Shown here: in pieces, positions 1 through 64,000 of the stretch
Position numbering within the stretch: position 1 is the stretch's first letter
Layout: the number at the start of each line of letters is the position of its first letter
Origin: a virus
Reading direction: 5' to 3' (one strand)
IMG/VR virus record: IMGVR_UViG_3300027708_000033
Coordinates: 1 to 64,000 of that record
Length of the DNA stretch: 64,000 bases
The notes under the pieces: model-generated
Database searches by the model: none
Told to the model about the DNA's origin: nothing
What the model saw: the letters and a program-made list of their open reading frames with translations, nothing else
Program-made: the position numbers and the translations under genes

Positions 1-2
1 TT

Positions 3-119
3 CTAGTAGAGTTTCACGCTCTTTAGTAGCATCTTTAGGATTTGTTCCTGACGCTTTTTCTCGCCACTCTCTTGTATTTCAAAGACACGTCTTTGGAAGT
101 CGTCTAGTCCTGTGGTCAT
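3..119 (-). CDS. Hypothetical 38-residue protein
   Basis: Function not recognised. The ATG overlaps the stop of the upstream gene (ATGA), so it looks translationally coupled as the last member of a minus-strand row of tiny genes. The protein is short, mostly helical in character and basic toward its C terminus, with a run rich in Lys, Arg, Gln and Glu. It ends in a TAG two bases from the window edge. The main support is the overlap pattern, not similarity. Confidence 0.45.
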   Translation of the reverse strand: MTTGLDDFQRRVFEIQESGEKKRQEQILKMLLKSVKLY

Positions 120-259
120 TTGTTTTCTTCCTGCAATTCGTCCAGTCTAGCTGCTATTGAGTCAATGCGCTCACGAAGTACGTCTAGGGTGATACCCAAG
201 ATGTCTAGCCTCTCACCTATTCTGTCAAGCGCTATGTCAATGCTCTCAGGTTCATTCAT
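116..259 (-). CDS. Small coiled-coil protein, 47 residues
   Basis: Function not recognised. The start chosen is the ATG at 259, which overlaps the stop of the gene upstream by four bases (ATGA). A longer reading from 352 would run through that gene and is rejected. Nearly the whole protein is a heptad-like helix with regularly spaced Ile, Leu and Val between Arg, Asp and Glu (residues ~5-45), which predicts a coiled coil. A role as a small oligomeric accessory factor is possible but is inference. Confidence 0.55.
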   Translation of the reverse strand: MNEPESIDIALDRIGERLDILGITLDVLRERIDSIAARLDELQEENK

Positions 260-435
260 TTTTTGTATAGTTCCTTCCATGCCTTTACGGTAAAGCGTTC
301 TCCGTTTTCCATAACAACAGGACGCCAACGTCCCTCCCAGAAAAGATACCAAGTACCTTTTTGTGTCTCATGCCACTTACCTTGATTGAACCTACGGCGA
401 CTAGTTCGCCGTTCATTTAGATTCCATCTAGCCAT
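256..435 (-). CDS. Hypothetical 59-residue basic, Trp-rich protein
   Basis: Function not recognised. It starts with ATG at 435, about 13 bases after an AAGGAG Shine-Dalgarno sequence. It contains five Trp and many Arg and Lys, with an N-terminal Arg cluster and a strand-rich middle (WYLFWEGRWRPVV). Small basic aromatic proteins of this kind often bind nucleic acid, but nothing here proves it. It is coupled by a four-base overlap to the next gene. Confidence 0.5.
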   Translation of the reverse strand: MARWNLNERRTSRRRFNQGKWHETQKGTWYLFWEGRWRPVVMENGERFTVKAWKELYKK

Positions 436-569
436 CTAAGTAAGCCTCTCCTTGCCACACTGGTGCGCGTGTTAGTGGCTATTTTAGCAAACAAGCTCAG
501 CGCATGCGCCATTGTAGCAGGATTTTTTGATGCAGAGCGCAAATCCCAAACCCTTGATTTTCTAACCAT
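417..569 (-). CDS. Possible 50-residue basic protein
   Basis: Open frame from ATG 569 to TAA 417. The product is basic and rich in Ala, Ser and Arg, with an amphipathic C-terminal helix. There is no clear Shine-Dalgarno sequence: the bases just before the ATG form one arm of the inverted repeat at 570-614. Its 3' end overlaps the next gene by 19 bases. It fills an otherwise empty stretch, but the evidence is weak. Confidence 0.35.
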   Translation of the reverse strand: MVRKSRVWDLRSASKNPATMAHALSLFAKIATNTRTSVARRGLLRWLDGI

Positions 570-619
570 CTGAGGCTACTTTGTACAATAATTTATAATA
601 ATTAGACGCCTCAGTTTTT
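570..619. repeat. Perfect 7-bp inverted repeat around an AT-rich core
   Basis: CTGAGGC at 570-576 and GCCTCAG at 608-614 are perfect inverted copies enclosing 31 very AT-rich bases, followed on the plus strand by five T residues. As RNA this would be a stem with a large loop and a U tract. No plus-strand gene leads into it, so a terminator is unlikely; an operator or protein-binding site is equally possible. Confidence 0.35.
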
Positions 620-665
620 GCTTATAGAGCTAACTATAAACTTATACGATTTTTGCTGCCGGCGG

Positions 666-938
666 CTATTTTTGGTAGTTTACTAGCGTCTCGGCTATTG
701 CTAGTGCGTCTAGCTTCCATCTGTCTCTAGTGCTCCAGCTATCGTCACCTGTCATCTTGAACCAGTGAGCTTGCTCAGCACTTTTCATCATTCCAATTAG
801 ACCGTCAATTATAGAGATGTACTGATGTTCGTACCCTATTAGCTCGTCGCTTCGTGCAAGTAAATCGGCCTTAGATTTTTCAAGAATCTCTTTAGCGTGT
901 ACTATCTTTGCAAGTGGATGCTGTGGGTCCTTAGACAC
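666..938 (-). CDS. Hypothetical 90-residue helical protein
   Basis: Function not recognised. It starts at GTG 938 with an AGAGG element upstream and overlaps the end of the preceding gene by eight bases. The sequence is soluble and predicted mainly helical, with a central segment (residues ~35-60) rich in Ile, Met and Gln and a Trp-containing C-terminal half. No cysteines, signal or membrane segment are seen. Confidence 0.6.
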   Translation of the reverse strand: MSKDPQHPLAKIVHAKEILEKSKADLLARSDELIGYEHQYISIIDGLIGMMKSAEQAHWFKMTGDDSWSTRDRWKLDALAIAETLVNYQK

Positions 939-1095
939 GGAAGCCTCTATACTCTTCTACTTTGTACTCGTCAGTCTGGTACTGCTTATTTAGTTCACGA
1001 GCTCGCTCCTTGGCTTGCTCAAAGGTCCCAGTAAATAGAACAGTCTTCCACTCACCACGGGCAAGTACCACACAGTACTCTCTGGTGTTTAGCAT
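931..1095 (-). CDS. Hypothetical 54-residue protein
   Basis: Starts at ATG 1095, preceded on the minus strand by an AGGAG-type element (ACGAAAGGAGTC). The protein begins with a short strand-rich part that handles a Trp and Thr-Val-Leu-Phe, then a charged helix with repeated Glu, Arg and Lys, then a Tyr-rich tail. This beta-alpha layout resembles small phage accessory proteins, but no family was recognised. Its end overlaps the GTG of the next gene, which suggests coupling. Confidence 0.6.
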   Translation of the reverse strand: MLNTREYCVVLARGEWKTVLFTGTFEQAKERARELNKQYQTDEYKVEEYRGFRV

Positions 1096-1140
1096 GAAAG
1101 ACTCCTTTCGTCTTAGGTCTATTGTAATGTCAAACTCCGG

Positions 1141-1378
1141 TTAAGGTAAAACACCCCGTATTTCTACGAGGTGTTTAATGTGAGTAGATGGGTTGCGTTT
1201 TACCACCAATGCGTCTCCACCAGATTCTCTAGCGCTTACTCGCATACCTGCCGTTAGGTTTTCCACCCAGTTGATTAGACCCGACAGTGCTTTCTCCCTG
1301 TTGGAACAGAAATTCAGCCATACTCCGCTTCAGCCGTCGCTTTTGCGTTATGTCTAATGTAACACGAGCCAGTGACAT
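1141..1378 (-). pseudogene. Small gene split between two frames
   Basis: From ATG 1378 one frame encodes 49 residues and stops at 1229. The +1 frame has no start at its upstream end but reads on as a convincing beta-rich protein sequence to TAA at 1141. Joining them near the string GGGAGAAA gives a single ~79-residue protein. It could be a decayed gene, a programmed frameshift, a sequencing error or two small genes; the first product alone (1229..1378) is the simplest annotation. No function recognised and no strong ribosome-binding site before 1378. Confidence 0.3.
1149..1176 (-). terminator. Hairpin with GAAA tetraloop
   Basis: On the minus strand AAACACCTCGTA, GAAA, TACGGGGTGTTT form a 12-bp stem (one G-U pair) closed by a GAAA tetraloop and ending in four U residues. 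It lies between two small genes and probably ends or attenuates transcription. It overlaps the 3' end of one reading of the region 1141-1378. Confidence 0.5.
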
Positions 1379-1411
1379 TTTATGCCAAGTTGTATAACTA
1401 AACCGAAGCGT

Positions 1412-1552
1412 TTAGTCTTTCTTGGTTACAAGACGGCGTTTGATTGCGTCAAAAACTTTTGGACGCTTCTTAGTTGCTTTACCACTTGGTCGGCCGTCTC
1501 CAGTACGCTTTACTACGACTGGTGCTGGCTTTCCGCCTTTTCCTTTAGCCAT
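1412..1552 (-). CDS. Small basic protein, 46 residues
   Basis: The ATG at 1552 follows a strong AAGGAG Shine-Dalgarno sequence. The product is extremely basic (about a third Lys and Arg), with a Gly-rich N terminus, a Pro-Ala-Pro-Val-Val-Val strand and a Lys-Arg-rich C terminus. This composition fits a nucleic-acid-binding peptide, but no family is recognised. It is the first protein gene after tRNA-Trp on the minus strand. Confidence 0.6.
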   Translation of the reverse strand: MAKGKGGKPAPVVVKRTGDGRPSGKATKKRPKVFDAIKRRLVTKKD

Positions 1553-1576
1553 GTTTTCTCCTTAGCTGCTAAACTT

Positions 1577-1587
1577 ACTGAATCAGT
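1577..1587. promoter_or_regulatory. 11-bp palindrome before the small-gene row
   Basis: ACTGAATCAGT is a perfect palindrome around a central A, located between tRNA-Trp and the strong ribosome-binding site of the 46-residue basic protein. It is a candidate operator for the minus-strand row of small genes. No good -35/-10 pair was found beside it. Confidence 0.25.
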
Positions 1588-1624
1588 TTACACTACTTGG
1601 AGTGTGTCGTTACGACCTAATCTG

Positions 1625-1695
1625 CTGGTTCTGTAGGAGTCGAACCTACGCTAACGGTGTTGGAGACCGCTGTGCTACCGTAACACTTAGAACCA
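1625..1695 (-). tRNA. tRNA-Trp (CCA anticodon)
   Basis: The minus strand folds as a complete cloverleaf. The acceptor arms TGGTTCT and AGAACCA pair perfectly. The D stem is GTGT/GCAC. The anticodon stem closes a loop CTCCAAC, giving anticodon CCA for Trp. The T arm GTAGG/CCTAC carries TTCGACT. The discriminator is G, as usual for tRNA-Trp, and the 3' CCA is not encoded. It lies just downstream of the tmRNA on the same strand, so both may come from one precursor. Confidence 0.93.
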
Positions 1696-1721
1696 AAACA
1701 CCTAGCCTCGCGACTAGGGTG
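1695..1721 (-). terminator. Hairpin between tmRNA and tRNA-Trp
   Basis: On the minus strand CACCCTAG and CTAGGTG pair with one bulge around an eight-base loop, then four U residues follow at 1698-1695, running into the tRNA. A second hairpin, TGAGGT/ACCTCA at 1720-1736, lies just before it. These may terminate or help process the tmRNA transcript. The U run overlaps the tRNA 5' end, so partial read-through is likely. Confidence 0.45.
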
Positions 1722-1760
1722 AGGTACATGACCTCAATGCCGCTGGACATGCGTGCATCG

Positions 1761-2104
1761 TGGACCAGCCGGGAATCGAACCCGGGTCCTAACACCGTCT
1801 TTACACTCTTCTACATGCTTAGGCAGATTGTTTGCGACCAGACGTATGACCTGCCAGACCGTCGGACGTTACCACGATTTATAGACTCCGTGGAAAAAGT
1901 CTTGTTTTGTTCTATTTATTTAAAACCTGACTGCCCAGCTAGAACTACTGCTTTGTCAGGGGCCTTAGCGGTGTAGTTAGACTACGCTGCTAGTGCGAAT
2001 GCTGAACGTGAGTTTGCATTTATTGCTTTACCCGATTCAAGAGTACGGGCGTCTCTGCATGCTTCTTTGTAAAGTTAGACATCAGTCGAAAGCCTGTCTA
2101 GCCC
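1761..2104 (-). ncRNA. ssrA: Transfer-messenger RNA (tmRNA) with proteolysis tag
   Basis: tmRNA rescues stalled ribosomes by adding a degradation tag to the unfinished protein. The 3' end (minus strand) has the conserved string CTAAGCATGTAG, a T arm (CCGGG, TTCGATT, CCCGG) and the acceptor arm CTGGTCC, which pairs with the 5' end GGGCTAG at 2104-2098, followed by discriminator A. CCA is not encoded. The 5' domain has TTTCGAC and GCATGCAGAG, as in bacterial tmRNA. The tag reading frame is 2017..1982: ANSRSAFALAA then TAG, with the resume codon GCA preceded by ATAAAT. The ALAA end is the classic ClpXP signal. Length 344 nt is normal for a one-piece tmRNA. Confidence 0.93.
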
Positions 2105-2124
2105 TTGTACTTGCGTACATTATC

Positions 2125-2130
2125 ATTATA
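2125..2130 (-). promoter_or_regulatory. Likely tmRNA promoter -10 box
   Basis: A perfect TATAAT on the minus strand lies 20 bases upstream of the mature tmRNA 5' end, with TTTACT as a plausible -35 about 18 bases further up. The start site would be ~13 bases before the mature 5' end, so a short leader would be trimmed by RNase P. Confidence 0.55.
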
Positions 2131-2181
2131 CCCTGCTCCGGTTTAGTTAGTAAACTCGTAACAAAACAGTTATACTTGAAC

Positions 2182-2187
2182 TATAAT
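2182..2187 (+). promoter_or_regulatory. Likely -10 box of the HTH-like gene
   Basis: Perfect TATAAT on the plus strand 51 bases before the GTG at 2239. The -35 region is weak. It is divergent from the tmRNA promoter, so 2105-2238 is a shared promoter region. Confidence 0.45.
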
Positions 2188-2238
2188 GGTAAATGTCACT
2201 GGTTAGTGATAAGGACAAAATCAACGAAAGGAAAAACA

Positions 2239-2700
2239 GTGAGTGAGGCAATGCTTCAGGACTACGCGCCAAAACTAGAAAAGCTACTTCCGCTGGCGCA
2301 GAGGGCATACGGCCTGAGAACAACGGATTCGCCAGCACATGTGGCCAGCAGAGAGTACACAAATCTTCTAAAGGAGTACTATGACAACGGAGGAAGTCTC
2401 GTTGCCATGGCTAAAGAACTAGATGTAGCTTACGCAGGACTACGTCGTCGCGTCTTTATGATTGACGCGCCAATGCGTGATGTAAGAACACACAGCAGGA
2501 TAGAGCCAGCTGATTTTGACAAGGCCGTAGAGAGAGTCAAGCAGGCTAAAAAAGCTGGCGCTGAAAAGTACCACGAGCAACTGCTTACCGAGTACACTGC
2601 CGGAATATCTCTGGGTAAACTGGCTCAAGCTCTAGGACTAAGTAGTTCTAACCCTTTGTACTACGGTGTGCAGCGTGCGCGTCGTCGACTAACCGAGTAG
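2239..2700 (+). CDS. Putative HTH DNA-binding protein, 153 residues
   Basis: The start is GTG 2239, just after the ribosome-binding sequence GAAAGGAAAAACA. Earlier in-frame starts (from 1993) would run through the tmRNA and are rejected. The protein has two similar halves, each with a helix-turn-helix-like pattern. The first is near residues 55-75 (GGSLVAMAKELDVAYAGLRR). The second is near 125-150 (GISLGKLAQALGL, then Arg-rich QRARRR). A DNA-binding regulator is the best guess; the target is unknown. It stands alone on the plus strand and ends in a strong bidirectional terminator. Confidence 0.75.
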   Translation: MSEAMLQDYAPKLEKLLPLAQRAYGLRTTDSPAHVASREYTNLLKEYYDNGGSLVAMAKELDVAYAGLRRRVFMIDAPMRDVRTHSRIEPADFDKAVERVKQAKKAGAEKYHEQLLTEYTAGISLGKLAQALGLSSSNPLYYGVQRARRRLTE

Positions 2701-2723
2701 ACAAAGTCTATCCAGAGTAAAAC

Positions 2724-2757
2724 AAAACCCCTCGCCTAATCAGCGGGGGGTTTTATT
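2724..2757. terminator. Bidirectional Rho-independent terminator
   Basis: AAAACCCC-T-CGC pairs with GCG-GGGG-TTTT around a short loop. It is A-rich on one side and T-rich on the other, so it can act on both strands. It sits exactly between the convergent genes ending at 2700 (+) and 2769 (-). Confidence 0.85.
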
Positions 2758-2768
2758 TTCGCTAAACT

Positions 2769-3050
2769 TTATAGACCGGTGTCTTCGCTGCTGACAGACT
2801 TCTTGCCTTCAGCCACTTTGGCTTCAGCAGAAGATGCAAATGCAGTGTTGATTTCGTCCATGTCAAGGATGCCGTCTACGACGTATGCACGAGCAAGGGA
2901 CTCGGCAACTTCCATGATTCCAACGAATGCGGCGATTAGTGCTGACTGCCACAGTTCAACGCCACCGATTGAGCCAGCAGCAAGAACTGCGCTAACTTTA
3001 AGGATTACAAGCGCAATTGTGCGCTTGAAGATTGTTTTTACGATTTCCAA
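2769..3050 (-). CDS. Holin-like membrane protein, 93 residues
   Basis: The start is TTG 3050 behind GGGAG. Two hydrophobic segments are visible, roughly residues 12-30 (IALVILKVSAVLAAGSIGGV) and 33-55 (LWQSALIAAFVGIMEVAESL), followed by a charged soluble tail rich in Ser, Glu and Lys. The basic N terminus, two short membrane segments, small size and charged C terminus match phage holins, which permeabilise the membrane at lysis. No endolysin lies next to it in the window, so the call rests on topology alone. Confidence 0.45.
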   Translation of the reverse strand: MEIVKTIFKRTIALVILKVSAVLAAGSIGGVELWQSALIAAFVGIMEVAESLARAYVVDGILDMDEINTAFASSAEAKVAEGKKSVSSEDTGL

Positions 3051-3120
3051 TTTGGTCTCCCGGGAATGAGTAGGTGAGTGGTTATTTTGCCTCTCCCAGG
3101 CAATACAATTCTATAGCGCT

Positions 3121-3447
3121 CTACCGGTTACGACTTGGAGGAATCCCTAGGTTTACCGGTATGCCACGTCTGATTTTGCGTCTATCATTATCAGTGGTCC
3201 CTCCCCAGATTCCAATCAAATCAGGTCTGTCTATCGCGTAGAGCATACACTCTGGCTTAAACTCACAGCTAGCACAAATCTGCTTGGCTTCACGTTCGTA
3301 GGTGTAAGTGCCGCGATTTGGTTTTCGTGAGCCGTCTGGCGCTTCGTCTGGAAAGAATGCATCTGGAAAGGTCTCTGAACAAACTGGTGGATTTTCAGAA
3401 TCCAGGAACTTAGGGTAATCAAATCCATTTAGGTTGTCGTTTTCCAT
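3121..3447 (-). CDS. whiB: WhiB-family iron-sulfur transcription factor
   Basis: WhiB-like proteins bind a 4Fe-4S cluster and work with the main sigma factor in Actinobacteria; phage WhiBs can interfere with host regulation. The four cluster cysteines are C23, C58, C61 and C67 (C-x2-C-x5-C core), followed by the hallmark GIWGG turn at 79-83 and a basic tail (DRRKIRRG) for DNA contact. Length 108 residues is typical. It is preceded by an extended -10 promoter, so it probably has its own transcript. Confidence 0.93.
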   Translation of the reverse strand: MENDNLNGFDYPKFLDSENPPVCSETFPDAFFPDEAPDGSRKPNRGTYTYEREAKQICASCEFKPECMLYAIDRPDLIGIWGGTTDNDRRKIRRGIPVNLGIPPSRNR

Positions 3448-3475
3448 TGTCCCTACTTCATTGCTAGTTTAGTAC

Positions 3476-3484
3476 ACTATATCA
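3476..3484 (-). promoter_or_regulatory. Extended -10 promoter of whiB
   Basis: TGATATAGT fits the extended -10 form TGnTATAAT with one change. It lies ~30 bases before the whiB ATG, with the downstream sequence CAATGAAGTAGGGACA resembling the leaders of other genes in this phage (see 26562, 38590). Confidence 0.5.
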
Positions 3485-3488
3485 CGAA

Positions 3489-3677
3489 CTAGACATTGTT
3501 TTTACTAGCCGCAAATCCAGCGCCGTTTAAATTAATAGGCGGCGCGTTAAATATACGCACTAGAGGCGATCCGCAATCCGGCTCAGGGCACGTGTCAACA
3601 CGCTGGTCTTCAGTGATTCTTCTAACCTCTAAGTATTCGTGCTGGTTGTCTTTACACTTGTATTCGTATGTTGGCAT
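3489..3677 (-). CDS. FmdB-type zinc-ribbon protein
   Basis: Small FmdB-family (putative regulatory, zinc ribbon) proteins start MPTYEYxC and end with a Gly-Ala-Gly-Phe segment, both seen here. C8 with a following His, then C30-x4-C35, form the putative metal site. Length 62 residues fits the family. The biochemical role of these proteins is not well known. It sits between whiB and the redoxin gene in the deoxynucleotide cluster, which may hint at redox or metal regulation. Confidence 0.7.
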   Translation of the reverse strand: MPTYEYKCKDNQHEYLEVRRITEDQRVDTCPEPDCGSPLVRIFNAPPINLNGAGFAASKNNV

Positions 3678-3692
3678 AGTCTAATTTTAGTA

Positions 3693-3923
3693 CTAGTCCC
3701 GGTGAGCTAATGTGTTGAGCTTATCTAGACGGAAGCCAGACCAGCTGTCTTCACCAGCTACAACCACTGGAGCCGAGGTGTAGTTGTTAGTTTCAATGAT
3801 AACCATAACTTCAGGACTATCTTGAATCATCCTTGCCTCAAACTCAATACCTTTTACGGTAAGGAACCTTTTAGTTTGCTCACACGCTGTGCAGTTTGGG
3901 TTGCTGTAAACGATTACACTCAT
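3693..3923 (-). CDS. nrdH: NrdH-type glutaredoxin-like redoxin
   Basis: A 76-residue thioredoxin-fold redoxin with active site C11-T-A-C14 near the N terminus, a Thr-Ser-Ala-Pro-Val cis-proline segment at ~53-57, and a GFRLDKL-type end, as in NrdH proteins. NrdH passes electrons from thioredoxin reductase to ribonucleotide reductase. Its closeness to the class II reductase gene (5117..7159) suggests it recycles that enzyme's C-terminal cysteines. Confidence 0.85.
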   Translation of the reverse strand: MSVIVYSNPNCTACEQTKRFLTVKGIEFEARMIQDSPEVMVIIETNNYTSAPVVVAGEDSWSGFRLDKLNTLAHRD

Positions 3924-3938
3924 TTTATTTTCTCTTTC

Positions 3939-4094
3939 TTAACAAGAACAGGCAATTAGTTGCCATAGTTTTAGGCCGATAGGGGCAAACACATAGAACA
4001 GCAAGAGTTCTAGTGCTACAAGTCCGGCAACACTTAGTACAGTTTTTTGAGTCTTACTTATAGCAAACTCTTTAGTGCTAGTTATCGTTGTCAT
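3939..4094 (-). CDS. Small single-pass membrane protein, 51 residues
   Basis: The start chosen is ATG 4094, overlapping the end of the upstream gene by 17 bases; an upstream ATG at 4139 lies deep inside that gene. Residues ~15-45 form a long hydrophobic stretch (VLSVAGLVALELLLFYVFAPIG) and the C terminus ends Cys-Ser-Cys. It is probably a small inner-membrane peptide; the function is unknown. Confidence 0.55.
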   Translation of the reverse strand: MTTITSTKEFAISKTQKTVLSVAGLVALELLLFYVFAPIGLKLWQLIACSC

Positions 4095-4551
4095 CAGGAT
4101 TTTTTGCCTTTCCATCTTTATCTGCGTAAACCAAGCCAATAGAGTCTCCGACTTTTAACTCGATAAAAGAAACTCCAGTCTGAGACGGGTACCAGTGTGA
4201 TTTTACGTTTAGGTCGTTGCTTCCGTGTTTCTCAAACAAAGTCCATTTCCAGTCAATGTCTTTACAGGATTTTAGCTTAGGAAGTTTGTTTACTTGACAG
4301 ATTGCTTTACCTAGTTCTTTACCAAAATCAAGGTAGTCAATTTTTAGTGTCGTGTTACTGAGCAAGTCAATCGCTTTTACTTTTCCAGAAACAGCAAAAC
4401 ATCTTTCATCTGGAGTCTCGTTTGACAGAGTTCCAAAATCAACATAGACATTTACACAGTTTGCTTTAGGTGTAGTAGTCTCACCTTTAATCCATAGCAG
4501 GCCGAGCAACCCGCATGTGATTGCAGTAGCAACTAATAGTTTACTCTTCAC
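4078..4551 (-). CDS. Membrane-anchored or exported protein, 157 residues
   Basis: The start is GTG 4551 behind a strong GGAGG. A Lys-Ser-Lys start followed by a hydrophobic segment (residues ~5-21, LLVATAITCGLLGLLWI) makes a signal anchor. The remainder is a soluble beta-rich domain with several cysteines (for example CVNVYVDFG, CQVNKLPKLKSC) and an acidic tail, suggesting an extracytoplasmic fold with disulfides. No family recognised. It overlaps the adenosyltransferase gene by 11 bases and is likely co-translated. Superinfection exclusion or cell-surface binding are possible but unproved. Confidence 0.6.
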   Translation of the reverse strand: MKSKLLVATAITCGLLGLLWIKGETTTPKANCVNVYVDFGTLSNETPDERCFAVSGKVKAIDLLSNTTLKIDYLDFGKELGKAICQVNKLPKLKSCKDIDWKWTLFEKHGSNDLNVKSHWYPSQTGVSFIELKVGDSIGLVYADKDGKAKNPDDNDN

Positions 4552-5116
4552 GGCTACCTCCAGGCACCCATAAGACATCGCCAACCTCACGGTTAGCGTA
4601 CCTAGACAACACAAATAAAAGGTCAGACAGACGATTTAAATACTTTGCAGCCGTGATACTCACACCCTCACCAAAAGAATGGATAGCATTCCAAGTTTCA
4701 CGTTCTGCTCTTCTAGTGACCGTTCTTGCTGCATGCAACTGCGCTGCTAGCGGTGTCCCACTAGGTAGGACAAAACTTCTTAAAACTGGCAAATCTTTGT
4801 TGTAGTGGTCAATTAGTTTCTCTAAACGAGAGACCTGGTCCTCAGTGACTCTAAGTGGAGTAACTTTAGGCTCATCGATTACTGGTGTGCAAAGGTCTGC
4901 TCCAACATCAAACAAATCATTTTGAATTTGAAGCAAAACTTTTTTCACATCGGCGTCTATGCCCATAGACAAGGCAACTCCAATACTGGAGTTAGCCTCA
5001 TCTACGGTTGAGAATGCTTCAAGTCTGGCATCGTTTTTAGAAGTTCTGCTCCCGTCTCCGAGAGAAGTTGTTCCGTTATCGCCAGTCTTTGTATATACGC
5101 TACTGATTACTACCAA
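4541..5116 (-). CDS. PduO-type cob(I)alamin adenosyltransferase
   Basis: This enzyme transfers the adenosyl group from ATP to cob(I)alamin, making adenosylcobalamin. Family marks are clear. The N-terminal ATP site is YTKTGDNGTTSLGDG followed by R..KND.R.EA and TVDEANS. There is a middle segment LPSGTPLAAQLHAARTV with TRRAERE, and the C-terminal helix YLNRLSDLLFVLSRYAN. Length 191 fits. It starts at TTG 5116 immediately after the stop of the reductase gene, so the two are co-expressed. Its product is the cofactor of the class II reductase next door, a tight functional match. Confidence 0.92.
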   Translation of the reverse strand: MVVISSVYTKTGDNGTTSLGDGSRTSKNDARLEAFSTVDEANSSIGVALSMGIDADVKKVLLQIQNDLFDVGADLCTPVIDEPKVTPLRVTEDQVSRLEKLIDHYNKDLPVLRSFVLPSGTPLAAQLHAARTVTRRAERETWNAIHSFGEGVSITAAKYLNRLSDLLFVLSRYANREVGDVLWVPGGSREE

Positions 5117-7159
5117 TTATTTCTGGTTCTCCACAATCAACTTGATTTCACAGGCGTCGGTTGTGCAGTAAGCCTCACCGATACCATCAATGCCGAGTCC
5201 ACCATAGATTCCAGCAAAGTCGATAGGGAACAACTTACCAGCCGCTTCCTCGTACTCTTCCTGAGTAATCTGTGTGTAAGGCATCTGAGGGTAAGTAAAG
5301 TTACCAGATGGCAAGAAGCTCACAGTCTTCAAGCTTCCGTCGTACATGTGGAGAACTTTTTCAACGTCCTTCGACTCAGTCTCAGGGTCAAACGAGATAG
5401 TCACAGATACAGAGTTGTCAGACCAGTAACGCTGGGCAGTAGCTGCAAGGTTCATCTTCTCGTAGATGCTCACATCTTTCTCGGCACGTTTAGCGCTTGC
5501 CTTGATTGGGAAGTACACGACTGAAGTGTGCTCTGGGTTTTCAGATGCCGGCTCAACTACGTAGTTAGCCATCTTAAATAAAGCCAACTGAGGGTCATCG
5601 TTACCGAATCTAATAGCACGGTTGAAGTATTCACCGCCTGGTGACCAGTGCGCGCCAGGAGACTCACCAGCGAGAATAGATACTGTACCAGAAGGCTTGA
5701 CTGTCGTGGTCTTAATTGACTCACGAACACCTAGCCACTCTGAGTAGATGTTGTCGTAGCGCTTTACAACTGCGTAACCCGCATCCATCCAGTTGCGAAG
5801 TTCTGGCAGTCCACGGTTGTCTGCAAAGTTAGCGATACCTGACATTGAGGTTCCGATACGACGGTTACGCTGCATGATTGCGTTAGTCTCTTCCCAGTGT
5901 GTAGGAAGAAGAGTTACTGTCTTGGCGTAAAGATAAGCAAACTTTAGAGTGCGCTTGTAGTCTTCAACATCAGTGTGGCGGTTCAAGTAAGTCTCAACAA
6001 GAGTACACATTTCGTATGACTCAAGGGACTGCTCAGCACACGGGTTGTAACCAGCGATACGCCAGTCCTTGTTGTTAATCGGGTCAGCTAGTCTACCGTA
6101 CTGCTTAGACATGTCTTCCCAAATAACACCAGGCTCACCGTTGCGAATGATGCCATCAACAATTTTTGAGAAGTCGGTGCCGACGTTTACCATGACCGAG
6201 TTGTTGCTCATCCAACCCCAACCAGGGTTCTCTGAATCATAAGAGTTACGGTCTGGAAAAACTTCAGCGTTTTTTAGGTTCAGGAAGTTGTCATCATCAA
6301 TGCGACCAACTAAAAGTTCAGCTGAGCGACGAACGTTACCTGACACTACACAACGACCAATGAGATTTCCAATGTCGGCAATATCGACTGTTGTAAGTTT
6401 TTCGCCACCGCGACCAGTGAAAATCTTCTTGATTACCTCGTGCAATTTGATTAGTGGGTCTGGGCCTGAAGCAGTTCCACCAAAGGTTGCAATAGGTGCA
6501 CCGTAAGGACGAATCTCGCTGTAATCGAACTCTAGGCTTTTTTGCCCCTTGATTAGGAAGGAGTTGATTAGTGCCACAGTAGATTCCTGCCAACCCTCAC
6601 GAGTATCAGGGATAACATAAGTAAATACTTCTTCAAGCGGTGTGTAGATTTCAAAATCCTTGTCCGCACCCTTGTCGTCAAAGCCAACACCGACACCAAG
6701 CATAGAAGCTTCCATAAGGAATGCAAACGGCTTACCTGGGTTCTGCTTGGTCATCTCCAGTGTGGACACGAATGCGCAGTTCTGTAGCGATGCAGAGTTT
6801 TTCTGACGGTTCACAAGGTCAGTACCCATCTGGCTCAAGCCACGACCAGGAGGAGACCACTTCAGGTGGAACAACCGGTCATAAAACTCTTTAGCAGACG
6901 AGGCAGCTTTAGCGTCAGACCAAGGTAGTCGTTGCTGTTTTGCGTAATCTTTCTGTAGCGAGTAAGTTCCGTTAGTTACACGCTCACAAACCTCAGCCCA
7001 AGTTTCCTTAGTGCCATCTTCTTTTTTTCGTGAGTAAGTTCTTAGAAAAGTAATTTCGCCTACAGAGTTTCCTGCAGCATCACGGAAACCAAACGGTGCG
7101 GTCTTCTTTTTGTATTCTGATACGAAATCTTCGCTTAGTTTAAAGGATAAAAATAGCAT
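5117..7159 (-). CDS. nrdJ: Adenosylcobalamin-dependent ribonucleotide reductase, monomeric class II
   Basis: Reduces ribonucleoside triphosphates to dNTPs using an adenosylcobalamin radical, without oxygen. The layout matches the Lactobacillus-type monomeric enzyme: an early LRTYSR segment, SLQNCAFVST with an active-site Cys, GVGVGFDDKG, then NPCAEQSLESYEMC with the conserved Asn-Pro-Cys-x-Glu, and VKPSGTVSILAG. The C-terminal redox pair is in AYCTTDACEIK. The start chosen is ATG 7159 (680 residues) after AGAAGG; a TTG at 7201 adds 14 unconserved residues. It is paired with its adenosyltransferase and NrdH. Confidence 0.95.
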   Translation of the reverse strand: MLFLSFKLSEDFVSEYKKKTAPFGFRDAAGNSVGEITFLRTYSRKKEDGTKETWAEVCERVTNGTYSLQKDYAKQQRLPWSDAKAASSAKEFYDRLFHLKWSPPGRGLSQMGTDLVNRQKNSASLQNCAFVSTLEMTKQNPGKPFAFLMEASMLGVGVGFDDKGADKDFEIYTPLEEVFTYVIPDTREGWQESTVALINSFLIKGQKSLEFDYSEIRPYGAPIATFGGTASGPDPLIKLHEVIKKIFTGRGGEKLTTVDIADIGNLIGRCVVSGNVRRSAELLVGRIDDDNFLNLKNAEVFPDRNSYDSENPGWGWMSNNSVMVNVGTDFSKIVDGIIRNGEPGVIWEDMSKQYGRLADPINNKDWRIAGYNPCAEQSLESYEMCTLVETYLNRHTDVEDYKRTLKFAYLYAKTVTLLPTHWEETNAIMQRNRRIGTSMSGIANFADNRGLPELRNWMDAGYAVVKRYDNIYSEWLGVRESIKTTTVKPSGTVSILAGESPGAHWSPGGEYFNRAIRFGNDDPQLALFKMANYVVEPASENPEHTSVVYFPIKASAKRAEKDVSIYEKMNLAATAQRYWSDNSVSVTISFDPETESKDVEKVLHMYDGSLKTVSFLPSGNFTYPQMPYTQITQEEYEEAAGKLFPIDFAGIYGGLGIDGIGEAYCTTDACEIKLIVENQK

Positions 7160-7230
7160 TCCGCTGCCTTCTGGATAGTGGGTGAAGGACCATCTTATCA
7201 AGTAGGTATATTGCTATTTAGCCAAATACC

Positions 7231-7452
7231 CTACAAAAACAAAGCGTCTGCTATTTCTTTACACTTGTTACACAAAGGAAGTTTCTCCGGGTCGCGATGA
7301 GGTATAAAGACTTTACCGCAAATAGCCTGTACCGGAGTACCAAGTACGTAGCCTTCTGTAACTGAGACTTTTTCAGCGTAGTGAGCAAAGTGTTCGTCGT
7401 CATCTTCATCTTGTTTTTGAAAAACTGCTTCTCGTTCAAGAACCGCGGTCAT
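7231..7452 (-). CDS. DUF3039 family protein
   Basis: A 73-residue protein with the DUF3039 core HYAEK..VTEGYVLGTPVQAICGK, then RDPEKLPLCNKCKEI. C45 and the CxxC pair near 61-64 could bind zinc. The family is found in Actinobacteria and their phages and has no known function. The ATG at 7452 follows AGGAAGC. It is divergent from the DUF7455 gene. Confidence 0.85.
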   Translation of the reverse strand: MTAVLEREAVFQKQDEDDDEHFAHYAEKVSVTEGYVLGTPVQAICGKVFIPHRDPEKLPLCNKCKEIADALFL

Positions 7453-7531
7453 TAAGCTTCCTAGATAAGTTTTAGCACGTTGCTAACTTTGATTCTACTA
7501 AGGTTCTAATCTCATCACGGCTGGGAGTTTG

Positions 7532-7537
7532 TAGAAT
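7532..7537 (+). promoter_or_regulatory. -10 box suggesting a leaderless transcript
   Basis: TAGAAT ends six bases before the ATG at 7544, which would place the transcript start on the A of ATG. No Shine-Dalgarno sequence is correctly spaced. Leaderless mRNAs are common in Actinobacteria. Confidence 0.4.
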
Positions 7538-7543
7538 CTGTAC

Positions 7544-7747
7544 ATGGAGACACAAACAGTCAAGACCGACTATCTACTAACTACTAAAGACCGCTGTGAT
7601 GCCTGTAATTCTCAAGCATACGTACAAGTCACCTTTGAGTCTGGAGACCTTCTGTTTTGCCTTCACCACTGGAAAATGCACAGCGAAGCTGCAAAAATAA
7701 CTCTAACCGAGTTTATTGATGAATCAGAAAGACTGCTTATTAGATAG
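7544..7747 (+). CDS. DUF7455-like zinc-binding protein
   Basis: A 67-residue protein with DRCDACNSQAYV near residues 16-27 and LLFCLHHWKMH near 36-46. The C-x2-C ... C-x-H-H pattern is the putative zinc site of the actinobacterial DUF7455 family. Function unknown. It stands alone before the fibre block on the plus strand. Confidence 0.75.
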   Translation: METQTVKTDYLLTTKDRCDACNSQAYVQVTFESGDLLFCLHHWKMHSEAAKITLTEFIDESERLLIR

Positions 7748-7812
7748 TTTTCAGACTAGCCGGTGGCCTTACAGATGCGGTGTCCGCACCAGTCACTTTT
7801 ATGTGATTATTG

Positions 7813-7818
7813 TAAGAT
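7813..7818 (+). promoter_or_regulatory. Possible promoter of the tail-fibre block
   Basis: TAAGAT directly preceded by TG lies ~33 bases before the ATG at 7851. The -35 region is poor. It is the best candidate for transcription of the plus-strand fibre genes, which otherwise have no visible start. Confidence 0.3.
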
Positions 7819-7850
7819 GATGATGCCAGACCTACACCGAAAGAGGCACC

Positions 7851-8213
7851 ATGAGCTGCTGCCCTCCCGCTGGAATCTACAACATAGTCGCTGACCAGGG
7901 CGCAACTCTCTCGCGCGTCATAACCTGGAGAGACTCAGCTAGAAATCCATACGACATCACCGGGTACACAGCCCGCATGCAAGTCAGGTCAACAGTAGAG
8001 TCCGCATCTGTTATCCTAGAACTCACAACTGCAAACAGTCGAATTGTTCTAGGCGGCGCAACTGGTCAAGTTACACTTTCAGTAGCCGCAACAACAATGA
8101 CCTCAGTTCCAGCTGATAAATACGTCTATGACCTCGAGCTAGTCTCTGCTGCAGGTGTCGTCACCCGTTTAGTACAGGGCAATTTTGTCGTGCGTGGTGA
8201 GGTAACCCGCTAG
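7851..8213 (+). CDS. Small structural protein before tail fibres, 120 residues
   Basis: Starts ATG 7851 after AAAGAGG. The N terminus MSCCPPAGIYNIVADQGATLSR is followed by beta strands such as DITGYTARMQVRS and YVYDLELV, ending in GNFVVRGEVTR. Short beta-rich proteins of this type commonly precede fibre genes in tailed phages and are thought to sit at the fibre or baseplate junction. The stop overlaps the next start (TAGTG), so it is coupled to the first fibre. Confidence 0.65.
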   Translation: MSCCPPAGIYNIVADQGATLSRVITWRDSARNPYDITGYTARMQVRSTVESASVILELTTANSRIVLGGATGQVTLSVAATTMTSVPADKYVYDLELVSAAGVVTRLVQGNFVVRGEVTR

Positions 8214-11200
8214 TGGCAGCCGAATTCGATGACGTCCAAAATAAAGTTTATGTAGACTCAAAAGATAAAAACTACGTCTACGTTGAGGAAGTAGTTTCTC
8301 GTGTCGAGGTCGCAATCGGAGGCCCGCAGGGAGCTAAAGGCGATACAGGTCCTCAAGGAGTAACAGGCACTGGAATTAGTTCTATTGCAAGAACGTCTGG
8401 AACCGGCGCTCCTGGAACGACAGACACCTTTACTATTACTTACACAACCGGTGCAACTACAACGTTCACTGTCTACAATGGAGCAAATGGCTCTAACGGA
8501 ACTAACGGTAGAGGCGTAACTTCAGTAGTTCGTACTTCAGGGACTGGCGCTGCTGGAACCACTGACACGTACACTATTACTTACTCAGATTCCACTACTT
8601 CTACTTTTACAGTCACAAACGGAGCCAATGGAGCCATCGGCACTGCGGCAACTATTACTGTTGGAACCGTCACCGGCCTAAGCGCCGGGTCAACTCCAAC
8701 AGTCACAAATGCTGGAAGTTCTAGTGCGGCTGTATTTAATTTTGGAATCCCTGCCGGTGTTACAGGTTCATCAGGTGTTATAGGTGTAACTTCTCCAATC
8801 ACCAACAGTGGAACAAGTACCTCAGCAACCATCGGCATTGACCAAACTCTTTTATCTTTAACTAAATCTCAAGTCGGCTTAGCAAACGTAGATAATACCT
8901 CAGATACTAATAAACCTGTTTCTACAGCAGCACAAACCGCTTTAGATTTAAAAGCAAACATTGCTTCACCAAATCTAACAGGCACCCCTTTAGCACCAAC
9001 AGCTTCTGCCGGGACAAACACAACTCAAATTGCAACTACAGCTTTTGTTGGAACTGCAGTATCTAATCTCATAGCTGCAGCTCCAGCCGCATTAGACACT
9101 CTCAACGAATTAGCAGCAGCTCTTAACAATGACGCTGCGTTCTCTACTACTGTCACAAACTCTCTAGCAGGTAAAGCAACATTAGGAGCTGCTAACGCGT
9201 TTACCGTTGGTGGCCACACGATAAGTTCTGAGGCTATCGGCGTTGTTCCACTATTACTTAAAGGTTCGTCAGGGCAAACTGCAAACTTGCTTAACTTGTC
9301 GGAGTTTGGTTCGGCAACCCCGACATCTTATTTCAACTCAACAGGGCAACTTAGAGTTCGAGCTTTTGCTGGCACGTATCCTTACGTTGCTGCTGCTATC
9401 GGCATCGAGTCTCCTACTGAATTAGGAGAAATAATCCGTGGAGCTGCAAGCCAGACAGCTGATTTGCTGCAGTACCAAAACTCTTCTGGAACGGTTTTAG
9501 GCGGATTTAACGCTTTTGGGCAAACTTACACAGGCTCAACTACAACATCAACTGGTGCAACTAACTGGGCTATTACTGCTGCAACTGCTTCATCTGCAAC
9601 CGTAGCAACATATACAGGTTCGCAGACAAGCGCAACAAACCCAGTAGTTGTCGGTCAGTTAGTAACGATTGCTGGCTTTACTACTGAAACATATTTTAAC
9701 GGCACGTTTGTTGTTACTGCTATCGGTGGCATATCAGGTGCTTGGACTTTTACAGTTCTAGGTTCTGGTTTTACAATTGCTTCTGCAACTCAGTTTGGTT
9801 ACTTCAAACTTCCTGCTCAAGCAAGTATTTCATCTACTTCACCATCTACTACTGGATTAGTGGTCAAAGGTATTCTCAACCAAGCCACAAACCTTCAAGA
9901 GTGGCAAAGTAGCACAGGTACGGCTCTTGCGAGCATCGCCCAGACCGGACAATTTAAAGCACCTAGCATTGTCGGAAGCGCTTTTCAAATTACGTCTGCT
10001 GGAGTATTTTCTAACGGTACCACTACAGCTCCAGCAAACGTTCAGTCTTATTTCTTAACCACTGCAGCAGCTAACGTAGGACAAGTCGTCCGCGGCTACG
10101 CAACCGGCGGAGCGTATGCACAGACTGCTGATTTACAGCAATGGCAAACATGGGACGGTACTACGCCAACAACGGTAGCGTTCATCTCTAACGTAGGTAA
10201 CTTCACCGCTCCATCAGTAAGCTCAACTGCAAGCATGTCTGTAGGTTCTACACTTACTGTAGGTTCCGCTCTCGCTGGAAACGCCGGTGTTGAAATTGGT
10301 AGAGTAGACGGAACTAGCTCGACACCGTTTATTGACTTCCACTCCGGTGCAACAGGAATCGACTTCGACTCTCGCATCATTGCATCCGGTGGAAATGGCA
10401 CTAACGGCCAGGGAACACTTACTTTTTACAGCGCAAGCAACTCATTTGCAGGAACAGTTAGTGCCTATAATCTAGTCTCCACAGTTGCTACCGGAACTTC
10501 ACCACTGACAGTAACGTCGACCACCAAGGTTACAAACCTAAACGCTGATTTGCTGGACGGCTACGACACTGCACAGACAGCAGTTGCCAGCACGGTAGCA
10601 GTTAGAGATACTGCAGGAGCACTATATGCTTTAGGTTTAATTTCTTCTGGCTATAAGACCACGGACACCGGTGGAACCTACGTTGGTCAGTGGACCAAGG
10701 TAGTAACACTTACCATGGCTTCTCAATACACCAATGCCGTAGCCTTACTAGATTTTAGCTCCAATGGCCCTGGAACTACAGACATTACTCATGGACGTAT
10801 TTTTATAAGCGTTAAGCAACAGAATCCAATGGGGTCCGCTCCTGAGCAACCAACTGTAATTTTATATAACGGCTTTAACGTCACTATCGATGACTTTGCA
10901 CTAATTCTCACTCAAAACGATGCAACTACTACTAAGTACGACTTGTACTTCCGTAACAATACCGTCTATCAAAACGTCGGTTTTGTGCCAGTGGTTATTA
11001 GCAGCACGTCAAACGTTTCACTTCTGGCTGCACAGCCATACATCACTAACTTGCCAGAAGGTCTTAGTGTCAACACCACTAATCCACCAGAGACTGAAGT
11101 CACACCTATAGACGACCTATCTGTTTACTTTAACGGTGTGACTACCAGATTCTTGCTTACCTATCAAGGAACTAAAGTTTCACTAAGAAATCCATTCCGA

Positions 11201-11431
11201 CTTCTAGTCACTGTGAACGGTGTCACACAGACGGTAAACACACCAGATTACGTATGGCAGTCACCAATTCCTTACGACGGTCTGTTCTTAGACTCAGACG
11301 GTTACGTAGCGTTTTTAGATGTGCCAGCGTCAGGGTCTAAGTTTGATGGTAGGATACTAGCAGGAGCAGCGACTTCAACGAGAACTAAAAACTACCCCTT
11401 CCGCGCGGTAGATTTACTACTAGGAGCTTAA
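8213..11431 (+). CDS. Tail fibre protein 1 with collagen-like start
   Basis: A 1072-residue fibre starting at GTG 8213, overlapping the previous stop by one base. Residues ~35-50 hold short Gly-x-y collagen-like repeats. Then come repeated Gly-Thr-Asn-Gly beta units, a long Ala/Thr-rich shaft (LANVDNTSDTNKPVS, ALDLKANIASP) common to phage fibre shafts, several GxxxQTADLxQWQ modules, and one HGL-type beta repeat near 475-530. The C-terminal ~250 residues are less repetitive and probably form the receptor-binding tip. It probably binds the host surface. Confidence 0.85.
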   Translation: MAAEFDDVQNKVYVDSKDKNYVYVEEVVSRVEVAIGGPQGAKGDTGPQGVTGTGISSIARTSGTGAPGTTDTFTITYTTGATTTFTVYNGANGSNGTNGRGVTSVVRTSGTGAAGTTDTYTITYSDSTTSTFTVTNGANGAIGTAATITVGTVTGLSAGSTPTVTNAGSSSAAVFNFGIPAGVTGSSGVIGVTSPITNSGTSTSATIGIDQTLLSLTKSQVGLANVDNTSDTNKPVSTAAQTALDLKANIASPNLTGTPLAPTASAGTNTTQIATTAFVGTAVSNLIAAAPAALDTLNELAAALNNDAAFSTTVTNSLAGKATLGAANAFTVGGHTISSEAIGVVPLLLKGSSGQTANLLNLSEFGSATPTSYFNSTGQLRVRAFAGTYPYVAAAIGIESPTELGEIIRGAASQTADLLQYQNSSGTVLGGFNAFGQTYTGSTTTSTGATNWAITAATASSATVATYTGSQTSATNPVVVGQLVTIAGFTTETYFNGTFVVTAIGGISGAWTFTVLGSGFTIASATQFGYFKLPAQASISSTSPSTTGLVVKGILNQATNLQEWQSSTGTALASIAQTGQFKAPSIVGSAFQITSAGVFSNGTTTAPANVQSYFLTTAAANVGQVVRGYATGGAYAQTADLQQWQTWDGTTPTTVAFISNVGNFTAPSVSSTASMSVGSTLTVGSALAGNAGVEIGRVDGTSSTPFIDFHSGATGIDFDSRIIASGGNGTNGQGTLTFYSASNSFAGTVSAYNLVSTVATGTSPLTVTSTTKVTNLNADLLDGYDTAQTAVASTVAVRDTAGALYALGLISSGYKTTDTGGTYVGQWTKVVTLTMASQYTNAVALLDFSSNGPGTTDITHGRIFISVKQQNPMGSAPEQPTVILYNGFNVTIDDFALILTQNDATTTKYDLYFRNNTVYQNVGFVPVVISSTSNVSLLAAQPYITNLPEGLSVNTTNPPETEVTPIDDLSVYFNGVTTRFLLTYQGTKVSLRNPFRLLVTVNGVTQTVNTPDYVWQSPIPYDGLFLDSDGYVAFLDVPASGSKFDGRILAGAATSTRTKNYPFRAVDLLLGA

Positions 11432-11435
11432 TTAA

Positions 11436-14400
11436 ATGGCTAGAAAAATCATTCTAGAGACGGTCTACACATTTGTACCTGCTACGCGTGTAATCACAAT
11501 TCCTAAGTACATTCCTCGTGAGCGCCTAGTGCTCATCACAAACGTGACGACAAACCAGGTCATCTACAACTTCTCAGACCCGAGCCTCCGTGCTACAGCG
11601 TACACAGCTACAGTCGCACAAGGTACTCAGGTAGAATCAACTAGCATCACTCTAAACTACAATACCGCACTGATGACCTCAACTGACAAGTTGCAGATTA
11701 CCATTGACGAGTACACTGAAAAGTTTGAGCCAGCGGAAACAATGATGGACCCGACTAACAAGTTGCGTGTCACACAGCCACAGGCTTTGATTGACACAGA
11801 CTTTGAGTATGGAACACAGGCCACAAAGTGGGAAACCGTATCTACCACAAACCAAATTCCATCTACGTACCTTCCTCCAGCAGTCATACCAAACATCTCA
11901 GGTATTGCAATGAGCACAGGAAGCAAAACTGTTACAGTGACAACATCAGCTGCACACGGTCTTGTTGCAGGAAACACTGTTAGCGTTTTTGATACCTATC
12001 TAGTTATCGCTAATGGTAACTATGTTGTAGATTCTGTTACGAGCACAACATTTAGTTATACTGCGCAGTCCCAAAATACAACTACAATTACAGCGATTTG
12101 GGATGCAAATAGAACTTTAGTTTATCAAACATCTTTCTACACCGGTGCATCTATCGGTGCCGCTGCTCCGTCAAACGTAACCTATAGCGGTTCAGCTGTG
12201 ACCGTAACTTTCACTCAACCACATAACCTTCTTGTTGGAAACGAGATTACAGTTGTCGGTCTTGCTGGAGCTACAAACCCACCAAATGGAGCATTTGTTG
12301 TCGCAACAGTGACCTCACCGACATCGTTTATTTACTACTACACGGCTGCTTCTATCTCTGGAACAATTACGTTTGGTTCTGCCGCAGTCTATCCTCGTCC
12401 ACAAGGTTCAGTAGTTCACCGTCCGGCAGACGGCGGTGTTTTATTTACAAACGGCGCGTCTTCGCCAAACCAAATGACTGCTCGACAGACTCGTCGCTAC
12501 TTCCGTTATCAGTCAGGTAAAGGTATTCAGGCTTCATCAGGTACAGTTCTAAAGCCAAACTTTCAAGTAGACTCACTAACCTCATCTGGTACAACAGTTA
12601 CAGTTCAGACAAAAGAACGTCACGGTCTTCTTCCAGGTGCAACCGTTACAGTCACTGGTGCAACTGAAACTGCGTACAACGGAACCTTTACGCTATCCGC
12701 ATCACAAATTATTTCATCGACTAAGTTCCAGTACACAGCTGGTTCAACTCCAACTGCGACTACAGCATCAGGAACGTACTCTATAGCAGCTAACACCTGG
12801 TTTGGGTCTACTAACCGACTAGGTATCTTTGACCAGCAGAACGGACTGTTCTGGGAATTTGATGGTCAGACTCTCTACGCTGTGCGTCGTTCTTCAACCT
12901 ACCAACTTTCAGGTAGGGTATCAGTGACAAATGGCTCGTCAACTATCTCACAGACAGACGCTGCGTTCCCAACAACGTTCTCAAAGCAAGCAACGGTTGG
13001 AGACAACATTGTTCTTCGTGGGCAAAACTATCGCGTAACAGCAATTGCAAGCGATACTTCTATGACAGTTAGCCCGGCCTATCGAGGAGTAACATCTACG
13101 ATGGTTACCGCGTCTAAGATAATTGAAACAAGGATTGCTCAGTCAGCATTTAACATTGACAGAATAGATGGTACAGGTCCTTCAGGGTACAACATTGACC
13201 TTACTAAAATGCAGATGTTCTACATCGACTACACATGGTACGGTGCCGGTTTTGTTCGCTTTGGTGTTCGTGGTCCACAGGGTAACATAATTTATGTACA
13301 CAAAATCTCAAACAACAACGTAAACAACGAAGCGTACATGCGTTCTGGAAACCTTCCAGCTCGCTACGAATCAGCTAGCCTAGCTCCAGTCACAGTAACT
13401 ACAGCAACGGTCAACTCCGGTGACGTCACGCTAAACGTTGCAAACGCCTCTCTAACGTTGTTCCCAGCTGCGGGCACTCTAGCAATTCGTCAAGGAGCGC
13501 TAGTCGAGTACGTAAACTACACAGGCAGAACTACGACTCAGTTTACCGGCGTGACTCGTGCTCAAGCAGGAGCTGCATCACAAACATTAACTATTGCTTC
13601 TGGCGCTACATCAGGTACAGTAACTGCAAACACTGGTATTCAAATCGGCCAGCGCGTTATTTCAGACTCAGTTCCAGAAAACACTTTTGTTACAGCAATT
13701 TCTGGTACAACAATCACGCTAAGCCAAGCAGCTACAACTGCAAACCCATCAGTGGTATTTGCACCACTGGCAAGTACGGCTCAAACATTTACATTCTCAG
13801 CCACTAACCCAACTTCAGTTGAACTTGCAATCCCGCAGTTCGGCTCGTCGATTCAGCACTGGGGAACATCGGTAATCATGGACGGTCGTTTCGACGATGA
13901 CAAGTCTCTAGTCTTTACCTACGGTCAGACTGCCTTTACTAACATTCCTACATCAACAACAACAACTGCAACTACGGCAACCGGTTCAGTTGGTGCGTTA
14001 TCATTTACAGTAGCCTCCGCTACCGGCATCTTGCCAGGTATGACAGCTGTTGCTGCAGGTATTCCAACCGGTGCCATTGTTACAAACGTCAGCGGTTCAA
14101 CTATTACTATCAACCAACCGATTAGCACGGCACTTTCGACAACATCAATCACATTTACAGGTGGAAACTCAAAAGCACTATTCTCTATCCGTCTTGCTCC
14201 ATCTGTGGACAATGGTCAAACCGGTAACTTTGGTGCCCGTGAAGTTCTAAACCGCGTTCAGTTGACACTAAAGTCACTAGGTATCTCAACTAAGACTGCC
14301 AATGCTTCAATGCTTGTTCGCGCCTATCTAAATGCTGCACCAAATGGAACTACATCTTGGACAAACGCAGTCGGTAACGTCGTAGGTGCTGCAAACTCAT

Positions 14401-14669
14401 CTCTTGCACAAATTGCTGACTACGCTGCCGGGTCAACAGTAGTGTTCAACGGTGAAACTACCGGTGGATTCTTTGTTACTGCAACTGACCAACTAGACCT
14501 TTCAACAGTTCGTGACCTTGGTAACTCTATTCTTGGCGGCGGAACTACAACATCAAACACGCAAATCTATCCAGACGGTCCGGATGTTCTTACAATCGTT
14601 GTAACTAACCTTGCTGGAGCAGCCGTTGACGTACTTGGCCGACTTTCTTGGACTGAAGCTCAAGCTTAA
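11436..14669 (+). CDS. Tail fibre or baseplate protein 2 with beta repeats
   Basis: A 1077-residue virion protein starting at ATG 11436 after AGGAGC. Residues ~1-110 form a non-repetitive head that may attach to the tail. At least three HGL-type beta repeats follow, at about 160-215, 250-305 and 385-440, each with a pattern of AxHGLxxGxxVxVxG then NGTF/NGNY and a Tyr near the end. Later parts hold further Thr/Ala-rich beta segments and a C-terminal jelly-roll-like stretch. It is the middle gene of the three-fibre plus-strand block. Confidence 0.8.
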   Translation: MARKIILETVYTFVPATRVITIPKYIPRERLVLITNVTTNQVIYNFSDPSLRATAYTATVAQGTQVESTSITLNYNTALMTSTDKLQITIDEYTEKFEPAETMMDPTNKLRVTQPQALIDTDFEYGTQATKWETVSTTNQIPSTYLPPAVIPNISGIAMSTGSKTVTVTTSAAHGLVAGNTVSVFDTYLVIANGNYVVDSVTSTTFSYTAQSQNTTTITAIWDANRTLVYQTSFYTGASIGAAAPSNVTYSGSAVTVTFTQPHNLLVGNEITVVGLAGATNPPNGAFVVATVTSPTSFIYYYTAASISGTITFGSAAVYPRPQGSVVHRPADGGVLFTNGASSPNQMTARQTRRYFRYQSGKGIQASSGTVLKPNFQVDSLTSSGTTVTVQTKERHGLLPGATVTVTGATETAYNGTFTLSASQIISSTKFQYTAGSTPTATTASGTYSIAANTWFGSTNRLGIFDQQNGLFWEFDGQTLYAVRRSSTYQLSGRVSVTNGSSTISQTDAAFPTTFSKQATVGDNIVLRGQNYRVTAIASDTSMTVSPAYRGVTSTMVTASKIIETRIAQSAFNIDRIDGTGPSGYNIDLTKMQMFYIDYTWYGAGFVRFGVRGPQGNIIYVHKISNNNVNNEAYMRSGNLPARYESASLAPVTVTTATVNSGDVTLNVANASLTLFPAAGTLAIRQGALVEYVNYTGRTTTQFTGVTRAQAGAASQTLTIASGATSGTVTANTGIQIGQRVISDSVPENTFVTAISGTTITLSQAATTANPSVVFAPLASTAQTFTFSATNPTSVELAIPQFGSSIQHWGTSVIMDGRFDDDKSLVFTYGQTAFTNIPTSTTTTATTATGSVGALSFTVASATGILPGMTAVAAGIPTGAIVTNVSGSTITINQPISTALSTTSITFTGGNSKALFSIRLAPSVDNGQTGNFGAREVLNRVQLTLKSLGISTKTANASMLVRAYLNAAPNGTTSWTNAVGNVVGAANSSLAQIADYAAGSTVVFNGETTGGFFVTATDQLDLSTVRDLGNSILGGGTTTSNTQIYPDGPDVLTIVVTNLAGAAVDVLGRLSWTEAQA

Positions 14670-14687
14670 TTTAGAAGGAGTCAGAGT

Positions 14688-17600
14688 ATGGCTCTGAATA
14701 AAATTGCAGACAATAACGTAAGCTATCCACTTACCCTAGGCACACTTGCTGTAGACGGTACACTTACTTCTTCTGGTACCGCATTTTTTGGCTCAGGTGG
14801 CCTGACAACAGTAAACACTATTATTCGTGCTGGATTAAACCAAACCGCTGACGTATTTCAAGTACAAGACTCCACTGCAGCAAACTACCTAACCATAACT
14901 TCGTTTGGAAGTATGCAGTCCAACATAACCGGGTATCCAGCTCGCTGGTCGCTAGGAACCGGAACAGCAACAACAACGGGTTTTATTATTCGAGGCGCGA
15001 CATCTCAAACAGCAGACCTTCAGCAGTGGCAATTGACCGGCGGAACTACTGTCACAAGCATTAGTGCTAGCGGTATTTTTAACACTAACAGTTCTCAATA
15101 CGGAAACACGCTTTTATGGTCGGCTCCGGCAGCAACAACATACTATCTACTAGCAACATTGCCAATTACATCTGCCGGAACCTACGACCACTTACAGATT
15201 GAAGGCATTCACGGCGGATGGGGTTCGACTGACTTTGCAAAGTCGACTTTTACATTTGCTAACAGGAACGCTTTTAGCTGGAAACATTACATGGCTATTA
15301 GCGGAGGAACGGCTAACTTTAAACTTAGAGCCTACTCTCAAGTAGACGGTTCAGTTCAGATTTGGGCTTCTGGAGCAGCAGCTCAGTTCTTAAAGTTCGC
15401 TTACAACATTTCATCTGCACAAAACATTTCGACAGTCAAAGAACCGCTAGCGACAACTACCGCTCCATCTGGAACAGTTGTTTTTGATTCATCTGACACC
15501 ACAACGTACCCACCTGTAGAAACTAGATATGGTGGTTTTTCAGTATATGGAACTGCTACTGGAACAGTCCCTATCATAGTGCGTGGAGCAAGTGGTCAAA
15601 CTAATGATATGCAACAGTGGCTAACTTGGGATGGTACTACTGCTACATCAGTAGCAAGTATTTCAAGTACGGGAGCAGGAACATTTAGTTCAATAACTAC
15701 CTCTGGAAACTTATCTCTCACGGGCGGCAACATAGGTAATGGCACTACAGTAAACATAGTTCTATCAACTGGCAGCAATAGGTCCGTCACCCTAGCGTCA
15801 GGTACGCCTTCTCTAGGCGGTGGAACAAATGTTGTATTTATTGGTAATGCAGGAACTGCTCCTACGTCAAACCCAACTGGTGGAGGTATTCTATACGTTG
15901 ACACTGGTGCTTTAAAGTATCGCGGAACATCAGGTGCAGCAGCAACAATAGTTAATGCCGACGGAACCGACCCTAACGCTTACGCTTTACCAACAGCTTC
16001 GACTACCGTGCTAGGCGGTGTTAAAGTTGATGGGACTACTATTACTATTAATGGCTCTGGCGTTATCTCAGGGGCAAATACCTACTCGCTACCTGCAGCT
16101 TCTGCATCTGTACTTGGTGGAATCAAAGTAGGTTCAGGATTAGCCATAGATGGCTCTGATGTTCTTTCTGTTACGTATAGTTACACTTCCCCACTTACGC
16201 TAACCCCACTAACTACTGGATTCAGCATTGCTGGAGGTAGTACCACAAGTAAAACCCTGCAAGTAAACAAAACACTGACCCTAGACGGCACCGACTCTAC
16301 AACAATAACTTTCCCATCTACATCGGCAACTATTGCTAGAACAGATGCCGCTCAAACATTTACAGGCACTCAAACAATCGATGTACTTGAGGCAGCTAGC
16401 GCAACTGGAACTACATCAAGTTTATTCGGTAACGTTACTACCGGCGCAGCCAGCATCGCTGCAGGGCTGACCACAGGAACTCTAAACCTAGGGACAGGGT
16501 CTCAAGCAGCGACTGGTAGAACAGTAAACATTAACACCGGTGCCACTGGAACTACCACTATAACCACAAATATTGGTAGTGCTACTCAAGGTGCTGCTAT
16601 TAATTTTTATGCTGGACTACCAGGTTACATTTTAAACGGTTCAGGTAAATTCACTACACCTATCTCAACTGGTACTACAACAGGAATTTCTTTTACAACT
16701 GGAAACTCTACAAGTACCGGAGCTAGCGGGTCTATCACTTTAGACGTAGGAACATTCGCTACTGGTACTGCTGGTTCAATTAACATTGGTACAACTAATG
16801 AAGCAAGCGCAATTACAATTGGTAAAGCTGCTTCAACTAAGACCGTTACGCTAAATGGAATACTTGCGACTACTAGTCCGTCAATAACAACTTCTTTGAC
16901 GACTCCGTCAACTTCTTTTGACCTACTAAACACTACTGCAACTACAGTCAACTTTGCAGGTGCTGCTACAACTGCTAACTTTGCAGCAAGTTCAGCTGGA
17001 ATAATAACTTCTAAAACTGTAACAATCTCTGGTACAGTTACTACAAACACACTAGCCTCCGGTGTCACTTCAACTGTGTATGTAAACAATCATTATGCAA
17101 CTTCAGGCACCGTTGTTACCAACATAGGTGGAGGATTTAGCTTAGCTGCCACTGGAGTTTCTACCCTAAACTTAAGTGCATTTAACAGCGCTGGAGCTGG
17201 TGCCGTTTCAACTATTAACTTAGGCCTTGGCGCAACATCAGTAACTACAACTAACATCTACGGAACAACTAACCACATTGGTAACGTAAACCTATCTGGC
17301 ACTACAAGAGAACTTCAGCTAAACGGCTTAGCTGGTAATACCGGTCAAATACTCGTTTCTGCAGGTTCTGGCGCTACGCCTACGTGGACTGACCCCGGTA
17401 TGGTTCTTATTTCCTCTATAGCATTTAGCGGAACTCAACCTTCGTTTTCGACGATACCTCAAACGTACAAAAAACTTGTTGTGCAAATAGTATTTACAAA
17501 CATAGGTGGTCTTGCCGGAACATTTTCTATGAGCGTAAACAGCCGCTCCCCTGTTCCTTATACTGCATACTCAACAGGTAGCACAACATCAACAATTAGC

Positions 17601-17858
17601 ACTGGTTCTGCTGCTGGAGTAGCACTTACTCCTTCAACAATTGCACCAACAACAACTAACATATACACAATTGAAATGCCAAACTACACTTCACCAAACC
17701 CTACTATGTGGGTGTCAGGCGGTGTTGGCGCTATAGCATACTCATCTAGATGGGCACTAGCGTCAACTACTTCAGCAATAACTCAAGTTTCTTTTGAAGC
17801 AACAACCAACACTTGGACAGGTGCTACAGGCACAGCTTACGTTTATGGAGTTAACTAA
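14688..17858 (+). CDS. Tail fibre protein 3 with QTADLQQWQ modules
   Basis: A 1056-residue fibre starting at ATG 14688 after AGAAGGAG. It has repeated modules of the form RGAxxQTADxxQWQ..GT...SISxxG near residues 45, 105 and 300. A shaft very rich in Thr, Ser, Gly and Asn follows. The last ~150 residues, after LISSIAFSGTQPSFSTIP, look like a compact C-terminal beta domain, likely the tip. The modules are shared with fibre 1, so the two probably arose by duplication and shuffling. Confidence 0.82.
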   Translation: MALNKIADNNVSYPLTLGTLAVDGTLTSSGTAFFGSGGLTTVNTIIRAGLNQTADVFQVQDSTAANYLTITSFGSMQSNITGYPARWSLGTGTATTTGFIIRGATSQTADLQQWQLTGGTTVTSISASGIFNTNSSQYGNTLLWSAPAATTYYLLATLPITSAGTYDHLQIEGIHGGWGSTDFAKSTFTFANRNAFSWKHYMAISGGTANFKLRAYSQVDGSVQIWASGAAAQFLKFAYNISSAQNISTVKEPLATTTAPSGTVVFDSSDTTTYPPVETRYGGFSVYGTATGTVPIIVRGASGQTNDMQQWLTWDGTTATSVASISSTGAGTFSSITTSGNLSLTGGNIGNGTTVNIVLSTGSNRSVTLASGTPSLGGGTNVVFIGNAGTAPTSNPTGGGILYVDTGALKYRGTSGAAATIVNADGTDPNAYALPTASTTVLGGVKVDGTTITINGSGVISGANTYSLPAASASVLGGIKVGSGLAIDGSDVLSVTYSYTSPLTLTPLTTGFSIAGGSTTSKTLQVNKTLTLDGTDSTTITFPSTSATIARTDAAQTFTGTQTIDVLEAASATGTTSSLFGNVTTGAASIAAGLTTGTLNLGTGSQAATGRTVNINTGATGTTTITTNIGSATQGAAINFYAGLPGYILNGSGKFTTPISTGTTTGISFTTGNSTSTGASGSITLDVGTFATGTAGSINIGTTNEASAITIGKAASTKTVTLNGILATTSPSITTSLTTPSTSFDLLNTTATTVNFAGAATTANFAASSAGIITSKTVTISGTVTTNTLASGVTSTVYVNNHYATSGTVVTNIGGGFSLAATGVSTLNLSAFNSAGAGAVSTINLGLGATSVTTTNIYGTTNHIGNVNLSGTTRELQLNGLAGNTGQILVSAGSGATPTWTDPGMVLISSIAFSGTQPSFSTIPQTYKKLVVQIVFTNIGGLAGTFSMSVNSRSPVPYTAYSTGSTTSTISTGSAAGVALTPSTIAPTTTNIYTIEMPNYTSPNPTMWVSGGVGAIAYSSRWALASTTSAITQVSFEATTNTWTGATGTAYVYGVN

Positions 17859-18049
17859 TGAATAAAATAACTGAAGTCAATTGTGAAACTGGCGAGATAA
17901 CTGAAAGAAATGAAACTCCAGAAGAACTTGCGGCAAGAGAACAGTCTGCTCGTCAAGAAGCAGAATCACTAGCCACTAGACAATCTGCACTAGCAAAGTT
18001 ACAGGCACTAGGACTTACAGAAGAAGAAGTTCAAGCTCTACTAAACTAG
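17858..18049 (+). CDS. Small helical protein after tail fibre, 63 residues
   Basis: Starts at ATG 17858, overlapping the fibre stop (TAATG). The N terminus has a beta hairpin (EVNCETGEITERN) followed by an Ala-rich helix and a KLQALGLTEEEVQALL end. Short proteins with this NxxTGE...TPEE...ALGLTxEE pattern follow fibre genes in many phages; a fibre-assembly role is plausible but not established. Confidence 0.65.
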   Translation: MNKITEVNCETGEITERNETPEELAAREQSARQEAESLATRQSALAKLQALGLTEEEVQALLN

Positions 18050-18160
18050 CTGAGCATTATGCTTTTCTTCACAGTGTCTTGCTAATGATGGCACTACATA
18101 AAACACATTACAGATGTTGCAGCGGTACGGGTCTTTTGGTACATCTTTAGTTTTATTCAA
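18041..18160 (-). CDS. Tiny C2H2 zinc-finger protein, 39 residues
   Basis: It starts at TTG 18160 behind AAGGTG. The whole protein is one classic C2H2 finger: RCNICNVFYVVPSLARHCEEKH gives Cys-x2-Cys-x11-His-x4-His, with a hydrophobic core and a helix before the histidines. A single finger of this kind can bind DNA, RNA or protein. Its stop overlaps the end of the convergent gene at 18041-18049, and a terminator hairpin lies before it. Confidence 0.6.
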   Translation of the reverse strand: MNKTKDVPKDPYRCNICNVFYVVPSLARHCEEKHNAQLV

Positions 18161-18225
18161 TTTGCACCTTGCGAGTATTCAATAGGTAATTAGATACTAG
18201 CACTGCCAAAGGTACACTAAGTAGG

Positions 18226-18287
18226 TTAAAAGGTAAGAGGCCGGAACATTCCGACCTCTTCCAGATGCCTGGTCTCTCTCAGGGCAT
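18226..18287 (-). terminator. Strong terminator after glycosyltransferase
   Basis: On the minus strand a 12-bp stem, AAGAGGTCGGAA with TTCCGGCCTCTT (one G-U pair), closes a two-base loop and is followed by a T run (ACCTTTT). A weaker stem, ATGCC with GGCAT at 18265-18287, precedes it. Both lie just after the glycosyltransferase stop at 18309. Confidence 0.75.
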
Positions 18288-18308
18288 CACATAAACTGCA
18301 TTACTATT

Positions 18309-19106
18309 TTATGACTTTTTACTAGACTTTTTCTTTAGTTCTACAGGTGTTTCAGCAATTTGCGCTTCCTGCTCAATACGAGCTTGTAGAAAGATGTTCT
18401 TTACAAAATTACCAGCAAACTCATACTCTCCAGCGTGAGTGATTCTTACCCATGGGGCTGCGTAAACTTTTCCTCCAAGATTCTGCCATCTGCGACAGAA
18501 ATAGAAATCCTCTGATAGTAAAACACCTAGCTCATCGATTTCTGTCTTAAAGAACTCAACGACCTTGTCATCAAGTTTCATAATTCCATCAAAGCCATGG
18601 TGTGCGTAAGTGTCGCAGTGAGGAGCCATTTGTTCAAAGACGTTACGGCTAATAAACATCATTCCAGTTCCAACGTTGTCTACTTCTAACGGCTGGTCAG
18701 TTACAACTGTAGTCGTGCCTGGTTTCAAGTTTGCTGAAAAGAATCCTGAGTAGCTGGCAAGGTCTTCTTCACCGTGTAGCACGGCTTCTCTGACTCTTGC
18801 CCAGTTGATGTTTTTCATAGGGTAGATAGCACCGATTAGGTCCACTTCAGACTCAATCATCTTTATCACGTGGTCAACATCAAAAGCATGGTCGGCGTCT
18901 ATGAACAACAACGCATCGTCCTCGGTGTTGAGGAACTCACGAACAAGCGAGTTTCTTCCACGAGTGATTAGACTCTCATTATAGATTTTTAGATATCTAA
19001 CCTGGTGTCCACGATTTGAAAGCTGGAAGATTAGGTTGATTAGGGCTTCTGTGTAGACGCCCTTACAGTTTCCTCCGTACATTGGAGTTGCTATGGATAG
19101 TTTCAT
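18309..19106 (-). CDS. GT-A fold glycosyltransferase, 265 residues
   Basis: Transfers a sugar from a nucleotide donor. It starts KLSIATPMYGG and has a Rossmann-like first half, then a RGRNSLVREFL segment and the metal-binding motif FIDADH (D70-A-D72), typical of GT-A enzymes. IGAIYPMKN follows, and a later GTGMMFISRNVF segment fits the acceptor side. The C terminus is Lys-rich. Related enzymes occur in many phages; substrates are usually unknown. Given the cytosine-modification genes in this phage, DNA is one candidate acceptor, with virion protein or host surface as alternatives. Confidence 0.8.
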   Translation of the reverse strand: MKLSIATPMYGGNCKGVYTEALINLIFQLSNRGHQVRYLKIYNESLITRGRNSLVREFLNTEDDALLFIDADHAFDVDHVIKMIESEVDLIGAIYPMKNINWARVREAVLHGEEDLASYSGFFSANLKPGTTTVVTDQPLEVDNVGTGMMFISRNVFEQMAPHCDTYAHHGFDGIMKLDDKVVEFFKTEIDELGVLLSEDFYFCRRWQNLGGKVYAAPWVRITHAGEYEFAGNFVKNIFLQARIEQEAQIAETPVELKKKSSKKS

Positions 19107-19121
19107 TTTATTGTTGTCTTT

Positions 19122-19415
19122 CTATTCTCCATGATGGACTATTGGGTACTCTAATTCACGAGCAATCTGAACTTCTAAACATGCGCCTTCACTAAGTTCC
19201 CACCCAGGAAGAGTCACAACCATGTTGCACTCTAGCAATTGCACTACAGATTCACGTATGTATTCTGGTCTAGCTCTGTTAGCTTCTCCATCAAAAAATT
19301 CAGCAGGATTACAGACTTCGTGGCCATCAGCTCTAAGTTCTTTAGCCATAAAATTAAACGCAGGGTAGTTGTAATCTTCCACGCCTGTCATCGGCCCGCT
19401 GATGTACACCCGCAT
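19122..19415 (-). CDS. DUF4406, nucleoside 2-deoxyribosyltransferase-like
   Basis: A 97-residue protein starting RVYISGPMTG, the nucleotide-binding loop of DUF4406 and the nucleoside 2-deoxyribosyltransferase clan, with AKELRADGHEVCNPAEFF after it. The probable catalytic Glu sits in GWELSEGACLEVQIA. Clan members cut or exchange N-glycosidic bonds of deoxynucleosides or their monophosphates; the human relative DNPH1 removes hydroxymethyl-dUMP. A nucleotide clean-up role would suit the modification pathway here, but this is inference. Confidence 0.75.
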   Translation of the reverse strand: MRVYISGPMTGVEDYNYPAFNFMAKELRADGHEVCNPAEFFDGEANRARPEYIRESVVQLLECNMVVTLPGWELSEGACLEVQIARELEYPIVHHGE

Positions 19416-19417
19416 TT

Positions 19418-22042
19418 TTACCTGGCAAATCGGTTAGCCATTTGCCAGTCTACTTCTGCTGACTGCACGGCTCTTGGTAATAGCGAGTACCCGACTAGCT
19501 CGGCTCGTGCACCTTGACCGACGATTTCCTGGCCACGGTCCGACAACTTACGGTGGAACGCAATCTGTGACAGAGGTCGTTCACCACGCTCCTCTGACCA
19601 AAAACGATAAATTGCGTACAAAGACTTAATTGGCAGTGATGCACCAGGAAGTTCTTTTGTTTCCTCGTTTAGGAACATACCGATTCTGTCTTCATTCTTA
19701 CGATAGATGTCAGACGCGTTACTAACTGCTGTGCACCAACCAAGTGGGTCGCGAGCTTGAGAACCTAAGTACTTAATTGCACCTTCTACAGCCCAAGCAA
19801 GAACTGCAGGAAGTGCACCTTCTGGGTCGAACAGGTAAGCCTTCAAGTCTGGGTCTGGATTCTCAGGAACAAAAGACCAAGGAATTGGACGCAGACGACG
19901 CCACATGGCTTCATCATTAATGATAGGTCTGTGGTTTGTAGTAACCCAAAGTTTTGCTTGCGAGCTAAACGTAAATGGCTTTTCACCAGGTGAACGAGCA
20001 GAGATTTCAGATGAACCAGTCAGCTTCTTGACCGAGTTTTCCTTCATGCGCTCAGACTCTGGAAGCTCGTCAACCCAAACCATACGGCGACCACGAAGTT
20101 CAGCCCAGTGGTACAAGTCGGAGCCGTGTGCCTGTGCGTCACCTTGAGCAAGAATGCTAGAGTCTAGCGGCCATGCGTATTGCTGTGTACCTAGCGCTTT
20201 GACGATTGCTTCAACAAATGTGTTCTTACCAGAGCCAGGAGGACCATACACAAGGAACATAACGTCCTGTGTGCGTAAACCTGTTAGTGAGTATCCTGCA
20301 GCGCGTTGAATCCAATCCTGTAGCTCCTTGTCACCGCCTGTGGCAAAGTCCACGAACTGATTCCAACGAACATTGCTAAGTCCAGGCGTGTATGCAACAG
20401 GTGCACGACGAGTGATGTACAAATCTGGACGTCCTCGAAGAAGCTCGCCAGTACGCAAGTCAACTACACCGTTTGCGACACCTAGTAGATGCGAGTCGCT
20501 GTCCCAGTTATCGACACCAACTACGACGCGAGGGTCTGATGTTGCTGATTCAATAGCACCAGAAAGACGGCCGTTAGACTTTGCTTGTTGGGCCCACTTG
20601 ACTAAGTCGTTCTGCTCTTTTAGGTCAGTGTAGTTGACTACTTCAGATGCTATGACAGTCGCAAGACGCTTAGAAAGCTCACGCATTTCAAGTTCTTCAA
20701 CGTCTGGCTTCCAATAGTTACCGTCCCAGTGGAACCAACCAAGTCCAGGAGTGTATCGAACTGCAGAACCAAAAGTATCAACTAAACGACGACCGTTACC
20801 AGTGTCAGATAGCGAGCGCTTACCAGGTGTACCACCTTCAGCATCACTAAGTGCATCTGGGTCTTTTGGCACGTCAATGTTGTTGTCGCTAAACGCACGT
20901 GAAACTGAAACACCGCTTGTGACTGAGCTATACACCGCACCGCCAAGAGTTCCAGGTAGCGTAGTGTCTGTTACATGCGCATCATCTGGGTCAGAAGTTC
21001 CGACTCGGTCTTCAGTGTTAGTTCCTTTAAAACGTTCAGCAGTTTCATTCTGTGAGCGTTGCGCCCACTCAGTTAGACCTGGTACTACACGGTCAAAACG
21101 TGGCTGTGAACCAACAAAGTCCATGGCGCGTCGAGTGTGCATAATTACCGAGTTAGGTCCTTCTAGCTCCATAGGAGGGCGGACTTTTTCAGCATTAAAT
21201 CTAATCATCAAAGTTTCAATGGCTAGACGCTTGTACTCAGTGTCACAGCCCATCTTGTTTGCAAGAGCACAGGCTAGACGGTAAATCTCAACGGCACGCG
21301 AGCCTTCATCGATTCCTTCTTCAAGAACTTTGTCAATGTCAACACGTTCGCCTTTGAACTCAAGACCGTCCATAAAGCCCCAGTCACCTTCGCCTAAAGA
21401 CGAGCCGCTACGGCCAGTCTTTTTGCGGATTGCTTGAAGCAGTTCTTCTGGAGCTTCCAGCATTTCCATTTCCCATGGAGCCTGTCCAGGTTTCCAGTCG
21501 TAGGTCACTCCTGAGAAGTGACGGCTAGGTGCAAGCAAAACGTAACCATTGTGTTTGATGTCGATGCCAGGTAGTCCAGAGGCCTTTAGATTTCCGACTA
21601 GCTTTTCATTTGGGTCACACTTGTAAAATAAGTGACGACCGCGCATGATTTTGCCGTTATACGAGTACTCACCAGTTGAAGCCTCAACTGTCTTAGGCAG
21701 AGCGCCGTTGACTAGTTCTTCAAACTTTTCAAAAGAGTCTTCACCTCCGGAGCGAGGGTCAACATCGATAACTAAGAATCCAGACGGCTGTGCAAAAACA
21801 CCGATGTTTAGTTCTTCCGAGGTGTTCCACCAAGTCGACACTTGATTTTGGTCGGCGCTAGAAAATACTTGCCACTGGTTAATGCTCGGGTGCTTACCAA
21901 TGTCTTTAGGCTCATTGTGCGCACCGCTACAAGTACAACGTCCATCAACAATTCCATAGCAAGGAAGCACTCGCCAACCTTGTGATGCGTACCATAGAGC
22001 TCCAGGCTTTAGTCTGCCGGCAGCCGCGTCCCAATTGGTCAT
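19418..22042 (-). CDS. Primase-polymerase / SF3 helicase fusion
   Basis: An 874-residue replication protein. Residues ~10-190 are a bifunctional primase-polymerase (Prim-Pol) domain with metal ligands in VIDVDPR (D93, D95) and the downstream GRHLFYK strand. The C-terminal half is a D5/DUF5906-type superfamily 3 helicase with Walker A GPPGSGKNTF near residue 600, Walker B MVWVDELP, and the sensor segment KLWVTTNHRPII. It should synthesise primers and unwind DNA at the fork. It overlaps the HTH gene upstream by four bases and works with the family A polymerase at 34188. Confidence 0.93.
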   Translation of the reverse strand: MTNWDAAAGRLKPGALWYASQGWRVLPCYGIVDGRCTCSGAHNEPKDIGKHPSINQWQVFSSADQNQVSTWWNTSEELNIGVFAQPSGFLVIDVDPRSGGEDSFEKFEELVNGALPKTVEASTGEYSYNGKIMRGRHLFYKCDPNEKLVGNLKASGLPGIDIKHNGYVLLAPSRHFSGVTYDWKPGQAPWEMEMLEAPEELLQAIRKKTGRSGSSLGEGDWGFMDGLEFKGERVDIDKVLEEGIDEGSRAVEIYRLACALANKMGCDTEYKRLAIETLMIRFNAEKVRPPMELEGPNSVIMHTRRAMDFVGSQPRFDRVVPGLTEWAQRSQNETAERFKGTNTEDRVGTSDPDDAHVTDTTLPGTLGGAVYSSVTSGVSVSRAFSDNNIDVPKDPDALSDAEGGTPGKRSLSDTGNGRRLVDTFGSAVRYTPGLGWFHWDGNYWKPDVEELEMRELSKRLATVIASEVVNYTDLKEQNDLVKWAQQAKSNGRLSGAIESATSDPRVVVGVDNWDSDSHLLGVANGVVDLRTGELLRGRPDLYITRRAPVAYTPGLSNVRWNQFVDFATGGDKELQDWIQRAAGYSLTGLRTQDVMFLVYGPPGSGKNTFVEAIVKALGTQQYAWPLDSSILAQGDAQAHGSDLYHWAELRGRRMVWVDELPESERMKENSVKKLTGSSEISARSPGEKPFTFSSQAKLWVTTNHRPIINDEAMWRRLRPIPWSFVPENPDPDLKAYLFDPEGALPAVLAWAVEGAIKYLGSQARDPLGWCTAVSNASDIYRKNEDRIGMFLNEETKELPGASLPIKSLYAIYRFWSEERGERPLSQIAFHRKLSDRGQEIVGQGARAELVGYSLLPRAVQSAEVDWQMANRFAR

Positions 22043-22260
22043 CGCTGTACCTGCAACTCTGCTGGAACAGTAGAAAGCATTGAGCTAATCCAAGCATCGG
22101 CGTCCGTGGCTAAAATGTAAATGCGTTCTCGCCCTGTTTCAGTGATTGTTCTGATAGCTGGAAGCTCTCCGGTGTACGTAGCACGGACAACCGTTCTTGT
22201 TGGAATTCCGTAAGCCATGGCTACTGCTCGTACACTCATACGTCGTTTTGTCTGTTCCAT
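22039..22260 (-). CDS. Small HTH DNA-binding protein
   Basis: A 73-residue helix-turn-helix protein. MSVRAVAMAYGIPTRTVVRATYTGELPA gives a helix, turn and recognition helix, followed by a wing-like GRERIYILATDADAWI, as in excisionase/MerR-type HTH_17 domains. It overlaps the primase-helicase gene. The three palindromes at 22351-22395 lie just upstream and are good candidate sites, so it may autoregulate or help start replication. No integrase is present, so an excisionase role is unlikely. Confidence 0.78.
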   Translation of the reverse strand: MEQTKRRMSVRAVAMAYGIPTRTVVRATYTGELPAIRTITETGRERIYILATDADAWISSMLSTVPAELQVQR

Positions 22261-22278
22261 TTTTACCTCTCATTTACG

Positions 22279-22287
22279 ACCATACCA
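22279..22287 (-). promoter_or_regulatory. Possible extended -10 promoter of replication genes
   Basis: TGGTATGGT resembles TGnTATAAT and lies ~20 bases before the ATG at 22260, followed by CGTAAATGAGAGG as in the leader family described for 26562 and 38590. Confidence 0.35.
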
Positions 22288-22350
22288 TGAAGGCGACAAA
22301 ATTACCACTGTTGATGGTATTTCTGTTTACGACCTGTCGTACGCGTCTTG

Positions 22351-22395
22351 AATGTTCAACATTTGCGATGTTTGCAACATTTGTCGTGTTCCAAC
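22351..22395. promoter_or_regulatory. Three evenly spaced palindromes
   Basis: AATGTT-C-AACATT (22351-22363), ATGTT-TGC-AACAT (22368-22380) and GTT-CC-AAC (22388-22395) have centres about 17 bases apart. They form an operator array or iteron-like cluster in the 22261-22543 gap between the divergent HTH and membrane-protein genes. The same kind of palindrome, ATGTG-TTT-CACAT, is at 25923-25935. Confidence 0.6.
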
Positions 22396-22543
22396 TATAC
22401 ACCGAACAACTGTGAAAAATTGCCATTTAGTGGTGTTTCGTGGCTAAGTTCCATAATAGACCTGGGTTTGTCTAGTATAAAATTGACTCAACACCAGCCT
22501 GCCATGGCAGAGACCCAGAGGCACTAAATAATTAGGAATTTCA

Positions 22544-22834
22544 GTGGACGCCATTTTCACCGTAGCTGCAATAATTACAGGTATAGCCACAATTATAGGT
22601 GCTTTAGTAGCTGTATACCGTATAGCCCGTCGACTAGACGATGCAGTCGGCAAGGATTCCAGTGGGCGAACCCTATCTGAAAGACTAGAACGAGTAGAGC
22701 ACCAACTCTGGGAAAACGGTGGAAGCTCGCTTGCTGATAGAGTAAACCGCATCGAGGATACAGCTGCAAAGACGCATACTGAAACTATATTGGTCAAAGA
22801 AATACTAGTTGCCATGGTTGGCAAGCAAAAATAG
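22544..22834 (+). CDS. Membrane protein with coiled-coil tail, 96 residues
   Basis: Starts at GTG 22544 after AGGAA. One membrane segment (residues ~3-25, IFTVAAIITGIATIIGALVAV) is followed by RIARRLDD and a long charged coiled-coil helix. Small phage proteins with one N-terminal membrane helix and a coiled coil (DUF2746-like) are often linked to holin function. With the candidate at 2769 there may be two lysis-related membrane proteins. Function not proved. Confidence 0.6.
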   Translation: MDAIFTVAAIITGIATIIGALVAVYRIARRLDDAVGKDSSGRTLSERLERVEHQLWENGGSSLADRVNRIEDTAAKTHTETILVKEILVAMVGKQK

Positions 22835-22934
22835 TCTCTAGAAAATAACCTATTTATAGAGGTGTTTTGTAGGTACAACGCTGTAAAATAATTCTAACTG
22901 CTCTAAAGCACAATAGAGTGGCCGAAGGATACAG

Positions 22935-23219
22935 ATGTCATTCGCAGAGAGAATAGAGCAGCAGCTCATTGAAACAGCCAAACTTGGCGACAAACGTTGC
23001 GCGCTGGCTAATCTATTTACAGATGACCGTCTAACCAAGGAAGACCAAGAGAAGCTAAAGGAAGTCGTTGACTGCCCAGCAAACGACCCTAGAAAATTAT
23101 CTATGGTAACTATTGCTCTTGCCCTTCGTGCTGAAGGAATCGAAATAAGTAAAACAGCAATTGGAGACCATCGGCGCAAAGCGTGTCGCTGTTACTCAAA
23201 GAAAGATGACAGCCAATGA
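22935..23219 (+). CDS. Hypothetical 94-residue protein, HTH-like C-terminal half
   Basis: Starts at ATG 22935 after GAAGGA. A helical N-terminal half (ERIEQQLIETAKLGDKRC) is followed by a segment LSMVTIALALRAEGIEISKTAIGDHRRKAC. The latter has the rhythm of a DNA-binding helix-turn-helix with basic residues at the end. It overlaps the phosphoesterase gene by four bases and is probably a functional partner. No family named with confidence. Confidence 0.6.
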   Translation: MSFAERIEQQLIETAKLGDKRCALANLFTDDRLTKEDQEKLKEVVDCPANDPRKLSMVTIALALRAEGIEISKTAIGDHRRKACRCYSKKDDSQ

Positions 23220-24409
23220 GCTTCTCAGAAAATCTAGAAAACTTAGCTAGTCCAGGACAAAGTGGTTCAGATGCCAAGGCACTGAATACTCCTGAGAATT
23301 GGCGTCCCCGCTTGGAGCTAGACTCTTCAGGCGGATTTCTTATTTCAACTCCAAGAAGTGCAGGCGACATTCCAGATGCTGAGCAACTTCTAAGTGAGTT
23401 TGACCTAGACCCTCGTTCTTGGCGGGTAACTGGAGTTCGTCGCTCACGATGGCAGAAGTACGACGGTGAGTGGCTAGAAGCCTTTCGTGTAAGTGTTGTT
23501 CCGGCCGAATTAGCGGTCGCTGACCAGCTAGATGTTGAAATGCTAATTGCAGACATAAAAGGCTGGCGTCCAGAAAAAGGAATCAAGCAGGCTACAGGAA
23601 CCGGTGCGTTTGTCATTGCACCTAGCGACCAGCAAATTGGTAAAAAAGCCGGCGGACAGGGAACTCAACAGTCAATTGAAAGAATCCTAGCCACCACTCA
23701 AGCAGCTGTAGACCGCTTCAATGGACTAAAGCGCTATGGACTAAATCTCGGCACTATCGCTCTTCCTCTTCCTGGTGACCACGTTGAAGGTAACGTGTCA
23801 CAAAATGGACGTCTTCAAGGTCAAGCTTCGTCCGACCTGGGACTTACAGAGCAGGTACGTGTTGCACGTCGTTTGCTAATGCAGCAAATTAAAATGTTAG
23901 CGCCTCTTGCAGAGCGCATGATTGTTCCAGTCGTCAATGGAAACCACGACGAGGTAACTCGTCAGGTCACTGCCGATCCAGCCGACGGCTGGAACGTAGA
24001 AATTGCGTCAGCGGTTCAAGACGCCTGTGCTGAGAATCCAGCACTCCAGCACATTGAGTTTAGATACCCTGCATCTGGTCATCAAACACTAACTGTAAAC
24101 ATTGACGGAACAATGCTTGGACTATTTCACGGACATCAGATGCGTGACCCAGTTAAGTACCTGTCTGCTCAAGCAGCAGGACAGACTGCATTAGGAAATG
24201 CAGACGTTTGGATTTCAGGACACTTCCACAACTTCAAGTGTACAGACATTGGCCACCGTCTTTGGGTTCAATGCCCAACAATAGACCCAGGTTCAGAATG
24301 GTTCCGCGACCGTGCAGGTCTAGAATCAAAGCCAGGACTTTTGACAATGGTTATCGGCGGAGAGTTTGACCCACGTGAGCACATCAACGTGATTCCGGCT
24401 AAGCGCTAA
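23216..24409 (+). CDS. Calcineurin-like metallophosphoesterase
   Basis: A 397-residue enzyme. Metal-binding motifs in order are APSDQQIG, GDHVEG, GNHDE, FHGHQ and SGHFHNF, the dimetal site of calcineurin-like phosphoesterases (a Ser-Asp replaces the usual Asp-x-His in the first motif). The N-terminal ~130 residues form a separate domain that may bind DNA. Relatives include SbcD/Mre11 nucleases, so DNA processing is plausible. It is encoded between the HTH-like protein and a methyltransferase, with four- and one-base overlaps. Confidence 0.82.
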   Translation: MSFSENLENLASPGQSGSDAKALNTPENWRPRLELDSSGGFLISTPRSAGDIPDAEQLLSEFDLDPRSWRVTGVRRSRWQKYDGEWLEAFRVSVVPAELAVADQLDVEMLIADIKGWRPEKGIKQATGTGAFVIAPSDQQIGKKAGGQGTQQSIERILATTQAAVDRFNGLKRYGLNLGTIALPLPGDHVEGNVSQNGRLQGQASSDLGLTEQVRVARRLLMQQIKMLAPLAERMIVPVVNGNHDEVTRQVTADPADGWNVEIASAVQDACAENPALQHIEFRYPASGHQTLTVNIDGTMLGLFHGHQMRDPVKYLSAQAAGQTALGNADVWISGHFHNFKCTDIGHRLWVQCPTIDPGSEWFRDRAGLESKPGLLTMVIGGEFDPREHINVIPAKR

Positions 24410-24990
24410 TGACTGAGTATCCAAACTGGTTCGCTAGCGGAGTTGCAATTCAGTATTTTAGTCAGATACTTGGCGAGTTTATAGGTCAACCAGTGCGCAT
24501 GCTACAAATTGGTGCCTATACCGGTGACGCATCTGAGTGGCTTCTAAACAATGTACTCACTAACCCAGAGTCACGTCTTGTAGATGTTGACACGTGGGAA
24601 GGTTCAGATGAGGAGGCACACAGAGCTCTAGACTGGAATAGCGTCGAGTCATTATACACAAGCAGACTTAAAAGCCAGCTAGCTGACGGTAGACTCGTAA
24701 AGGTAAAGTCAACTAGTGCTGAGTACTTTGCCACATACGACGAGATGTATGACTTTATCTATGTAGACGGCGACCACACTGGAATCGGTGTTTTAGCTGA
24801 CGCCATAGACGCGTATGACTGTCTTAATGTTGGAGGAATTGTTGCCTTTGATGACTACGACTGGAACCCAGATAATCTTCCTAGGCATCTCACTCCAGCT
24901 CCAGCTATCGACGCCATTAGAGAGATTTACACTGGCAAACTAGAAGTAATAGCTGAAGGCTATCAAGTTTGGTTTAGAAAGATTTCTTAG
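24409..24990 (+). CDS. Class I SAM-dependent methyltransferase
   Basis: A 193-residue methyltransferase of the Methyltransf_24 type. The SAM loop is LQIGAYTGDASEW, with an acidic residue after the next strand (VDVDTWEG), then YDFIYVDGDHT and GGIVAFDDY. No DNA methyltransferase catalytic motif (PPxY or PC) is seen, so sugars, small molecules or protein are likelier substrates. The start overlaps the phosphoesterase stop (TAATG). Its 3' end overlaps the convergent WhiB gene by 17 bases. Confidence 0.78.
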   Translation: MTEYPNWFASGVAIQYFSQILGEFIGQPVRMLQIGAYTGDASEWLLNNVLTNPESRLVDVDTWEGSDEEAHRALDWNSVESLYTSRLKSQLADGRLVKVKSTSAEYFATYDEMYDFIYVDGDHTGIGVLADAIDAYDCLNVGGIVAFDDYDWNPDNLPRHLTPAPAIDAIREIYTGKLEVIAEGYQVWFRKIS

Positions 24991-25519
24991 CTTTCTCTTT
25001 GGCCTTTTTTGCGTCTGCTATAGCCTTTTTTCTTAGGCGCTCAGCTGCCTGCTTTTCTAACTTGTCGGTTCGCTGTGCATGATAAGCCTCAACAGCATTC
25101 GCACTTGTTCGGCTACGCCACGTAAAGTCACATGCAGTACAGTGAACCATTTTCATAGTTTGCCAACGGCCACCGCCAGGAACATCTTTAGAATAAGTCT
25201 CTAGTTTACTAGGTCTAGCAGTGCAGAACGGGCATTGGGGGAATCTACGTCGACGAGACTCCTGACCGTCCCAAGAAACTGACAAAGTTCTACGCAAGTC
25301 GACTTCATCTCGACCGCCCCAGATTCCCCAGATTTGACGATTTTCAAGTGCCCACTTCAAACAGTCCTGGCGAACAGGGCAAGCAAAGCACATGTTTTTT
25401 GCTTGATACTTTTCATCGGCTTTGCTAGAAAAGAAAAATTCTATTTTTTCTCTATTTTCAGTTTTAGCACACTCGGCATCTTTTTGCCACTCTAGTCCGC
25501 TTGATTGGTTATTTATCAT
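24974..25519 (-). CDS. WhiB domain fused to a zinc ribbon
   Basis: The start chosen is ATG 25519, overlapping the upstream stop (TGATG); an ATG five codons earlier is possible. Residues 1-75 are WhiB: cluster cysteines C17, C44, C47 and C53, then GIWGG at 65-69. After a basic linker comes a second metal site, C96-P-F-C99 and C127-T-A-C130, a zinc ribbon. A Lys-Ala-rich helix ends the protein. WhiB proteins are usually ~80-120 residues without this extension, so the 181-residue fusion is unusual and may add nucleic-acid or RNA polymerase contacts. Confidence 0.87.
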   Translation of the reverse strand: MINNQSSGLEWQKDAECAKTENREKIEFFFSSKADEKYQAKNMCFACPVRQDCLKWALENRQIWGIWGGRDEVDLRRTLSVSWDGQESRRRRFPQCPFCTARPSKLETYSKDVPGGGRWQTMKMVHCTACDFTWRSRTSANAVEAYHAQRTDKLEKQAAERLRKKAIADAKKAKEKAKKSF

Positions 25520-25857
25520 CAGATTTCCACCCATGTGATTTCAAGAACACTACCGACACACTCGCCTTCACGAGTTTCGCCTTGTTCATCACATAGGGTG
25601 AGGTCTCTAGAATCTTCAATCTCTCCCGCATGTCCATGAGTAACGGCTGCGCTTTCAAGTGCGGCAAAGGCTTGTCCGAGAGAGGAGATAGAGCCATCGC
25701 GTTGCAGTGCTGAAGCTAATGCACGGCGAACAACTTCATGTTCTAGGTCTACGTGGGTTTCTGTAAAGAACACAAGGTGGTCAGGATTGTTAGGTTCATA
25801 GCCTTCACCAGTCCATTCCTGCCATAGGCTTTCGCCTATGCGTGAATCTTTGACCAT
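25519..25857 (-). CDS. Hypothetical 112-residue acidic protein
   Basis: Function not recognised. It starts at ATG 25857 behind GTTGGAG, with the extended -10 promoter at 25884. The protein is acidic; the middle has Ala-rich helices (EVVRRALASALQRDG, LGQAFAALESAAVTHG) and the end is strand-rich with two cysteines (CDEQGETREGEC). It is the first gene of a two-gene transcript with the WhiB fusion. Confidence 0.6.
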   Translation of the reverse strand: MVKDSRIGESLWQEWTGEGYEPNNPDHLVFFTETHVDLEHEVVRRALASALQRDGSISSLGQAFAALESAAVTHGHAGEIEDSRDLTLCDEQGETREGECVGSVLEITWVEI

Positions 25858-25883
25858 GATGCTCCAACTTTAGCTTTGAAGCA

Positions 25884-25892
25884 AATATATCA
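25884..25892 (-). promoter_or_regulatory. Extended -10 promoter of WhiB-fusion transcript
   Basis: TGATATATT fits TGnTATAAT with one change and lies ~27 bases before the ATG at 25857. The palindrome ATGTG-TTT-CACAT at 25923-25935 is centred about 40 bases upstream of it, in the position of an activator or repressor site. Confidence 0.45.
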
Positions 25893-25922
25893 CTTATGTC
25901 AGTGGAAAACGCGTGTAAGCCG

Positions 25923-25935
25923 ATGTGTTTCACAT
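25923..25935. promoter_or_regulatory. 13-bp palindrome upstream of WhiB-fusion transcript
   Basis: ATGTG-TTT-CACAT has perfect 5-bp arms around three bases. Size and arms resemble the palindromes at 22351-22380, so one regulator may bind both places. Confidence 0.4.
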
Positions 25936-25982
25936 AAACAAAATAGATTACACTTTACACATGAAAGCGCGTCAAATGGCCA

Positions 25983-26537
25983 CTAAATAGTCGGTTGACG
26001 CAGTGCCGTGGTTTGGTCTATGCCAAAAGTGTAATTACCAGTGATATCTGGCCAAACGTATGAGTATGACTCAGGCCGCTGGCCTTTGTCTTCTGGCCAG
26101 CCAAATTGCGAGTACCAGTCATAATGCTTGTTGAGTAGCGCGCGTCTGTGGCTAGATGCTATAAGCTCAAACAAGTCGGTCTTGGCCATCCAAGTAGGAC
26201 GCTCGAGCACGTCTGAAGTTTTTACTATTTCTAAAAGCTTAGCAAACTCATAAGTCTCCTTGGCTTTATCACCAATAGTCGACTTGTAGCCACGTGACTT
26301 CCATTCTGTGACCATAGCGTGGATGTACTCAAGCAGCATTCCCTCATGCCCTTGCCACATCTTTACAGCCGGGTGATTTGCCCAACCTTTGACTGTTCTA
26401 GGTGTACCGTCTGGGTTTAGTTTTACGAGAACCATAAGAATCTGCCAGCCTTCTAAGGCTTGCTTATTCAGTCGTTTGTTGTCGAGAACCTTAGCCATGT
26501 CCTCAAAGCTGGTTGTTGCTGGAATAAATGTCTGCAT
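25983..26537 (-). CDS. MSMEG_6728-like protein (pyrimidine-dimer glycosylase-related)
   Basis: A 184-residue protein starting MQTFIP, then VLDNKRLNKQALEGWQIL, GWANHPAVKMWQGHEGML and SHRRALLNKHYDWYSQFGWP. This is the pattern of the actinobacterial MSMEG_6728 family, which is related in annotation to T4-type pyrimidine-dimer DNA glycosylase (endonuclease V). A DNA repair role is suggested, but catalysis is not shown for this family. It is longer than the usual ~130-170 residues through a middle insertion. It has its own extended -10 promoter. Confidence 0.75.
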   Translation of the reverse strand: MQTFIPATTSFEDMAKVLDNKRLNKQALEGWQILMVLVKLNPDGTPRTVKGWANHPAVKMWQGHEGMLLEYIHAMVTEWKSRGYKSTIGDKAKETYEFAKLLEIVKTSDVLERPTWMAKTDLFELIASSHRRALLNKHYDWYSQFGWPEDKGQRPESYSYVWPDITGNYTFGIDQTTALRQPTI

Positions 26538-26561
26538 AATTGTCCTTTTGTCATTAGTACT

Positions 26562-26570
26562 ATTATACCA
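26562..26570 (-). promoter_or_regulatory. Perfect extended -10 promoter
   Basis: TGGTATAAT is an exact TGnTATAAT. It is followed by the leader AATGACAAAAGGACA that runs up to the ATG at 26537. The same box and leader occur at 38590 (kinase) and, with changes, at 33658 (helicase). Confidence 0.7.
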
Positions 26571-26575
26571 TGTAT

Positions 26576-27196
26576 TTAACGTTCTTTGCTCAAACTTCCA
26601 ATACTTTCATAGAGACTGCTTGTCTGAGCAAAAAATGGAGAATCGTACACAAGTACTTCATAGAAAGTTTGACCTACTGAAAAAAGCACATCATGAGGAA
26701 CAGCTATTTCAAGTGCTCTTCTACAAGTTCTGTGTGCAAACTTTTTGTATTCGTCACTTACGTACAAGATAGCATGAGCAGCAAGCATGCTTATGACTCT
26801 GTAGATTCCTTCTGCAACAGGAGGCACTTGAATTTGAGTAGGACCAATTGACCATCTTTGAGACGCACCATCAATGTCAAACAAACCTAATGCATAGTTG
26901 CCAAGATAGATTGCGTCAGTCGAGTCTGGAATTTGAAGCACATCTGGAAGACTGTTTATCTCTATTGCATCGTCTTCTAAAATAAGAATAGGACCGCCGG
27001 CTGCCTGTGCAACTTCTATTGCTCGCATGTGAGATGTTGTGCAGCCTCGGATAAACGTACTATCCTTAGTTGCTGATAATCTTAGGACTTCCTTAAAGTT
27101 ATACTTGCTAAGCATAGACTCTATTTTTCGTCGTTTGTCAGTGTCCTCATCTAAGTTGATGTAGATTACTACGACGTCACTTAGTTTTATCTGCAA
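26576..27196 (-). CDS. GT25-like glycosyltransferase
   Basis: The start chosen is TTG 27196 (206 residues), since the longer reading lies inside the upstream gene. Family marks: IYINLDEDTDKRR at the N terminus, then GCTTSHMRAIEVA and ILILEDDA (E74-D75-D76, metal and donor binding), as in glycosyltransferase family 25. Family 25 enzymes add hexoses to lipopolysaccharide or to protein such as collagen. In this phage the acceptor could be the virion, the host surface or modified DNA. The sequence overlaps the DUF6378 gene by 20 bases. Confidence 0.75.
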   Translation of the reverse strand: MQIKLSDVVVIYINLDEDTDKRRKIESMLSKYNFKEVLRLSATKDSTFIRGCTTSHMRAIEVAQAAGGPILILEDDAIEINSLPDVLQIPDSTDAIYLGNYALGLFDIDGASQRWSIGPTQIQVPPVAEGIYRVISMLAAHAILYVSDEYKKFAHRTCRRALEIAVPHDVLFSVGQTFYEVLVYDSPFFAQTSSLYESIGSLSKER

Positions 27197-27485
27197 GCTG
27201 GCCAACCTCAAAACCGATACCTGCATAACCAGCAATGTCAATCCATGTATCAGCCTGAAACTCACTCTTATTCACATAGCGAGCCATCTTCAAGCCGACC
27301 ATTGCCATTGCCACATCTTGAGCTGTAATCTCAATTGCAAAAATAACTGACCAGATTTTAGCAATACGTCCGAGGTTATCCTCAGGAGCACCATACTGCA
27401 CATCTCTGTCGCCTGCAATTATTCTTGCTGCTTCACGAAGTGCCTCGATACGAGGAAGGTCTTTACCTTGAGTTTCTTCTGTCAT
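27177..27485 (-). CDS. DUF6378 protein
   Basis: A 102-residue protein with REAARIIAGDRDVQYGAPEDNLGRIAKIW, the core of the DUF6378 phage family, followed by TAQDVAMAMVGLKMARYV and a helical end. It is widespread in actinophages and other phages; function unknown. The helical Asp/Glu-rich pattern recalls all-alpha NTP pyrophosphatases, but the full ExxE/ExxD set was not found. It lies in the run of genes that includes the NTPase and glycosyltransferases. Confidence 0.8.
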   Translation of the reverse strand: MTEETQGKDLPRIEALREAARIIAGDRDVQYGAPEDNLGRIAKIWSVIFAIEITAQDVAMAMVGLKMARYVNKSEFQADTWIDIAGYAGIGFEVGQLADKTK

Positions 27486-27895
27486 TAGCGAATCCTCTTC
27501 TCCAAGTCTTCTGGACGAAAGTGCGTGCCGTCAATAGACTTGTCAGGTGAACCAAAAATAATGTCACCTGAGCGGATAGCGCCAATAGTGCCGACCTTGC
27601 CGTTAAACGCCATGCCCTTATCTCCGACAAAAGCATTAGTTCTAACTCTGATAATTTCACCGACTTTTAGCTGACCGGCTCTAGCCTGCACCCAGACTTC
27701 ATCTTGCGAACTCTGTACGAGCGAATGCCCTTGAGCAACCTTGCCTAGAATCTCAAAGATTTCCTTAGCTTGCTCTGGAGTAGCGTCAATTTCTTCCCAA
27801 GTCTTTAGAAGTTTTAGAACCGCTCTACCTGTTCCGATACGAATTTTTGCTGCGGTGAACTGCTGGTTTATCCAGTCGTAGTTTACATTAGTCAT
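27485..27895 (-). CDS. Hypothetical protein with SH3-like end, 136 residues
   Basis: The start chosen is ATG 27895 after TGAGG, overlapping the NTPase stop by eight bases; an upstream ATG at 27946 is less likely. The N-terminal half is helical. The C-terminal half, GEIIRVRTNAFVGDKGMAFN followed by GKVGTIGAIRSGDIIFG, looks like a small SH3/KOW-type barrel that could bind nucleic acid. No named family. Confidence 0.6.
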   Translation of the reverse strand: MTNVNYDWINQQFTAAKIRIGTGRAVLKLLKTWEEIDATPEQAKEIFEILGKVAQGHSLVQSSQDEVWVQARAGQLKVGEIIRVRTNAFVGDKGMAFNGKVGTIGAIRSGDIIFGSPDKSIDGTHFRPEDLEKRIR

Positions 27896-28370
27896 TTTTA
27901 ACCTCACATTTGTTGCAGTAGTTTGCGTTGTCCGGATTTGGACCAACGTCGTCGATGGCTCTAGTACACTTTACGCACTTGACACCTTCAGCTTTTACCT
28001 CGTAACCAACGGACTGTCGTTTACGGTTCTTCTCCATCTTCTGCAAGTAGAAGTGGTTGAGTTCCTCATCTGTGCCGCCACAAGCAACAATGATGTTTGC
28101 CACAAAGTGGAGAACATCTACGGCTTCCTTGATTACTTCTTCACGGTCTGCGTATGGCTCGTCCATTTGCCAAGGCTTCCATGATAGAGGCTGGCGCATT
28201 TCAGCAAGTTCATCGTCAATAGCAAGCATGTTCCAACGGATGTACTCGATTAGATTGTTAATCTTCTCAGGTTCGTCGCCGTGCATGGAATCGTAGTCAA
28301 TTTTGTAAACGTTCTTTTGAAGGTCTTTGGTTCGTGCTAGCCACTCGCCGAACAGTTCTCCATTTGTCAT
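27888..28370 (-). CDS. All-alpha NTP pyrophosphatase (dUTPase/dCTPase-like) with zinc ribbon
   Basis: A 160-residue MazG/dUTPase_2-type enzyme that would hydrolyse a deoxynucleoside triphosphate to the monophosphate. The two Mg-binding motifs are E54-L-A-E57 and E82-A-V-D85. A Cys-x2-Cys pair at 132/135 and another at 152/155 add a C-terminal zinc ribbon. T4 gp56, which destroys dCTP and dUTP to make hydroxymethyl-dCTP replace dCTP, belongs to the same fold. The start overlaps the glycosyltransferase stop by four bases, so both are made together. Substrate (dUTP or dCTP) cannot be read from sequence. Confidence 0.8.
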   Translation of the reverse strand: MTNGELFGEWLARTKDLQKNVYKIDYDSMHGDEPEKINNLIEYIRWNMLAIDDELAEMRQPLSWKPWQMDEPYADREEVIKEAVDVLHFVANIIVACGGTDEELNHFYLQKMEKNRKRQSVGYEVKAEGVKCVKCTRAIDDVGPNPDNANYCNKCEVKND

Positions 28371-29392
28371 TTGGTTGCCTTTCGTTTTGTAATACCTAAT
28401 GTCTTATGCAAGTTCTTCTGTGCATCGTCTAGAGAGGGGATAGCTGCTAAATACTCTTCACGCTGCTTAGTAGCAATTGTATTACGCTCATCTTGCGATA
28501 GCGCCTCAATGTTAGCAGCTAGATTTCCCCATGACTGACCAATCTTTACAGTTTCTGTCCATAGGCTGGCGATAGGAGTTGCGGTGTTCATGGCTTGAAT
28601 GTATCTGTAAGTCCACCATGTGCCGTCTTTTTTATGTGGAGTAACAAGTACTCCAGTTGAACGAGCAATTTGTTCTTCTACCAAGCTGTCAGACCAGCCT
28701 TTGTTCCACTTCATCAGACTCACTGGATACACTAACCCAGTAGACACTTTTTCGACCCACGGCGAGTTAGACGAATCCGCGGACCACTTTAATCGACGGT
28801 CTACTTCATAGTGTGCAGGTGTTAGTAGCTCGGCATCTAAGTTGATTCCAACTAAGTTTTGGCTAGCATACTGTGAAAGCTGGTTGCTGACCGCTGAAGC
28901 ATCTTGCCATGGCAAACTTGGATAAATAGTTGTAGGCCAGTCAGCCGTTAGAAGCTGCTCAATAGTTGCCAGAAGACGCCTACGGACCGCATCTTGGCTA
29001 GCCTGCTGAAATCCTTGCCTATTGATGTAAAAGTCCTTGGTGAACGTGTGCGGGTTAGCTGTTACGCTCTTTAGGCTTGCAATAATCTGCCCAGGCTGAG
29101 GCGAATCAACTAGCAGCGTAAGTCGTTTGTCGTTTAGTAACTCAGTGATAACGTGCAACCCACCGTAGCAATAGTTTGCACTCAAACTTGTGAGTGGAGA
29201 AATACCCACGATTACAGAGTCAAATTGGTCTAAAAACTCTTTTGTCCATGCAATAGATGGAACTTCCCATAGCACATCGTGGCCAGCATTGCTCAGCGAT
29301 TTTTCAAGTACTCCAGCAAAACTCAATGAACGAGCATTAGCCTTGCGAGAGGCTTGTGCTGCGGACATTCCTGTCAGGAGAATTTTGCTCAT
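28367..29392 (-). CDS. GT-B-like glycosyltransferase, candidate DNA glycosyltransferase
   Basis: A 341-residue protein starting KILLTGMSAAQASRKANARS, a Rossmann-type first domain with LTLLVDSPQPGQII. A second domain has STGLVYPVSLMKWNKGW and a C-terminal donor region GVLVTPHKKDGTWWTYRYIQAMNTATPI. The layout and these three segments resemble T4 beta-glucosyltransferase (FTD..PFSQ, VIYGG, DNFITLRVWE) at low identity. It is coupled to the all-alpha NTPase and lies in the same strand block as the dCMP hydroxymethylase-like gene. Best reading: adds a sugar to hydroxymethylcytosine. Alternative: another GT-B enzyme of unknown acceptor. Confidence 0.55.
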   Translation of the reverse strand: MSKILLTGMSAAQASRKANARSLSFAGVLEKSLSNAGHDVLWEVPSIAWTKEFLDQFDSVIVGISPLTSLSANYCYGGLHVITELLNDKRLTLLVDSPQPGQIIASLKSVTANPHTFTKDFYINRQGFQQASQDAVRRRLLATIEQLLTADWPTTIYPSLPWQDASAVSNQLSQYASQNLVGINLDAELLTPAHYEVDRRLKWSADSSNSPWVEKVSTGLVYPVSLMKWNKGWSDSLVEEQIARSTGVLVTPHKKDGTWWTYRYIQAMNTATPIASLWTETVKIGQSWGNLAANIEALSQDERNTIATKQREEYLAAIPSLDDAQKNLHKTLGITKRKATK

Positions 29393-29431
29393 TTGTTTTT
29401 GGTTTCTAAAAATTAAGTGAAGTTATTCTTC

Positions 29432-29479
29432 GTGCGTAGCGCACCTAGGTACCGCCTAAAATAGACGATACCTAGGCAC
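29432..29479 (-). promoter_or_regulatory. Two overlapping alternative hairpins
   Basis: A 14-bp stem (29466-29479 with 29441-29454, all paired counting G-U) and a 5-bp hairpin GTGCG/CGCAC (29432-29444) share bases 29441-29444, so only one can form at a time. They lie between the SSB gene and the glycosyltransferase. No U tract follows, so an attenuator or processing site is likelier than a simple terminator. Confidence 0.45.
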
Positions 29480-29491
29480 AAGTTCTGTAAT

Positions 29492-30067
29492 TTAGAACGG
29501 TGACGCAGGTGCTGCAGGTGGAGCAGCAGGCGGCGCAACTTGAGCTTCAACAACTGGAGCTGCAGCTGGCGCTGGAGCTGGAGCAGGTGCAGGAGCAGGC
29601 GCTGGAGCCGGTGCAGGAGCAGCAGGAGCTACAGGAGCATCAGCGGCAGCTACAGGAGCGCCAACATAGTACTTCTTGATTTCGTTCTTCTTAGCACCCT
29701 GCCATACACGAGAACCAATCTGTGCACGGAAGACGCGGTGAAGAATAGCAGCCTCGATAGCTGAGTTGCTTGGGCTAGTTGCGAAGTACTCGCGAGTTAG
29801 ACCTAGCGCTGCCATCTTCGAGAAGAAGATGCCTAGCGCTGCTGGACTGTCCGGTGACACAACCAAGTTGTCCCAGATGCGACGCTTAGCAAACGCGCCA
29901 ACCTGGACTTCAGTTGTAATTTTGAACATGGTCTTACCTGACTGTGAAACTGCAGCCGAAGCTTCAATCACCTTCAGGTCGTAATCGCCATCTGGTAGTG
30001 GCTCGAATGAACCGCCGGTTGCTTCACCGGCGTCTTTTACTAGGTCGCCCCAGTTGAGTGAACTCAT
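29492..30067 (-). CDS. ssb: Single-stranded DNA-binding protein with Ala-Pro linker
   Basis: A 191-residue protein. Residues ~20-140 form an OB-like domain (GDYDLKVIEASAAVSQSGKTMFKI, AKRRIWDNLVVSP, FRAQIGSRVW), typical of phage SSBs paired with Sak4. A long (Ala-Pro)n linker from ~150 leads to a short hydrophobic tip SPF, like the protein-binding tip of bacterial SSB, though without its acidic run. It coats single-stranded DNA for replication and annealing and recruits partners. It is downstream of the Sak4-like gene. Confidence 0.72.
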   Translation of the reverse strand: MSSLNWGDLVKDAGEATGGSFEPLPDGDYDLKVIEASAAVSQSGKTMFKITTEVQVGAFAKRRIWDNLVVSPDSPAALGIFFSKMAALGLTREYFATSPSNSAIEAAILHRVFRAQIGSRVWQGAKKNEIKKYYVGAPVAAADAPVAPAAPAPAPAPAPAPAPAPAPAAAPVVEAQVAPPAAPPAAPASPF

Positions 30068-30113
30068 AGTTCAGTTTTCCTTATCTCTTTATGAGGACCG
30101 TCTAACCGGGTGG

Positions 30114-30878
30114 CTAAGACGACTTCTTTTTTGTTTCAGTTTTTTCACCGAAAATCATGTCGAGCATGCGCTCGATTCCCATGTCGTGCTGCTCAACGAC
30201 CTTACCTAGTCGTCCCTGCACACGCTCACCAGCTTCAAACTGGTCGGTGCGCTCAACATACATGCGACGTGCTTTGTAAGCTGGCTGAGTTGGGTCTGGA
30301 TTAGCCACAGTTTCCACGTTGATTGCGCCAAGAACATCGTAGAAATACGGTGCCTGGATAGCAAGCTGTCCCTGCAAGTATGGACGTAGTCGACCATCTT
30401 GTCCAGGTCTAGCCATTGCAGTAAGTACTACTGCCTCTAGTGGAGCTGTTGCATGCATTGTCAAGTCGCGCAAGTCACGAAGTAGAGCACCCATGTGACG
30501 AAGAAGTTCGCCCCACTGCTGCATCTGCATCTGGTTCTTGCCAGCAATTTGGTCCATGCACTTGACCTGAAGCTCCGAGATGGAGTCGATAATCAAGCTC
30601 TTGAACTGGTGCTTGCCAAGCTGTAGCCATTGGTAAGCCTTGAGAACTGTGTCGTAGTCGCGAACCATGACAACACAAGTGTCCCATGTTCCGTCAGCTA
30701 CTGGCGGTTCTTCTCGTAGTGGGTCCCAGTACTTAACGTTGATTGGTAGGAATCTGTGTCCACCTTCAACGTCGAGCATTAGGCGTGGGTATGGTGCTGT
30801 GACTGCCAAGGTGGACTTTCCAACCTTTGACTCGCCATAGACCATGATAGTTAGACTGCGTTGTACGTCAGACATCAT
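30114..30878 (-). CDS. Sak4-like RecA-fold ATPase
   Basis: A 254-residue AAA_24/RecA-core ATPase. Walker A is GESKVGKST (15-23); Walker B is FKSLIIDSISEL; a sensor-like VVLTAMAR follows. Sak4 proteins are single-strand annealing recombinases that work with an SSB and an exonuclease. Here the SSB gene is downstream and the RecB/Cas4-like nuclease overlaps upstream by four bases, which fits that trio. Confidence 0.85.
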   Translation of the reverse strand: MMSDVQRSLTIMVYGESKVGKSTLAVTAPYPRLMLDVEGGHRFLPINVKYWDPLREEPPVADGTWDTCVVMVRDYDTVLKAYQWLQLGKHQFKSLIIDSISELQVKCMDQIAGKNQMQMQQWGELLRHMGALLRDLRDLTMHATAPLEAVVLTAMARPGQDGRLRPYLQGQLAIQAPYFYDVLGAINVETVANPDPTQPAYKARRMYVERTDQFEAGERVQGRLGKVVEQHDMGIERMLDMIFGEKTETKKKSS

Positions 30879-31822
30879 TCACTTCCTTTTTTCTCATCTG
30901 TTATTCCGTAATATCCGTACGGGTCGGATGCTTCAAAAGAATCACTCAGTGCTTGCTCTGCGGCAGAACCGTCATCGATAAGCGTACACACAGAGTAAAA
31001 CTGGCACTTCCACTTGCAGTCACGACTTGGTCGTGGATAGGCTAAGAACTGGTGGTTTCCTCCAGCGTCTAGACCTTCACGCACTCGCATCATGTCTTCA
31101 AGAGTACCGTGTAGACGCTGCCAAAAAGCTCGCAGTGTAAACACGTTGTGGCGTACTTCCATCTGCTCAAAAAATGGCGGACGTGCATTTGCAGTTCGCT
31201 TTACCTTTTTGAGAAGCGTGAAGATACCACCTTCTGAACGCTCACCCTCTTTGTTTTGGGCTTGTTCAAGAAGCATGTAAGTCAGAATCTGTTCGTTCAT
31301 TGCAGCTTGACTAGTAAAGTCAGCAAACGAACCACCAACAGTTTTAAAGTCACGGAACATACGGACACCGTCACCCTTGCGGCGTACTCGCATGTCGAGC
31401 TTACCTTGAAGAATAACCTTGCCGTCCATCAAAGGCATCTCAATGATTTCTTCATTAGAGATTCTCTCTAGCTCGGCGTCAATGCCTTCGTCTTCGACCC
31501 ACTGAAGATAGCCTTCAAGCATGATGCGGCCAAGCTCGCCTTCACTGTCAATTTCACTTGTGTCGCTAAAAGTGTCAATAAGAGTTTGACGGTCTTTTTC
31601 TAGCAACTGTGCGTGAGCTTCAAGAAGTGGAATGTCTTTTGAATAGTACATGTCTAGTGCTTCGTGAATACGAGAGCCTAGAGCAAGCGCACCAGTCATG
31701 TTGGCGCTCTTTGGCTTTAGACGACGGTAGTACGATAACCACCATTTGCGTCGACAGTCTTTGAATGTTTGAATCTCAGAGTTTGAGATTCTAACCGGGG
31801 CTTTTTGTTCTTGTTCAGTCAT
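30875..31822 (-). CDS. RecB/Cas4-like PD-(D/E)XK nuclease with Fe-S cluster
   Basis: A 315-residue exonuclease. It has ISNSEIQTFKDCRRKWWLSY with C23, the GSRIHEALD motif (H53), then KLDMRV and FRDFKTVGG carrying the catalytic Asp and Lys. The C-terminal C-x3-C-x5-C in DCKWKCQFYSVC, with C23, would hold a 4Fe-4S cluster as in Cas4 and AddB. It probably resects DNA ends for the Sak4-like recombinase. It overlaps the helicase gene by one base. Confidence 0.88.
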   Translation of the reverse strand: MTEQEQKAPVRISNSEIQTFKDCRRKWWLSYYRRLKPKSANMTGALALGSRIHEALDMYYSKDIPLLEAHAQLLEKDRQTLIDTFSDTSEIDSEGELGRIMLEGYLQWVEDEGIDAELERISNEEIIEMPLMDGKVILQGKLDMRVRRKGDGVRMFRDFKTVGGSFADFTSQAAMNEQILTYMLLEQAQNKEGERSEGGIFTLLKKVKRTANARPPFFEQMEVRHNVFTLRAFWQRLHGTLEDMMRVREGLDAGGNHQFLAYPRPSRDCKWKCQFYSVCTLIDDGSAAEQALSDSFEASDPYGYYGITDEKKGSE

Positions 31823-33633
31823 TATAGGTTACCTGCCTTGTCGTCCTTGAGTAGTGCTAGTAGTTTGTCTTTGTCCTTGACGATTTGTTCAAAGTTGTCT
31901 GCCTTAGTTTCTAAGACTTGTAGTACACGTTCTTCGATAGTTCCTTCAGTGACGTAGTCCATTATAACCACAGAATCGTGAATTTCTGAACCAATTCTGT
32001 GAATTCTGTCAATTGCTTGCTTGTGCTCAACCAACGACCAAGGTCGCTGAAGCATAACCAAACGTCGACCAGCAGTCAGTGTGATACCAACACCACCAGC
32101 TGCAGCTGTAAACAACACCCATTTGATTCGACCAGACTGGAAGTCATCTACGGCTTTTTGGCGTTCGTCTTCGTCTTGTGCACCAGTGATAAGTCCATGT
32201 GGAATGTCAGCTTTAGTAAGTTCTGCACTGAGCAGCTCGATTAGTTGACGAGACACGGCGCACACCGCAACTGAGTCGTCACCAAAGTCTCCAGATTTAA
32301 TGTCGTCCATTAGTGCGTCAATCTTTGCAGATGGACCGACTAGAACGGTTTTAGTCTCACCTGTAGTCTCGTCTACTTGAAGTTCTGCAAATGAACTAGC
32401 AAACTGGAGTAAACGTGTTGTCTGAGTCAATGGACTTGGCGCTACAACCGCATCACCGTTTTCAAGTTCTGCAATCATGAGGTCACGCATCTGCTCATAG
32501 GCTTTTTTCTGCTTAGGTGACATCTCAACGTCTCGACGCTCGAACATCATCTCAGGTAGCCAAGGCAGAACGCGTGCCTTTAGCATGCGGCGCATTCTTG
32601 GATTTATAGCTGCATGGAATTCCTGCTGCATGTGCGACTTGACCCCAAGAACCATCATGCCGCCAAATGCATTTAGCATTGTGTCAATCATGCGGTCAAT
32701 CCATCTAGTTTTGCTAGGCCACTCTTCTGGAGAAATCCAGTGCAAAATTGCCCACATGTCTAGAACATTGTTTGCAATTGGGGTACCAGTCAGTGCGTAA
32801 CGAATGTCCGCATCTCCAGTTGCCGCCCAAAGTGCGCGAGTCTGTTTAGACTTAGGTTCCTTTGAACGGTGCATCTCATCGGCAATAACAGCTTTAAAGT
32901 CCATCTTGTTTAGCTCACGTAAATGCACCTCGCAACGATTCTCTGAAACCTTCTCGTCATGACCGCCGCATTCTGTGCAACGAGCAAGTGCAACTGAACC
33001 ATAAGGTGCTAATCTTGAGTGTGAACGCAACGACTCCCAGTTGATTACATAAACATGAGTGCCGTCTTCTTCAAATTGCTTTTTACGCTGAGTTGCTGAA
33101 CCTTTGATTACAGTGACGTTTACTCCTGGCCACCACTTAGCAAACTCGCGCTTCCAGTTTTTCTTTAGAGTGTTTGGGCAAACGACTAGCGCAGGAAACA
33201 CCTGTTCACCGCGTCCGTTCAGTTCTGCTAGTGCGCGAATAGCCTGAGCTGTTTTGCCAAGACCAGGCTCATCTGCTAGAAGTGCACGACGCGCTGTTGC
33301 TAGGAACTTTACTCCTGCACGCTGGTGTGGAAACAAATCTTGATAACCTTCACCGTCAGGCAGCGACTCAAGGTCGCGAAGCTCATTTGATGGAGTTATT
33401 CTAGTAGCAAGTTCGTTTGCTGCCCAATCTCCAAGCTTTCCACCGATAACTAGCTCGTCACGAAAAGTTGAGCGCAGCGCTAAACAAGTTGCCCACGAAA
33501 CCGGGATTTTCCAAAGCTGGTCTTTGGCACTGTAACTTGCGCCAGGGATACTCTTGCAAAGTTCTTTGTAACGCCATTCGGCGCCGATGATAATGTGCTT
33601 GCCTGTTTCATCAAGCTCAACGTTTACTGGCAT
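31822..33633 (-). CDS. SNF2-type DEAD/DEAH helicase
   Basis: A 603-residue superfamily 2 ATPase. FPHQRAGVKFL precedes Walker A DEPGLGKTAQ (residues 121-130). Walker B is IADEMHR, motif III ALTGTPIAN, and the second RecA lobe ends with VGITLTAG and motif VI QAIDRIHRIG. A small Cys/His-rich insert (CTECGGHDEK...CEVH) lies in lobe one. It likely remodels DNA or protein-DNA complexes in replication or recombination. It has its own extended -10 promoter at 33658 and GAAAGGA before the ATG. Confidence 0.92.
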   Translation of the reverse strand: MPVNVELDETGKHIIIGAEWRYKELCKSIPGASYSAKDQLWKIPVSWATCLALRSTFRDELVIGGKLGDWAANELATRITPSNELRDLESLPDGEGYQDLFPHQRAGVKFLATARRALLADEPGLGKTAQAIRALAELNGRGEQVFPALVVCPNTLKKNWKREFAKWWPGVNVTVIKGSATQRKKQFEEDGTHVYVINWESLRSHSRLAPYGSVALARCTECGGHDEKVSENRCEVHLRELNKMDFKAVIADEMHRSKEPKSKQTRALWAATGDADIRYALTGTPIANNVLDMWAILHWISPEEWPSKTRWIDRMIDTMLNAFGGMMVLGVKSHMQQEFHAAINPRMRRMLKARVLPWLPEMMFERRDVEMSPKQKKAYEQMRDLMIAELENGDAVVAPSPLTQTTRLLQFASSFAELQVDETTGETKTVLVGPSAKIDALMDDIKSGDFGDDSVAVCAVSRQLIELLSAELTKADIPHGLITGAQDEDERQKAVDDFQSGRIKWVLFTAAAGGVGITLTAGRRLVMLQRPWSLVEHKQAIDRIHRIGSEIHDSVVIMDYVTEGTIEERVLQVLETKADNFEQIVKDKDKLLALLKDDKAGNL

Positions 33634-33657
33634 GCTGTTCCTTTCGTCATTAAGTTC

Positions 33658-33666
33658 ATAGTATCA
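33658..33666 (-). promoter_or_regulatory. Extended -10 promoter before helicase
   Basis: TGATACTAT (TGnTATAAT with two changes) followed by GAACTTAATGACGAAAGGAACA, matching the leader family at 26562 and 38590. It overlaps an inverted repeat TATCAA/TTGATA at 33662-33678, a possible operator. Confidence 0.5.
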
Positions 33667-33720
33667 AGTAGTTTGATAAAAATACTCGTTTTTGTCTAGT
33701 ATCTTTCAAATTATACAAGT

Positions 33721-34188
33721 TTATTGAAGCAAACGGATAGGCTTCCAACCTAGTCTAATTATGTGAAGCAGTCCGTGGCGAATAGCATCTAAAGCGTGGC
33801 CTTCTCCACCAACATGCCAATACTCAAGTTTCTTTAGTTTAGGGTTGTCGAACATTCCCTTTGCGTCTGACGGCGACTGAAAATAAATGTCTGTAGTTGC
33901 TCGGCCAACATCTAGCAAGCACTGTTTAAGAATTCCAATTTGCTCAAGTGAGAACGGCGCCTGCGAGTTTCTCACAGTCTGCGCGTTGATAGTAAATCGC
34001 TCACATACTATGTCAATCTCAAGTCCCATTTGGTTTGCTGCATCTAGAGCAGCTCTTATCGGTGCTGCGTATTCTTCTTGTTGGACTTCAAGAGACCAGA
34101 CAATCTCTGGTTCCTGGCCATTAGTGTAACTAAATAAAGCCATTCCTGTTGCTTTACCTGGGTCTACTGCTAGAACTAGTTTAGCCAT
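33721..34188 (-). CDS. RuvC-like Holliday-junction nuclease
   Basis: A 155-residue RNase H-fold protein. LAVDPGKATGMAL carries the first catalytic Asp (D9), VCERF the Glu, and GEGHALDAIRHGL the C-terminal acidic and His residues, in the order of RuvC resolvases. It should cut branched DNA before packaging. It starts one base inside the stop of the polymerase gene and is co-translated with it. Confidence 0.85.
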   Translation of the reverse strand: MAKLVLAVDPGKATGMALFSYTNGQEPEIVWSLEVQQEEYAAPIRAALDAANQMGLEIDIVCERFTINAQTVRNSQAPFSLEQIGILKQCLLDVGRATTDIYFQSPSDAKGMFDNPKLKKLEYWHVGGEGHALDAIRHGLLHIIRLGWKPIRLLQ

Positions 34189-36008
34189 TAGTACTTATCT
34201 CCCCATGTCTCTAGCGGTCCATCGATTCCAGATGTGAGCGGAACTGCCCAGCCTTCTGTTGTTGTCATGCACTCTTTTACAGTCTGCATGATTTCCTTAA
34301 CGTCCTTGCGTGGAGCATTAAGAACTATTTCGTCATGAACTGGCACGATTAGTAGTTCAGTTAAATCTGCCTGGTCGAGCTTGATTAGATTACTCTTGAA
34401 GACTTCGGCTGCACCTCCTTGGATTAAATAATTGACCAATGTATAAGTGCGGTCATCGTCGCAAGGAATTCGACGTCCAGTCCAAGTTTGCACGTAGCCT
34501 TGACCCTCTGAGCGAAGACGTCTCTGACCTAAATCGTCAATCTGTCTTTGAAACATCGCCATTCCAGGGAAGCGAACATCAAACGCATCTGAAACCGCCT
34601 TCATCTGAGACTTAGTAACTCCAGCTGTAATTGCCTGCTTGTCAACACCGGCGCCATACAGACGACCATAAATTACACCCTTGATGAGATTACGGCGTTT
34701 ATCAGAACGTTGCATTGTAGGGTCTTGGTAAATCTCACGACCAATCTCAGTAAAAGGGTCAGAGCCAGTAGCATCGGCAAGGTTAAACAAGCTGATTAGA
34801 TTTTCGTCCTGCGACATAGACGAGAACATGCGGAACTCTACCTGGTCAAGGTCAGATGTAACAATTACGTGGTCATCGTCTTTAGGCAAGAATGCACGAC
34901 GAACAGTGTCATCTCCTTTTGGCAGTGTCTGCAGTGCTGGTGCAGTAATAGACATGCGACCAGTGCGAGCACCCATAGTTCTAACAGACGGGTGCATGAT
35001 TCCATCGATGTTGCCTTCAATGAAGTTCTTAAAATAAGTATTGGCTAACTTATCTGCTTTGCGCTGTGAGAGAACAGTTTTTGCCAAGTTCTGTACCTCC
35101 GGTGGACCGTCAATAGCAAGAAGTTTTAGCTGGTCTTTGGTCGCTGATTTCTGGCCTGTTGCAGTAAACTCAGTAAACTCTGCTCCAAGAGTTTCAAACT
35201 GACGGACTAGCTGCATGTTGCTTGTAATTGACAGACCGTTGTAGTTGGTCTTAGCCCAGTCTTTTACTTGTTCAGTGTATGCAGTGAGTTCGTCAAACTT
35301 CTTCTTAGAGTAGTCTAGGTCGATACGCGCACCGTTGAGTTCCATGCGAGTAACAATCTTGCGTGTCGCCATCTCAAGTTCATAGGCTCTAGAGTACGGA
35401 CCTTCAGGACCACATTTCTCCCACATCTTTTCAAAGATGCGCATAGTCAAAACTGTGTCTAGCGCACCATATGCCCAGTACGGCTGAAAGCTAGTCGGCA
35501 CAGTTCCCCAAGTCCAGCCATTCTTGTGCATCTCTTCATCTAGGTGTGACTGAAGTTGCGCAGCACGCGGGTCGACATACTGAGCAGTTAGACGCTTCAG
35601 TGCAGCAGATTCAAGTGGGTTGATAATCTGAGCCATAAGCATAGTGTCGTGTGCATTGTGCCAAGGCAGATTCCACCTTGACTGAACTGCAAACCAGCGA
35701 GCCTCAAAGGCAATGTTGTGACAGACAATTGGACCGTCAAACTTGTCCATTGCTTGGTAGAAGACACCTGACCATTCGTCCCAAGGAATCGACCAGCCAT
35801 GCTCTGCGTCACCAACCTGGACTAAACGTAGTTTACCGTGCCATGGAGAAAACGCGTGGTCTTTAGGGTTACCAGGCAGCTCACCTGTTTCAGTGTCGAT
35901 TGCAACAGCGTTCATTGGTCGACGTTCACCAAGCCAGGTAAGAAATTCTCCGGCCTTTTCGACACTATCGACTAGGTCTAGCTTTACACCATCTAATCCT
36001 GTTGTCAT
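34188..36008 (-). CDS. polA: Family A DNA polymerase with 3'-5' exonuclease
   Basis: A 606-residue replicative polymerase. The exonuclease domain (1-~190) has AIDTETGEL, HNIAFEARW and the DTMLMAQ/LDTVLTM segments. The polymerase domain has motif A SDLDQVEFR, motif B RRNLIKGVIYGRLYG and motif C PVHDEIVLN. The O-helix residue equivalent to E. coli Phe762 is Tyr, as in T7 polymerase; in viral surveys Tyr there goes with lytic phages. There is no 5'-3' exonuclease domain. It should copy the genome using primers from the Prim-Pol protein. Confidence 0.96.
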   Translation of the reverse strand: MTTGLDGVKLDLVDSVEKAGEFLTWLGERRPMNAVAIDTETGELPGNPKDHAFSPWHGKLRLVQVGDAEHGWSIPWDEWSGVFYQAMDKFDGPIVCHNIAFEARWFAVQSRWNLPWHNAHDTMLMAQIINPLESAALKRLTAQYVDPRAAQLQSHLDEEMHKNGWTWGTVPTSFQPYWAYGALDTVLTMRIFEKMWEKCGPEGPYSRAYELEMATRKIVTRMELNGARIDLDYSKKKFDELTAYTEQVKDWAKTNYNGLSITSNMQLVRQFETLGAEFTEFTATGQKSATKDQLKLLAIDGPPEVQNLAKTVLSQRKADKLANTYFKNFIEGNIDGIMHPSVRTMGARTGRMSITAPALQTLPKGDDTVRRAFLPKDDDHVIVTSDLDQVEFRMFSSMSQDENLISLFNLADATGSDPFTEIGREIYQDPTMQRSDKRRNLIKGVIYGRLYGAGVDKQAITAGVTKSQMKAVSDAFDVRFPGMAMFQRQIDDLGQRRLRSEGQGYVQTWTGRRIPCDDDRTYTLVNYLIQGGAAEVFKSNLIKLDQADLTELLIVPVHDEIVLNAPRKDVKEIMQTVKECMTTTEGWAVPLTSGIDGPLETWGDKY

Positions 36009-36499
36009 TCGTTTTCCTCAATCGTCTCTACTTCAAGCCCACAGCTGCGCAGGTAATCTAATACTTTTTCTGGCTGTCTGTGAACGTCTATTGTTCTTAT
36101 TATAGTCACGACTCTGCGCAAACCTGAGTTGCTAATAAGTTTAGCACACTGCATGCATGGAGCTCCTGTGACGTATATAGTACCGTCGTCAACTCTTGAA
36201 CGGTCTACGTATAGTAGTGCGTTTGCTTCAGCGTGAATAGATGGGCAGGAATCATAAGTATTGTCTAGCGCAGTTAGACCTTGTGCACGCGGGCACCAGT
36301 TGATGCAGTTTCCATCTACCTTTAGATTAGCTGCTGGACCGTTGTAGCCAGTTGCACTAATACGCTGGTTTGCTGATACTACAACTGCACCGACTTGAGC
36401 CCTAGAACAGACTGAGCGTTTGGCTATTAGCCGTGCTATGTCCATCCAGGTTTTATCCCAGCTAGGTCTAGAAGAACTCTCCGTCTTCACCGTCATCAT
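36005..36499 (-). CDS. dCMP deaminase
   Basis: A 164-residue zinc deaminase. The zinc site is in SIHAEANALL (His and catalytic Glu) and GAPCMQCAKLI (Cys-x2-Cys), with the N-terminal RSVCSRAQVGAVVV typical of dCMP deaminases. It converts dCMP to dUMP, feeding dTTP synthesis, and can be regulated by dCTP/dTTP. In a phage making hydroxymethyl-dCMP it would balance dCMP use between thymidine and modified cytosine. It overlaps the polymerase gene start by four bases and a small acidic protein gene. Confidence 0.9.
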   Translation of the reverse strand: MMTVKTESSSRPSWDKTWMDIARLIAKRSVCSRAQVGAVVVSANQRISATGYNGPAANLKVDGNCINWCPRAQGLTALDNTYDSCPSIHAEANALLYVDRSRVDDGTIYVTGAPCMQCAKLISNSGLRRVVTIIRTIDVHRQPEKVLDYLRSCGLEVETIEENE

Positions 36500-36713
36500 A
36501 GAATTCCTGTTCGTCTCTTTCGTCTTCGCGATAATTGTCTTCGTATGGAATCATCATTCCACTTACAAGAACCTGTGCTACTAGGAACAACGCTTCTTGG
36601 GTTTTAAACCCAACCGAGAGCAGTTCTTTGTAGAGCTCGTTGAGCTGGAGCGCGTTAATCCGCAGCGGGCTGATGTATACGTCAGACGCGTATTGGTCAA
36701 ACTCCTCTGGCAT
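36468..36713 (-). CDS. Hypothetical 81-residue acidic protein
   Basis: Function not recognised. A helical first half (LRINALQLNELYKELLSVG, then a hydrophobic segment ALFLVAQVLVSGM) is followed by a very acidic tail rich in Asp, Glu and Tyr. It starts at ATG 36713 directly after the stop of the hydroxymethylase-like gene and overlaps the deaminase gene by 32 bases. The acidic tail might mimic DNA or mediate protein binding. It is encoded in the nucleotide operon. Confidence 0.6.
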   Translation of the reverse strand: MPEEFDQYASDVYISPLRINALQLNELYKELLSVGFKTQEALFLVAQVLVSGMMIPYEDNYREDERDEQEFYDDGEDGEFF

Positions 36714-37568
36714 TTACTCACTCTTTTCTCGGTTTCTGTCAATAGACTTAACCATAGCGTCTGTGTACCATCTAGCTTCTAGAGTTAGACCAGCATACGC
36801 TTCGGCAGAGCCTGTAGCAGCTAATGCAAGATTGGCTTGATTTTGAACATCTTGCCAAGTATCTCCAGTAATAAACGGTACAGGAGTAATCTTATCAGCG
36901 TACTTCAAGTTGTCTGCCGACTCGTAGTGCTGCTCATAGATGTGTAGCGAACCTACATGGTGAGTATACTTGCCAACATCAATGCCTAGAACTGAAGCCA
37001 TAGCGATTTGCACCCTGGTGAACTGGAAGAAGTCGTAAGCAGCACCAAGCCACACATCATTTGAGCGCATGTACACACTCATGTTTAGTTTGTTGTCACG
37101 AATACGGAACTGGTGAAGTGTGGTGCAAGGATAGTCACGCTTGCCATCTTCTAGGTCAAGAGACGGGTCCCAGATAGTTACAAGTGCTTGCCGACTGTCA
37201 GGGTCTTTTTTTAGACGCTCAATGATTGGTGCGTACTGGTTTTGAGTACGTGGACCGTAAGCGCCATGGAAAGTTCCATCATCATTTGTGTAAGCCTTGA
37301 ACTGAGGGCCGACCGCTACTAGTAATTCGTGAGCAGAGACACCGCCTAGCAGTTGCATTGCTTCAACTGCACCAATACCTGGAACAGTGCCGCGGTTGAT
37401 GCCGAGTGGTAACGTGTCGTATGGATTTTCGATACGAATGACTGCATCTTCAATCTCGCGGGTCTTCTGACCACGAGGTGCTACTTCTTTACCGTGCTTT
37501 AGTACATGCTGCACTAGGTCAACGTAACCGTTGACTCCATCAGCGATGTTGATTACCGCAGAATCCAT
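36714..37568 (-). CDS. dCMP hydroxymethylase-like (thymidylate synthase family)
   Basis: A 284-residue ThyA-fold enzyme. The catalytic Cys is C148 (RDYPCTTLHQF). In ThyA the next specificity motif is LGxPFN with Asn; here it is LGAAYDFFQF with D179. Asp at this place is the mark of dCMP-using members such as T4 gp42, whose key residues are also Cys148 and Asp179. Further matches to gp42 are NPDSRR/DPDSRQ, MRSNDV, and VGSLHVYxxH/VGSLHIYEQH. Predicted reaction: dCMP plus methylene-tetrahydrofolate to 5-hydroxymethyl-dCMP. The first 16 bases overlap the kinase gene. Alternative: a dCMP methylase. Confidence 0.8.
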   Translation of the reverse strand: MDSAVINIADGVNGYVDLVQHVLKHGKEVAPRGQKTREIEDAVIRIENPYDTLPLGINRGTVPGIGAVEAMQLLGGVSAHELLVAVGPQFKAYTNDDGTFHGAYGPRTQNQYAPIIERLKKDPDSRQALVTIWDPSLDLEDGKRDYPCTTLHQFRIRDNKLNMSVYMRSNDVWLGAAYDFFQFTRVQIAMASVLGIDVGKYTHHVGSLHIYEQHYESADNLKYADKITPVPFITGDTWQDVQNQANLALAATGSAEAYAGLTLEARWYTDAMVKSIDRNREKSE

Positions 37569-38563
37569 GTGTCTTCCTTATCTTTTGTAGTTGCTAGTCT
37601 GGCTATTGCCTGACCGTATTCTGACTTACGAGAGTTTGCAAAGCGTCGTACCCATTGGGGGTGAGGGAGCACACAGTACTCTTCGTCAGTGAATCCTTGT
37701 TTTGTGAGACCTTTTTCAGCTAGTCTACCTAACGCAATGATAGGAGGTTCACCAATAGCCTTCCATAGTGAGCGAATCACGCCAGGTTCTTGGTCGTTGA
37801 TGTTGATTAGACCAATTTCCTTCCAAAATTCATCTGGCAGTGAAGTAAGTAGGTACTCACCAGAATTACTGTCTAATGGAGTAAAAGGCAAGTCAGTCTT
37901 GTGGCTATACTTCTTCTTTATATTTGGTCGGTCACCAATTAGAAGGACCTTTGGTTTTGGGACTCCAATGTACTGCGGAAAATACTCTAGATGTGAAGCC
38001 ATGATTGACACTTCTTGCGCAGCATCGACAATCATCTTTGCTAACTCAGGAAGAGCATCTAGGCTATCTGGCTTAGGAGTCAGCATCGCCGTACCTATAG
38101 AAGCTCGTCGTGCAATGTGATACTGGCTCAAGATTTCTGACAAATCAGATGTGTCTACAAAGTCATCACCACGCGCCTCTAAACGCCGCTGAATGACCTC
38201 TAGAGGCTGATAAAGCCAGAACTGTGCAATACCACGAGATGCCATAAATAGTTCCACCCAGCGCCATCCAGCCTGTCCAAGTAGACCATATCCGTCTGCG
38301 TTAGTACCTGGTCTGAACTTAGGTGCATAGGTGATTTCACCCCAGTGCCAACGGTCAGATAGGCAGATTTGTTTAAACAGATTTTCATGCTCTATAGCCA
38401 AGACGTAGTCATTTAGAACCCAATTACGTGTCAGTTCTTCTGGCTTGCCTTTATGAAAAAGCTTAATAGGAGCACTGCGAAAGCGAGTGCTAAGTTCTTG
38501 TTTTACTGCCTCAGTTAAAGAGGTCTTGCCTGAAGCGTCGGTGCCTTCAAGTACTATAAACAT
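37553..38563 (-). CDS. dNMP kinase fused to a uracil-DNA-glycosylase-like domain
   Basis: The start is ATG 38563 after AAAAGGACA (336 residues); an ATG nine codons earlier lacks a ribosome site. Residues 1-~190 are a thymidylate-kinase-type P-loop kinase: FIVLEGTDASGKTSL, DRWHWGEITYAP, and a lid-like QRRLEARGDD. Residues ~195-336 look like the UDG superfamily: PKVLLIGDRPN, LPFTPLDSNSGEYLL, PPIIALGRLAEKGL and LPHPQWVRRF. The kinase would phosphorylate dNMPs, including the modified dCMP made by the next gene, as T4 gp1 does. The role of the UDG-like part is unknown. Confidence 0.78.
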   Translation of the reverse strand: MFIVLEGTDASGKTSLTEAVKQELSTRFRSAPIKLFHKGKPEELTRNWVLNDYVLAIEHENLFKQICLSDRWHWGEITYAPKFRPGTNADGYGLLGQAGWRWVELFMASRGIAQFWLYQPLEVIQRRLEARGDDFVDTSDLSEILSQYHIARRASIGTAMLTPKPDSLDALPELAKMIVDAAQEVSIMASHLEYFPQYIGVPKPKVLLIGDRPNIKKKYSHKTDLPFTPLDSNSGEYLLTSLPDEFWKEIGLININDQEPGVIRSLWKAIGEPPIIALGRLAEKGLTKQGFTDEEYCVLPHPQWVRRFANSRKSEYGQAIARLATTKDKEDTWILR

Positions 38564-38589
38564 GCGTGTCCTTTTGTCATTGTGGTTCA

Positions 38590-38598
38590 ATTATACCA
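38590..38598 (-). promoter_or_regulatory. Perfect extended -10 promoter of nucleotide operon
   Basis: TGGTATAAT followed by TGAACCACAATGACAAAAGGACA up to the kinase ATG. It would drive kinase, hydroxymethylase, acidic protein, deaminase, polymerase and RuvC-like genes, which overlap one another. Confidence 0.7.
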
Positions 38599-38600
38599 CG

Positions 38601-39071
38601 TTACGGAATAAGTTCTATCCTGTAAATAGAATCTATTTTAGAGTCGTTCTTTGAAGACTCTTCGAGTAGACGCTGCGCTACGTTAGTTAGATACCTAGCT
38701 CCACCGTCATCGTACTTGTATAGTGCGTCAAGAACAGCTTCAGCGTCCTCACTGACCTGTGCCCAGTAACGATACTTCTCAGGAAAGACTAGTTCTGCTT
38801 CTTCAGTCGGGTCGCATTCCTCACATGGTAGTGCATCTTGAGCTAGCTCTGTGTACTCGACTTCTTGCAGGCCGTAGCGCTTTACAAGCTGGCATGCTGC
38901 TCCGTGATAGATAAGTGACACACCTACTCGTGACAAAATGTACGAACCGCTTTCAGTGCGGTATAGTTCAAACTCAATCCAGCGAGTGGAGCCGCGACGG
39001 TAAGATGAAGACTTACCTAGCAACCTTCCACTAAACTGGAGCGTGCGTGCTCCGTCTTTTACCTCTAGCAA
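38601..39071 (-). CDS. Hypothetical 156-residue protein
   Basis: Function not recognised. The start is TTG 39071. The N-terminal half is beta-rich and carries several Tyr and Ser (TLQFSGRLLGKSSSYRRG, WIEFELYRTESGSYILSRVG). A CEEC pair near residue 83 could bind metal. The C-terminal half is helical and acidic. It precedes the nucleotide operon. Confidence 0.6.
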   Translation of the reverse strand: MLEVKDGARTLQFSGRLLGKSSSYRRGSTRWIEFELYRTESGSYILSRVGVSLIYHGAACQLVKRYGLQEVEYTELAQDALPCEECDPTEEAELVFPEKYRYWAQVSEDAEAVLDALYKYDDGGARYLTNVAQRLLEESSKNDSKIDSIYRIELIP

Positions 39072-39111
39072 TGGATTCTCTTTCTAATACGTCTATGCCT
39101 GTAAGACAATT

Positions 39112-39348
39112 TTATTTAGAATCGGCAGAGGTGTCTTTGTTGAGAACCGCATCTAGCTGAGACTGGAGCTTAGCATTCTTCTCCCGCTCAAGGACTAGAA
39201 GAGTCTCTAGTTCAGTGTTGCCTAGAACGTAGCCTGAAAGCTTCTCTCTAGTTGTCTGAAGTAGACGAGCTAAAGTGTCGTAGTCTGCAGACTGCTGCTG
39301 CTGCTCGACACCCTTTGGTGCTTTTCTTGGGTCAAATGAATCTGTCAT
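39112..39348 (-). CDS. Small coiled-coil protein, 78 residues
   Basis: Function not recognised. A flexible N terminus with QQQQ is followed by heptad-like helices (YDTLARLLQTTREKL, ETLLVLEREKNAKLQSQLD) that predict a coiled coil. It starts just after the S74-fibre gene, preceded by AAGGAGA, and may be a fibre-assembly helper, judged only from position. Confidence 0.55.
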   Translation of the reverse strand: MTDSFDPRKAPKGVEQQQQSADYDTLARLLQTTREKLSGYVLGNTELETLLVLEREKNAKLQSQLDAVLNKDTSADSK

Positions 39349-39362
39349 TATATTCTCCTTGT

Positions 39363-42266
39363 TTATTTGTTTTCTAACGTTTCTATTCTAGCAGCCATTG
39401 AGGCTATAAGGCTCTCTAAAGAGGTGAGTTTCTCGGCATGAGCTCGTGCAACAATTTGAAGTGCCGACACATAAAACTCGTACTGAATAGTCTCAGGTAG
39501 CCCTTCAGAGTCGTATGAGATGTATGCATGCAGTCCGGCGTCGTGCATCTGTTCAGCAATCATACCGGCATGCTTAGGCGCAGAGCTTTCTTCTTCATTG
39601 TAGTGATACTGCACTGGTATAACAGATAGAACTTGCTCAGCTGTGTATTGTAGCGGTTCGATGTTCTTCTTAAACCTACGGCTAGACGCTACGTAGCCTA
39701 GTGTGTCAGGTGTCGTAGAAGAGGTGACGTATACCGAGCGGTAAGACGTAGTTAGAGTGTTGCCGTACACGTTCTGTGCATAGACTCGACCGACGCTCGA
39801 CAAGTTGATTACACCTAGAGTAGCACTTCCGTCATAGTAAATTCCGGCGCTAGTAGTGTTTGTTCTAACAGCAAAACCATTATTACCTGCAGTGTAGTCT
39901 CCCATGTAGGTCAGCCCGCCTAGCGGATTTATAAATATCGAAGATGCAACGTTAGCGCTTGTCAGAGCCTGAATCTGCGTCGCAGACATCTTTATTCTAG
40001 AAGAGCCGGTGTTTCCAATTATAAAGGCAACGTTTTCGTTAGTCGTCGTAACGCTTGCGCTAGCGTATCCAATCTGTACAGGACCGTTTAGACGAATCTT
40101 TGAATAGCCGCCGTTTCCGTTGACGCTACCGGCAGTTCCAATTGTGGCAATTATGTCTCCCCAACCGGTATCTAAAGTCAGGTTTCCCCAGGTCGGGTCT
40201 GAGAAAGACCCCCCACTAGTGCTAAGACCTAAAGTTCCGGTGCCTAAATACGCTGCGCTATATGGATTAGCTCCGCCTGCGTTAGTGATAGATGCTGATA
40301 AAATACCATAGGCAACAGGAGAACCTGACTGATTGTCATAAATACCGAGAGAAAATCCGGTGCTGCCACTTGTACCACTGCTGCTAAATCCGCCTAGAAA
40401 AAATGACTGTTTAGATGCGTATGCACCTAAGATTCCAGGACCTGCTGTAGTGGCACCAGGCAACGTAATGTGCCCAAACTGAATGTAGTTCACCGGGCTA
40501 GCTAGAGTTGAGTCGGCAAGACGAATTGTAGTTGTAGCAGTAATACGGTCACCTGTAATAGAACCTGCAACAATTGCGTTACCATAAAGCGTATTAGCGA
40601 CAACAGTGTTACCGTAAAGGCTGTTAGCAATAATTGTGTTACCTGATAGTGTGGCAGCAATTACTGTGTTACCAGATAGCGTATTAGCGACTACCGTGTT
40701 TCCATAAAGCGTATTAGCAAGAACGGTATTGCCAGATAAACTGTTAGCAATAACTGTGTTACCGTTTAGCGTGTTAGCGACAATAGAGTTACCTTGAAGC
40801 GTGTTGGCAATTACTGTGTTACCGCTGATAGTGTTTGCTAGAACAGTGTTGCCAGATAGGGTATTGGCAAGTATTGTGTTACCGCTTAGTGTGTTGGCGA
40901 CAATGGTGTTACCGTTTATTGTGTTAGCGATAACTGTATTGCCGTTTAGAGTGTTGGCTATTACAGAATTGCCCTGAAGTGTGTTGGCGACAATGGTATT
41001 ACCACTCAAGGTGTTGGCGATAATTGAGTTACCGAAGACCGTGTTGGCAACTAAGGTATTGCCGTACAGCGTGTTAGCTGTGACTCGGTCACCAGCAATG
41101 CTGTTGGCCAAGATGTTGTTACCGGTAATAGTGTTTGCAGCTATCTTTGCACCGGTTATGCTGTTAGCCAGAATAGCATTTGCTGTCACGGCGTTAGTTG
41201 CTATGGCGTTGGCTGTGATTGCGTTAGCAGCAATAGCGTTAGCTGTTACGGCACCAGCATCTATCTTTGCTGCTGTAATTGAATTAGCTTGAATAGCAAC
41301 AGCAGTAACGGCATTAGCTGCAATAGCGTTTGCAGTAATAGCGTTAGCAGCAATAGCATTAGCCGTTACAGCGTTAGCATCTATCTTTGCTGCTGTAATT
41401 GAATTAGCTGCAATGGCATTTGCTGTTACAGCATTTGCTGCAATTTTAGTGCCAGTAATAGCAGCCGCTGCTATAGCATCACTATCAACGGCGTTAGCGA
41501 CTATGTTTCTAGTATTGACAGCAGCATTTGCTATTGCGTTACTGTCTACAGCATTTGCTGAAATCTTAGTACTAGTGATAGCGGCAGACGCTATAGCGTT
41601 ACTGTCTACAGCATTTGCAGCAATCTTTCCAATTACAACTGCGTTAGGTGCAATCTCTATAGAGGTGACAGCGTTAGCGGCAATTTGAAGCTCTGTGACA
41701 GCGTTAGCGGCAATCTTAGTTGAGTCGATTGCGTTAGCAAGAATGTTTATAGACTGCACTGCGTTAGCGGCAAGACCGGCATTTACTACTGCACCAACTG
41801 CGATAGCAGTAGAAGTTACCGCATTTGCTGCTATCTGTGCAGACGTAACAGCGTTAGCAGCAATTTTTGCAGATGTAACTGCATCCGCTGCAAGTTTTTC
41901 ATTGACTACTGCGTTAGCAGCAATGATGGTGCTTGTCACCGAGTTGGCAGCAAGCTGAGCCTCTGTAACAGCGTTAGCAGCAATTTTTATTGTCGAGATA
42001 GCGCCGTCAAAAATCTTAGATTCGGTGACAATAAGGTCTTGAATCTGAGCAGAACCAACAGAACCACCTGCGATAAGTGTACCGTCGATGATTCCAGGCA
42101 AGATTGAGCCTTGTGTAACAGCTTCTTGCTGAATGTGAGTAGCACTAATAGTGTTAGCTGAAATCTTACGAGCAGCAGGTCTAGTTTCTAGGTTGTATAG
42201 ACGGTTGTCTATGTTTGAAATGTTACTGTTTAGAGTGTTTTTAGAGCGATAACGTCTACTTGCCAA
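39363..42266 (-). CDS. Tail fibre with 48 decapeptide repeats and S74 chaperone
   Basis: A 967-residue fibre. Residues 96-575 are 48 consecutive ten-residue repeats in perfect register: first AANAVTxxxI, later VANTLSGNTV, predicting a long beta-helical shaft. Residues ~600-840 form a beta-rich head. The C-terminal ~120 residues are an endosialidase-type intramolecular chaperone (peptidase S74): SSRRFKKNIEPL with the Ser/Lys pair that cuts the chaperone off after trimer folding, then HAGMIAEQM and a final helical coiled coil. It should bind the host surface. It overlaps the upstream tail gene by 11 bases. Confidence 0.9.
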   Translation of the reverse strand: MASRRYRSKNTLNSNISNIDNRLYNLETRPAARKISANTISATHIQQEAVTQGSILPGIIDGTLIAGGSVGSAQIQDLIVTESKIFDGAISTIKIAANAVTEAQLAANSVTSTIIAANAVVNEKLAADAVTSAKIAANAVTSAQIAANAVTSTAIAVGAVVNAGLAANAVQSINILANAIDSTKIAANAVTELQIAANAVTSIEIAPNAVVIGKIAANAVDSNAIASAAITSTKISANAVDSNAIANAAVNTRNIVANAVDSDAIAAAAITGTKIAANAVTANAIAANSITAAKIDANAVTANAIAANAITANAIAANAVTAVAIQANSITAAKIDAGAVTANAIAANAITANAIATNAVTANAILANSITGAKIAANTITGNNILANSIAGDRVTANTLYGNTLVANTVFGNSIIANTLSGNTIVANTLQGNSVIANTLNGNTVIANTINGNTIVANTLSGNTILANTLSGNTVLANTISGNTVIANTLQGNSIVANTLNGNTVIANSLSGNTVLANTLYGNTVVANTLSGNTVIAATLSGNTIIANSLYGNTVVANTLYGNAIVAGSITGDRITATTTIRLADSTLASPVNYIQFGHITLPGATTAGPGILGAYASKQSFFLGGFSSSGTSGSTGFSLGIYDNQSGSPVAYGILSASITNAGGANPYSAAYLGTGTLGLSTSGGSFSDPTWGNLTLDTGWGDIIATIGTAGSVNGNGGYSKIRLNGPVQIGYASASVTTTNENVAFIIGNTGSSRIKMSATQIQALTSANVASSIFINPLGGLTYMGDYTAGNNGFAVRTNTTSAGIYYDGSATLGVINLSSVGRVYAQNVYGNTLTTSYRSVYVTSSTTPDTLGYVASSRRFKKNIEPLQYTAEQVLSVIPVQYHYNEEESSAPKHAGMIAEQMHDAGLHAYISYDSEGLPETIQYEFYVSALQIVARAHAEKLTSLESLIASMAARIETLENK
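40542..41981 (-). repeat. 48 x 30-bp coding repeat
   Basis: Forty-eight 30-bp units encode the decapeptides AANAVTxxxI or VANTLxGNTV without a break in register. The DNA units differ at many third positions, so selection is on protein. Early units (5' on minus) and late units form two sub-families that meet near unit 29. Confidence 0.93.
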
Positions 42267-45200
42267 TTTGGTCCGCCTGCCACTCTGGTACTAATGAAAG
42301 TGAAATCTTCTCTGGAAAGCTTGAACCATCTGGCACAGATACGTTTATACTGTCAATTTTTCTAATCATGACATCTCCACGTGGTTCTAGGTCGTTTGTC
42401 AAACGTTGCTGAATAAACTGGTCGTCAACAACAAGTGTACACCAGTCTCCAGGCGAGTAACTTCCGACTGCTGGAGTAATAGAGCCATTTACTGATACTC
42501 TTATCTTCATGTCTGGCGGTTTAGCCTCAGCAAGATACCGCTGTGCGTAACTGTACAGTAAGTTTTCGTCGTATATGTCCTGGTCAGTGTGGCTGTCATC
42601 TAGCAAAGGCCATCCAGTCATCGTTCCACTCGTCGGGTTTAGTAGGCTTGTGTCTACTGCAACTGCGTATGGCTGGCTTGCCCCATCACCTAGTTCACCG
42701 ATGTTTCCAACCATGAAGAATCTTGTCGCTGAGTTCTCAGCTGATTCGTCAATTGAAAGGTCGCTAATGTTTCCAGGAAAGTTGAACACTATTTGGTCTG
42801 CGCCGAATGCACTTGGAGGAGCAAATGTTCCCAGGTAAAGAACTCCACCTGGTAAAGCAGAAAGATATGACTGAAGACTATCAGGAATGATAGGCAGCAA
42901 GACAAAGACTCGCTTGAATGTGTTTGTATTAGGGTCGTACGAACAGTCGACTCGATACTCAAAGCCATTGATTACGTCTGAGTACTTATCTAGTTCCTCA
43001 CCAATACTTCTTGTTTCGTATCCACGAAAGTTTATAGGCAAGGTCTGAGTCTGAGAGAATCCAGCTGATGAAAAATCAAACAGCATGTCTGAGTTGTTAG
43101 TGTACCCACCGTAGGTTCCATAGTGGATTTGTGGGTTAGAAGTGGCACTAGCAAAGCCGAATGCTCGTCGTGATGCTTGGTCTCCTGTGCCTGATACTGT
43201 GTACTGTAATCCAGCACCTGCAGTAATTGTGGCAGCCAAGCCAGTGCCACCAAAAGCGCTTCCAGAAGTAGCGATTCCAGTCGGGTTAGCAATCGCGTTT
43301 TCTACTGTCTTCTTAGCCGTTGGGCTGATAGTGTAACTAAACTTGTTAGTACTAACACTGGTTATTGTGGCATTAGTGACGTTGAAGTAAGGGCTAAGAA
43401 CTGTTGTGTTTCCAGTAATGGACTTAGAACTAACAGCTACACGAAGATTCGGGTACGTAGTAGTGCTTTTTTGATAAGTCAATGATGTTCCGCTTGGAGT
43501 AGACACGACGTTACCGTTAGTCACATTGAAGATTCCATCTACGACTGTAGCCACTCCGCTTATTGACGTCCTAGTTCTATCAACTGTGTAAGGCGTAGAG
43601 GTCACAGTAAACGTTGTGTTATTCGCACTAACAACGTCGTACTCGTTTTCAACTGAGTCGATAAGACTTACTGTAGTGGCATCGGCTGTTACTGCAGTAT
43701 TTTCAGCACCGCTGGCCTTCCAGAAAATGTGTGTTGCATCTACAGATGATACAGTCCACGTGCCATTGACTCCGTAGCTGTATGCTGCTGCGACTGTTCC
43801 AGGACTTGACACCGAGGTTCTGTTGCCTGAGTACTCAATTTTGTCGTCATACTGTAAAGTGTAGTCGTCTACAACCTTAGTAACTTTAAATCGACCATTC
43901 TTAAAATAACCTGACCCAATTGGTGATGTCCAGCTAGTGGTCAAATACACACCGGCTTTTAATCCATGTTTAGCGCCAAATTGAATGTTGACTAGGCTAT
44001 ATGTTTTTACATCTGGCTTTGCAGCTTTTCCGTGTTTTGCCACTAAGGTCGGAGTTAGTGTCTTAGTAGTCTTGTACCCGGTGACAGTAATTTTGTCGTT
44101 AGCTTTAACATTGTGATTGAGTGGCGCAGTTAGACGCACTATCTTGTTGTAGATGTAAACTTCGGTACACGAGACTGTACGCCGTGTGACGCCGCTTACC
44201 GTGACTTTATCAGCGACAGCAATGTTATGAGTAGCCGAGGTTGTAAAGACTAATGAATTAGTTGCGTATGTAAACGCGTATCCTGTAATTGCATACGTGT
44301 CTTTTACACCTGTAATTGTTACTGTGTTGCCGACTATTAAGTTATGCGGTGTGGCGGTATCTACTGTGAATGTAGCAATAGAGTTGGCTATACTCATTTT
44401 GCCGGTTGTAGTTTTAGTTAGGTCGGTGACACCTGAAACTGTTACTGTTCCTCCTAATGAATAGCCGTGGGCTTCAGCTGTAGTAAGCGTTGCAACGTTC
44501 GCATTGAGCTGGCGAGCAACCACAGTAGTGGTGTCGTACAGACCGCTTACATCTACTGTCACAGACGCGTTTACAGTTCCTAATCCGTGATTTTCTGATG
44601 TAGCGATTTGGACTATGTTGTTTGAAGACTGACGGTATTGAACTAGTGCGTAGGCGGTAGCCGTAGTACTGGTGAGTGTTCCGCTAGTAGTGGAACTGCT
44701 TTTTATTGTAAAACTTGACGCGTCTCTTGCGATTATTCTGCTGAGAGCTCCGCTGTTGATTGAGACGTACTGCCCGACCGAGAAGGCATTTGCACACTGG
44801 TAAACTGCTGTAGTTCCATTTGCAGATACAGAAGTAACTGTTTTATTTTTTAGAACAGCTGTGGTTACAGTTCCTGGAGACAGTGTAGTTAGGCCTTCGC
44901 TGTTCTTGGTGCCGGTGCTGTACTCAAAAGATGACTTAGTTGGAATGTTTGTCACTTTAACTGTGCCATCAAAACGATTAGTACTTCTAAGTGGATTGTC
45001 TAGACCTTCTAGCGTCACAGACTGGCCAACGTATAAACCATGAGGTGATTCAGTTGTAACAAGCGCAGTTCCTCCACTGAGTGTTCTGCTCGTGGCTCTA
45101 ACATAGACCGGGCTAGTTGCAGCGTAAGTTATACTTCCACCACCACTGTCATAGGTTACGTTTGTTCCTGACACCGAGGTTACTGTTTGGTATCCATCAA

Positions 45201-46050
45201 AGTTTGTGCCTACGTTAAATACTTGGAACTCTTGGCCTGGAATCAGAGTCGGAGTTGCATTCATCGTTATAGTTGCAACGCCGTCTGTTATTCCACGGTT
45301 TGTAATCGCTAACGTTGTGTTCTTTGACGGCTCTATTTCGTTGTTTGGAAAAGTAGTTCCATTAAAGTCTTTAGACACTGTGCTAATAAGTGAGCGCACG
45401 TAATCGTAGGTGTTAGTGTGCACATCGATAGTGACAGCTGGATAGGACCCGTCTGGCAAGGTAACTGAAGACAATGTCTGTGTCGCCACTGAAACTGCAC
45501 TTGCAGTAAAAGTCGCCACTTTAGTGGTGTCGTCTGCAATAGAGTCTGCAGAGAGCTTGTAGTATCCGTTGTATTTAAAATAATTTATGTCGCTCATAAT
45601 GATGTGGACAGTAGAGTCCTCATTTAATGTGTAGGTCATTCCATAACTAATGGTTGCTGTTATTACTCCACCTGACACTGAAAGATCGGCAGTAAAACTA
45701 TTGTGCCAAGTTCTCCATGCGCGGCGATGGTAAAGATAACTTGTAAACTCAGAGGCGCTAACATCTAGCTTCTTGGAAATAACATCGTACGTTCTTCCCC
45801 AGATAATTCCGCCCCAGACGCAGACACCATTTCTAACCACATACAGCGCAGTTTTACCAGGTAGAGTCGTGTCGTAGACTCCAAGTTTTGCAGTGTCAGG
45901 TGTAATTCCGATGCTACCGCTAAAAGAACCTGCACCTTTTAGCGCGCGCTCGTAGGTGACGCCTTTAAACGGGATTTCACCGAAGACTTTATTGGTGAGC
46001 AAATCAGCCGTAAAGTAGCGATAGGAATAAGTTCCATCGTTATTTGCCAT
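42256..46050 (-). CDS. Tail hub (Tal/gp27-like) protein with many beta repeats
   Basis: A 1264-residue minor tail protein. Residues ~1-130 (FGEIPFKGVTYERALKGAGS, NGVCVWGGIIWGRTYD) and the last ~290 (ELDKYSDVINGFEYRVDCSY, LSLVPEWQADQIG) form the usual hub domains of siphovirus tail tips. Between them lie roughly eight to ten HGL-type beta repeats (for example TTESPHGLYVGQSVTLEG, TAEAHGYSLGGTVTVSG, TPHNLIVGNTVTITG). These repeats make it about 700 residues longer than a plain hub. It probably sits at the tail tip and contacts the host. Confidence 0.8.
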   Translation of the reverse strand: MANNDGTYSYRYFTADLLTNKVFGEIPFKGVTYERALKGAGSFSGSIGITPDTAKLGVYDTTLPGKTALYVVRNGVCVWGGIIWGRTYDVISKKLDVSASEFTSYLYHRRAWRTWHNSFTADLSVSGGVITATISYGMTYTLNEDSTVHIIMSDINYFKYNGYYKLSADSIADDTTKVATFTASAVSVATQTLSSVTLPDGSYPAVTIDVHTNTYDYVRSLISTVSKDFNGTTFPNNEIEPSKNTTLAITNRGITDGVATITMNATPTLIPGQEFQVFNVGTNFDGYQTVTSVSGTNVTYDSGGGSITYAATSPVYVRATSRTLSGGTALVTTESPHGLYVGQSVTLEGLDNPLRSTNRFDGTVKVTNIPTKSSFEYSTGTKNSEGLTTLSPGTVTTAVLKNKTVTSVSANGTTAVYQCANAFSVGQYVSINSGALSRIIARDASSFTIKSSSTTSGTLTSTTATAYALVQYRQSSNNIVQIATSENHGLGTVNASVTVDVSGLYDTTTVVARQLNANVATLTTAEAHGYSLGGTVTVSGVTDLTKTTTGKMSIANSIATFTVDTATPHNLIVGNTVTITGVKDTYAITGYAFTYATNSLVFTTSATHNIAVADKVTVSGVTRRTVSCTEVYIYNKIVRLTAPLNHNVKANDKITVTGYKTTKTLTPTLVAKHGKAAKPDVKTYSLVNIQFGAKHGLKAGVYLTTSWTSPIGSGYFKNGRFKVTKVVDDYTLQYDDKIEYSGNRTSVSSPGTVAAAYSYGVNGTWTVSSVDATHIFWKASGAENTAVTADATTVSLIDSVENEYDVVSANNTTFTVTSTPYTVDRTRTSISGVATVVDGIFNVTNGNVVSTPSGTSLTYQKSTTTYPNLRVAVSSKSITGNTTVLSPYFNVTNATITSVSTNKFSYTISPTAKKTVENAIANPTGIATSGSAFGGTGLAATITAGAGLQYTVSGTGDQASRRAFGFASATSNPQIHYGTYGGYTNNSDMLFDFSSAGFSQTQTLPINFRGYETRSIGEELDKYSDVINGFEYRVDCSYDPNTNTFKRVFVLLPIIPDSLQSYLSALPGGVLYLGTFAPPSAFGADQIVFNFPGNISDLSIDESAENSATRFFMVGNIGELGDGASQPYAVAVDTSLLNPTSGTMTGWPLLDDSHTDQDIYDENLLYSYAQRYLAEAKPPDMKIRVSVNGSITPAVGSYSPGDWCTLVVDDQFIQQRLTNDLEPRGDVMIRKIDSINVSVPDGSSFPEKISLSLVPEWQADQIGK

Positions 46051-46096
46051 GTTGTCTTACTTTCCGTATCGGTCTCTTAGGATAATCTTATCATTT

Positions 46097-49000
46097 TTAG
46101 CCGATCCAACCGGAGCGAAACTTCACCTCTAGTGTTCCGGTAGTATTGCTTCCGGCATCGGTAATCTTGATTGTGTTGACGCCTGGCTGAATAACAATCC
46201 AGTCAACTAGTGTGTCTAGCAGCTCGCGACTTCCAGTAGTGTTGTTGTTCAAGAACACATCACGATTATAGGTGTCTATTACCATGAATTCATTGTTAGT
46301 CAAAGTAACTGTTCCTGTCGCTGCAGCGTACGCGTAATCTGCTGAGGCGCCTGTGTAAACATAGGTCAAGTCTAGAGTCGTTGAACTTGTGAAGTTGACA
46401 GCTTGGACTACAAAAGTTCCATCAAAACTGTTTCCAACTGAGGCTATGGTAACGCTGTCTCCGACAGCTAGTTTATAGTTAGTAGAAACTGAAACTGTTG
46501 CATACTTGACTCCGTCGGTAGTGACACGCTTTACTGCAGTCACCGGGCCTAGGCTTAGTCCAGCTGCGCTTAGCGCACTAAGCATCTTTATGCTTTGGTT
46601 AGTGGTTGTGTTCTTGATTACACTGTTTGCAGTAAACGGTCCGGTGACTGTCATCAATGCGCATACGTTAGTGTTGCCGATGTTGTTGAACGTTGCACTT
46701 CCACCTGAGGTAATAGTTGACTTTGTAAAGCCTTCATCTACAGTAGTGTCATAGTGGTACTTGATTGGGTCAGGTGCACGAAGTCCCACGGAGAAGTCCA
46801 TACGACCACGAGCATTCACAACATCGATAGTCGGCTGGCCGCTCAAACGAACTTGAGCGCCTTTTACCGGCGACTCGTCGGCTAGTAGCCAGCCTTTAGT
46901 GCGTACAAGGTCTATGGCCTTTACAAGTTTGTTTCTTGCAGCATCTATGTACGAAGCGTCAGGCGGCAGGATTGACCCCTTGAGCTCAATTTGCCTTGCC
47001 GTGTATCTACCAACTACGTCGTAGGAACCGTCTCCAAGACCGCGTGGTAGGTCCTGAATGTCGCTCTGGGTCTGTCCCCACCAGCCATTAATTCCTGTGC
47101 AGACCCAGACAATCGAATCCTCATCAATAGTGTTTAGGATTAGTCCGTTTATGTTCACATCGGCATTTAGCTGCATACCTGTAAGGTGAGGGTATGGAAC
47201 AGGACGTAAGGCGTTATTGACCTTTGTAGTTTCTTGGCCTTGGCTAAAGTCGTCTGTGTACTCATTGACATAGGCAGATGCTTCTAGCATTGCAGCGTCA
47301 ATCAAGAACTTCTGTCCTGCAGTTCCAGCGGTAGGCTGGTACAGTCGTATCTGTGCAATTACAGCATCTGCAGGAGCAACAGCAGTTACAGCTAGTCGTA
47401 CCCAGCCTTCGTCGCTGACCATTGGTATAAGTGCGCCGGTAGCAAACGAGAGCTGTGTACCTGTAAAGTCGTACCAGTAGAGATAAAGCCTAAGTGAAGA
47501 GGCTTCTTGCCCAACTGGAATTTTTACATATAACGACGCAGAATAAGTTGTGCCTGGAGCAATTGCTGTAACACTGCCGTCAAAATAAGAAGTCGGTGTA
47601 GAACTTGCTTCAAACACTGCACCATCAAAATAAGCCTGAGTACCGCTTGCTGGCGTGGCGGTTGAATAAAATACAAGACCTGCCGTTACCGCTCCGAGAG
47701 GAGCAGTTGCCGTGACGCTTATGCGAGTCCAACCTGAAGACGTGACTGTCTTAGATGTTCCGTTTATAGTTGAAAAACTAGAGCCACCGCTGTTTCTCCA
47801 CTCAATGCCTGCGTAGTACGAAACCGCAGTGTTGACGTCACGGACATAAATAGAAGAAGTGTACGTGACACCAACAGTTACCGCCGTCCACGCAAAAGCC
47901 ACACCTGAGTTAAATATTCCAAAGGTTCCAAAACCGTCCGCGGTAACTAAGGCCGATTTAGTTCCAATGTAAAACTGAGACGCTGAAGCAACTGCAGATA
48001 TAGAGTTAAGAGACCCCCAGCTAGGATTAGCAAGATACTGCTGGACGCTAGTACTTGCGTTAGCAGTGCCAGACCATGCATAAGTTAGATTAGCTGCAGC
48101 CGTTGTGCTGCCATCAAAGTATGACTTAAGCTGAGAAGACTGTTCTACTAGTAACTGGTCGTAATAAAAGACATCTCCCGCTGACGGGTTAGTGACAAGC
48201 TCTATTTTCATAGTGGTTAAGTCAGAAGGCATAGTATAAGTTCGGCTTATTCTAGTCCAAGTTCCTGCCGTAACTGAAACTGCCGTAGATGGGTATAGAC
48301 TACCAGAACCAGTGCCGAGCGTCATAAATAAAGAAACAGTTTGTGCACGACTAGCGTACACATATACTGAGGCGGTATAAGTTTTGCTTGCAAAAGTTGA
48401 CCCATTAGCAAAAAAGTCTGATGTTAGATTAAGTTGGCTCGCTCCTGTTCCTTGGTACACATTAACAGCATACGAGTAAGAACCGCTTTGCTTGTCTGCA
48501 CTAGTTCTGTATCGACCGTATGCCAAGTTTCCTGGGTTGTATCCAGAAACCCAACCATCAACCATGTTTGCAACTTGATTACTTGTTGAAGCATCAGCGG
48601 TTCCATTCCATGTGTAAGTGAAGTCACCTGCTGCAGTCGTTGACCCGTCAAAATACGTATTAACTGAAGAACCTGCTTCAAGCATAGCAGCGTCTATGTA
48701 AACCTGTGAACCATACGCAGCTGTTGAAGGAACTACTAGTACAAGTGAAGCACCTGTTGCAGCAGCGGCTCCAGCTCCAGACGGAGCAACGCCAGTGACG
48801 CTAATTCTTGTCCAAGAACCGGTAGAAATAGCTGTTGCAGTACCACCACTAGTACTTATGTAACCTCCGCTGCCACGCCAGTCAATATTTACATAAATGT
48901 TTCCACCGAGGCTTAGGTCTTTAACATATAAAGAACCAACATAAGTAGTTCCAGCAGTGACGGCCGTGTTATAGGAATAAGTGGCGAGATTGCCAGAACT

Positions 49001-50011
49001 ACTAAGGCTTGTCACTAAACCGCTATAAGTACCTAGATAGCTCGTTGTAGAACTTCTAGCAACGATACTTTTTGCCAAATCTGCTGAGTAGTTAGGTGCA
49101 GCAGAGTATTGCTGTAGACTTGTGCTTAAGTTAGTGGTGCTAGACCAGGCATAAGTAAACTCATTAGCAGCAGCGGTGTTCCCATCAAAGTAAGGCCTAG
49201 TCGTTGATGCTAGGTCTATCAGAACGGCGTCTAGGTAGAAAGTTTTTCCTACAGCAACTGTCGCGCTGTTTAGTACATAAAAAGTGTAGTTTTGAGCAGT
49301 AGTCGTGGTAAATGTAACTGAAAGTCTTTCCCAAGTATCGTACAAAGTCGCGTTTGTAGATGTCACTGCAAAGCTGGTTCCTTGAACGCTAAGCTGTGGT
49401 AGAACAGAACCAGTTGGAGTGTAGACGTACGCAGAATAAGTGTATGTTGTAGTAGCAGGCAGGGAAAGTGCGTATCCGGCACCATTGTTTGTTCCACCTG
49501 TACCAGCGGCGTACGTGACAAGCAAACTTTGACTGCCGACGTATTTTTGCGCAGTAGACACGGCAATACTGGCAGTATTTGGTGTTGCTCCAGCACCAAG
49601 CCAACCATTCGTAGGAGTAGTAGCGTGTTCAAAACTTGGGTTTGTGCACAAGTTAATTCTGCTAGTAGTTGTAGTAGAAGTTGCCGCAAAGTTTGGGTTA
49701 AGAATTAGATTAGTGCGAATGGTTGCCGTGCTAGACGATGCTTCAAAACCAGGGTTAGTCGCTAAGTTAGTTCTAGCAGTGGTTGTGGCAGTAGTGTCTT
49801 CAAAGCTTGGATTGCTGATTAGGTTTGTAGTTGCAGCTGATGACCATGCCACACCAGCTGAAGCAATTGCTGGCTTAGTCACTTCTAGACATGTGCTGCC
49901 AAAGAAGCCATCCGTTGTGCTACGAACAAACGAAGTTCCACTTCCAAGAGCGGACCATCCGGTAGTGTCTGTCTTAAACGACGGGTTACCTATAAGGTTT
50001 ATACGACTCAT
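46097..50011 (-). CDS. Distal tail (Dit-like) protein with carbohydrate-binding modules
   Basis: A 1304-residue tail-tip protein. The C-terminal ~380 residues hold the Dit-like part (GMQLNADVNINGLILN, GRYTARQIELKGSIL, MDFSVGLRAPDPIKY) plus one HGL-type repeat. The first ~900 residues are a chain of repeated lectin-like modules. Short lead-ins such as NLISNPSFEDTT or NLATNPGFEASS are followed by beta sandwiches, each ending in a segment like YFDGSTTAAGDFTYTW. These resemble carbohydrate-binding modules and suggest surface-glycan binding. It overlaps the tape measure stop by four bases. Confidence 0.78.
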   Translation of the reverse strand: MSRINLIGNPSFKTDTTGWSALGSGTSFVRSTTDGFFGSTCLEVTKPAIASAGVAWSSAATTNLISNPSFEDTTATTTARTNLATNPGFEASSSTATIRTNLILNPNFAATSTTTTSRINLCTNPSFEHATTPTNGWLGAGATPNTASIAVSTAQKYVGSQSLLVTYAAGTGGTNNGAGYALSLPATTTYTYSAYVYTPTGSVLPQLSVQGTSFAVTSTNATLYDTWERLSVTFTTTTAQNYTFYVLNSATVAVGKTFYLDAVLIDLASTTRPYFDGNTAAANEFTYAWSSTTNLSTSLQQYSAAPNYSADLAKSIVARSSTTSYLGTYSGLVTSLSSSGNLATYSYNTAVTAGTTYVGSLYVKDLSLGGNIYVNIDWRGSGGYISTSGGTATAISTGSWTRISVTGVAPSGAGAAAATGASLVLVVPSTAAYGSQVYIDAAMLEAGSSVNTYFDGSTTAAGDFTYTWNGTADASTSNQVANMVDGWVSGYNPGNLAYGRYRTSADKQSGSYSYAVNVYQGTGASQLNLTSDFFANGSTFASKTYTASVYVYASRAQTVSLFMTLGTGSGSLYPSTAVSVTAGTWTRISRTYTMPSDLTTMKIELVTNPSAGDVFYYDQLLVEQSSQLKSYFDGSTTAAANLTYAWSGTANASTSVQQYLANPSWGSLNSISAVASASQFYIGTKSALVTADGFGTFGIFNSGVAFAWTAVTVGVTYTSSIYVRDVNTAVSYYAGIEWRNSGGSSFSTINGTSKTVTSSGWTRISVTATAPLGAVTAGLVFYSTATPASGTQAYFDGAVFEASSTPTSYFDGSVTAIAPGTTYSASLYVKIPVGQEASSLRLYLYWYDFTGTQLSFATGALIPMVSDEGWVRLAVTAVAPADAVIAQIRLYQPTAGTAGQKFLIDAAMLEASAYVNEYTDDFSQGQETTKVNNALRPVPYPHLTGMQLNADVNINGLILNTIDEDSIVWVCTGINGWWGQTQSDIQDLPRGLGDGSYDVVGRYTARQIELKGSILPPDASYIDAARNKLVKAIDLVRTKGWLLADESPVKGAQVRLSGQPTIDVVNARGRMDFSVGLRAPDPIKYHYDTTVDEGFTKSTITSGGSATFNNIGNTNVCALMTVTGPFTANSVIKNTTTNQSIKMLSALSAAGLSLGPVTAVKRVTTDGVKYATVSVSTNYKLAVGDSVTIASVGNSFDGTFVVQAVNFTSSTTLDLTYVYTGASADYAYAAATGTVTLTNNEFMVIDTYNRDVFLNNNTTGSRELLDTLVDWIVIQPGVNTIKITDAGSNTTGTLEVKFRSGWIG

Positions 50012-53000
50012 CCGCGAGCTCCTCTACGCATTTGAAGTTGAAGCACACGACCGACTTCAGCAGCAAGTTCAACGGTGTCCATTCCAGGACTCGAGTTGAC
50101 ACTTATCGAAATGTTGACATCTCCACTAGACTGTGCTCCTGCCATACGAGCAATAGCCTGGTCAGGGTAACTGCCGTTGTTGACAGCGTTTAGTAGTGGA
50201 AGATACTTCTTTGTCGACAGGGCGTTGACAACAAACTCACCAGATGAAATCATTGCAGGAATCAGGTCGTCACGAGGACCACCACGGCCAACAGCGTAAC
50301 CTGAACCGTTTACATATTTTGCGATGCCGCCGTTTGCAAGTTTAAGAAGTCCGCCGTCTTTCTTTTTCTTGAAGGCATCAACAATAGACTGGAATGCGCT
50401 ACCCCAAGTGCTCCCATCAAACAGGTTAAAGCCCTTAGGCTTATTTTTTACGTCAAAGTCTACAGGAATCTTTACTGTACCAGGCTTGAGTTTAGCAACA
50501 GCATCTTGAACCTTAGTTTTTCCAGTTGCAATGCCGTCTACAAGTGTTTGTGCCCAGTGAGCACCATGCTCTTTGACACCTTCGTCGTAGATTGCTTTCC
50601 ACGTAGTTAAAGTTTTCTGTGCTTCTGTGACTGTTAGCGCCTTTGAAGTCATGCCCTCGGATAGGGCCAAAGCAGCCTTAGCACCTACTGTTGAAAAAGC
50701 TGTCTGAATTACACTTGCCTGATTAGATATACCAGTTGCTGCACCACTGGAAGCTGTTGCGGCCGCAGCTTCAAATGATGCTCTAGCACGTTCAATAGTT
50801 TTGGTGCCTCCGTCTACCATCTTCTGTGCTAGCTGTGCTGCAATCTTCGGGTCCATAGCGCTAAGACCTTTGATAGTAGCGTCACCGGCATTGTGCGCAG
50901 CTAGGTACAGAAGATTGTTTTGGAAGGCAGCAGCTTCTCTAACTTGCCTGTTCTGCTCTTTTAAGAACTTGTCTAGAGAAACTTTTCCATCTGTGGTAGC
51001 AGCGTCAATTGCGTCGGAGTAGCTTATCATTTTGCCGGCTGCATCTGTGATGCCCTTGGCTAGGTTTTCAGCTGCGACCCTGTTGTTCTCCATTTGAGCA
51101 GCGCCTTTACCCTGAGCCAAAGTGACCAGAGTCTGCTGCCGCTCTTGTTCAGTCATTGCTGCGGTGTTGATACCTAGACTTGTCGCTAGCTCCTGAATGT
51201 CTGTTTTATAGTCAGGCATTGTGTCAAGAAGTGCTGATACGGCTTCATCATTATCTCCGAGAGCTACACTCATTTCCTGGAAGCGAGCCTGAGCAGCAGG
51301 CATGTTGCTTTGAGCTAGAGTACTGAGTTGAGAGCCAACTTTTTTAAGTTGACCGGCCATCTGGTCAAACTCAGCAACCATTGCTCGGCTACCAAGATAG
51401 TCACCAGCTTGGTTGAACCAAGGAGCTTTAGTGTAACTGTTAAGTTTAACCACAGCAGCACCCAAGTCTTTGCTACCTACAGCTGCAATTTTTATAGTCT
51501 TATTCGCATCGGCCCATTGGGTAGTCCAACTGCTGCTAGGCAGTAGGTCGACAAAGTTGACGGATTCCAATGACTTTCTTAGTGTCACTGCACCGTCTAC
51601 ACCGGTGAGTAGCGAGTTCCTAATTTGGTCACCGGACATTGCTGCATCTAGTCTTGCCTGCTTAAACGCCTCGTCCAGTTGAACAGCAACATCGAGAAGA
51701 ACTCCGGCTGCCATTGCCCAGCCGGCACCTTTAGTTAGTTTTGAGAAGAATCCGTTTTTAGCAACGTTTGCAGTTTTAAGTGCTGCTTCGTTTTTAGCAA
51801 CGGCTGTAGTTTGCGCTTCAGCTGCTAACGTGGCTCTGCCTTGGGCGGCTTTTAGTTCAGACTGGCCTAGCACAGCCTTTTGTGCAGCCACGTTTTCACG
51901 CTCAATGGCTAGTGCTAAGTCTTGCTCAGCTTTAGTTTCTCGCATGACTGCGGCAGTGTATCTATCTGCTGCGGCGGCTCTCTCTGCGTCGCTTGCTGTT
52001 CCGGACTGATTGACCTTCATTGCCTCAGCTTCAGCAATGTTAGCCTCATTTACAGCTAGTGCTAGCTTGTCCTCAGCCTGAGTCCTAGCATTAGTCGCTT
52101 GCAATAATCTTGCTCGCTGAGCAGCAAGGCTTGCCTCAGCCTTTTGAACTCCAAGAGTGGCTTTGTCTAATGCAATGTTAGCAGCCTGAAGAGCTTTTGT
52201 AGTTTTTGCTGCCTCTGCGTTAGCAGTCTTTACGCGGTTAGTTTCACCAAACAGCGCATTCATTCCTCGTGTCACTGATTTTAGTTGGCCAATGAAGTAA
52301 TTAAAGATAAACTGTGCACCCTTGAATCCAAAAATAAGAGCAACTATTGCACCATGGAATACGCCTAGAACGTCTAAAACAGGTTTTAGTGCATTTAGCA
52401 CATTGGTGACAATGTCTACAAGTCCAGAAAGAGTTCTAAAGAATGTGCTCGCAGCACCAGAATCAGATAGAGCAGCAATAAACTTAGTTAGACTTACAAG
52501 AAGCTGTGCAAGAGCAGGCTGAGTCTTAATAGATTCTTGAAGAATAGTTTGAATAAACGGAGTCGCTTGTTTTAGCGTCTGCCAGAATATCTTTGTTTCA
52601 GGAGCAGTTCCTAACTCCTTGAACACATGTAAAACACCACCTATTGTGGTGAGCATTTCCTTTGTATTAGCCGCAGCTCCAAGGAAATACGATTGAGATT
52701 TACTCTGCCCGGCAACTGTGTTCATTTCACGCCATTTGCCTGTAGCTGTCTGAAGGAAATTCAGCATTAGTTGGCCGCCACTTGTTGGGCCAAAGTTAGC
52801 CTTTATCAGACCGCCTAACCCTGAGAACACATTTCCAGCAATTTTACCGAACTGTGCTGCAAGCTCACCGGCGCGGTTGAAAAACTTAGTTAGTGAACCG
52901 TCCTGGAGACCTTTAGTCACAAAGTTGTTAAACTTAGTTGAAATAGTTACCAGCCAGCCGGCAAACTTTTCTGTTAGCGGCGCAGCGGCTTTAAGTATTC

Positions 53001-54360
53001 CAAGCATTCCACTAAAAGCGTTTCCAGCAGCTTTACCAAAGCTAGATAGCACGGTACGCGATGTGGAGACAAATGAGTCCATTCGACCGCGAACTGTTGC
53101 GGTATCAAAGATGTCAACAAAGTTTTTAGTTGCATCTCCCATGCCGAGAGCTAGCTGGTGAATGTTACCCTTTAGCGCAGGAAATGCCGGTCCGTGGATT
53201 AGTCTATCTAGTTGCTGCTGTAATACTGGTAAGAATCCAGAAGCTGCCGCTTCCTTTAGTGCTTGAAACTCTGGATGCATCTTTGCAAGATATCTAGCAA
53301 ACTCTTTCTGCGTCACAGTGAGCTTCATTAGCGCTGCGTTAGCTTGCTCAGCTCCTGCAGTTTGAGCTCGTCTTAGTGCACGCTCCGCTGCAGCCTGAGA
53401 CTGAAGTGCGTCACGTAGAGTTTTGTTTAGGTCTAGCTCGGCATTGTTTCTTGCATTTGTCGCATCGCGGACAGATTCGATACCCATGATTCCAGTTTGT
53501 GCAACACGGTCTTGCTCTTTACTGGTAACTTCTGCATTTGCCTTTGACCTGCGAAAGGCTAGTTCAGCCTCCTGGTACTGAAGCATAGCCTGTCTACGAG
53601 CCATGCTGCTAGGCGGCATATCCTGAACACGGGCAAGAGTCAATCTTGCCTTTTCAAGGTTTAGACTTGCACCTGTCTCATCTAGCGCAGCTTGTTCAGC
53701 TTCAAAGCCAATCTGCCGCATTTGTTCACGGCCGTCTTTAATGGCATTATTTAGATTATGTTGTGCCTCTTCAAGGCGCTTATGTGCAGCTGCTAGGCTT
53801 TCATCGTTGCGCTGAATGGTTTGTGCTAAGGCACGTTCAGCATCTTGCTGCGCTCTTGCTCGTTGTACGCCACCTGTAGGGTTTGCTAATGTGCTTGCTG
53901 CAGCACCGACACCGGACAGCGCTAGTTTAGCAACTGCAAATCCTGCTTTCAGTCCGGCAAAAGCGCCTACTACTGCAACTAACGAAGCTGCAGCACCACC
54001 AGCGACTCCGATTAGAGAACCTAAACCTCCGACTAGAGAAGATACGCTGCCAGATAGAACACCAATACCGCCTTGAGCAATGTATCCAGCCTTGCTCAAG
54101 GCCATCATCTTTTCACGAGCCTTATCAGCTCCAGGAGCAAGCGACTCTAACTTGTTTAGAATTTCATCAAAGCCGCCGCCTTTGCTGCCTCCACCACTGG
54201 CCATTCCTTTTTCAAGGCCGCGACTTATATCTTGTCCAGCCTTTTGACCGATGCCTTCGGCACCGCGAAGTTTGTCCTTTAGGTCTCTCTCAAAACCTTC
54301 AGTAATTACGCGCGCAATGAGCGTAATGCTACCAACGTTATTAGCGCCGCCGATGGCCAT
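50008..54360 (-). CDS. Tape measure protein
   Basis: A 1450-residue tape measure. Long Ala/Lys/Glu-rich helices (~150-350 and ~730-880) flank hydrophobic segments near 90-150 (SLVGGLGSLIGVAGGAAASLVAVVG) that can insert into the host membrane. A C-terminal part has GGIAKYVNGSGYAVGRGGPRDDLIPAMIS, common at the end of tape measures. At ~1.5 angstrom per residue it predicts a tail near 215 nm. No lytic transglycosylase or peptidase motif was recognised. It follows the tail assembly chaperones. Confidence 0.93.
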   Translation of the reverse strand: MAIGGANNVGSITLIARVITEGFERDLKDKLRGAEGIGQKAGQDISRGLEKGMASGGGSKGGGFDEILNKLESLAPGADKAREKMMALSKAGYIAQGGIGVLSGSVSSLVGGLGSLIGVAGGAAASLVAVVGAFAGLKAGFAVAKLALSGVGAAASTLANPTGGVQRARAQQDAERALAQTIQRNDESLAAAHKRLEEAQHNLNNAIKDGREQMRQIGFEAEQAALDETGASLNLEKARLTLARVQDMPPSSMARRQAMLQYQEAELAFRRSKANAEVTSKEQDRVAQTGIMGIESVRDATNARNNAELDLNKTLRDALQSQAAAERALRRAQTAGAEQANAALMKLTVTQKEFARYLAKMHPEFQALKEAAASGFLPVLQQQLDRLIHGPAFPALKGNIHQLALGMGDATKNFVDIFDTATVRGRMDSFVSTSRTVLSSFGKAAGNAFSGMLGILKAAAPLTEKFAGWLVTISTKFNNFVTKGLQDGSLTKFFNRAGELAAQFGKIAGNVFSGLGGLIKANFGPTSGGQLMLNFLQTATGKWREMNTVAGQSKSQSYFLGAAANTKEMLTTIGGVLHVFKELGTAPETKIFWQTLKQATPFIQTILQESIKTQPALAQLLVSLTKFIAALSDSGAASTFFRTLSGLVDIVTNVLNALKPVLDVLGVFHGAIVALIFGFKGAQFIFNYFIGQLKSVTRGMNALFGETNRVKTANAEAAKTTKALQAANIALDKATLGVQKAEASLAAQRARLLQATNARTQAEDKLALAVNEANIAEAEAMKVNQSGTASDAERAAAADRYTAAVMRETKAEQDLALAIERENVAAQKAVLGQSELKAAQGRATLAAEAQTTAVAKNEAALKTANVAKNGFFSKLTKGAGWAMAAGVLLDVAVQLDEAFKQARLDAAMSGDQIRNSLLTGVDGAVTLRKSLESVNFVDLLPSSSWTTQWADANKTIKIAAVGSKDLGAAVVKLNSYTKAPWFNQAGDYLGSRAMVAEFDQMAGQLKKVGSQLSTLAQSNMPAAQARFQEMSVALGDNDEAVSALLDTMPDYKTDIQELATSLGINTAAMTEQERQQTLVTLAQGKGAAQMENNRVAAENLAKGITDAAGKMISYSDAIDAATTDGKVSLDKFLKEQNRQVREAAAFQNNLLYLAAHNAGDATIKGLSAMDPKIAAQLAQKMVDGGTKTIERARASFEAAAATASSGAATGISNQASVIQTAFSTVGAKAALALSEGMTSKALTVTEAQKTLTTWKAIYDEGVKEHGAHWAQTLVDGIATGKTKVQDAVAKLKPGTVKIPVDFDVKNKPKGFNLFDGSTWGSAFQSIVDAFKKKKDGGLLKLANGGIAKYVNGSGYAVGRGGPRDDLIPAMISSGEFVVNALSTKKYLPLLNAVNNGSYPDQAIARMAGAQSSGDVNISISVNSSPGMDTVELAAEVGRVLQLQMRRGARG

Positions 54361-54385
54361 GAGAGGACCTCCTTCCTAAGTTATG

Positions 54386-54823
54386 CTAGTTTATTGGTGC
54401 ATCCAAGATGTCACCAAATGGTGCTACTGCGTCTGGGTTGAAGTTTGTAGGTGGTACATAGGTCCTTGTTCTAGGATTAAATGGATTTATCGGAGCCTCA
54501 GGTTCAGCAGGTAACTGCCCCAATTCATCGTCAAGATTCTCTAATCCTCTATCTCCTGATGCGGCGCTGCCGTAAGCATATTTCTGGCCATAGAGGTCCT
54601 CGTAGATAGTTCTACGCATTCCGTCTCTAACCTCAATAAGTTCTGGAGAAAGTCCACGGACCTCATCTTCAAAGAAGTAATGAATAACATCTAGCATTTC
54701 AGATGCTTCCATTTCTTTGAGGTTCACTCCGTGTACCAGACCTTTACCGTTTACGTATGGCCAGAGGTCTACTGCCCAGCGGAGGAGAGCTCTGGCTGCT
54801 CTTCCGGGCGGGTAGTGTACTCC
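54386..54823 (-). CDS. Tail assembly chaperone, -1 frameshift part
   Basis: This frame is open from just after a TGA at 54826-54824 to TAA-side 54386 and reads into the upstream gene. The overlap in the -1 frame (RALLRWAVDLWPYVNGKGLVHGVNLKEMEASEML) is typical second-part sequence. As in most long-tailed phages, ribosomes probably slip -1 near the end of 54769..55119 to make a fused G-T chaperone that guides the tape measure. A GTG at 54727 could start the part alone. The slip must lie between 54823 and 54771; no textbook heptamer is present, CCCGGAA being the best candidate. Confidence 0.7.
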   Translation of the reverse strand, partial: GVHYPPGRAARALLRWAVDLWPYVNGKGLVHGVNLKEMEASEMLDVIHYFFEDEVRGLSPELIEVRDGMRRTIYEDLYGQKYAYGSAASGDRGLENLDDELGQLPAEPEAPINPFNPRTRTYVPPTNFNPDAVAPFGDILDAPIN

Positions 54824-55119
54824 TCAACAAGCCAGCCAATAATTTCACTTAGAGTTTCAACGGATACAATCCGGTCCTTGCTGGTAAGCAAGTCATCAAA
54901 GCGTTTGTAGCTCTCGTCTTCTAGCACACTTACAAAGAACTTGCCGATGAATTTTGCTGTCTGACCTGGAGAATTGTCGTCTCCGTTGTTTGCTAGGTCA
55001 AGCATCAATTTTCCCTGAACCTGAGGAAGGCAGCGGAATTCTTCACCGTGAAGTTTGAATGTTAGTGGTTCTTTCTGGTCTCCGTCTGCGCCGGTGCCAA
55101 AGTCTTTAAATCGGGTCAC
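54769..55119 (-). CDS. Tail assembly chaperone, first part
   Basis: A 116-residue protein starting at GTG 55119, coming right after the tail-completion genes and before the tape measure, which is the fixed place of tail assembly chaperones. Segments: EPLTFKLHGEEFRCLPQVQGK, then a helical middle and IIGWLVEEYTT near the end. It coats the tape measure during tail polymerisation. Translation probably continues by -1 slippage into 54386..54823. Confidence 0.78.
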   Translation of the reverse strand: MTRFKDFGTGADGDQKEPLTFKLHGEEFRCLPQVQGKLMLDLANNGDDNSPGQTAKFIGKFFVSVLEDESYKRFDDLLTSKDRIVSVETLSEIIGWLVEEYTTRPEEQPELSSAGQ

Positions 55120-55166
55120 TTTAGTTCTCTTTCTGTTAGATATGTGTAATCGTCTGATAGAAGCAT
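55116..55166 (-). CDS. Possible 16-residue leader peptide
   Basis: ATG 55166 follows a strong GTAGGAGCAAAA ribosome site, and its TGA overlaps the GTG of the chaperone (GTGA). It encodes MLLSDDYTYLTERELK. The tight coupling suggests it opens or meters translation of the chaperone. The product is too short for similarity. Confidence 0.35.
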   Translation of the reverse strand: MLLSDDYTYLTERELK

Positions 55167-55188
55167 TTTTGCTCCTACACCAATCGTA

Positions 55189-55587
55189 TTATGGTATGAA
55201 GTAAACGAGTTGGTCTGCAAGGAACCTGTTAGGCTTAGTTCCAGGGTGGCGAACACGTCTAGCGTAAACAACTTGCGCTCCTCGAGTGAATCGCAGAACC
55301 TTTGTTCCCTGCTTTGGAGTAATAATGTGTGGACGAGTCCCGTTGTGGTGGATTGCAGCAATGCGATGCATCGTCCAGATAGTCAAGTACTGGCCAGTAG
55401 AATTCGTTAGATGAGACATACGAATGCTTCTACGAAGCGAACCGGTCTTTACTCCAACTTGACGTTTCGCGGCATTTAGCGCGAGCTCTCCACGCTTCTT
55501 TAGCCAGCGGCCAATTTCTCCACGGTCACCATTAAGCTCGTAGCCTAACTTTGTCTTGTCAATGTTGATTACTAAATGGTCTGGCAT
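55189..55587 (-). CDS. HK97 gp10-like head-tail connector
   Basis: A 132-residue protein with LALNAAKRQVGVKTGSLRRS, IWTMHRIAAIHHNGTRPH and the C-terminal ARRVRHPGTKPNRFLADQL. The KTGxLRxS...HxGT...HPGTxPxxFL pattern is the HK97 gp10 family. It forms part of the neck or tail completion ring. It is encoded between the tail terminator-like and chaperone genes, as usual. Confidence 0.85.
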   Translation of the reverse strand: MPDHLVINIDKTKLGYELNGDRGEIGRWLKKRGELALNAAKRQVGVKTGSLRRSIRMSHLTNSTGQYLTIWTMHRIAAIHHNGTRPHIITPKQGTKVLRFTRGAQVVYARRVRHPGTKPNRFLADQLVYFIP

Positions 55588-56093
55588 TATGGAACCGCCA
55601 TGGTTATCTGCAATGTTGTGGATTGGAGTCCACCCTCAGGCTCTCCAACTTCAACAGTGGCAAGAACTCCTGGACCGTAGCCAGAAGAGTCCCATTGGTC
55701 TAGTAGGTTTACAGACTGCATTAATACCCAGGCATCAATCGCAGCGTATGCTGCTACTTGTTGAATCTTGCTTGTACTAGGAGGTTGGCCGTTCTGGCCG
55801 ACAACTGGAACCTCTCTAGCAACAGAGATAGTGAGAGTGGCCGTTCTTGGAACGTTACAGCGCTGCGGACTGTTTATCTCTGCACCGACCGGGCCTAAAT
55901 ACATCTGAATAAATGAAACTACAACTTGCTCGCAGTCTACAGCTGGCTGCCCCATTGTCCAATAACGTCTGTTTGGCAACGAGACGTTATACGACTGGTA
56001 AATTGCCTCAACTCGCTCTAAAACACCGTCAAGCATCTGCTTTAGGTTTAGTGCGTCTTCGGCCACTCCTGAGATATCAATAGTGGTAGCCAT
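55587..56093 (-). CDS. Tail terminator / connector-like protein, 168 residues
   Basis: No single strong motif. Position between the adaptor and gp10-like genes, length and a mixed alpha/beta pattern (LNLKQMLDGVLERVEAIYQ, TATLTISVAREVPVVG, YAAIDAWVLMQSVNLL, ATVEVGEPEGGLQSTTLQITM) fit a tail terminator or minor connector. It shares a one-base stop/start overlap with the gp10-like gene. Confidence 0.6.
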   Translation of the reverse strand: MATTIDISGVAEDALNLKQMLDGVLERVEAIYQSYNVSLPNRRYWTMGQPAVDCEQVVVSFIQMYLGPVGAEINSPQRCNVPRTATLTISVAREVPVVGQNGQPPSTSKIQQVAAYAAIDAWVLMQSVNLLDQWDSSGYGPGVLATVEVGEPEGGLQSTTLQITMAVP

Positions 56094-56102
56094 CAGTTAT
56101 TC

Positions 56103-56339
56103 TTACTTAGTAGCTTCCTTGGTCGGCTCAGCTACCTTAACTTCTTCGACAACTTCTTCGACAACTGGTTCAACAACAGGCTCAACTACTGGCTCGACAA
56201 CTGTTTCAACAACTGGCTTAGCCGGCTTTTCTGCCTTCTTGCTAACGACTTCTTCAGCCTTCTTAGCTTCAACTACAGGAACTACAGGCTTTGACAAGTC
56301 GTGCATGTCTGTAGCGGTGAAGTTTGTTTGATATAACAT
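56103..56339 (-). CDS. Small PVVE-repeat protein, 78 residues
   Basis: A short N-terminal segment (LYQTNFTATDMHDLSKP) is followed by a Val/Pro/Glu/Lys-rich extended tail with four to five PVVEPVVE-like repeats. Such tails are unfolded or stiff spacers. It lies among head-tail connector genes, so a minor virion or assembly role is likely; the family is not recognised. Confidence 0.6.
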   Translation of the reverse strand: MLYQTNFTATDMHDLSKPVVPVVEAKKAEEVVSKKAEKPAKPVVETVVEPVVEPVVEPVVEEVVEEVKVAEPTKEATK

Positions 56340-56355
56340 TTTTACTCTTTTCTTT

Positions 56356-57462
56356 TTAGGAGGTGTACATCTTGATTGTTAGGTTTCCAGAGCCAATTTC
56401 TGCAAGCGACTCAACACCGTTAACGGTCTTGCTAGCATACAAAGTCCAGCTCCCTGGGTCAACCATTCCCAATACCGATTGCGCTGTTGCATAAGGAATT
56501 GAGAAATCTACTCGTGACGGACTAATTAATACTACATACGCAGAATCCACAGTGACTGACTTGTTTCCACTCCAGTTGCGGACTATCACCTTAGGGCTCC
56601 AGCCAACTTGGTCAACAAAGATAGTGGTGTCTAGTCCCTTGCCGACAGTGCTAAACTGTGCTGGCGCACCGCTTAGACTTACGATGTCCAGCAGTGCATT
56701 AGCTGTAAGAGGTGCAGTTTTTGGTGTGTAGCGACGAGCACGCGGTGCATCAGGTGAGAATACTTTTGCACGTGCCTTTGCACCGTCTGGGTTCGCTGAT
56801 TTTAGGAACAAGTCGATTGCGTAAAGTCCTGTTCGAAGCTCAGCGATAAAGTCTTGGCTGTCAAGCAGTGTGTAGCTGACACCTTGGCGAGCAACAGATG
56901 TGACACGCTGAGGAAGCATGCAGTCGTCGTCACCTGCCCAAAGTTTTGCAAATTCAATAGCCAGTGTACGCGCAGCCATCTTACCAGCGGTTGGAACTGG
57001 AACTCCGTATGAATACGTGACTTCTACGTTACACGGCGTCCACAGCACTCCAGTCGATGCCTGGATAGTTGAATGGTCTACCAAGTAGTAGGAACTTGGG
57101 TCTAGTACTTGTCCATCGCGTGTACGAATTGCATGAATCTGGGTCACTGGACGCCCACGCAACTTGATGCGCGATTCAGGTGATAGACCGTCTGAAACTA
57201 ATTCAGCGTACTGGTTAAAGTCGGAGATTGGAAAGTTGTACGCTTCTCCGTTGATTAGAGATGCCGAATAGTTTTTTGATGAAGCTCCAAGGCGGTAACT
57301 TCTGTTAGCACACACGTATTTTTCTGTAACTGTCGTTATGCCGTTAAAGCGTCTTCCTGACATTGTCCACATGAGATACGACGCAGCTTCAACTGCTTCC
57401 TGTGCATACTCAGTGTTTGAGTACTGCCCAAGGTCACTTGCCGTAACCCAAAGACCAGTCAT
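56356..57462 (-). CDS. Head-to-tail adaptor-like protein, 368 residues
   Basis: The first ~220 residues resemble phage head-tail adaptors. They include WVTASDLGQYSNTEYAQEAVEAASYLMWTMSGRRFNG and KLRGRPVTQIHAIR; helical packing against LAIEFAKLWAGDD and a beta part (TYSYGVPVP) follow. The last ~150 residues form an extra beta-sandwich (VIVRNWSGNKSVTVDSAYVVLIS). It probably joins portal and tail. It is encoded right after the major tail protein and a strong terminator. Confidence 0.72.
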   Translation of the reverse strand: MTGLWVTASDLGQYSNTEYAQEAVEAASYLMWTMSGRRFNGITTVTEKYVCANRSYRLGASSKNYSASLINGEAYNFPISDFNQYAELVSDGLSPESRIKLRGRPVTQIHAIRTRDGQVLDPSSYYLVDHSTIQASTGVLWTPCNVEVTYSYGVPVPTAGKMAARTLAIEFAKLWAGDDDCMLPQRVTSVARQGVSYTLLDSQDFIAELRTGLYAIDLFLKSANPDGAKARAKVFSPDAPRARRYTPKTAPLTANALLDIVSLSGAPAQFSTVGKGLDTTIFVDQVGWSPKVIVRNWSGNKSVTVDSAYVVLISPSRVDFSIPYATAQSVLGMVDPGSWTLYASKTVNGVESLAEIGSGNLTIKMYTS

Positions 57463-57482
57463 TGTAAAACCTCTATCTTAGT

Positions 57483-57530
57483 AAAACGGGCGACACGTCT
57501 ATGAAATTGTTCAATAAGACGTGCCGCCCG
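57483..57530 (-). terminator. Strong Rho-independent terminator after tail protein
   Basis: On the minus strand CGGGCGGCACGTCT and AGACGTGTCGCCCG form a perfect 14-bp stem (one G-U) around a 16-base loop, followed by TTTT. It lies between the tail protein stop (57544) and the adaptor ATG (57462), so part of the transcripts from the capsid region should end here. Confidence 0.85.
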
Positions 57531-57543
57531 ATTATTTTTGCTA

Positions 57544-59100
57544 TTAGGCGGTTGGGTCCTCGTTAGACTTGATAACGCGGTCAACTGCATAGTCAGGGTT
57601 GAAGCTGATGTTTCCAGGAACGTTGTATCCAGTTGTAGTTGAAGTACCTGCTTGACCAGATGAAACAGAAGCACCTGCAAGAGCACTAGTGGTTGTAATT
57701 GCAGTACCACGTGTGACCTGTACGACAGCTGCAGTAGATGGAGTTTCAGTAGCGTTAGCAGTGTGAGTAACAGCAACAGTGAAGCTGTTAGTTGTTACTG
57801 CAGTAATTGCCGAAGCAGTCACATTGAACTGAGTCGCAGTGAATCCTGTGACGGTAACTAGCTGTCCAACTACCAAGTTGTGCGCAGTAGATGTGTAGAC
57901 AGCGGCGGTTCCAGCAGCGTTTTCAGTAGCAACTGTAGCTGATACACGACGAGCAACTGAGATACCGGCACCTGAAGTACCTGACAGAGCAGTGAATGTA
58001 CCGTTGAAGATGTTACGAGTCACAACTGCAGTAGCGCTGTTAACCAGAGTAGTGCTTACAGCTGTAGCATTTGCCTTCGCATAAGTGATGTCGTTTGTTG
58101 ACACCGTTGCAACACCGTAAGTACCGTCAAACGCGCTATCACCAATCGACACAATAATCTTGTCACCAACAACAACACCGTGTCCTGATGCAAGAGTAAG
58201 CGTCACAGTAGTTGTTGTAGCAACCTTGTTAGTAACCTGGTAAGTTGCGTCAGCATTTCCAACTGTCAGCAAGTCACCGACACTGTATGTGTGGTTAGCT
58301 GTAGTGTTCAATGTGATTGCACCAGCAGTAGTGATTGCTGTGTCCTTGAGGGTGTAGTTGATACCATCAAGTGAAGTAACAGCTGTGTACTCTGGGCTAC
58401 CAAGCTCAGTAACACCTTCACCAGAGTAGTTCCAGGTGTAGAAGCCCTTTAGACCTAGTGGCGCGTAAGAAGCACGTGCGTAAGAGTACGGACGCTCTGC
58501 CGCAGTCGGGAACTCCCAGCGACCGTCAATACCTGACTTGAACTGAATGTTTCCTAGACCGTAGCCTTCGAATGTGGTCGCAAGCATGCCGTTTTCGATG
58601 ACGCGGTCACCTGACTGGCGGAGCTTAGCGTATGGGAATACCCACTGGAAGTAAGGAAGCGTAGTAGCCTTCTTGCCATCCTTGATAGCCCATGACCAGC
58701 ACTCAATCGCTACACCGTAACCTGCTGGGTCATCGCCTACAGCTGGAGCTGCCCAACCGATTGACTGGTTGTTAGTTGATGCGAATGTTCCAAGGTTCTT
58801 ACGGAGGAGCAGACCACCTGAGATTAGGTTAGTAAGTTCTGGGTCTGGCTCACAGATAGCAAGTTCTAGCTTGATACGCTTTAGCGTGTCTGGAGACTTG
58901 TATGTAACGCAGACTGCGCCGTTCGCTGACTTCTCAGTGATTTCGTCGCCTTCTTCGTATTCTGGTGTGAACGAGACACGCATGAAAGCTGATGTCGTGT
59001 AGCTGTCACCAGGTGAATTTAGTAGGTTACCAGAAGAATCCAGACGAGTGACGCGAATTGACACACCCTGGATGCTTGCTGCATAGTCTTGAGTAGGCAT
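57544..59100 (-). CDS. Major tail tube-like protein with inserted beta repeats
   Basis: A 518-residue virion protein. Residues ~1-240 (QDYAASIQGVSIRVTRLDS, SFTPEYEEGDEITEKSANGAV, GYGLGNIQFKSGID) carry the conserved part of a tail tube or structural protein. Residues ~245-480 hold two to three HGL-type repeats (SGHGVVVGDKIIVS, STAHNLVVGQLVTVTG). The end (YNVPGNISFNPDYAVDRVIKS) returns to the core. The repeats probably decorate the tube surface. Assigned by position before the neck genes and by size; a capsid-associated role cannot be excluded. Confidence 0.62.
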   Translation of the reverse strand: MPTQDYAASIQGVSIRVTRLDSSGNLLNSPGDSYTTSAFMRVSFTPEYEEGDEITEKSANGAVCVTYKSPDTLKRIKLELAICEPDPELTNLISGGLLLRKNLGTFASTNNQSIGWAAPAVGDDPAGYGVAIECWSWAIKDGKKATTLPYFQWVFPYAKLRQSGDRVIENGMLATTFEGYGLGNIQFKSGIDGRWEFPTAAERPYSYARASYAPLGLKGFYTWNYSGEGVTELGSPEYTAVTSLDGINYTLKDTAITTAGAITLNTTANHTYSVGDLLTVGNADATYQVTNKVATTTTVTLTLASGHGVVVGDKIIVSIGDSAFDGTYGVATVSTNDITYAKANATAVSTTLVNSATAVVTRNIFNGTFTALSGTSGAGISVARRVSATVATENAAGTAAVYTSTAHNLVVGQLVTVTGFTATQFNVTASAITAVTTNSFTVAVTHTANATETPSTAAVVQVTRGTAITTTSALAGASVSSGQAGTSTTTGYNVPGNISFNPDYAVDRVIKSNEDPTA

Positions 59101-59118
59101 TTACCTATTCTCCTTTTG

Positions 59119-60264
59119 TTAGTTAGTCAGCGTCAAGTCGACCTTGACGCCTAGGTGGATGGATGTATCAAAGTAAACTGCGGCTGCCCGAGTCGCCTTG
59201 ATTCTCATGTCATTCTTGTTGCCAGTGACGTCATAGCCTTGAGCTAGGTTGTCATTTACCACGTCTGGTTTTCCGAGATAGACTCGAACTTCACCTGACG
59301 CGTAAATCCATTTGTAGCGGCTATCCGCCTGCATTTGAGCTGTTCCGCCTGTGGACGCTACTGATGTTACATCTGTTGCTGTTTTAGCGTAGTTGATAGT
59401 TTTTCCAGCAGTACCAGTTGTTGTTGTATAAGTACCATTGAACGTAGCGTCAACACCTGTGACAATTACAGTGTCACCTACGGCAAGTCCGTGGTTGTTT
59501 GCTGTAGTAAGTGTCACAACGTTTGAGGCAAGAGCCTTATTAGTAACGTTTACAACTGGTCCGTTACCTGAATAGCCAGAGCCGACTACTAGTGGAGTGC
59601 CACCAAATGTTTGTAGATGCTGACGAAAACCTTTAGAATCGTAGGTATCAAATACCATTTGATTGTAAGAACTAAGAACAGCGGCAGTGTCGCGAGTCAT
59701 GTGAATCCAACCCTGCTCACCGCCAGAAGAGTACTGACCGATTTGATACTCAAGAACACTAACGCCGTGCTTTACTGAGATTGCAGCACCGTTTGTTGCA
59801 GGGTCTGCGACTGCACCGGCTGAGGTACGTCCTGGAAGAATGGTGACAGATGCACCTTTTGTAAGATACGGGTTTACAAGGTCTGTGCCTGTTCCTTGAA
59901 GTGCAACCGAGCCGTCCCAAAGTTCTAGCTCAACAGCTTTCTGTGTGCAACCTTCTAGCTGACGAATAACTCTAGCGAAACGGTCTACACCAGGAGCGCC
60001 GAATGTAGAGGCGTAGTCTTCTGCCTCAATAAAAAATGGTATGTGGTAACTGTACCTAGCAGCGCCAGGATTATTGTCTACAACGTATGAAGTCGTGCTT
60101 GTTTCGTCCCAGTTACGGACGTAGTTAGGAGTGGTCTCCCACTGTTGGTAAAATCCGCGAACCCACTTTTCTTCTTCTTCTGGATTTTGTGGTTCGAAGA
60201 TAGAAAATAGCCCAAAGGCGGAAGGAACGATTTTCGGTGCATCAAAACTGCCATCGAACGCCAT
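59119..60264 (-). CDS. Virion structural protein with a beta repeat, 381 residues
   Basis: Not confidently placed in a family. The N-terminal ~240 residues form a mixed fold (EKWVRGFYQQWETTPNYV, DRFARVIRQLEGCTQKAVE, ISVKHGVSVLEYQIGQYSS). One HGL-type repeat follows (NVVTLTTANNHGLAVGDTV then TFNGTY), and a final strand-rich stretch. It lies directly after the capsid gene and before the tail protein gene. A capsid-associated or minor capsid protein is the likeliest role. Confidence 0.6.
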   Translation of the reverse strand: MAFDGSFDAPKIVPSAFGLFSIFEPQNPEEEEKWVRGFYQQWETTPNYVRNWDETSTTSYVVDNNPGAARYSYHIPFFIEAEDYASTFGAPGVDRFARVIRQLEGCTQKAVELELWDGSVALQGTGTDLVNPYLTKGASVTILPGRTSAGAVADPATNGAAISVKHGVSVLEYQIGQYSSGGEQGWIHMTRDTAAVLSSYNQMVFDTYDSKGFRQHLQTFGGTPLVVGSGYSGNGPVVNVTNKALASNVVTLTTANNHGLAVGDTVIVTGVDATFNGTYTTTTGTAGKTINYAKTATDVTSVASTGGTAQMQADSRYKWIYASGEVRVYLGKPDVVNDNLAQGYDVTGNKNDMRIKATRAAAVYFDTSIHLGVKVDLTLTN

Positions 60265-60304
60265 GGTTTTCCTTTATCTATAAAATCTAAGATTCTTATT
60301 GTCA

Positions 60305-60346
60305 GGGTGACCTCCGAAGAGGCCACCCCAACAAAAGAGTTTTGTT
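60305..60346 (-). terminator. Two hairpins after the capsid gene, one with UUCG loop
   Basis: On the minus strand AACAAAA/TTTTGTT (60330-60346) comes first, then a perfect 10-bp stem GGGTGGCCTC/GAGGTCACCC (60305-60328, one G-U) closed by UUCG. No U run follows the second, so it probably stabilises or processes the capsid mRNA, or only partly terminates. Confidence 0.6.
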
Positions 60347-60349
60347 CGA

Positions 60350-62650
60350 CTATAGGTCGAACGATGCTGCAGAAGCAGACGGTGTTACAAGAGCTGCGGC
60401 AGCTCCAGTTACGTTGATGGTTGAGGTAACGACTAGAGATTCGATACCGACCTTTGCAACGTTCTCGAATGTTTCGATGAACATCTTGTAGTCGTTGGTG
60501 CCAACTAGGGTGCTGTCACGGATGATTCCAAGGTCTAGGTTTCCGCCGTCTAGGAACAAGAATGTACCTTCAGCGAACAAGAACCAGCGGAATGTGTCAG
60601 GGAACTCAAGCATTGCACCGGCGCTTTGGGCACCGAATACACCGTTGTTTGAGCTGTCATCTAGGTGAACAACAACGTCAACGTTTAGAGATGACATGAA
60701 GCCTTCAATCTCTGCTCTTGATGCAGACAGAGTACCGTCACCTGGCATTGCCAAGGTTAGGTCAGCTGCGATAACATCTAGAACCCATGCCGGCATGATT
60801 GCCTTCAGACGAGTCTGAGGGTCAAGACGGTGGCGTGAACGGTATGCTGCACATGCGCGACGTACCTGAACTAGGAAGTCACGAGCAACACCGAAGTTGT
60901 TAACTGATGTGACTGCAGTAGAACCGGCAGTAATCTTCGCTAGCAAGTTGTCCTCTGCCTCACGAGCGTGCTGTACTAGAGCAAGTTCGTTGTGACGAGC
61001 AATCAACTCTGGGTAAGCACGAGTAGCCAAGTTACCAAACTGTAGCTGTAGTGTTACAGCGTCAGTTGCAACAGTGGTTTCAGTAGCTGCAGATACAGTG
61101 TATGAACCTTTTGTTGTAACTGGAGTAGCTGTACCAGCTGCTGTTGTAGTACCAGTGATGTCAGCAACACCTGTCGATGAGAACGAGATGCTTGTTGTAG
61201 TCGAGTCAGTGACAGTAACACCCTTTAGAGCAGCTAGGTTAGTGATACCTGTGGTACCAGCAAAGTCAACCTTTGCACCTACTGGAATTGTGTTGCTTGT
61301 TACTGTAATCGTGTACTTACCACCTGAAGCAGCAGCTACTGTCTGAGTAGGAACTACCAATGCAGTTGCACCGTTGTAACCGTACTGGTCGATACCTGAT
61401 GTCCAGATACCTACAGCACTGTCGTATGTGCTACCTGCGAAGCTAGGTGGAACGATGAAGCGGATACCGCCACGGTCAGCCTGGAAGCGTGGCAAAGAGT
61501 CACGAATTGGGCGGATTGTGGTAGAACCGATTGCAAAGATGTCATACTTTACTTCGAACGGAGTAGAGATACCACCAGAAGCGATAAGTGCCTCAGGTCC
61601 TGCTACTGCCTGAATCTTAGTCCAGTTTGATTCTGCATCGGTTGTCAGAGTGCGTGCCTCTGGGTACGAGGTGGTGAAGGATGCAACGATATGCTGCTCT
61701 CCGTCTCCTCCGTTGACACGGCGAAGCGAGTGGATACGCTTTTCCATAGCTGATGCTACTTCGCTCAAGTTGTCGATTGTGCTGCCGGCTGTGTAGCCAG
61801 GGATGTCGGCACCAGCGGTAATTGCTACTGGATTCTTCTCTACTACCTGAACTACAGGCTGACGGTCAGCTGGAGCCTCGAAAGGCTGTTCTGCTGTGGC
61901 GGTCACTGGGGCCTGCTCTTCCTGCTGAACTTCTTCAGCAATTGTGGTTTCTTCTGGGTTTGTTTCTTCGGCAGACGCAGTTACTGCGGCTTCCTCAGCG
62001 GCTGGGGTCTCAATAACCTCAGCAGTGGTTGTTGTTTCGGTCGAAAGCTCTAAACCTTCTACCACAGTAGCAGACGCTTCGATGGATTCGACTGAGGCTT
62101 CAGCAGGATTTTTGTCCTTCTTGTCCTCAGTAGTCTCTTCCTCTGGAGTCTCCTTAGCCTCTTCCTCTGGAGTACCTTCCTCAACCATGCCAGGCTGTTC
62201 AGCTGGCATATCTGTTGGGGTTTCTACTACAGGGGTTTCTTCGGCCGGAGCCTCGGCGGGAGCGTCTTTAGGAGTGCCTTCAGCCATAGCTGCTTCATCA
62301 GCGGCTACATACTCGGCAGCAACTTTTTCAGCTGGGGCGGCGTCCTCTACAGGAGCCTCCTCGGCAGGAGTTGCTTCTCCATCAACATTTCCATCTTCGT
62401 TTCCCTTTACGCGATCAGCTGCAGCGGCTGCCTGTGTGGCTAGCTCCTGTGCGGCTGCTTCGCGACGCTTTGATTCGCCCTTGCAGGCGTCAAGCATATC
62501 GGCAAGCGATGTCATAGCGTCAACTGACTCGGCAGTTGGGTCAGTGCTTGAGACTGAGTCGAACTCGGCGACAATTGACTGCTGCAGCTCGGCGATTTGT
62601 TCATCGCTTAGCTGCGACAGGTTGTCGACCTGTGACTTAATCTGGTCCAC
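60350..62650 (-). CDS. Major capsid protein with acidic N-terminal scaffold-like region
   Basis: A 766-residue HK97-fold capsid protein starting at GTG 62650 after AAGGAGG. Residues 1-~90 are helical. Residues ~90-260 are a very acidic Glu/Ala/Thr/Pro region like a scaffolding arm, probably removed on maturation. From ~270 the capsid core follows: RFIVPPSFAGSTYDSAVGIWT, a beta insert at ~430-530, then LATRAYPELIARHNELAL, RRACAAYRSRHRLDP and FPDTFRWFLFAEGTFLFLDGG. The insert replaces a usually short loop and resembles the beta repeats of the tail proteins. The protease-like gene lies just upstream. Confidence 0.9.
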   Translation of the reverse strand: MDQIKSQVDNLSQLSDEQIAELQQSIVAEFDSVSSTDPTAESVDAMTSLADMLDACKGESKRREAAAQELATQAAAAADRVKGNEDGNVDGEATPAEEAPVEDAAPAEKVAAEYVAADEAAMAEGTPKDAPAEAPAEETPVVETPTDMPAEQPGMVEEGTPEEEAKETPEEETTEDKKDKNPAEASVESIEASATVVEGLELSTETTTTAEVIETPAAEEAAVTASAEETNPEETTIAEEVQQEEQAPVTATAEQPFEAPADRQPVVQVVEKNPVAITAGADIPGYTAGSTIDNLSEVASAMEKRIHSLRRVNGGDGEQHIVASFTTSYPEARTLTTDAESNWTKIQAVAGPEALIASGGISTPFEVKYDIFAIGSTTIRPIRDSLPRFQADRGGIRFIVPPSFAGSTYDSAVGIWTSGIDQYGYNGATALVVPTQTVAAASGGKYTITVTSNTIPVGAKVDFAGTTGITNLAALKGVTVTDSTTTSISFSSTGVADITGTTTAAGTATPVTTKGSYTVSAATETTVATDAVTLQLQFGNLATRAYPELIARHNELALVQHAREAEDNLLAKITAGSTAVTSVNNFGVARDFLVQVRRACAAYRSRHRLDPQTRLKAIMPAWVLDVIAADLTLAMPGDGTLSASRAEIEGFMSSLNVDVVVHLDDSSNNGVFGAQSAGAMLEFPDTFRWFLFAEGTFLFLDGGNLDLGIIRDSTLVGTNDYKMFIETFENVAKVGIESLVVTSTINVTGAAAALVTPSASAASFDL

Positions 62651-62673
62651 TGTTCCTCCTTAGGACAGTTGTC

Positions 62674-62692
62674 GTGAGTGGATTTCACTCAC
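62674..62692 (-). promoter_or_regulatory. Hairpin in the capsid leader
   Basis: GTGAGTG and CACTCAC form a perfect 7-bp stem with a five-base loop just before the ribosome site of the capsid gene (minus strand). It may control or stabilise capsid mRNA. A TACAAT -10-like box lies further up at the end of the upstream gene. Confidence 0.4.
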
Positions 62693-62770
62693 TTGCTGTT
62701 GGTCCAAAGTAAAGGGACTCCACACATTTGCGTGCAGGCACTCCACCCTGTTTTTTATTGTATATTGCTT

Positions 62771-64000
62771 CTAAGTTAGTAATCGGAGCATTTTGCTGAG
62801 TTCAGCAGAGATGTTGCTCTGCGTCATCAGCTGTCCGCCAGATAAATAACTTTGAAGCCCTGCGGTTGCCTGGTCGGCTTCCTTTTTGCCAATACGCTTT
62901 TCCACGCGTGCCATCATGTCCTTAGTCAACTTCTGCAAAGGAGCTGGCAAGTCAGTGAAACGCATCTTCTTAGTATCATGGCCGAACGGCAATGGCGAGT
63001 TTGCCACCGCAGTTCCAAGTTGTGCAGTTGCCAACTGAATGTTTTCCAGCGAGTCCCTGTTTAAGGCACCGGTTTCCATCCTGTGGACAGTGTCCATAAG
63101 CTGAGATGCTGCACGAGCCGAGGCAACATAATGCCCTGAATCGTGCAACTTCTCAACTCTTTCTGCAAGTTTTTGCTCATTAGTTAGGCCTGCAGCACCA
63201 AGAGAATCCTTGAGAACTGCTAATACCTTACGGAACTTACCCTTTGAGTCACGCGGCTGAGTCTCGAAGGTGTACTTAGTACGACCTTCATCTACTGGCT
63301 CAGCCGCGAATGCTTTTCCCAGGCTCTCCTGGGCAGCTGCAACTCGTGCCTTTAGGTCACTAGCGCTTGCACGCAATGAATCCTTTGCAGTTGGGCTCTT
63401 CCAGTTGTCTGGAATAAGTTCTGGCTTTTTGAGTTCGTTAGCTCGCTTGATGATTAGGTCCTTTACAGCCTTTTCCTTTCCAACTGGTGCACGACCGTAC
63501 GCATGAATTGCGTTCTTTAGGTCTGCCACGTTGCGGATTGGATAAGAGCCGTCTGGCATTGCGTGACCTTTATCAGCAAGCTTCATACGAGTCTCGTGGT
63601 TGATTACTTCAAAGTACGCCTGGCTGTTCACACGGGTAGCCAATTCTGCTGCTTTTGCAGCTAAATCTGCTTTGCCACCAAACTGCTCTAGAGTCTTGAT
63701 TCTGGCAGCCAATTCTGCGATTGGGTCTGACTTCATCTTGGCAAGTGTAGCTGCGCCTGCAGCAACTAGAGCCATAACTTGACCAGATGCGACACGAGCA
63801 CGAGCAATCGGGAAGCCTGGCACGTTGACCTGGCAGACTGCAACTAACTCTAGTGAACCGCGGATTGGACGCCAGTCACCTGACGGTGCTGATGCACGAA
63901 TTGCACGAATCTGCTCTGGTGTAGTGCCTGGACGTAGTGCTCCAGATACCCAGATTCCGTGAGCATCTTCGCCTGCAGAAACATCAGCAAACGATGACGC
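62771..64000 (-). CDS. Putative capsid maturation protease, C-terminal part
   Basis: The frame is open to the right edge without a start, so the gene continues outside (410 codons seen). The first visible part (EDAHGIWVSGALRPGTTPEQIRAIRAS, SGDWRPIRGSLELVAVCQVN, VPGFPIARARVASGQVMALVAAGA) is shared with actinophage prohead proteases encoded upstream of the capsid gene. The remaining ~330 residues are helical, with repeats rich in Ala, Lys and Glu (LKARVAAAQESL, KLAERVEKLHDSGH) that may act as a scaffold. It should trim the acidic capsid arm. Catalytic residues lie outside the window. Confidence 0.6.
   Translation of the reverse strand, partial: ASSFADVSAGEDAHGIWVSGALRPGTTPEQIRAIRASAPSGDWRPIRGSLELVAVCQVNVPGFPIARARVASGQVMALVAAGAATLAKMKSDPIAELAARIKTLEQFGGKADLAAKAAELATRVNSQAYFEVINHETRMKLADKGHAMPDGSYPIRNVADLKNAIHAYGRAPVGKEKAVKDLIIKRANELKKPELIPDNWKSPTAKDSLRASASDLKARVAAAQESLGKAFAAEPVDEGRTKYTFETQPRDSKGKFRKVLAVLKDSLGAAGLTNEQKLAERVEKLHDSGHYVASARAASQLMDTVHRMETGALNRDSLENIQLATAQLGTAVANSPLPFGHDTKKMRFTDLPAPLQKLTKDMMARVEKRIGKKEADQATAGLQSYLSGGQLMTQSNISAELSKMLRLLT

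Follow-up and report, generated by a model that had tools for sequence, protein, structure and literature searches.

A full-length tmRNA gene with its own tag in a lineage of uncultured freshwater actinophages

Phages that carry a tmRNA gene are already known. The tmRNAs of Streptomyces phages Wakanda, Francob and Lululemon lie among tRNA genes and encode the tags ANSRNAFALAA, ANSMNASAFALAA and ANSKFAFALAA, respectively. Mycobacterium phage Phabba (Ceeclamvirinae) has a full-length tmRNA among its tRNAs, which we take to be linked to the long-known Bxz1-type phage tmRNAs. The RNA of mycobacteriophage DS6A is phage-encoded and tmRNA-derived as well and is comprised of the tRNA-like domain only, with no messenger part (PMC4131195). 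That paper tabulates ten phages with a tmRNA as of 2014, many later phage genome reports name one, and a 2025 database update processed viral genomes too (PMC11915505). A Bradyrhizobium phage paper presents the same general functional idea as the one proposed below, with no test of it in the available text (PMC12656738), and no experiment testing a full-length phage tmRNA came up in a limited search of the open-access literature.

The tmRNA described here lies in the window, which covers bases 1-64,000 of an IMG/VR virus record of 127,237 bases, and is a well-conserved fresh example of a phage tmRNA, not another kind of system. It shares with the bacterial tmRNA (RF00023) the acceptor with G3-U70, the T arm, P2, PK1, PK2, by direct reading PK3 and PK4, the Ala resume codon, an ALAA-ending tag and the stop, and differs from it in being phage-encoded and in not encoding CCA. 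Its tag, ANSRSAFALAA, is one residue off that of Wakanda, whereas the tag of Phabba, ANDNDATVTEADFAEIEAFANDSVLV, lacks the ALAA end. The Wakanda, Francob and Lululemon tmRNAs are shorter (267-280 bases), belong to another phage lineage and form a separate group in the tree. Unlike the DS6A RNA, the window tmRNA has the messenger part as well.

The initial annotation called phage tmRNAs rare, which is too strong. A published list of ssrA phages exists, and of 50,697 phage records, 62 gave a match in a distant blastn search whose query was a composite tmRNA, many of these matches being limited to some 30 bases in the T arm and acceptor and not all being confirmed tmRNAs. The matches include Streptomyces, Mycobacterium, Stenotrophomonas, Pseudomonas and Synechococcus phages. 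Pseudomonas phage SM1, cyanophages S-CAM1 and S-SSM7 and Stenotrophomonas phage Moby (L303-L306) carry ARAGORN candidates marked with an asterisk, which presumably denotes a two-piece, permuted tmRNA; their records annotate no tmRNA at those sites.

The gene and its folded structure

The gene and its parts are located in the window as follows.

1758..2104, minus strand: tmRNA (ssrA) gene, one-piece (ARAGORN, 1760-2104; Rfam RF00023, 1758-2104)
2030..2056, minus strand: pseudoknot PK1, upstream of the tag (direct pairs; helices 5 and 6, 97.1% and 87.7% of cells paired)
1982..2017, minus strand: tag frame ANSRSAFALAA with TAG stop and resume codon GCA (ARAGORN coding part 88-123, codons listed)
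1909..1960, minus strand: pseudoknot PK2 (direct pairs; helices 10-12, 100% of cells paired, with both-side changes)
1872..1902, minus strand: pseudoknot PK3 (5+5 pairs by direct reading)
1822..1863, minus strand: pseudoknot PK4 (second stem GGCAGGT/ATCTGCC; first stem GACG/CGTC read by eye)

ARAGORN reports the tmRNA as one-piece, not permuted, and the Rfam covariance match has a score of 99.9 bits against a gathering score of 47 (E 7.6e-38) and extends over model positions 1-374 of 374. The full-length tmRNA gene is thus confirmed by two independent detectors, and no other tmRNA was found in the record of 127,237 bases. The initial annotation had proposed, from the letters alone, a complete tmRNA of the phage with a tag of its own, and both detectors and the virus-record origin bear this out. 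The extent of 1761-2104 and the tag given in the initial annotation were right; the strand, missing there, is minus, and the two conserved strings quoted there are both found on it. The covariance search that had been suggested as a check is the one that matched the whole model. The acceptor runs into ACGA (discriminator A, then CGA), so that CCA is not encoded and must be added, as had been claimed; only 3 of 25 relatives' tmRNAs encode CCA.

Direct pairing in the window tmRNA gives a 7-bp acceptor with G3-U70 and a 5-bp T arm, as well as P2 and a hairpin around the stop codon; paired acceptor ends and a T arm had been noted before the search. Of the pseudoknots, on which the earlier reading had been made to depend, the pairs of PK1, PK2 and PK3 form and the second stem of PK4 is present, the latter from a search run without a null. 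The alanine identity pair, G-U at pair 3, is kept in all 26 phage tmRNAs.

Across the 26 distinct phage tmRNAs, standard pairs occupy 87.5% of the pair cells, compared with 74.2% in shuffles; since the window sequence was the source of the drawn structure, this figure is favoured over versions with slid partners. Changes on both sides of a pair are found in 251 cells, against 91.9 in shuffles and 33-49 with slid partners, and 45 of the 73 pairs of the named structure show such a change. The covariation score is 0.337, against 0.127 and 0.04-0.06, respectively. As judged from this alignment, the paired stems, PK1 and PK2 included, covary far beyond the controls, which shows the structure to be under selection. 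The second stem of PK4, in a search run without a null, differs yet stays paired in relatives that include L009, L018, L021, L094, L098 and L272. The last of these tmRNAs (L272 1503-1880) has a long near-perfect hairpin directly after the tag stop, and its tag is ANSRSAFALVA. PK3 has 38.6-62.5% of its cells paired (helices 13-15) and is without alignment-wide support because its segment is exchanged between phages or lost.

The exchange concerns the stretch between PK2 and a conserved CTAAGC, which swaps like a cassette among the tmRNAs of L012, L015, L092, L098, L100 and L103. L012 and L015 are 99% identical before it, 100% after it and 46% within it; the corresponding figures for L098 and L100 are 98%, 100% and 49%. 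L098 and L103, on the other hand, are 86% and 79% identical outside the cassette and 98% within it. The edges are sharp and fall at the same two places in the compared tmRNAs. Judging by these comparisons, the PK3-PK4 part behaves as an exchangeable cassette between phage tmRNAs. PMC4236655 describes laboratory chimeras in the hp5-PK4 segment of tmRNA that retain tagging activity, and natural PK3-PK4 swaps would therefore be tolerable. No earlier report of cassette exchange between phage tmRNAs turned up, judged by title, in a limited search of the open-access literature. Five tmRNAs (L014, L022, L023, L027 and L036) are short, 296-302 bases, with 41-43 bases between PK2 and the 3' half. Read by eye, they seem to be without PK3 and to have a compact last pseudoknot, TACC-GT-GGCT-GGTA-A-AGCC or its GGTT/AACC counterpart.

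Relatives, tags and descent

The relatives were reached by two routes. The neighbouring reductase gene led to 80 virus loci, 16 of them with an ARAGORN tmRNA; many of the others stop short of the tmRNA position or come from less closely related phages. Exact matching of 25 bases from the tag region added 17 loci, 13 with an ARAGORN tmRNA, and one of these loci, L095, is nearly identical to the window. DNA polymerase was found in 4 of the 17 tag-matched records and is 75-77% identical to that of the window record; none of the 17 yielded the window-type reductase. A search of viral contigs with a strict actinobacterial tmRNA pattern gave nothing, the pattern being too strict.

An Rfam scan of 36 records placed a tmRNA above the cut-off in 18, namely 15 of 28 virus-contig records and three of eight named phages (GMA2, Sixama and Lululemon). 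The window score is the lowest of those 15. There was no tmRNA match in 11 of the 28 virus-contig records, two more of which end inside a tmRNA, nor in Actinomycetia phage DSL-LC01, the nearest named relative by DNA polymerase (75.8% identity; Microbacterium phage Pumpernickel, 58%). The tmRNA is therefore not essential to such phages. The window tmRNA is a member of a family that related uncultured freshwater actinophages share.

The tags of the 26 phage tmRNAs are ANSRSAFALAA in 11 (one read by eye), AESRSAFALAA in seven, ANTSAYALAA in four, AERTSAFALAA in three and ANSRSAFALVA in one, and the C-terminal end is [F/Y]AL[A/V]A in all. The 17 tag-matched loci were not used as evidence of constraint because they were chosen by the tag, whose DNA is constant by design. 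In the 16 tmRNAs reached through the reductase gene, and so independently of the tag, the last five tag codons show change at three third positions and one second position (Phe/Tyr), and no first position varies; the ALAA residues are constant while the third positions of their codons change. This pattern of substitutions shows the encoded tag to be under constraint.

The tags of the hosts were taken from 66 tag-bearing loci, collected by an order search around a Planktophila genome (the order name from taxonomy is Candidatus Nanopelagicales) and from further individually fetched genomes. Twenty-three of these tags end in ALAA and none has A before F or Y, a feature of 26 of 26 phage tags. The tag of the sampled Planktophila-type copies, ADNSRSDFALAA, has 12 residues against 11 in the window; it is carried by L109, L115, L121 and L122, the last titled Candidatus Planktophila and the others unplaced actinobacteria.

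A quick maximum-likelihood tree of 153 rows included the 26 phage tmRNAs, 117 distinct actinomycete host tmRNAs (64 of the Planktophila order set and 53 others) and three Streptomyces-phage tmRNAs. All 26 phage tmRNAs fall into one clade (SH-aLRT 98), apart from the host and Streptomyces-phage tmRNAs; the window copy has a long branch, 0.39, with a best identity of 69%, and the tool warned of long branches. Compared by blast with 130 host tmRNAs, the phage tmRNAs gave only short matches, mostly in the T arm and acceptor, so that no recent donor is found among the sampled hosts. The tree is consistent with the phage lineage having acquired its tmRNA once, long ago.

Phage setting and candidate host

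The elements flanking the gene are the following.

2125..2154, minus strand: promoter-like site TTTACT-18-TATAAT, some 20 bases upstream of the mature 5' end (consensus scan, 10/12 matches)
1701..1718, minus strand: hairpin between the tmRNA and tRNA-Trp, terminator-like or a processing hairpin
1624..1695, minus strand: tRNA-Trp (CCA anticodon), about 62 bases downstream of the tmRNA (ARAGORN, Rfam)
1415..1552, minus strand: conserved basic microprotein of 46 aa, of no known family, encoded close to the tmRNA in most relatives

The promoter scan of the region gave two sites against a shuffled mean of 0.6, a consensus match only and not evidence of function. The tRNA-Trp and the tmRNA probably share one transcript. 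The rest of the record contains one further tRNA, tRNA-Thr. Genes for a WhiB regulator, a thioredoxin-domain protein, a cobalamin adenosyltransferase and a B12-dependent ribonucleotide reductase are near the tmRNA, and a divergent helix-turn-helix-like gene (weak matches) is on its other side. The adenosyltransferase adjoins the reductase (4541-7201, minus strand), forming a phage cofactor-plus-enzyme pair.

Searches of PHROGs, Pfam and NCBIfam gave the microprotein no significant match, and its PDB matches were all insignificant. In relatives it has 36-47 aa, is encoded on the tmRNA strand and usually lies 11-90 bases upstream of the tmRNA; that of the window is downstream of tRNA-Trp. Leaving out the two records whose contigs end inside a tmRNA, it is found in 14 of 15 virus-contig records with a tmRNA and in 5 of 11 without one (one of them marginal, E 2.3e-4), and the latter occurrences weaken the idea that it depends on the tmRNA. 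None of the eight named phages, three of them with a tmRNA, has it. The co-occurrence has a Fisher p of 0.02, a value that ignores relatedness and comes from a profile built mostly from tmRNA neighbours. It is conceivable, though improbable, that these phages carry a rescue unit of their own, in which the tmRNA with its traded PK3-PK4 cassette would be accompanied by the co-transcribed Lys/Arg-rich microprotein; bound to the ribosome or to the tmRNA, this protein would serve as the phage's own partner, either alongside host SmpB or as a substitute for it.

The candidate host is a freshwater actinomycete, as suggested by the WhiB gene, by the likeness of the tag to those of Planktophila-type genomes and by DSL-LC01, a metagenome-assembled phage of Dishui Lake with actinomycetes as predicted hosts. 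The assignment is no finer because the phage tRNA-Trp found nothing in 394 actinomycete genomes, in a search without a positive control, and the phage reductase found no relative in genome contigs. That the phage brings its own SmpB or ClpP was considered and rejected: neither protein was matched in any of 12 phage records, and the phage would therefore borrow both from the host. The annotation of DSL-LC01 includes an HslV-like subunit.

Proposed function

The reading favoured here, at a probability of roughly 0.85, is that of an active tmRNA of the phage lineage, which would rescue ribosomes and tag nascent chains for host ClpP-type proteases during infection. The complete sequence, the conserved and covarying structure, the constraint on the tag and the single descent in the phage lineage are its basis; transcription, charging, tagging, degradation and the benefit to the phage would proceed as follows. 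Transcription of the tmRNA would start at a promoter of its own and probably take in tRNA-Trp as well; host RNase P and 3' nucleases would trim the RNA, and the host CCA-adding enzyme would complete its end. Alanine would be loaded onto it by way of the G3-U70 pair, and SmpB and EF-Tu of the host would bind it. Entering ribosomes stalled on broken or stop-less messages, it would switch them to its own frame, add ANSRSAFALAA and release the ribosome at TAG, and the ALAA end would pass the tagged product to host ClpP-type proteases. For the phage, the gain would be rescue RNA in amounts suited to its heavy translation, just when the RNA of the host may be disappearing; it may plausibly act in late expression or host shut-off.

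It is possible, with a likelihood of perhaps one in four, that the tmRNA is kept mainly for ribosomes that stall during infection when host toxin or abortive-infection RNases cut their messages, and not as general support. The patchy distribution among related phages is as expected of an accessory defence trait, and the tmRNA often sits among tRNA genes, but the patchiness also fits general translation support and the scanned adjacent genes include no defence-linked neighbour. Far less probable is a decoy that titrates host SmpB or blocks the host tmRNA, as suggested for the DS6A RNA. PMC4131195 reports that a minimal tmRNA-like RNA can inhibit tmRNA; the gene here is full length, its tag frame and stop are kept in relatives and the tag changes synonymously, which counts against a decoy because a decoy needs no tag. 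Slightly less probable still is a relic of integration, in which host DNA would have been carried along, tmRNA genes being favourite integration sites. Mycobacteriophages integrate at host tmRNA genes, as PMC3029335 reports, and a serine-recombinase-like frame (L008 2357-3049, minus strand), named by eye and by analogy with the annotated recombinase of DSL-LC01, lies near the far end of the record. Against this, the whole gene is present and not merely a 3' piece, its structure is maintained, and the phage clade is apart from the sampled host tmRNAs. A bacterial tmRNA misassembled into a phage contig, conceivable for a metagenomic virus contig, is practically ruled out by similar tmRNAs beside like phage genes on many independent phage contigs.

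The tag and the structure are under selection, and the active tmRNA would therefore be kept because it tags proteins, not as a passenger. With this finding, the known range of phage tmRNAs comes to include a lineage of uncultured freshwater actinophages. The set of 26 includes natural pseudoknot chimeras, a parallel to the laboratory chimeras of PMC4236655, and offers ready material on why a phage needs its own ribosome rescue.

Follow-up and report, generated by a model that had tools for sequence, protein, structure and literature searches.

In T4-like phages that infect Gram-negative bacteria, the presence of glycosylated hydroxymethylcytosine is established, and a dCMP 5-methyltransferase has been reported for Xanthomonas phage XP12. 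The 5-arabinosyl-dC pathway of RB69 and Mosigvirus has been described (PMC6024577, PMC13390438), as has 5-hydroxy-dCMP synthase activity (PMC13390438). Among environmental contigs, the residues at positions 147 and 177 (E. coli ThyA numbering) distinguish those with modified cytosine from unmodified ones (PMC8670742).

Here we examine a window of 64,000 nucleotides from a virus of freshwater actinobacteria (positions 1-64,000 of the IMG/VR virus record IMGVR_UViG_3300027708_000033), in which a first-pass annotation had placed a minus-strand block with counterparts of each T4 step. The ORFs of this block are intact and contiguous, and their coordinates are correct. Dozens of viral contigs, each assembled separately, share this arrangement, which is thus not due to chance; the contigs counted here and below are not independent lineages, so such counts overstate the evidence. 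Computation established family membership, substrate-specificity residues, folds and co-occurrence, and the block probably encodes a T4-like cytosine hypermodification, in which hydroxymethylcytosine replaces cytosine in DNA and is then glycosylated. All features of the block lie on the minus strand. A pyrimidine dimer DNA glycosylase (25983..26537; PF03013, 2e-18, and synteny) anchors the block downstream, while a DUF669/SSB-like protein (29492..30067; PF05037 and synteny) forms the upstream anchor of a variable glycosyltransferase slot. Conserved operon members include a DUF6378 protein (27177..27485; PF19905, 5e-27), 66% identical in Actinomycetia phage DSL-LC01, and a protein of unknown function (27485..27946) with a 41% identical homologue in DSL-LC01 and further homologues at the corresponding position in relatives.

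The dCMP 5-hydroxymethylase-like enzyme (36714..37568) belongs to the thymidylate synthase family (PF00303, E 9e-29), with Cys148 as its catalytic cysteine and the CMP 5-hydroxymethylase MilA as its best PDB match, in agreement with the earlier comparison to T4 gp42. Its Thr149 and Asp179 correspond to ThyA positions 147 and 177, which mark cytosine-modifying phages; Thr147/Asp177 (ThyA numbering) is found in 81 of 81 viral relatives and in gp42, whereas the dUMP enzymes SPO1 gp29 and Montesquieu carry Asn/Asn. PF00303 matched once in the window's genome and ThyX was absent, leaving no separate thymidylate synthase there. On the folate side, ThyA Asp169 is kept as Asp171 within the motif RSND, as it is in all 81 viral relatives, and RSND also occurs in gp42 and MilA. 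As a sequence mark, this would fit one-carbon transfer and not plain hydroxylation. The residue bears on the idea that the enzyme is an RB69-type 5-hydroxy-dCMP synthase, with the sugar bound directly to the C5 oxygen. The RB69 enzyme also has Thr147/Asp177, and in Morganella Rgz1 homologues of the window's glycosyltransferase are part of an arabinose cluster of RB69 type that includes a cytosine enzyme of that type; however, the RB69 type has lost Asp169, with RSQNC replacing RSND, and the glycosyltransferase homologues pair with canonical gp42 too, making this identity very unlikely.

The alignment shows no conservation of ThyA Trp80 and Trp83, the residues that protect the methylene during hydride transfer, which fits release by water. 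Their loss speaks against a dCMP 5-methyltransferase, an enzyme that would place 5-methylcytosine in DNA and leave the glycosyltransferases to serve another purpose. That the nearest solved relative, MilA, is a hydroxymethylase points the same way, and a methyl group is no glycosyltransferase acceptor, yet a glycosyltransferase accompanies the enzyme at every locus that could be assessed (see below). Such a methyltransferase would be compatible with the intact folate-side Asp169, and ThyA N177D alone yields 5-methyl-dCMP, as quoted in PMC8670742; we nevertheless give it very little weight compared with a dCMP hydroxymethylase.

Overlapping the hydroxymethylase ORF by 16 nt is a deoxynucleoside monophosphate kinase (37553..38590), whose true start is probably Met10. 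The first-pass annotation had proposed it as the counterpart of T4 gp1, but it is thymidylate-kinase/YorR-like instead: its PDB profile matches are YorR (2axp, 5.6e-9) and thymidylate kinases, with gp1 absent among them, Foldseek likewise retrieves YorR (4e-7), and its C-terminal half is uracil-DNA-glycosylase-like (PF03167, E 3.8e-4). The only matches to a defence library were weak P-loop ones, to the kinase. The other nucleotide enzymes were named correctly. An all-alpha pyrophosphatase of the dUTPase_2 family (27888..28370; PF08761, 4e-11), conserved in the operon and predicted to act on dCTP and dUTP, has a family profile that matches T4 gp56 at 29.8 bits with controls below zero; by this profile comparison it is a remote gp56 homologue. 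The block further contains a dCMP deaminase (36005..36499; PF00383, 1.4e-21) and a family A DNA polymerase (PolA; 34188..36008; PF00476, 7.5e-53), which would incorporate modified dCTP.

The gene at 28367..29392 has no Pfam match and no match in a PDB sequence search. Its AF2 model (pLDDT 89, pTM 0.88) nonetheless adopts a confident GT-B fold, as first proposed, and Foldseek relates the model to SenB, the phage HY126 glycosyltransferase and T4 alpha-GT (1y6g), the last at TM 0.42 normalised to query length, a comparison by fold. T4 beta-GT and RB69 ORF003c were considered as sequence relatives and set aside, the profile match not being significant. A pattern search of host genomes found no relatives. 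From its modelled fold and its association with the hydroxymethylase, we predict that this enzyme is a DNA hydroxymethylcytosine glycosyltransferase.

That association is strict. GT-B-type enzymes occupy the same operon position at 48 of 48 hydroxymethylase-anchored loci with enough sequence to test, and, conversely, a hydroxymethylase lies within 10 kb of the glycosyltransferase at 17 of 18 glycosyltransferase-anchored loci; on the 18th contig it is just beyond the flank analysed. Across 50,697 phage records, the glycosyltransferase matches exactly 14 (DSL-LC01 and 13 Gordonia phage records), and the same 14 contain the closest hydroxymethylases. In Gordonia phage Forza the two genes co-occur though they are not adjacent. 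The genes are thus not scattered independently among relatives.

The first-pass annotation knew of no such set in actinophages. A search of other actinophage genomes found its core already present in DSL-LC01 and in Gordonia phages Forza, Phendrix, GMA2, GodonK and Sixama, where the annotations read "thymidylate synthase", "auxiliary gene" or "hypothetical". DSL-LC01 resembles the window in hydroxymethylase family, glycosyltransferase family and operon order but has an extra glycosyltransferase, a UDP-galactopyranose mutase (UGM) and a C5-methyltransferase. The Gordonia phages share the hydroxymethylase and glycosyltransferase families but carry glycosyltransferases elsewhere in the genome. 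Where examined, DSL-LC01 and the Gordonia phages also have the kinase and pyrophosphatase. The open-access literature yielded no link between actinophages or UGM and hydroxymethylcytosine, which is weak evidence.

Three glycosyltransferases had been assigned to the pathway; one, the GT-B enzyme, is solid. The supposed GT25 enzyme (26576..27265) falls below the Pfam cut-off (PF01755, 14.4 bits against 24, E 0.035), while a PHROG glucosyltransferase match (2e-5) lends some weak support, making it a probable GT25-like glycosyltransferase. Its gene is a clade-specific gain restricted to the window and two other contigs (L107, L108), all without the second GT-B paralogue present in most relatives; further relatives of the protein occur in cyanophages. 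It is a possible replacement second glycosyltransferase. The enzyme at 18309 has no Pfam family, its matches being to PHROGs alone, one of them a weak glycosyltransferase; it does not travel with the block among relatives and is not linked to the pathway. A branched sugar on hydroxymethylcytosine is speculation.

Glycosyltransferase paralogues adjoin a UGM in DSL-LC01, Erwinia FBB1, Stenotrophomonas IME13 and Aeromonas phiAS4, and the last three, which are T4-like, have canonical gp42. As the second GT-B of DSL-LC01 stands beside the UGM, its sugar is probably a furanose. UGM is not a regular component of the pathway: among 39 records it is present in DSL-LC01 alone, and none was found in the window's phage. 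Phage C48C1 is an exception to the co-occurrence: it has a UGM and a glycosyltransferase of these families (the latter of the paralogue family) and no thymidylate-synthase-family enzyme.

These data bear on a further possibility, a genuine cytosine enzyme alongside glycosyltransferases that act not on DNA but on cell-surface or virion polymers, such as cell-wall galactan. Envelopes rich in furanoses are found in many actinobacteria, additional glycosyltransferase genes are scattered through these phage genomes (18309; a GT2 at G000 125606-126352), and C48C1 dispenses with the hydroxymethylase; the DSL-LC01 mutase has also been published in this sense (PMC10611076). We consider such a role unlikely, given the strict co-occurrence even where the genes are not adjacent, the location of the glycosyltransferase inside a replication/nucleotide operon, and its pairing with gp42 in T4-like phages, whose hosts are Gram-negative. 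What does count against DNA glycosylation is that most relatives, and Forza, encode close to these genes a C5-cytosine methyltransferase whose catalytic motifs are intact, and which in relatives holds the slot of the GT25-like gene; its presence is odd and unexplained if every cytosine is blocked at C5.

The best reading remains a T4-like route from dCMP through hydroxymethyl-dCMP and its triphosphate into DNA, followed by glycosylation, with removal of dCTP. Of the original proposal this route stands, by strict co-occurrence; the three glycosyltransferases, gp1 homology and absence from actinophages do not. The thymidylate-synthase-like enzyme would convert dCMP and methylene-tetrahydrofolate to 5-hydroxymethyl-dCMP, and the adjacent kinase would take the first step towards the triphosphate. 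Competing dCTP, along with dUTP, would be removed by the dUTPase_2-like pyrophosphatase, returning dCMP, while PolA would build hydroxymethyl-dCMP into DNA. Using a nucleotide sugar as donor, the GT-B enzyme would then glycosylate the hydroxymethyl group in DNA; in the window's clade, which has lost the second GT-B, the GT25-like enzyme may serve instead. We infer each of these reactions, as well as which sugar is attached, how far cytosine is replaced and that the modification protects from host nucleases.

More tentatively, and with somewhat less than even confidence, we suggest a widespread, previously unrecognised cytosine-glycosylating actinophage lineage with its own family of DNA glycosyltransferases, GT-B enzymes that occur in pairs and are encoded at an operon slot open to exchange, related phages bearing different DNA sugars. 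The slot variants would be a GT-B pair, a glycosyltransferase with UGM (furanosyl-hmC, e.g. galactofuranosyl-hmC), a GT4-like enzyme with kinase, HAD and nucleotidyltransferase, and GT-B with GT25. If the pathway is real, phages infecting freshwater actinobacteria, and Gordonia phages that can be cultured, would join those known for glycosylated hydroxymethylcytosine. It would also bring to light a DNA glycosyltransferase family that is mostly unannotated and may attach new sugars (furanoses), and would give a new meaning to the DSL-LC01 mutase, which was published as a gene for the host cell wall. As Forza, Phendrix and GMA2 are isolates, the pathway is directly testable.

Among known systems, the environmental contigs with modified cytosine identified by MetaGPA (PMC8670742) share with the window an Asp177 thymidylate-synthase-family enzyme and deaminase and pyrophosphohydrolase domains, but their hydroxyl is carbamoylated; the word glycosyltransferase is absent from the main text of that study, and group 1 glycosyl transferases appear on unmodified contigs only. 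The RB69/Mosigvirus pathway likewise combines a thymidylate-synthase-family cytosine enzyme with GT-B enzymes, and its Rgz1 version includes a homologue of the window's glycosyltransferase family; it differs in lacking Asp169, ORF003c does not match the window's glycosyltransferase profiles, and no RB69-type cluster of arabinose-5-phosphate isomerase and kinase was seen in the window. Compared with T4 (gp42, gp56, gp1, alpha/beta-GT), the window has a kinase that is thymidylate-kinase-like with a UDG-like domain instead of gp1-like, a GT-B of a different sequence family, and PolA in place of a family B polymerase, but shares the Thr147/Asp177 hydroxymethylase, a gp56-family pyrophosphatase, dCMP deaminase, an NMP kinase, a GT-B glycosyltransferase and clustering with replication genes.

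Our analysis suggests that the minus-strand gene block likely works as a cytosine hypermodification pathway of the T4 kind, as the first-pass annotation had proposed. Its central member, the ORF at 36714-37568 (-), matches the thymidylate synthase family (PF00303), and its best solved relative is the CMP 5-hydroxymethylase MilA, with an alignment spanning residues 29-267. Key residues were read from an alignment with T4 gp42, SPO1 gp29 and others, in which the catalytic Cys148 is present, Asp179 occupies the position of Asn177 in E. coli ThyA, and Thr149 that of His147; dUMP-type enzymes carry Asn at both specificity positions. Identical key residues were found in T4 gp42, in all 81 viral-contig relatives, and in the Gordonia phages Phendrix, GMA2 and Forza. 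In an independent study, the same two positions were found to distinguish environmental contigs with modified cytosine from unmodified ones (PMC8670742). By these sequence comparisons, the protein is predicted to belong to the dCMP hydroxymethylase family.

Because RB69-type phages make 5-hydroxy-dCMP with a related enzyme (PMC13390438), the window enzyme was compared with RB69 ORF048c. The latter shares the Thr/Asp pair, yet its Asp169 has been lost (RSQNC), whereas the window enzyme retains this residue (RSND). In thymidylate synthase, Asp169 is a folate contact and the methylene intermediate is shielded by Trp80 and Trp83; these tryptophans are not conserved in the alignment of the window enzyme. 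Taken together, the kinship with MilA, the Thr/Asp pair, the retained Asp169 and the unconserved tryptophans favour a preference for hydroxymethylation over plain hydroxylation or methylation.

The ORF at 28367-29392 (-) gave no match in a Pfam search. A structure model computed from an alignment of 22 relatives has high confidence (pLDDT 89, pTM 0.88). It adopts a GT-B fold, and its structural matches include SenB and a phage HY126 glycosyltransferase, with a weaker match to T4 alpha-glucosyltransferase; among viral models, a Gordonia phage Phendrix protein matches best. The profile of GT1, the second GT-B paralogue of most relatives, recovers this protein, so both paralogues form one family. 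By sequence, the window glycosyltransferase did not group with T4 beta-GT or RB69 ORF003c, with which it shares the fold.

A GT-B-type gene directly follows the SSB-like gene (29492-30067, minus strand in the window) in all 48 hydroxymethylase-anchored loci with enough downstream sequence: 37 carry two paralogues, two carry one, one is mixed, and eight encode a GT4-like protein, assigned by eye and lacking a Pfam match. In the cases examined, the GT4-like gene precedes genes for an APH-like kinase, a HAD hydrolase and a nucleotidyltransferase; this arrangement, seen in one subgroup of relatives (L056:18145-20852, also L061 and L068), may be a cassette for sugar activation. Conversely, 17 of 18 glycosyltransferase-anchored loci with sufficient flank contain the hydroxymethylase, and in the eighteenth it lies just outside the flank. 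A tblastn search of 50,697 phage records with the window glycosyltransferase matched 14, and the closest hydroxymethylases come from precisely these 14 (the Asp was confirmed by direct reading in DSL-LC01, Phendrix, GMA2 and Forza). Since the glycosyltransferases of Forza lie about 20 kb from its hydroxymethylase, simple neighbourhood does not account for the co-occurrence. All of these counts come from few genera and many near-duplicate contigs, and are therefore not independent events. The gene set for the predicted pathway is already carried, though unrecognised, by sequenced actinophages.

A C5-cytosine DNA methyltransferase whose catalytic Cys and Glu are both intact is also encoded by most relatives and by Forza; in many relatives it lies near the cytosine hydroxymethylation genes (for instance, L006:28375-29619 and L103:8687-9946), and none was found in the window operon. 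If all cytosines were C5-substituted, this enzyme would have no substrate in phage DNA, a conflict that may be reconciled by partial modification, action on host DNA or otherwise.

Other members initially assigned to the pathway fared unevenly. The GT25-like gene is restricted to the window (contig L106) plus the two contigs nearest to it, L107 and L108; its other relatives are found in cyanophages. All three contigs lack both the second GT-B and the methyltransferase, and the GT25-like enzyme may be a replacement second transferase, a swap that counts as one evolutionary event. Outside the block, the glycosyltransferase-like gene at 18309 has counterparts in just two of the relatives fetched, where a further glycosyltransferase is encoded nearby on the other strand. 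This gene is not linked to the pathway, and the GT25-like enzyme is at most a candidate member. The dCMP deaminase and PolA polymerase are clear, and the profile of the pyrophosphatase (27888-28370, dUTPase_2 family) matches T4 gp56 at 29.8 bits, against controls that scored below zero. The kinase (37553-38590), proposed as gp1-like, is instead closest to YorR and thymidylate kinases; its C-terminal half (37553-37978, minus strand), conserved in aligned viral relatives, resembles uracil-DNA glycosylases (PF03167, 3.8e-4, below the curated cut-off).

The complete virus record (127,237 bases, of which the window covers 1-64000) encodes exactly one PF00303 enzyme, and a search for ThyX in it found none. 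An actinobacterial host is indicated both by WhiB-like genes within the window and by the closest named relative, Actinomycetia phage DSL-LC01, which comes from Dishui Lake. The window also carries a cobalamin adenosyltransferase adjoining a B12-dependent ribonucleotide reductase (4541-7201, minus strand), and a tRNA-Trp with a phage-encoded tmRNA (1624-2104, minus strand; tag ANSRSAFALAA). Beyond it, the record encodes an N6/N4 DNA methyltransferase (123312-124472, minus strand; L005:16075-17235) and a GT2 glycosyltransferase (125606-126352, minus strand; L005:18369-19115).

T4-like phages also encode homologues of GT1. The homologues in Erwinia FBB1, Stenotrophomonas IME13 and Aeromonas phiAS4, three phages with a canonical gp42, each adjoin a UDP-galactopyranose mutase (UGM) gene, and the same pair occurs in DSL-LC01. 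The Morganella Rgz1 homologue, close to the polymerase, is part of an RB69-like sugar cluster in which it adjoins an arabinose-5-phosphate isomerase; the cytosine enzyme of this phage is RB69-type. Phage C48C1 is an exception, with the pair present and no thymidylate-synthase-family enzyme. The pairs of the Erwinia, Stenotrophomonas and Aeromonas phages and C48C1 (L202:2886-5011, L203:1-1954, L101:2772-4954 and L102:6001-8033) suggest furanosyl-modified DNA in these phages as well.
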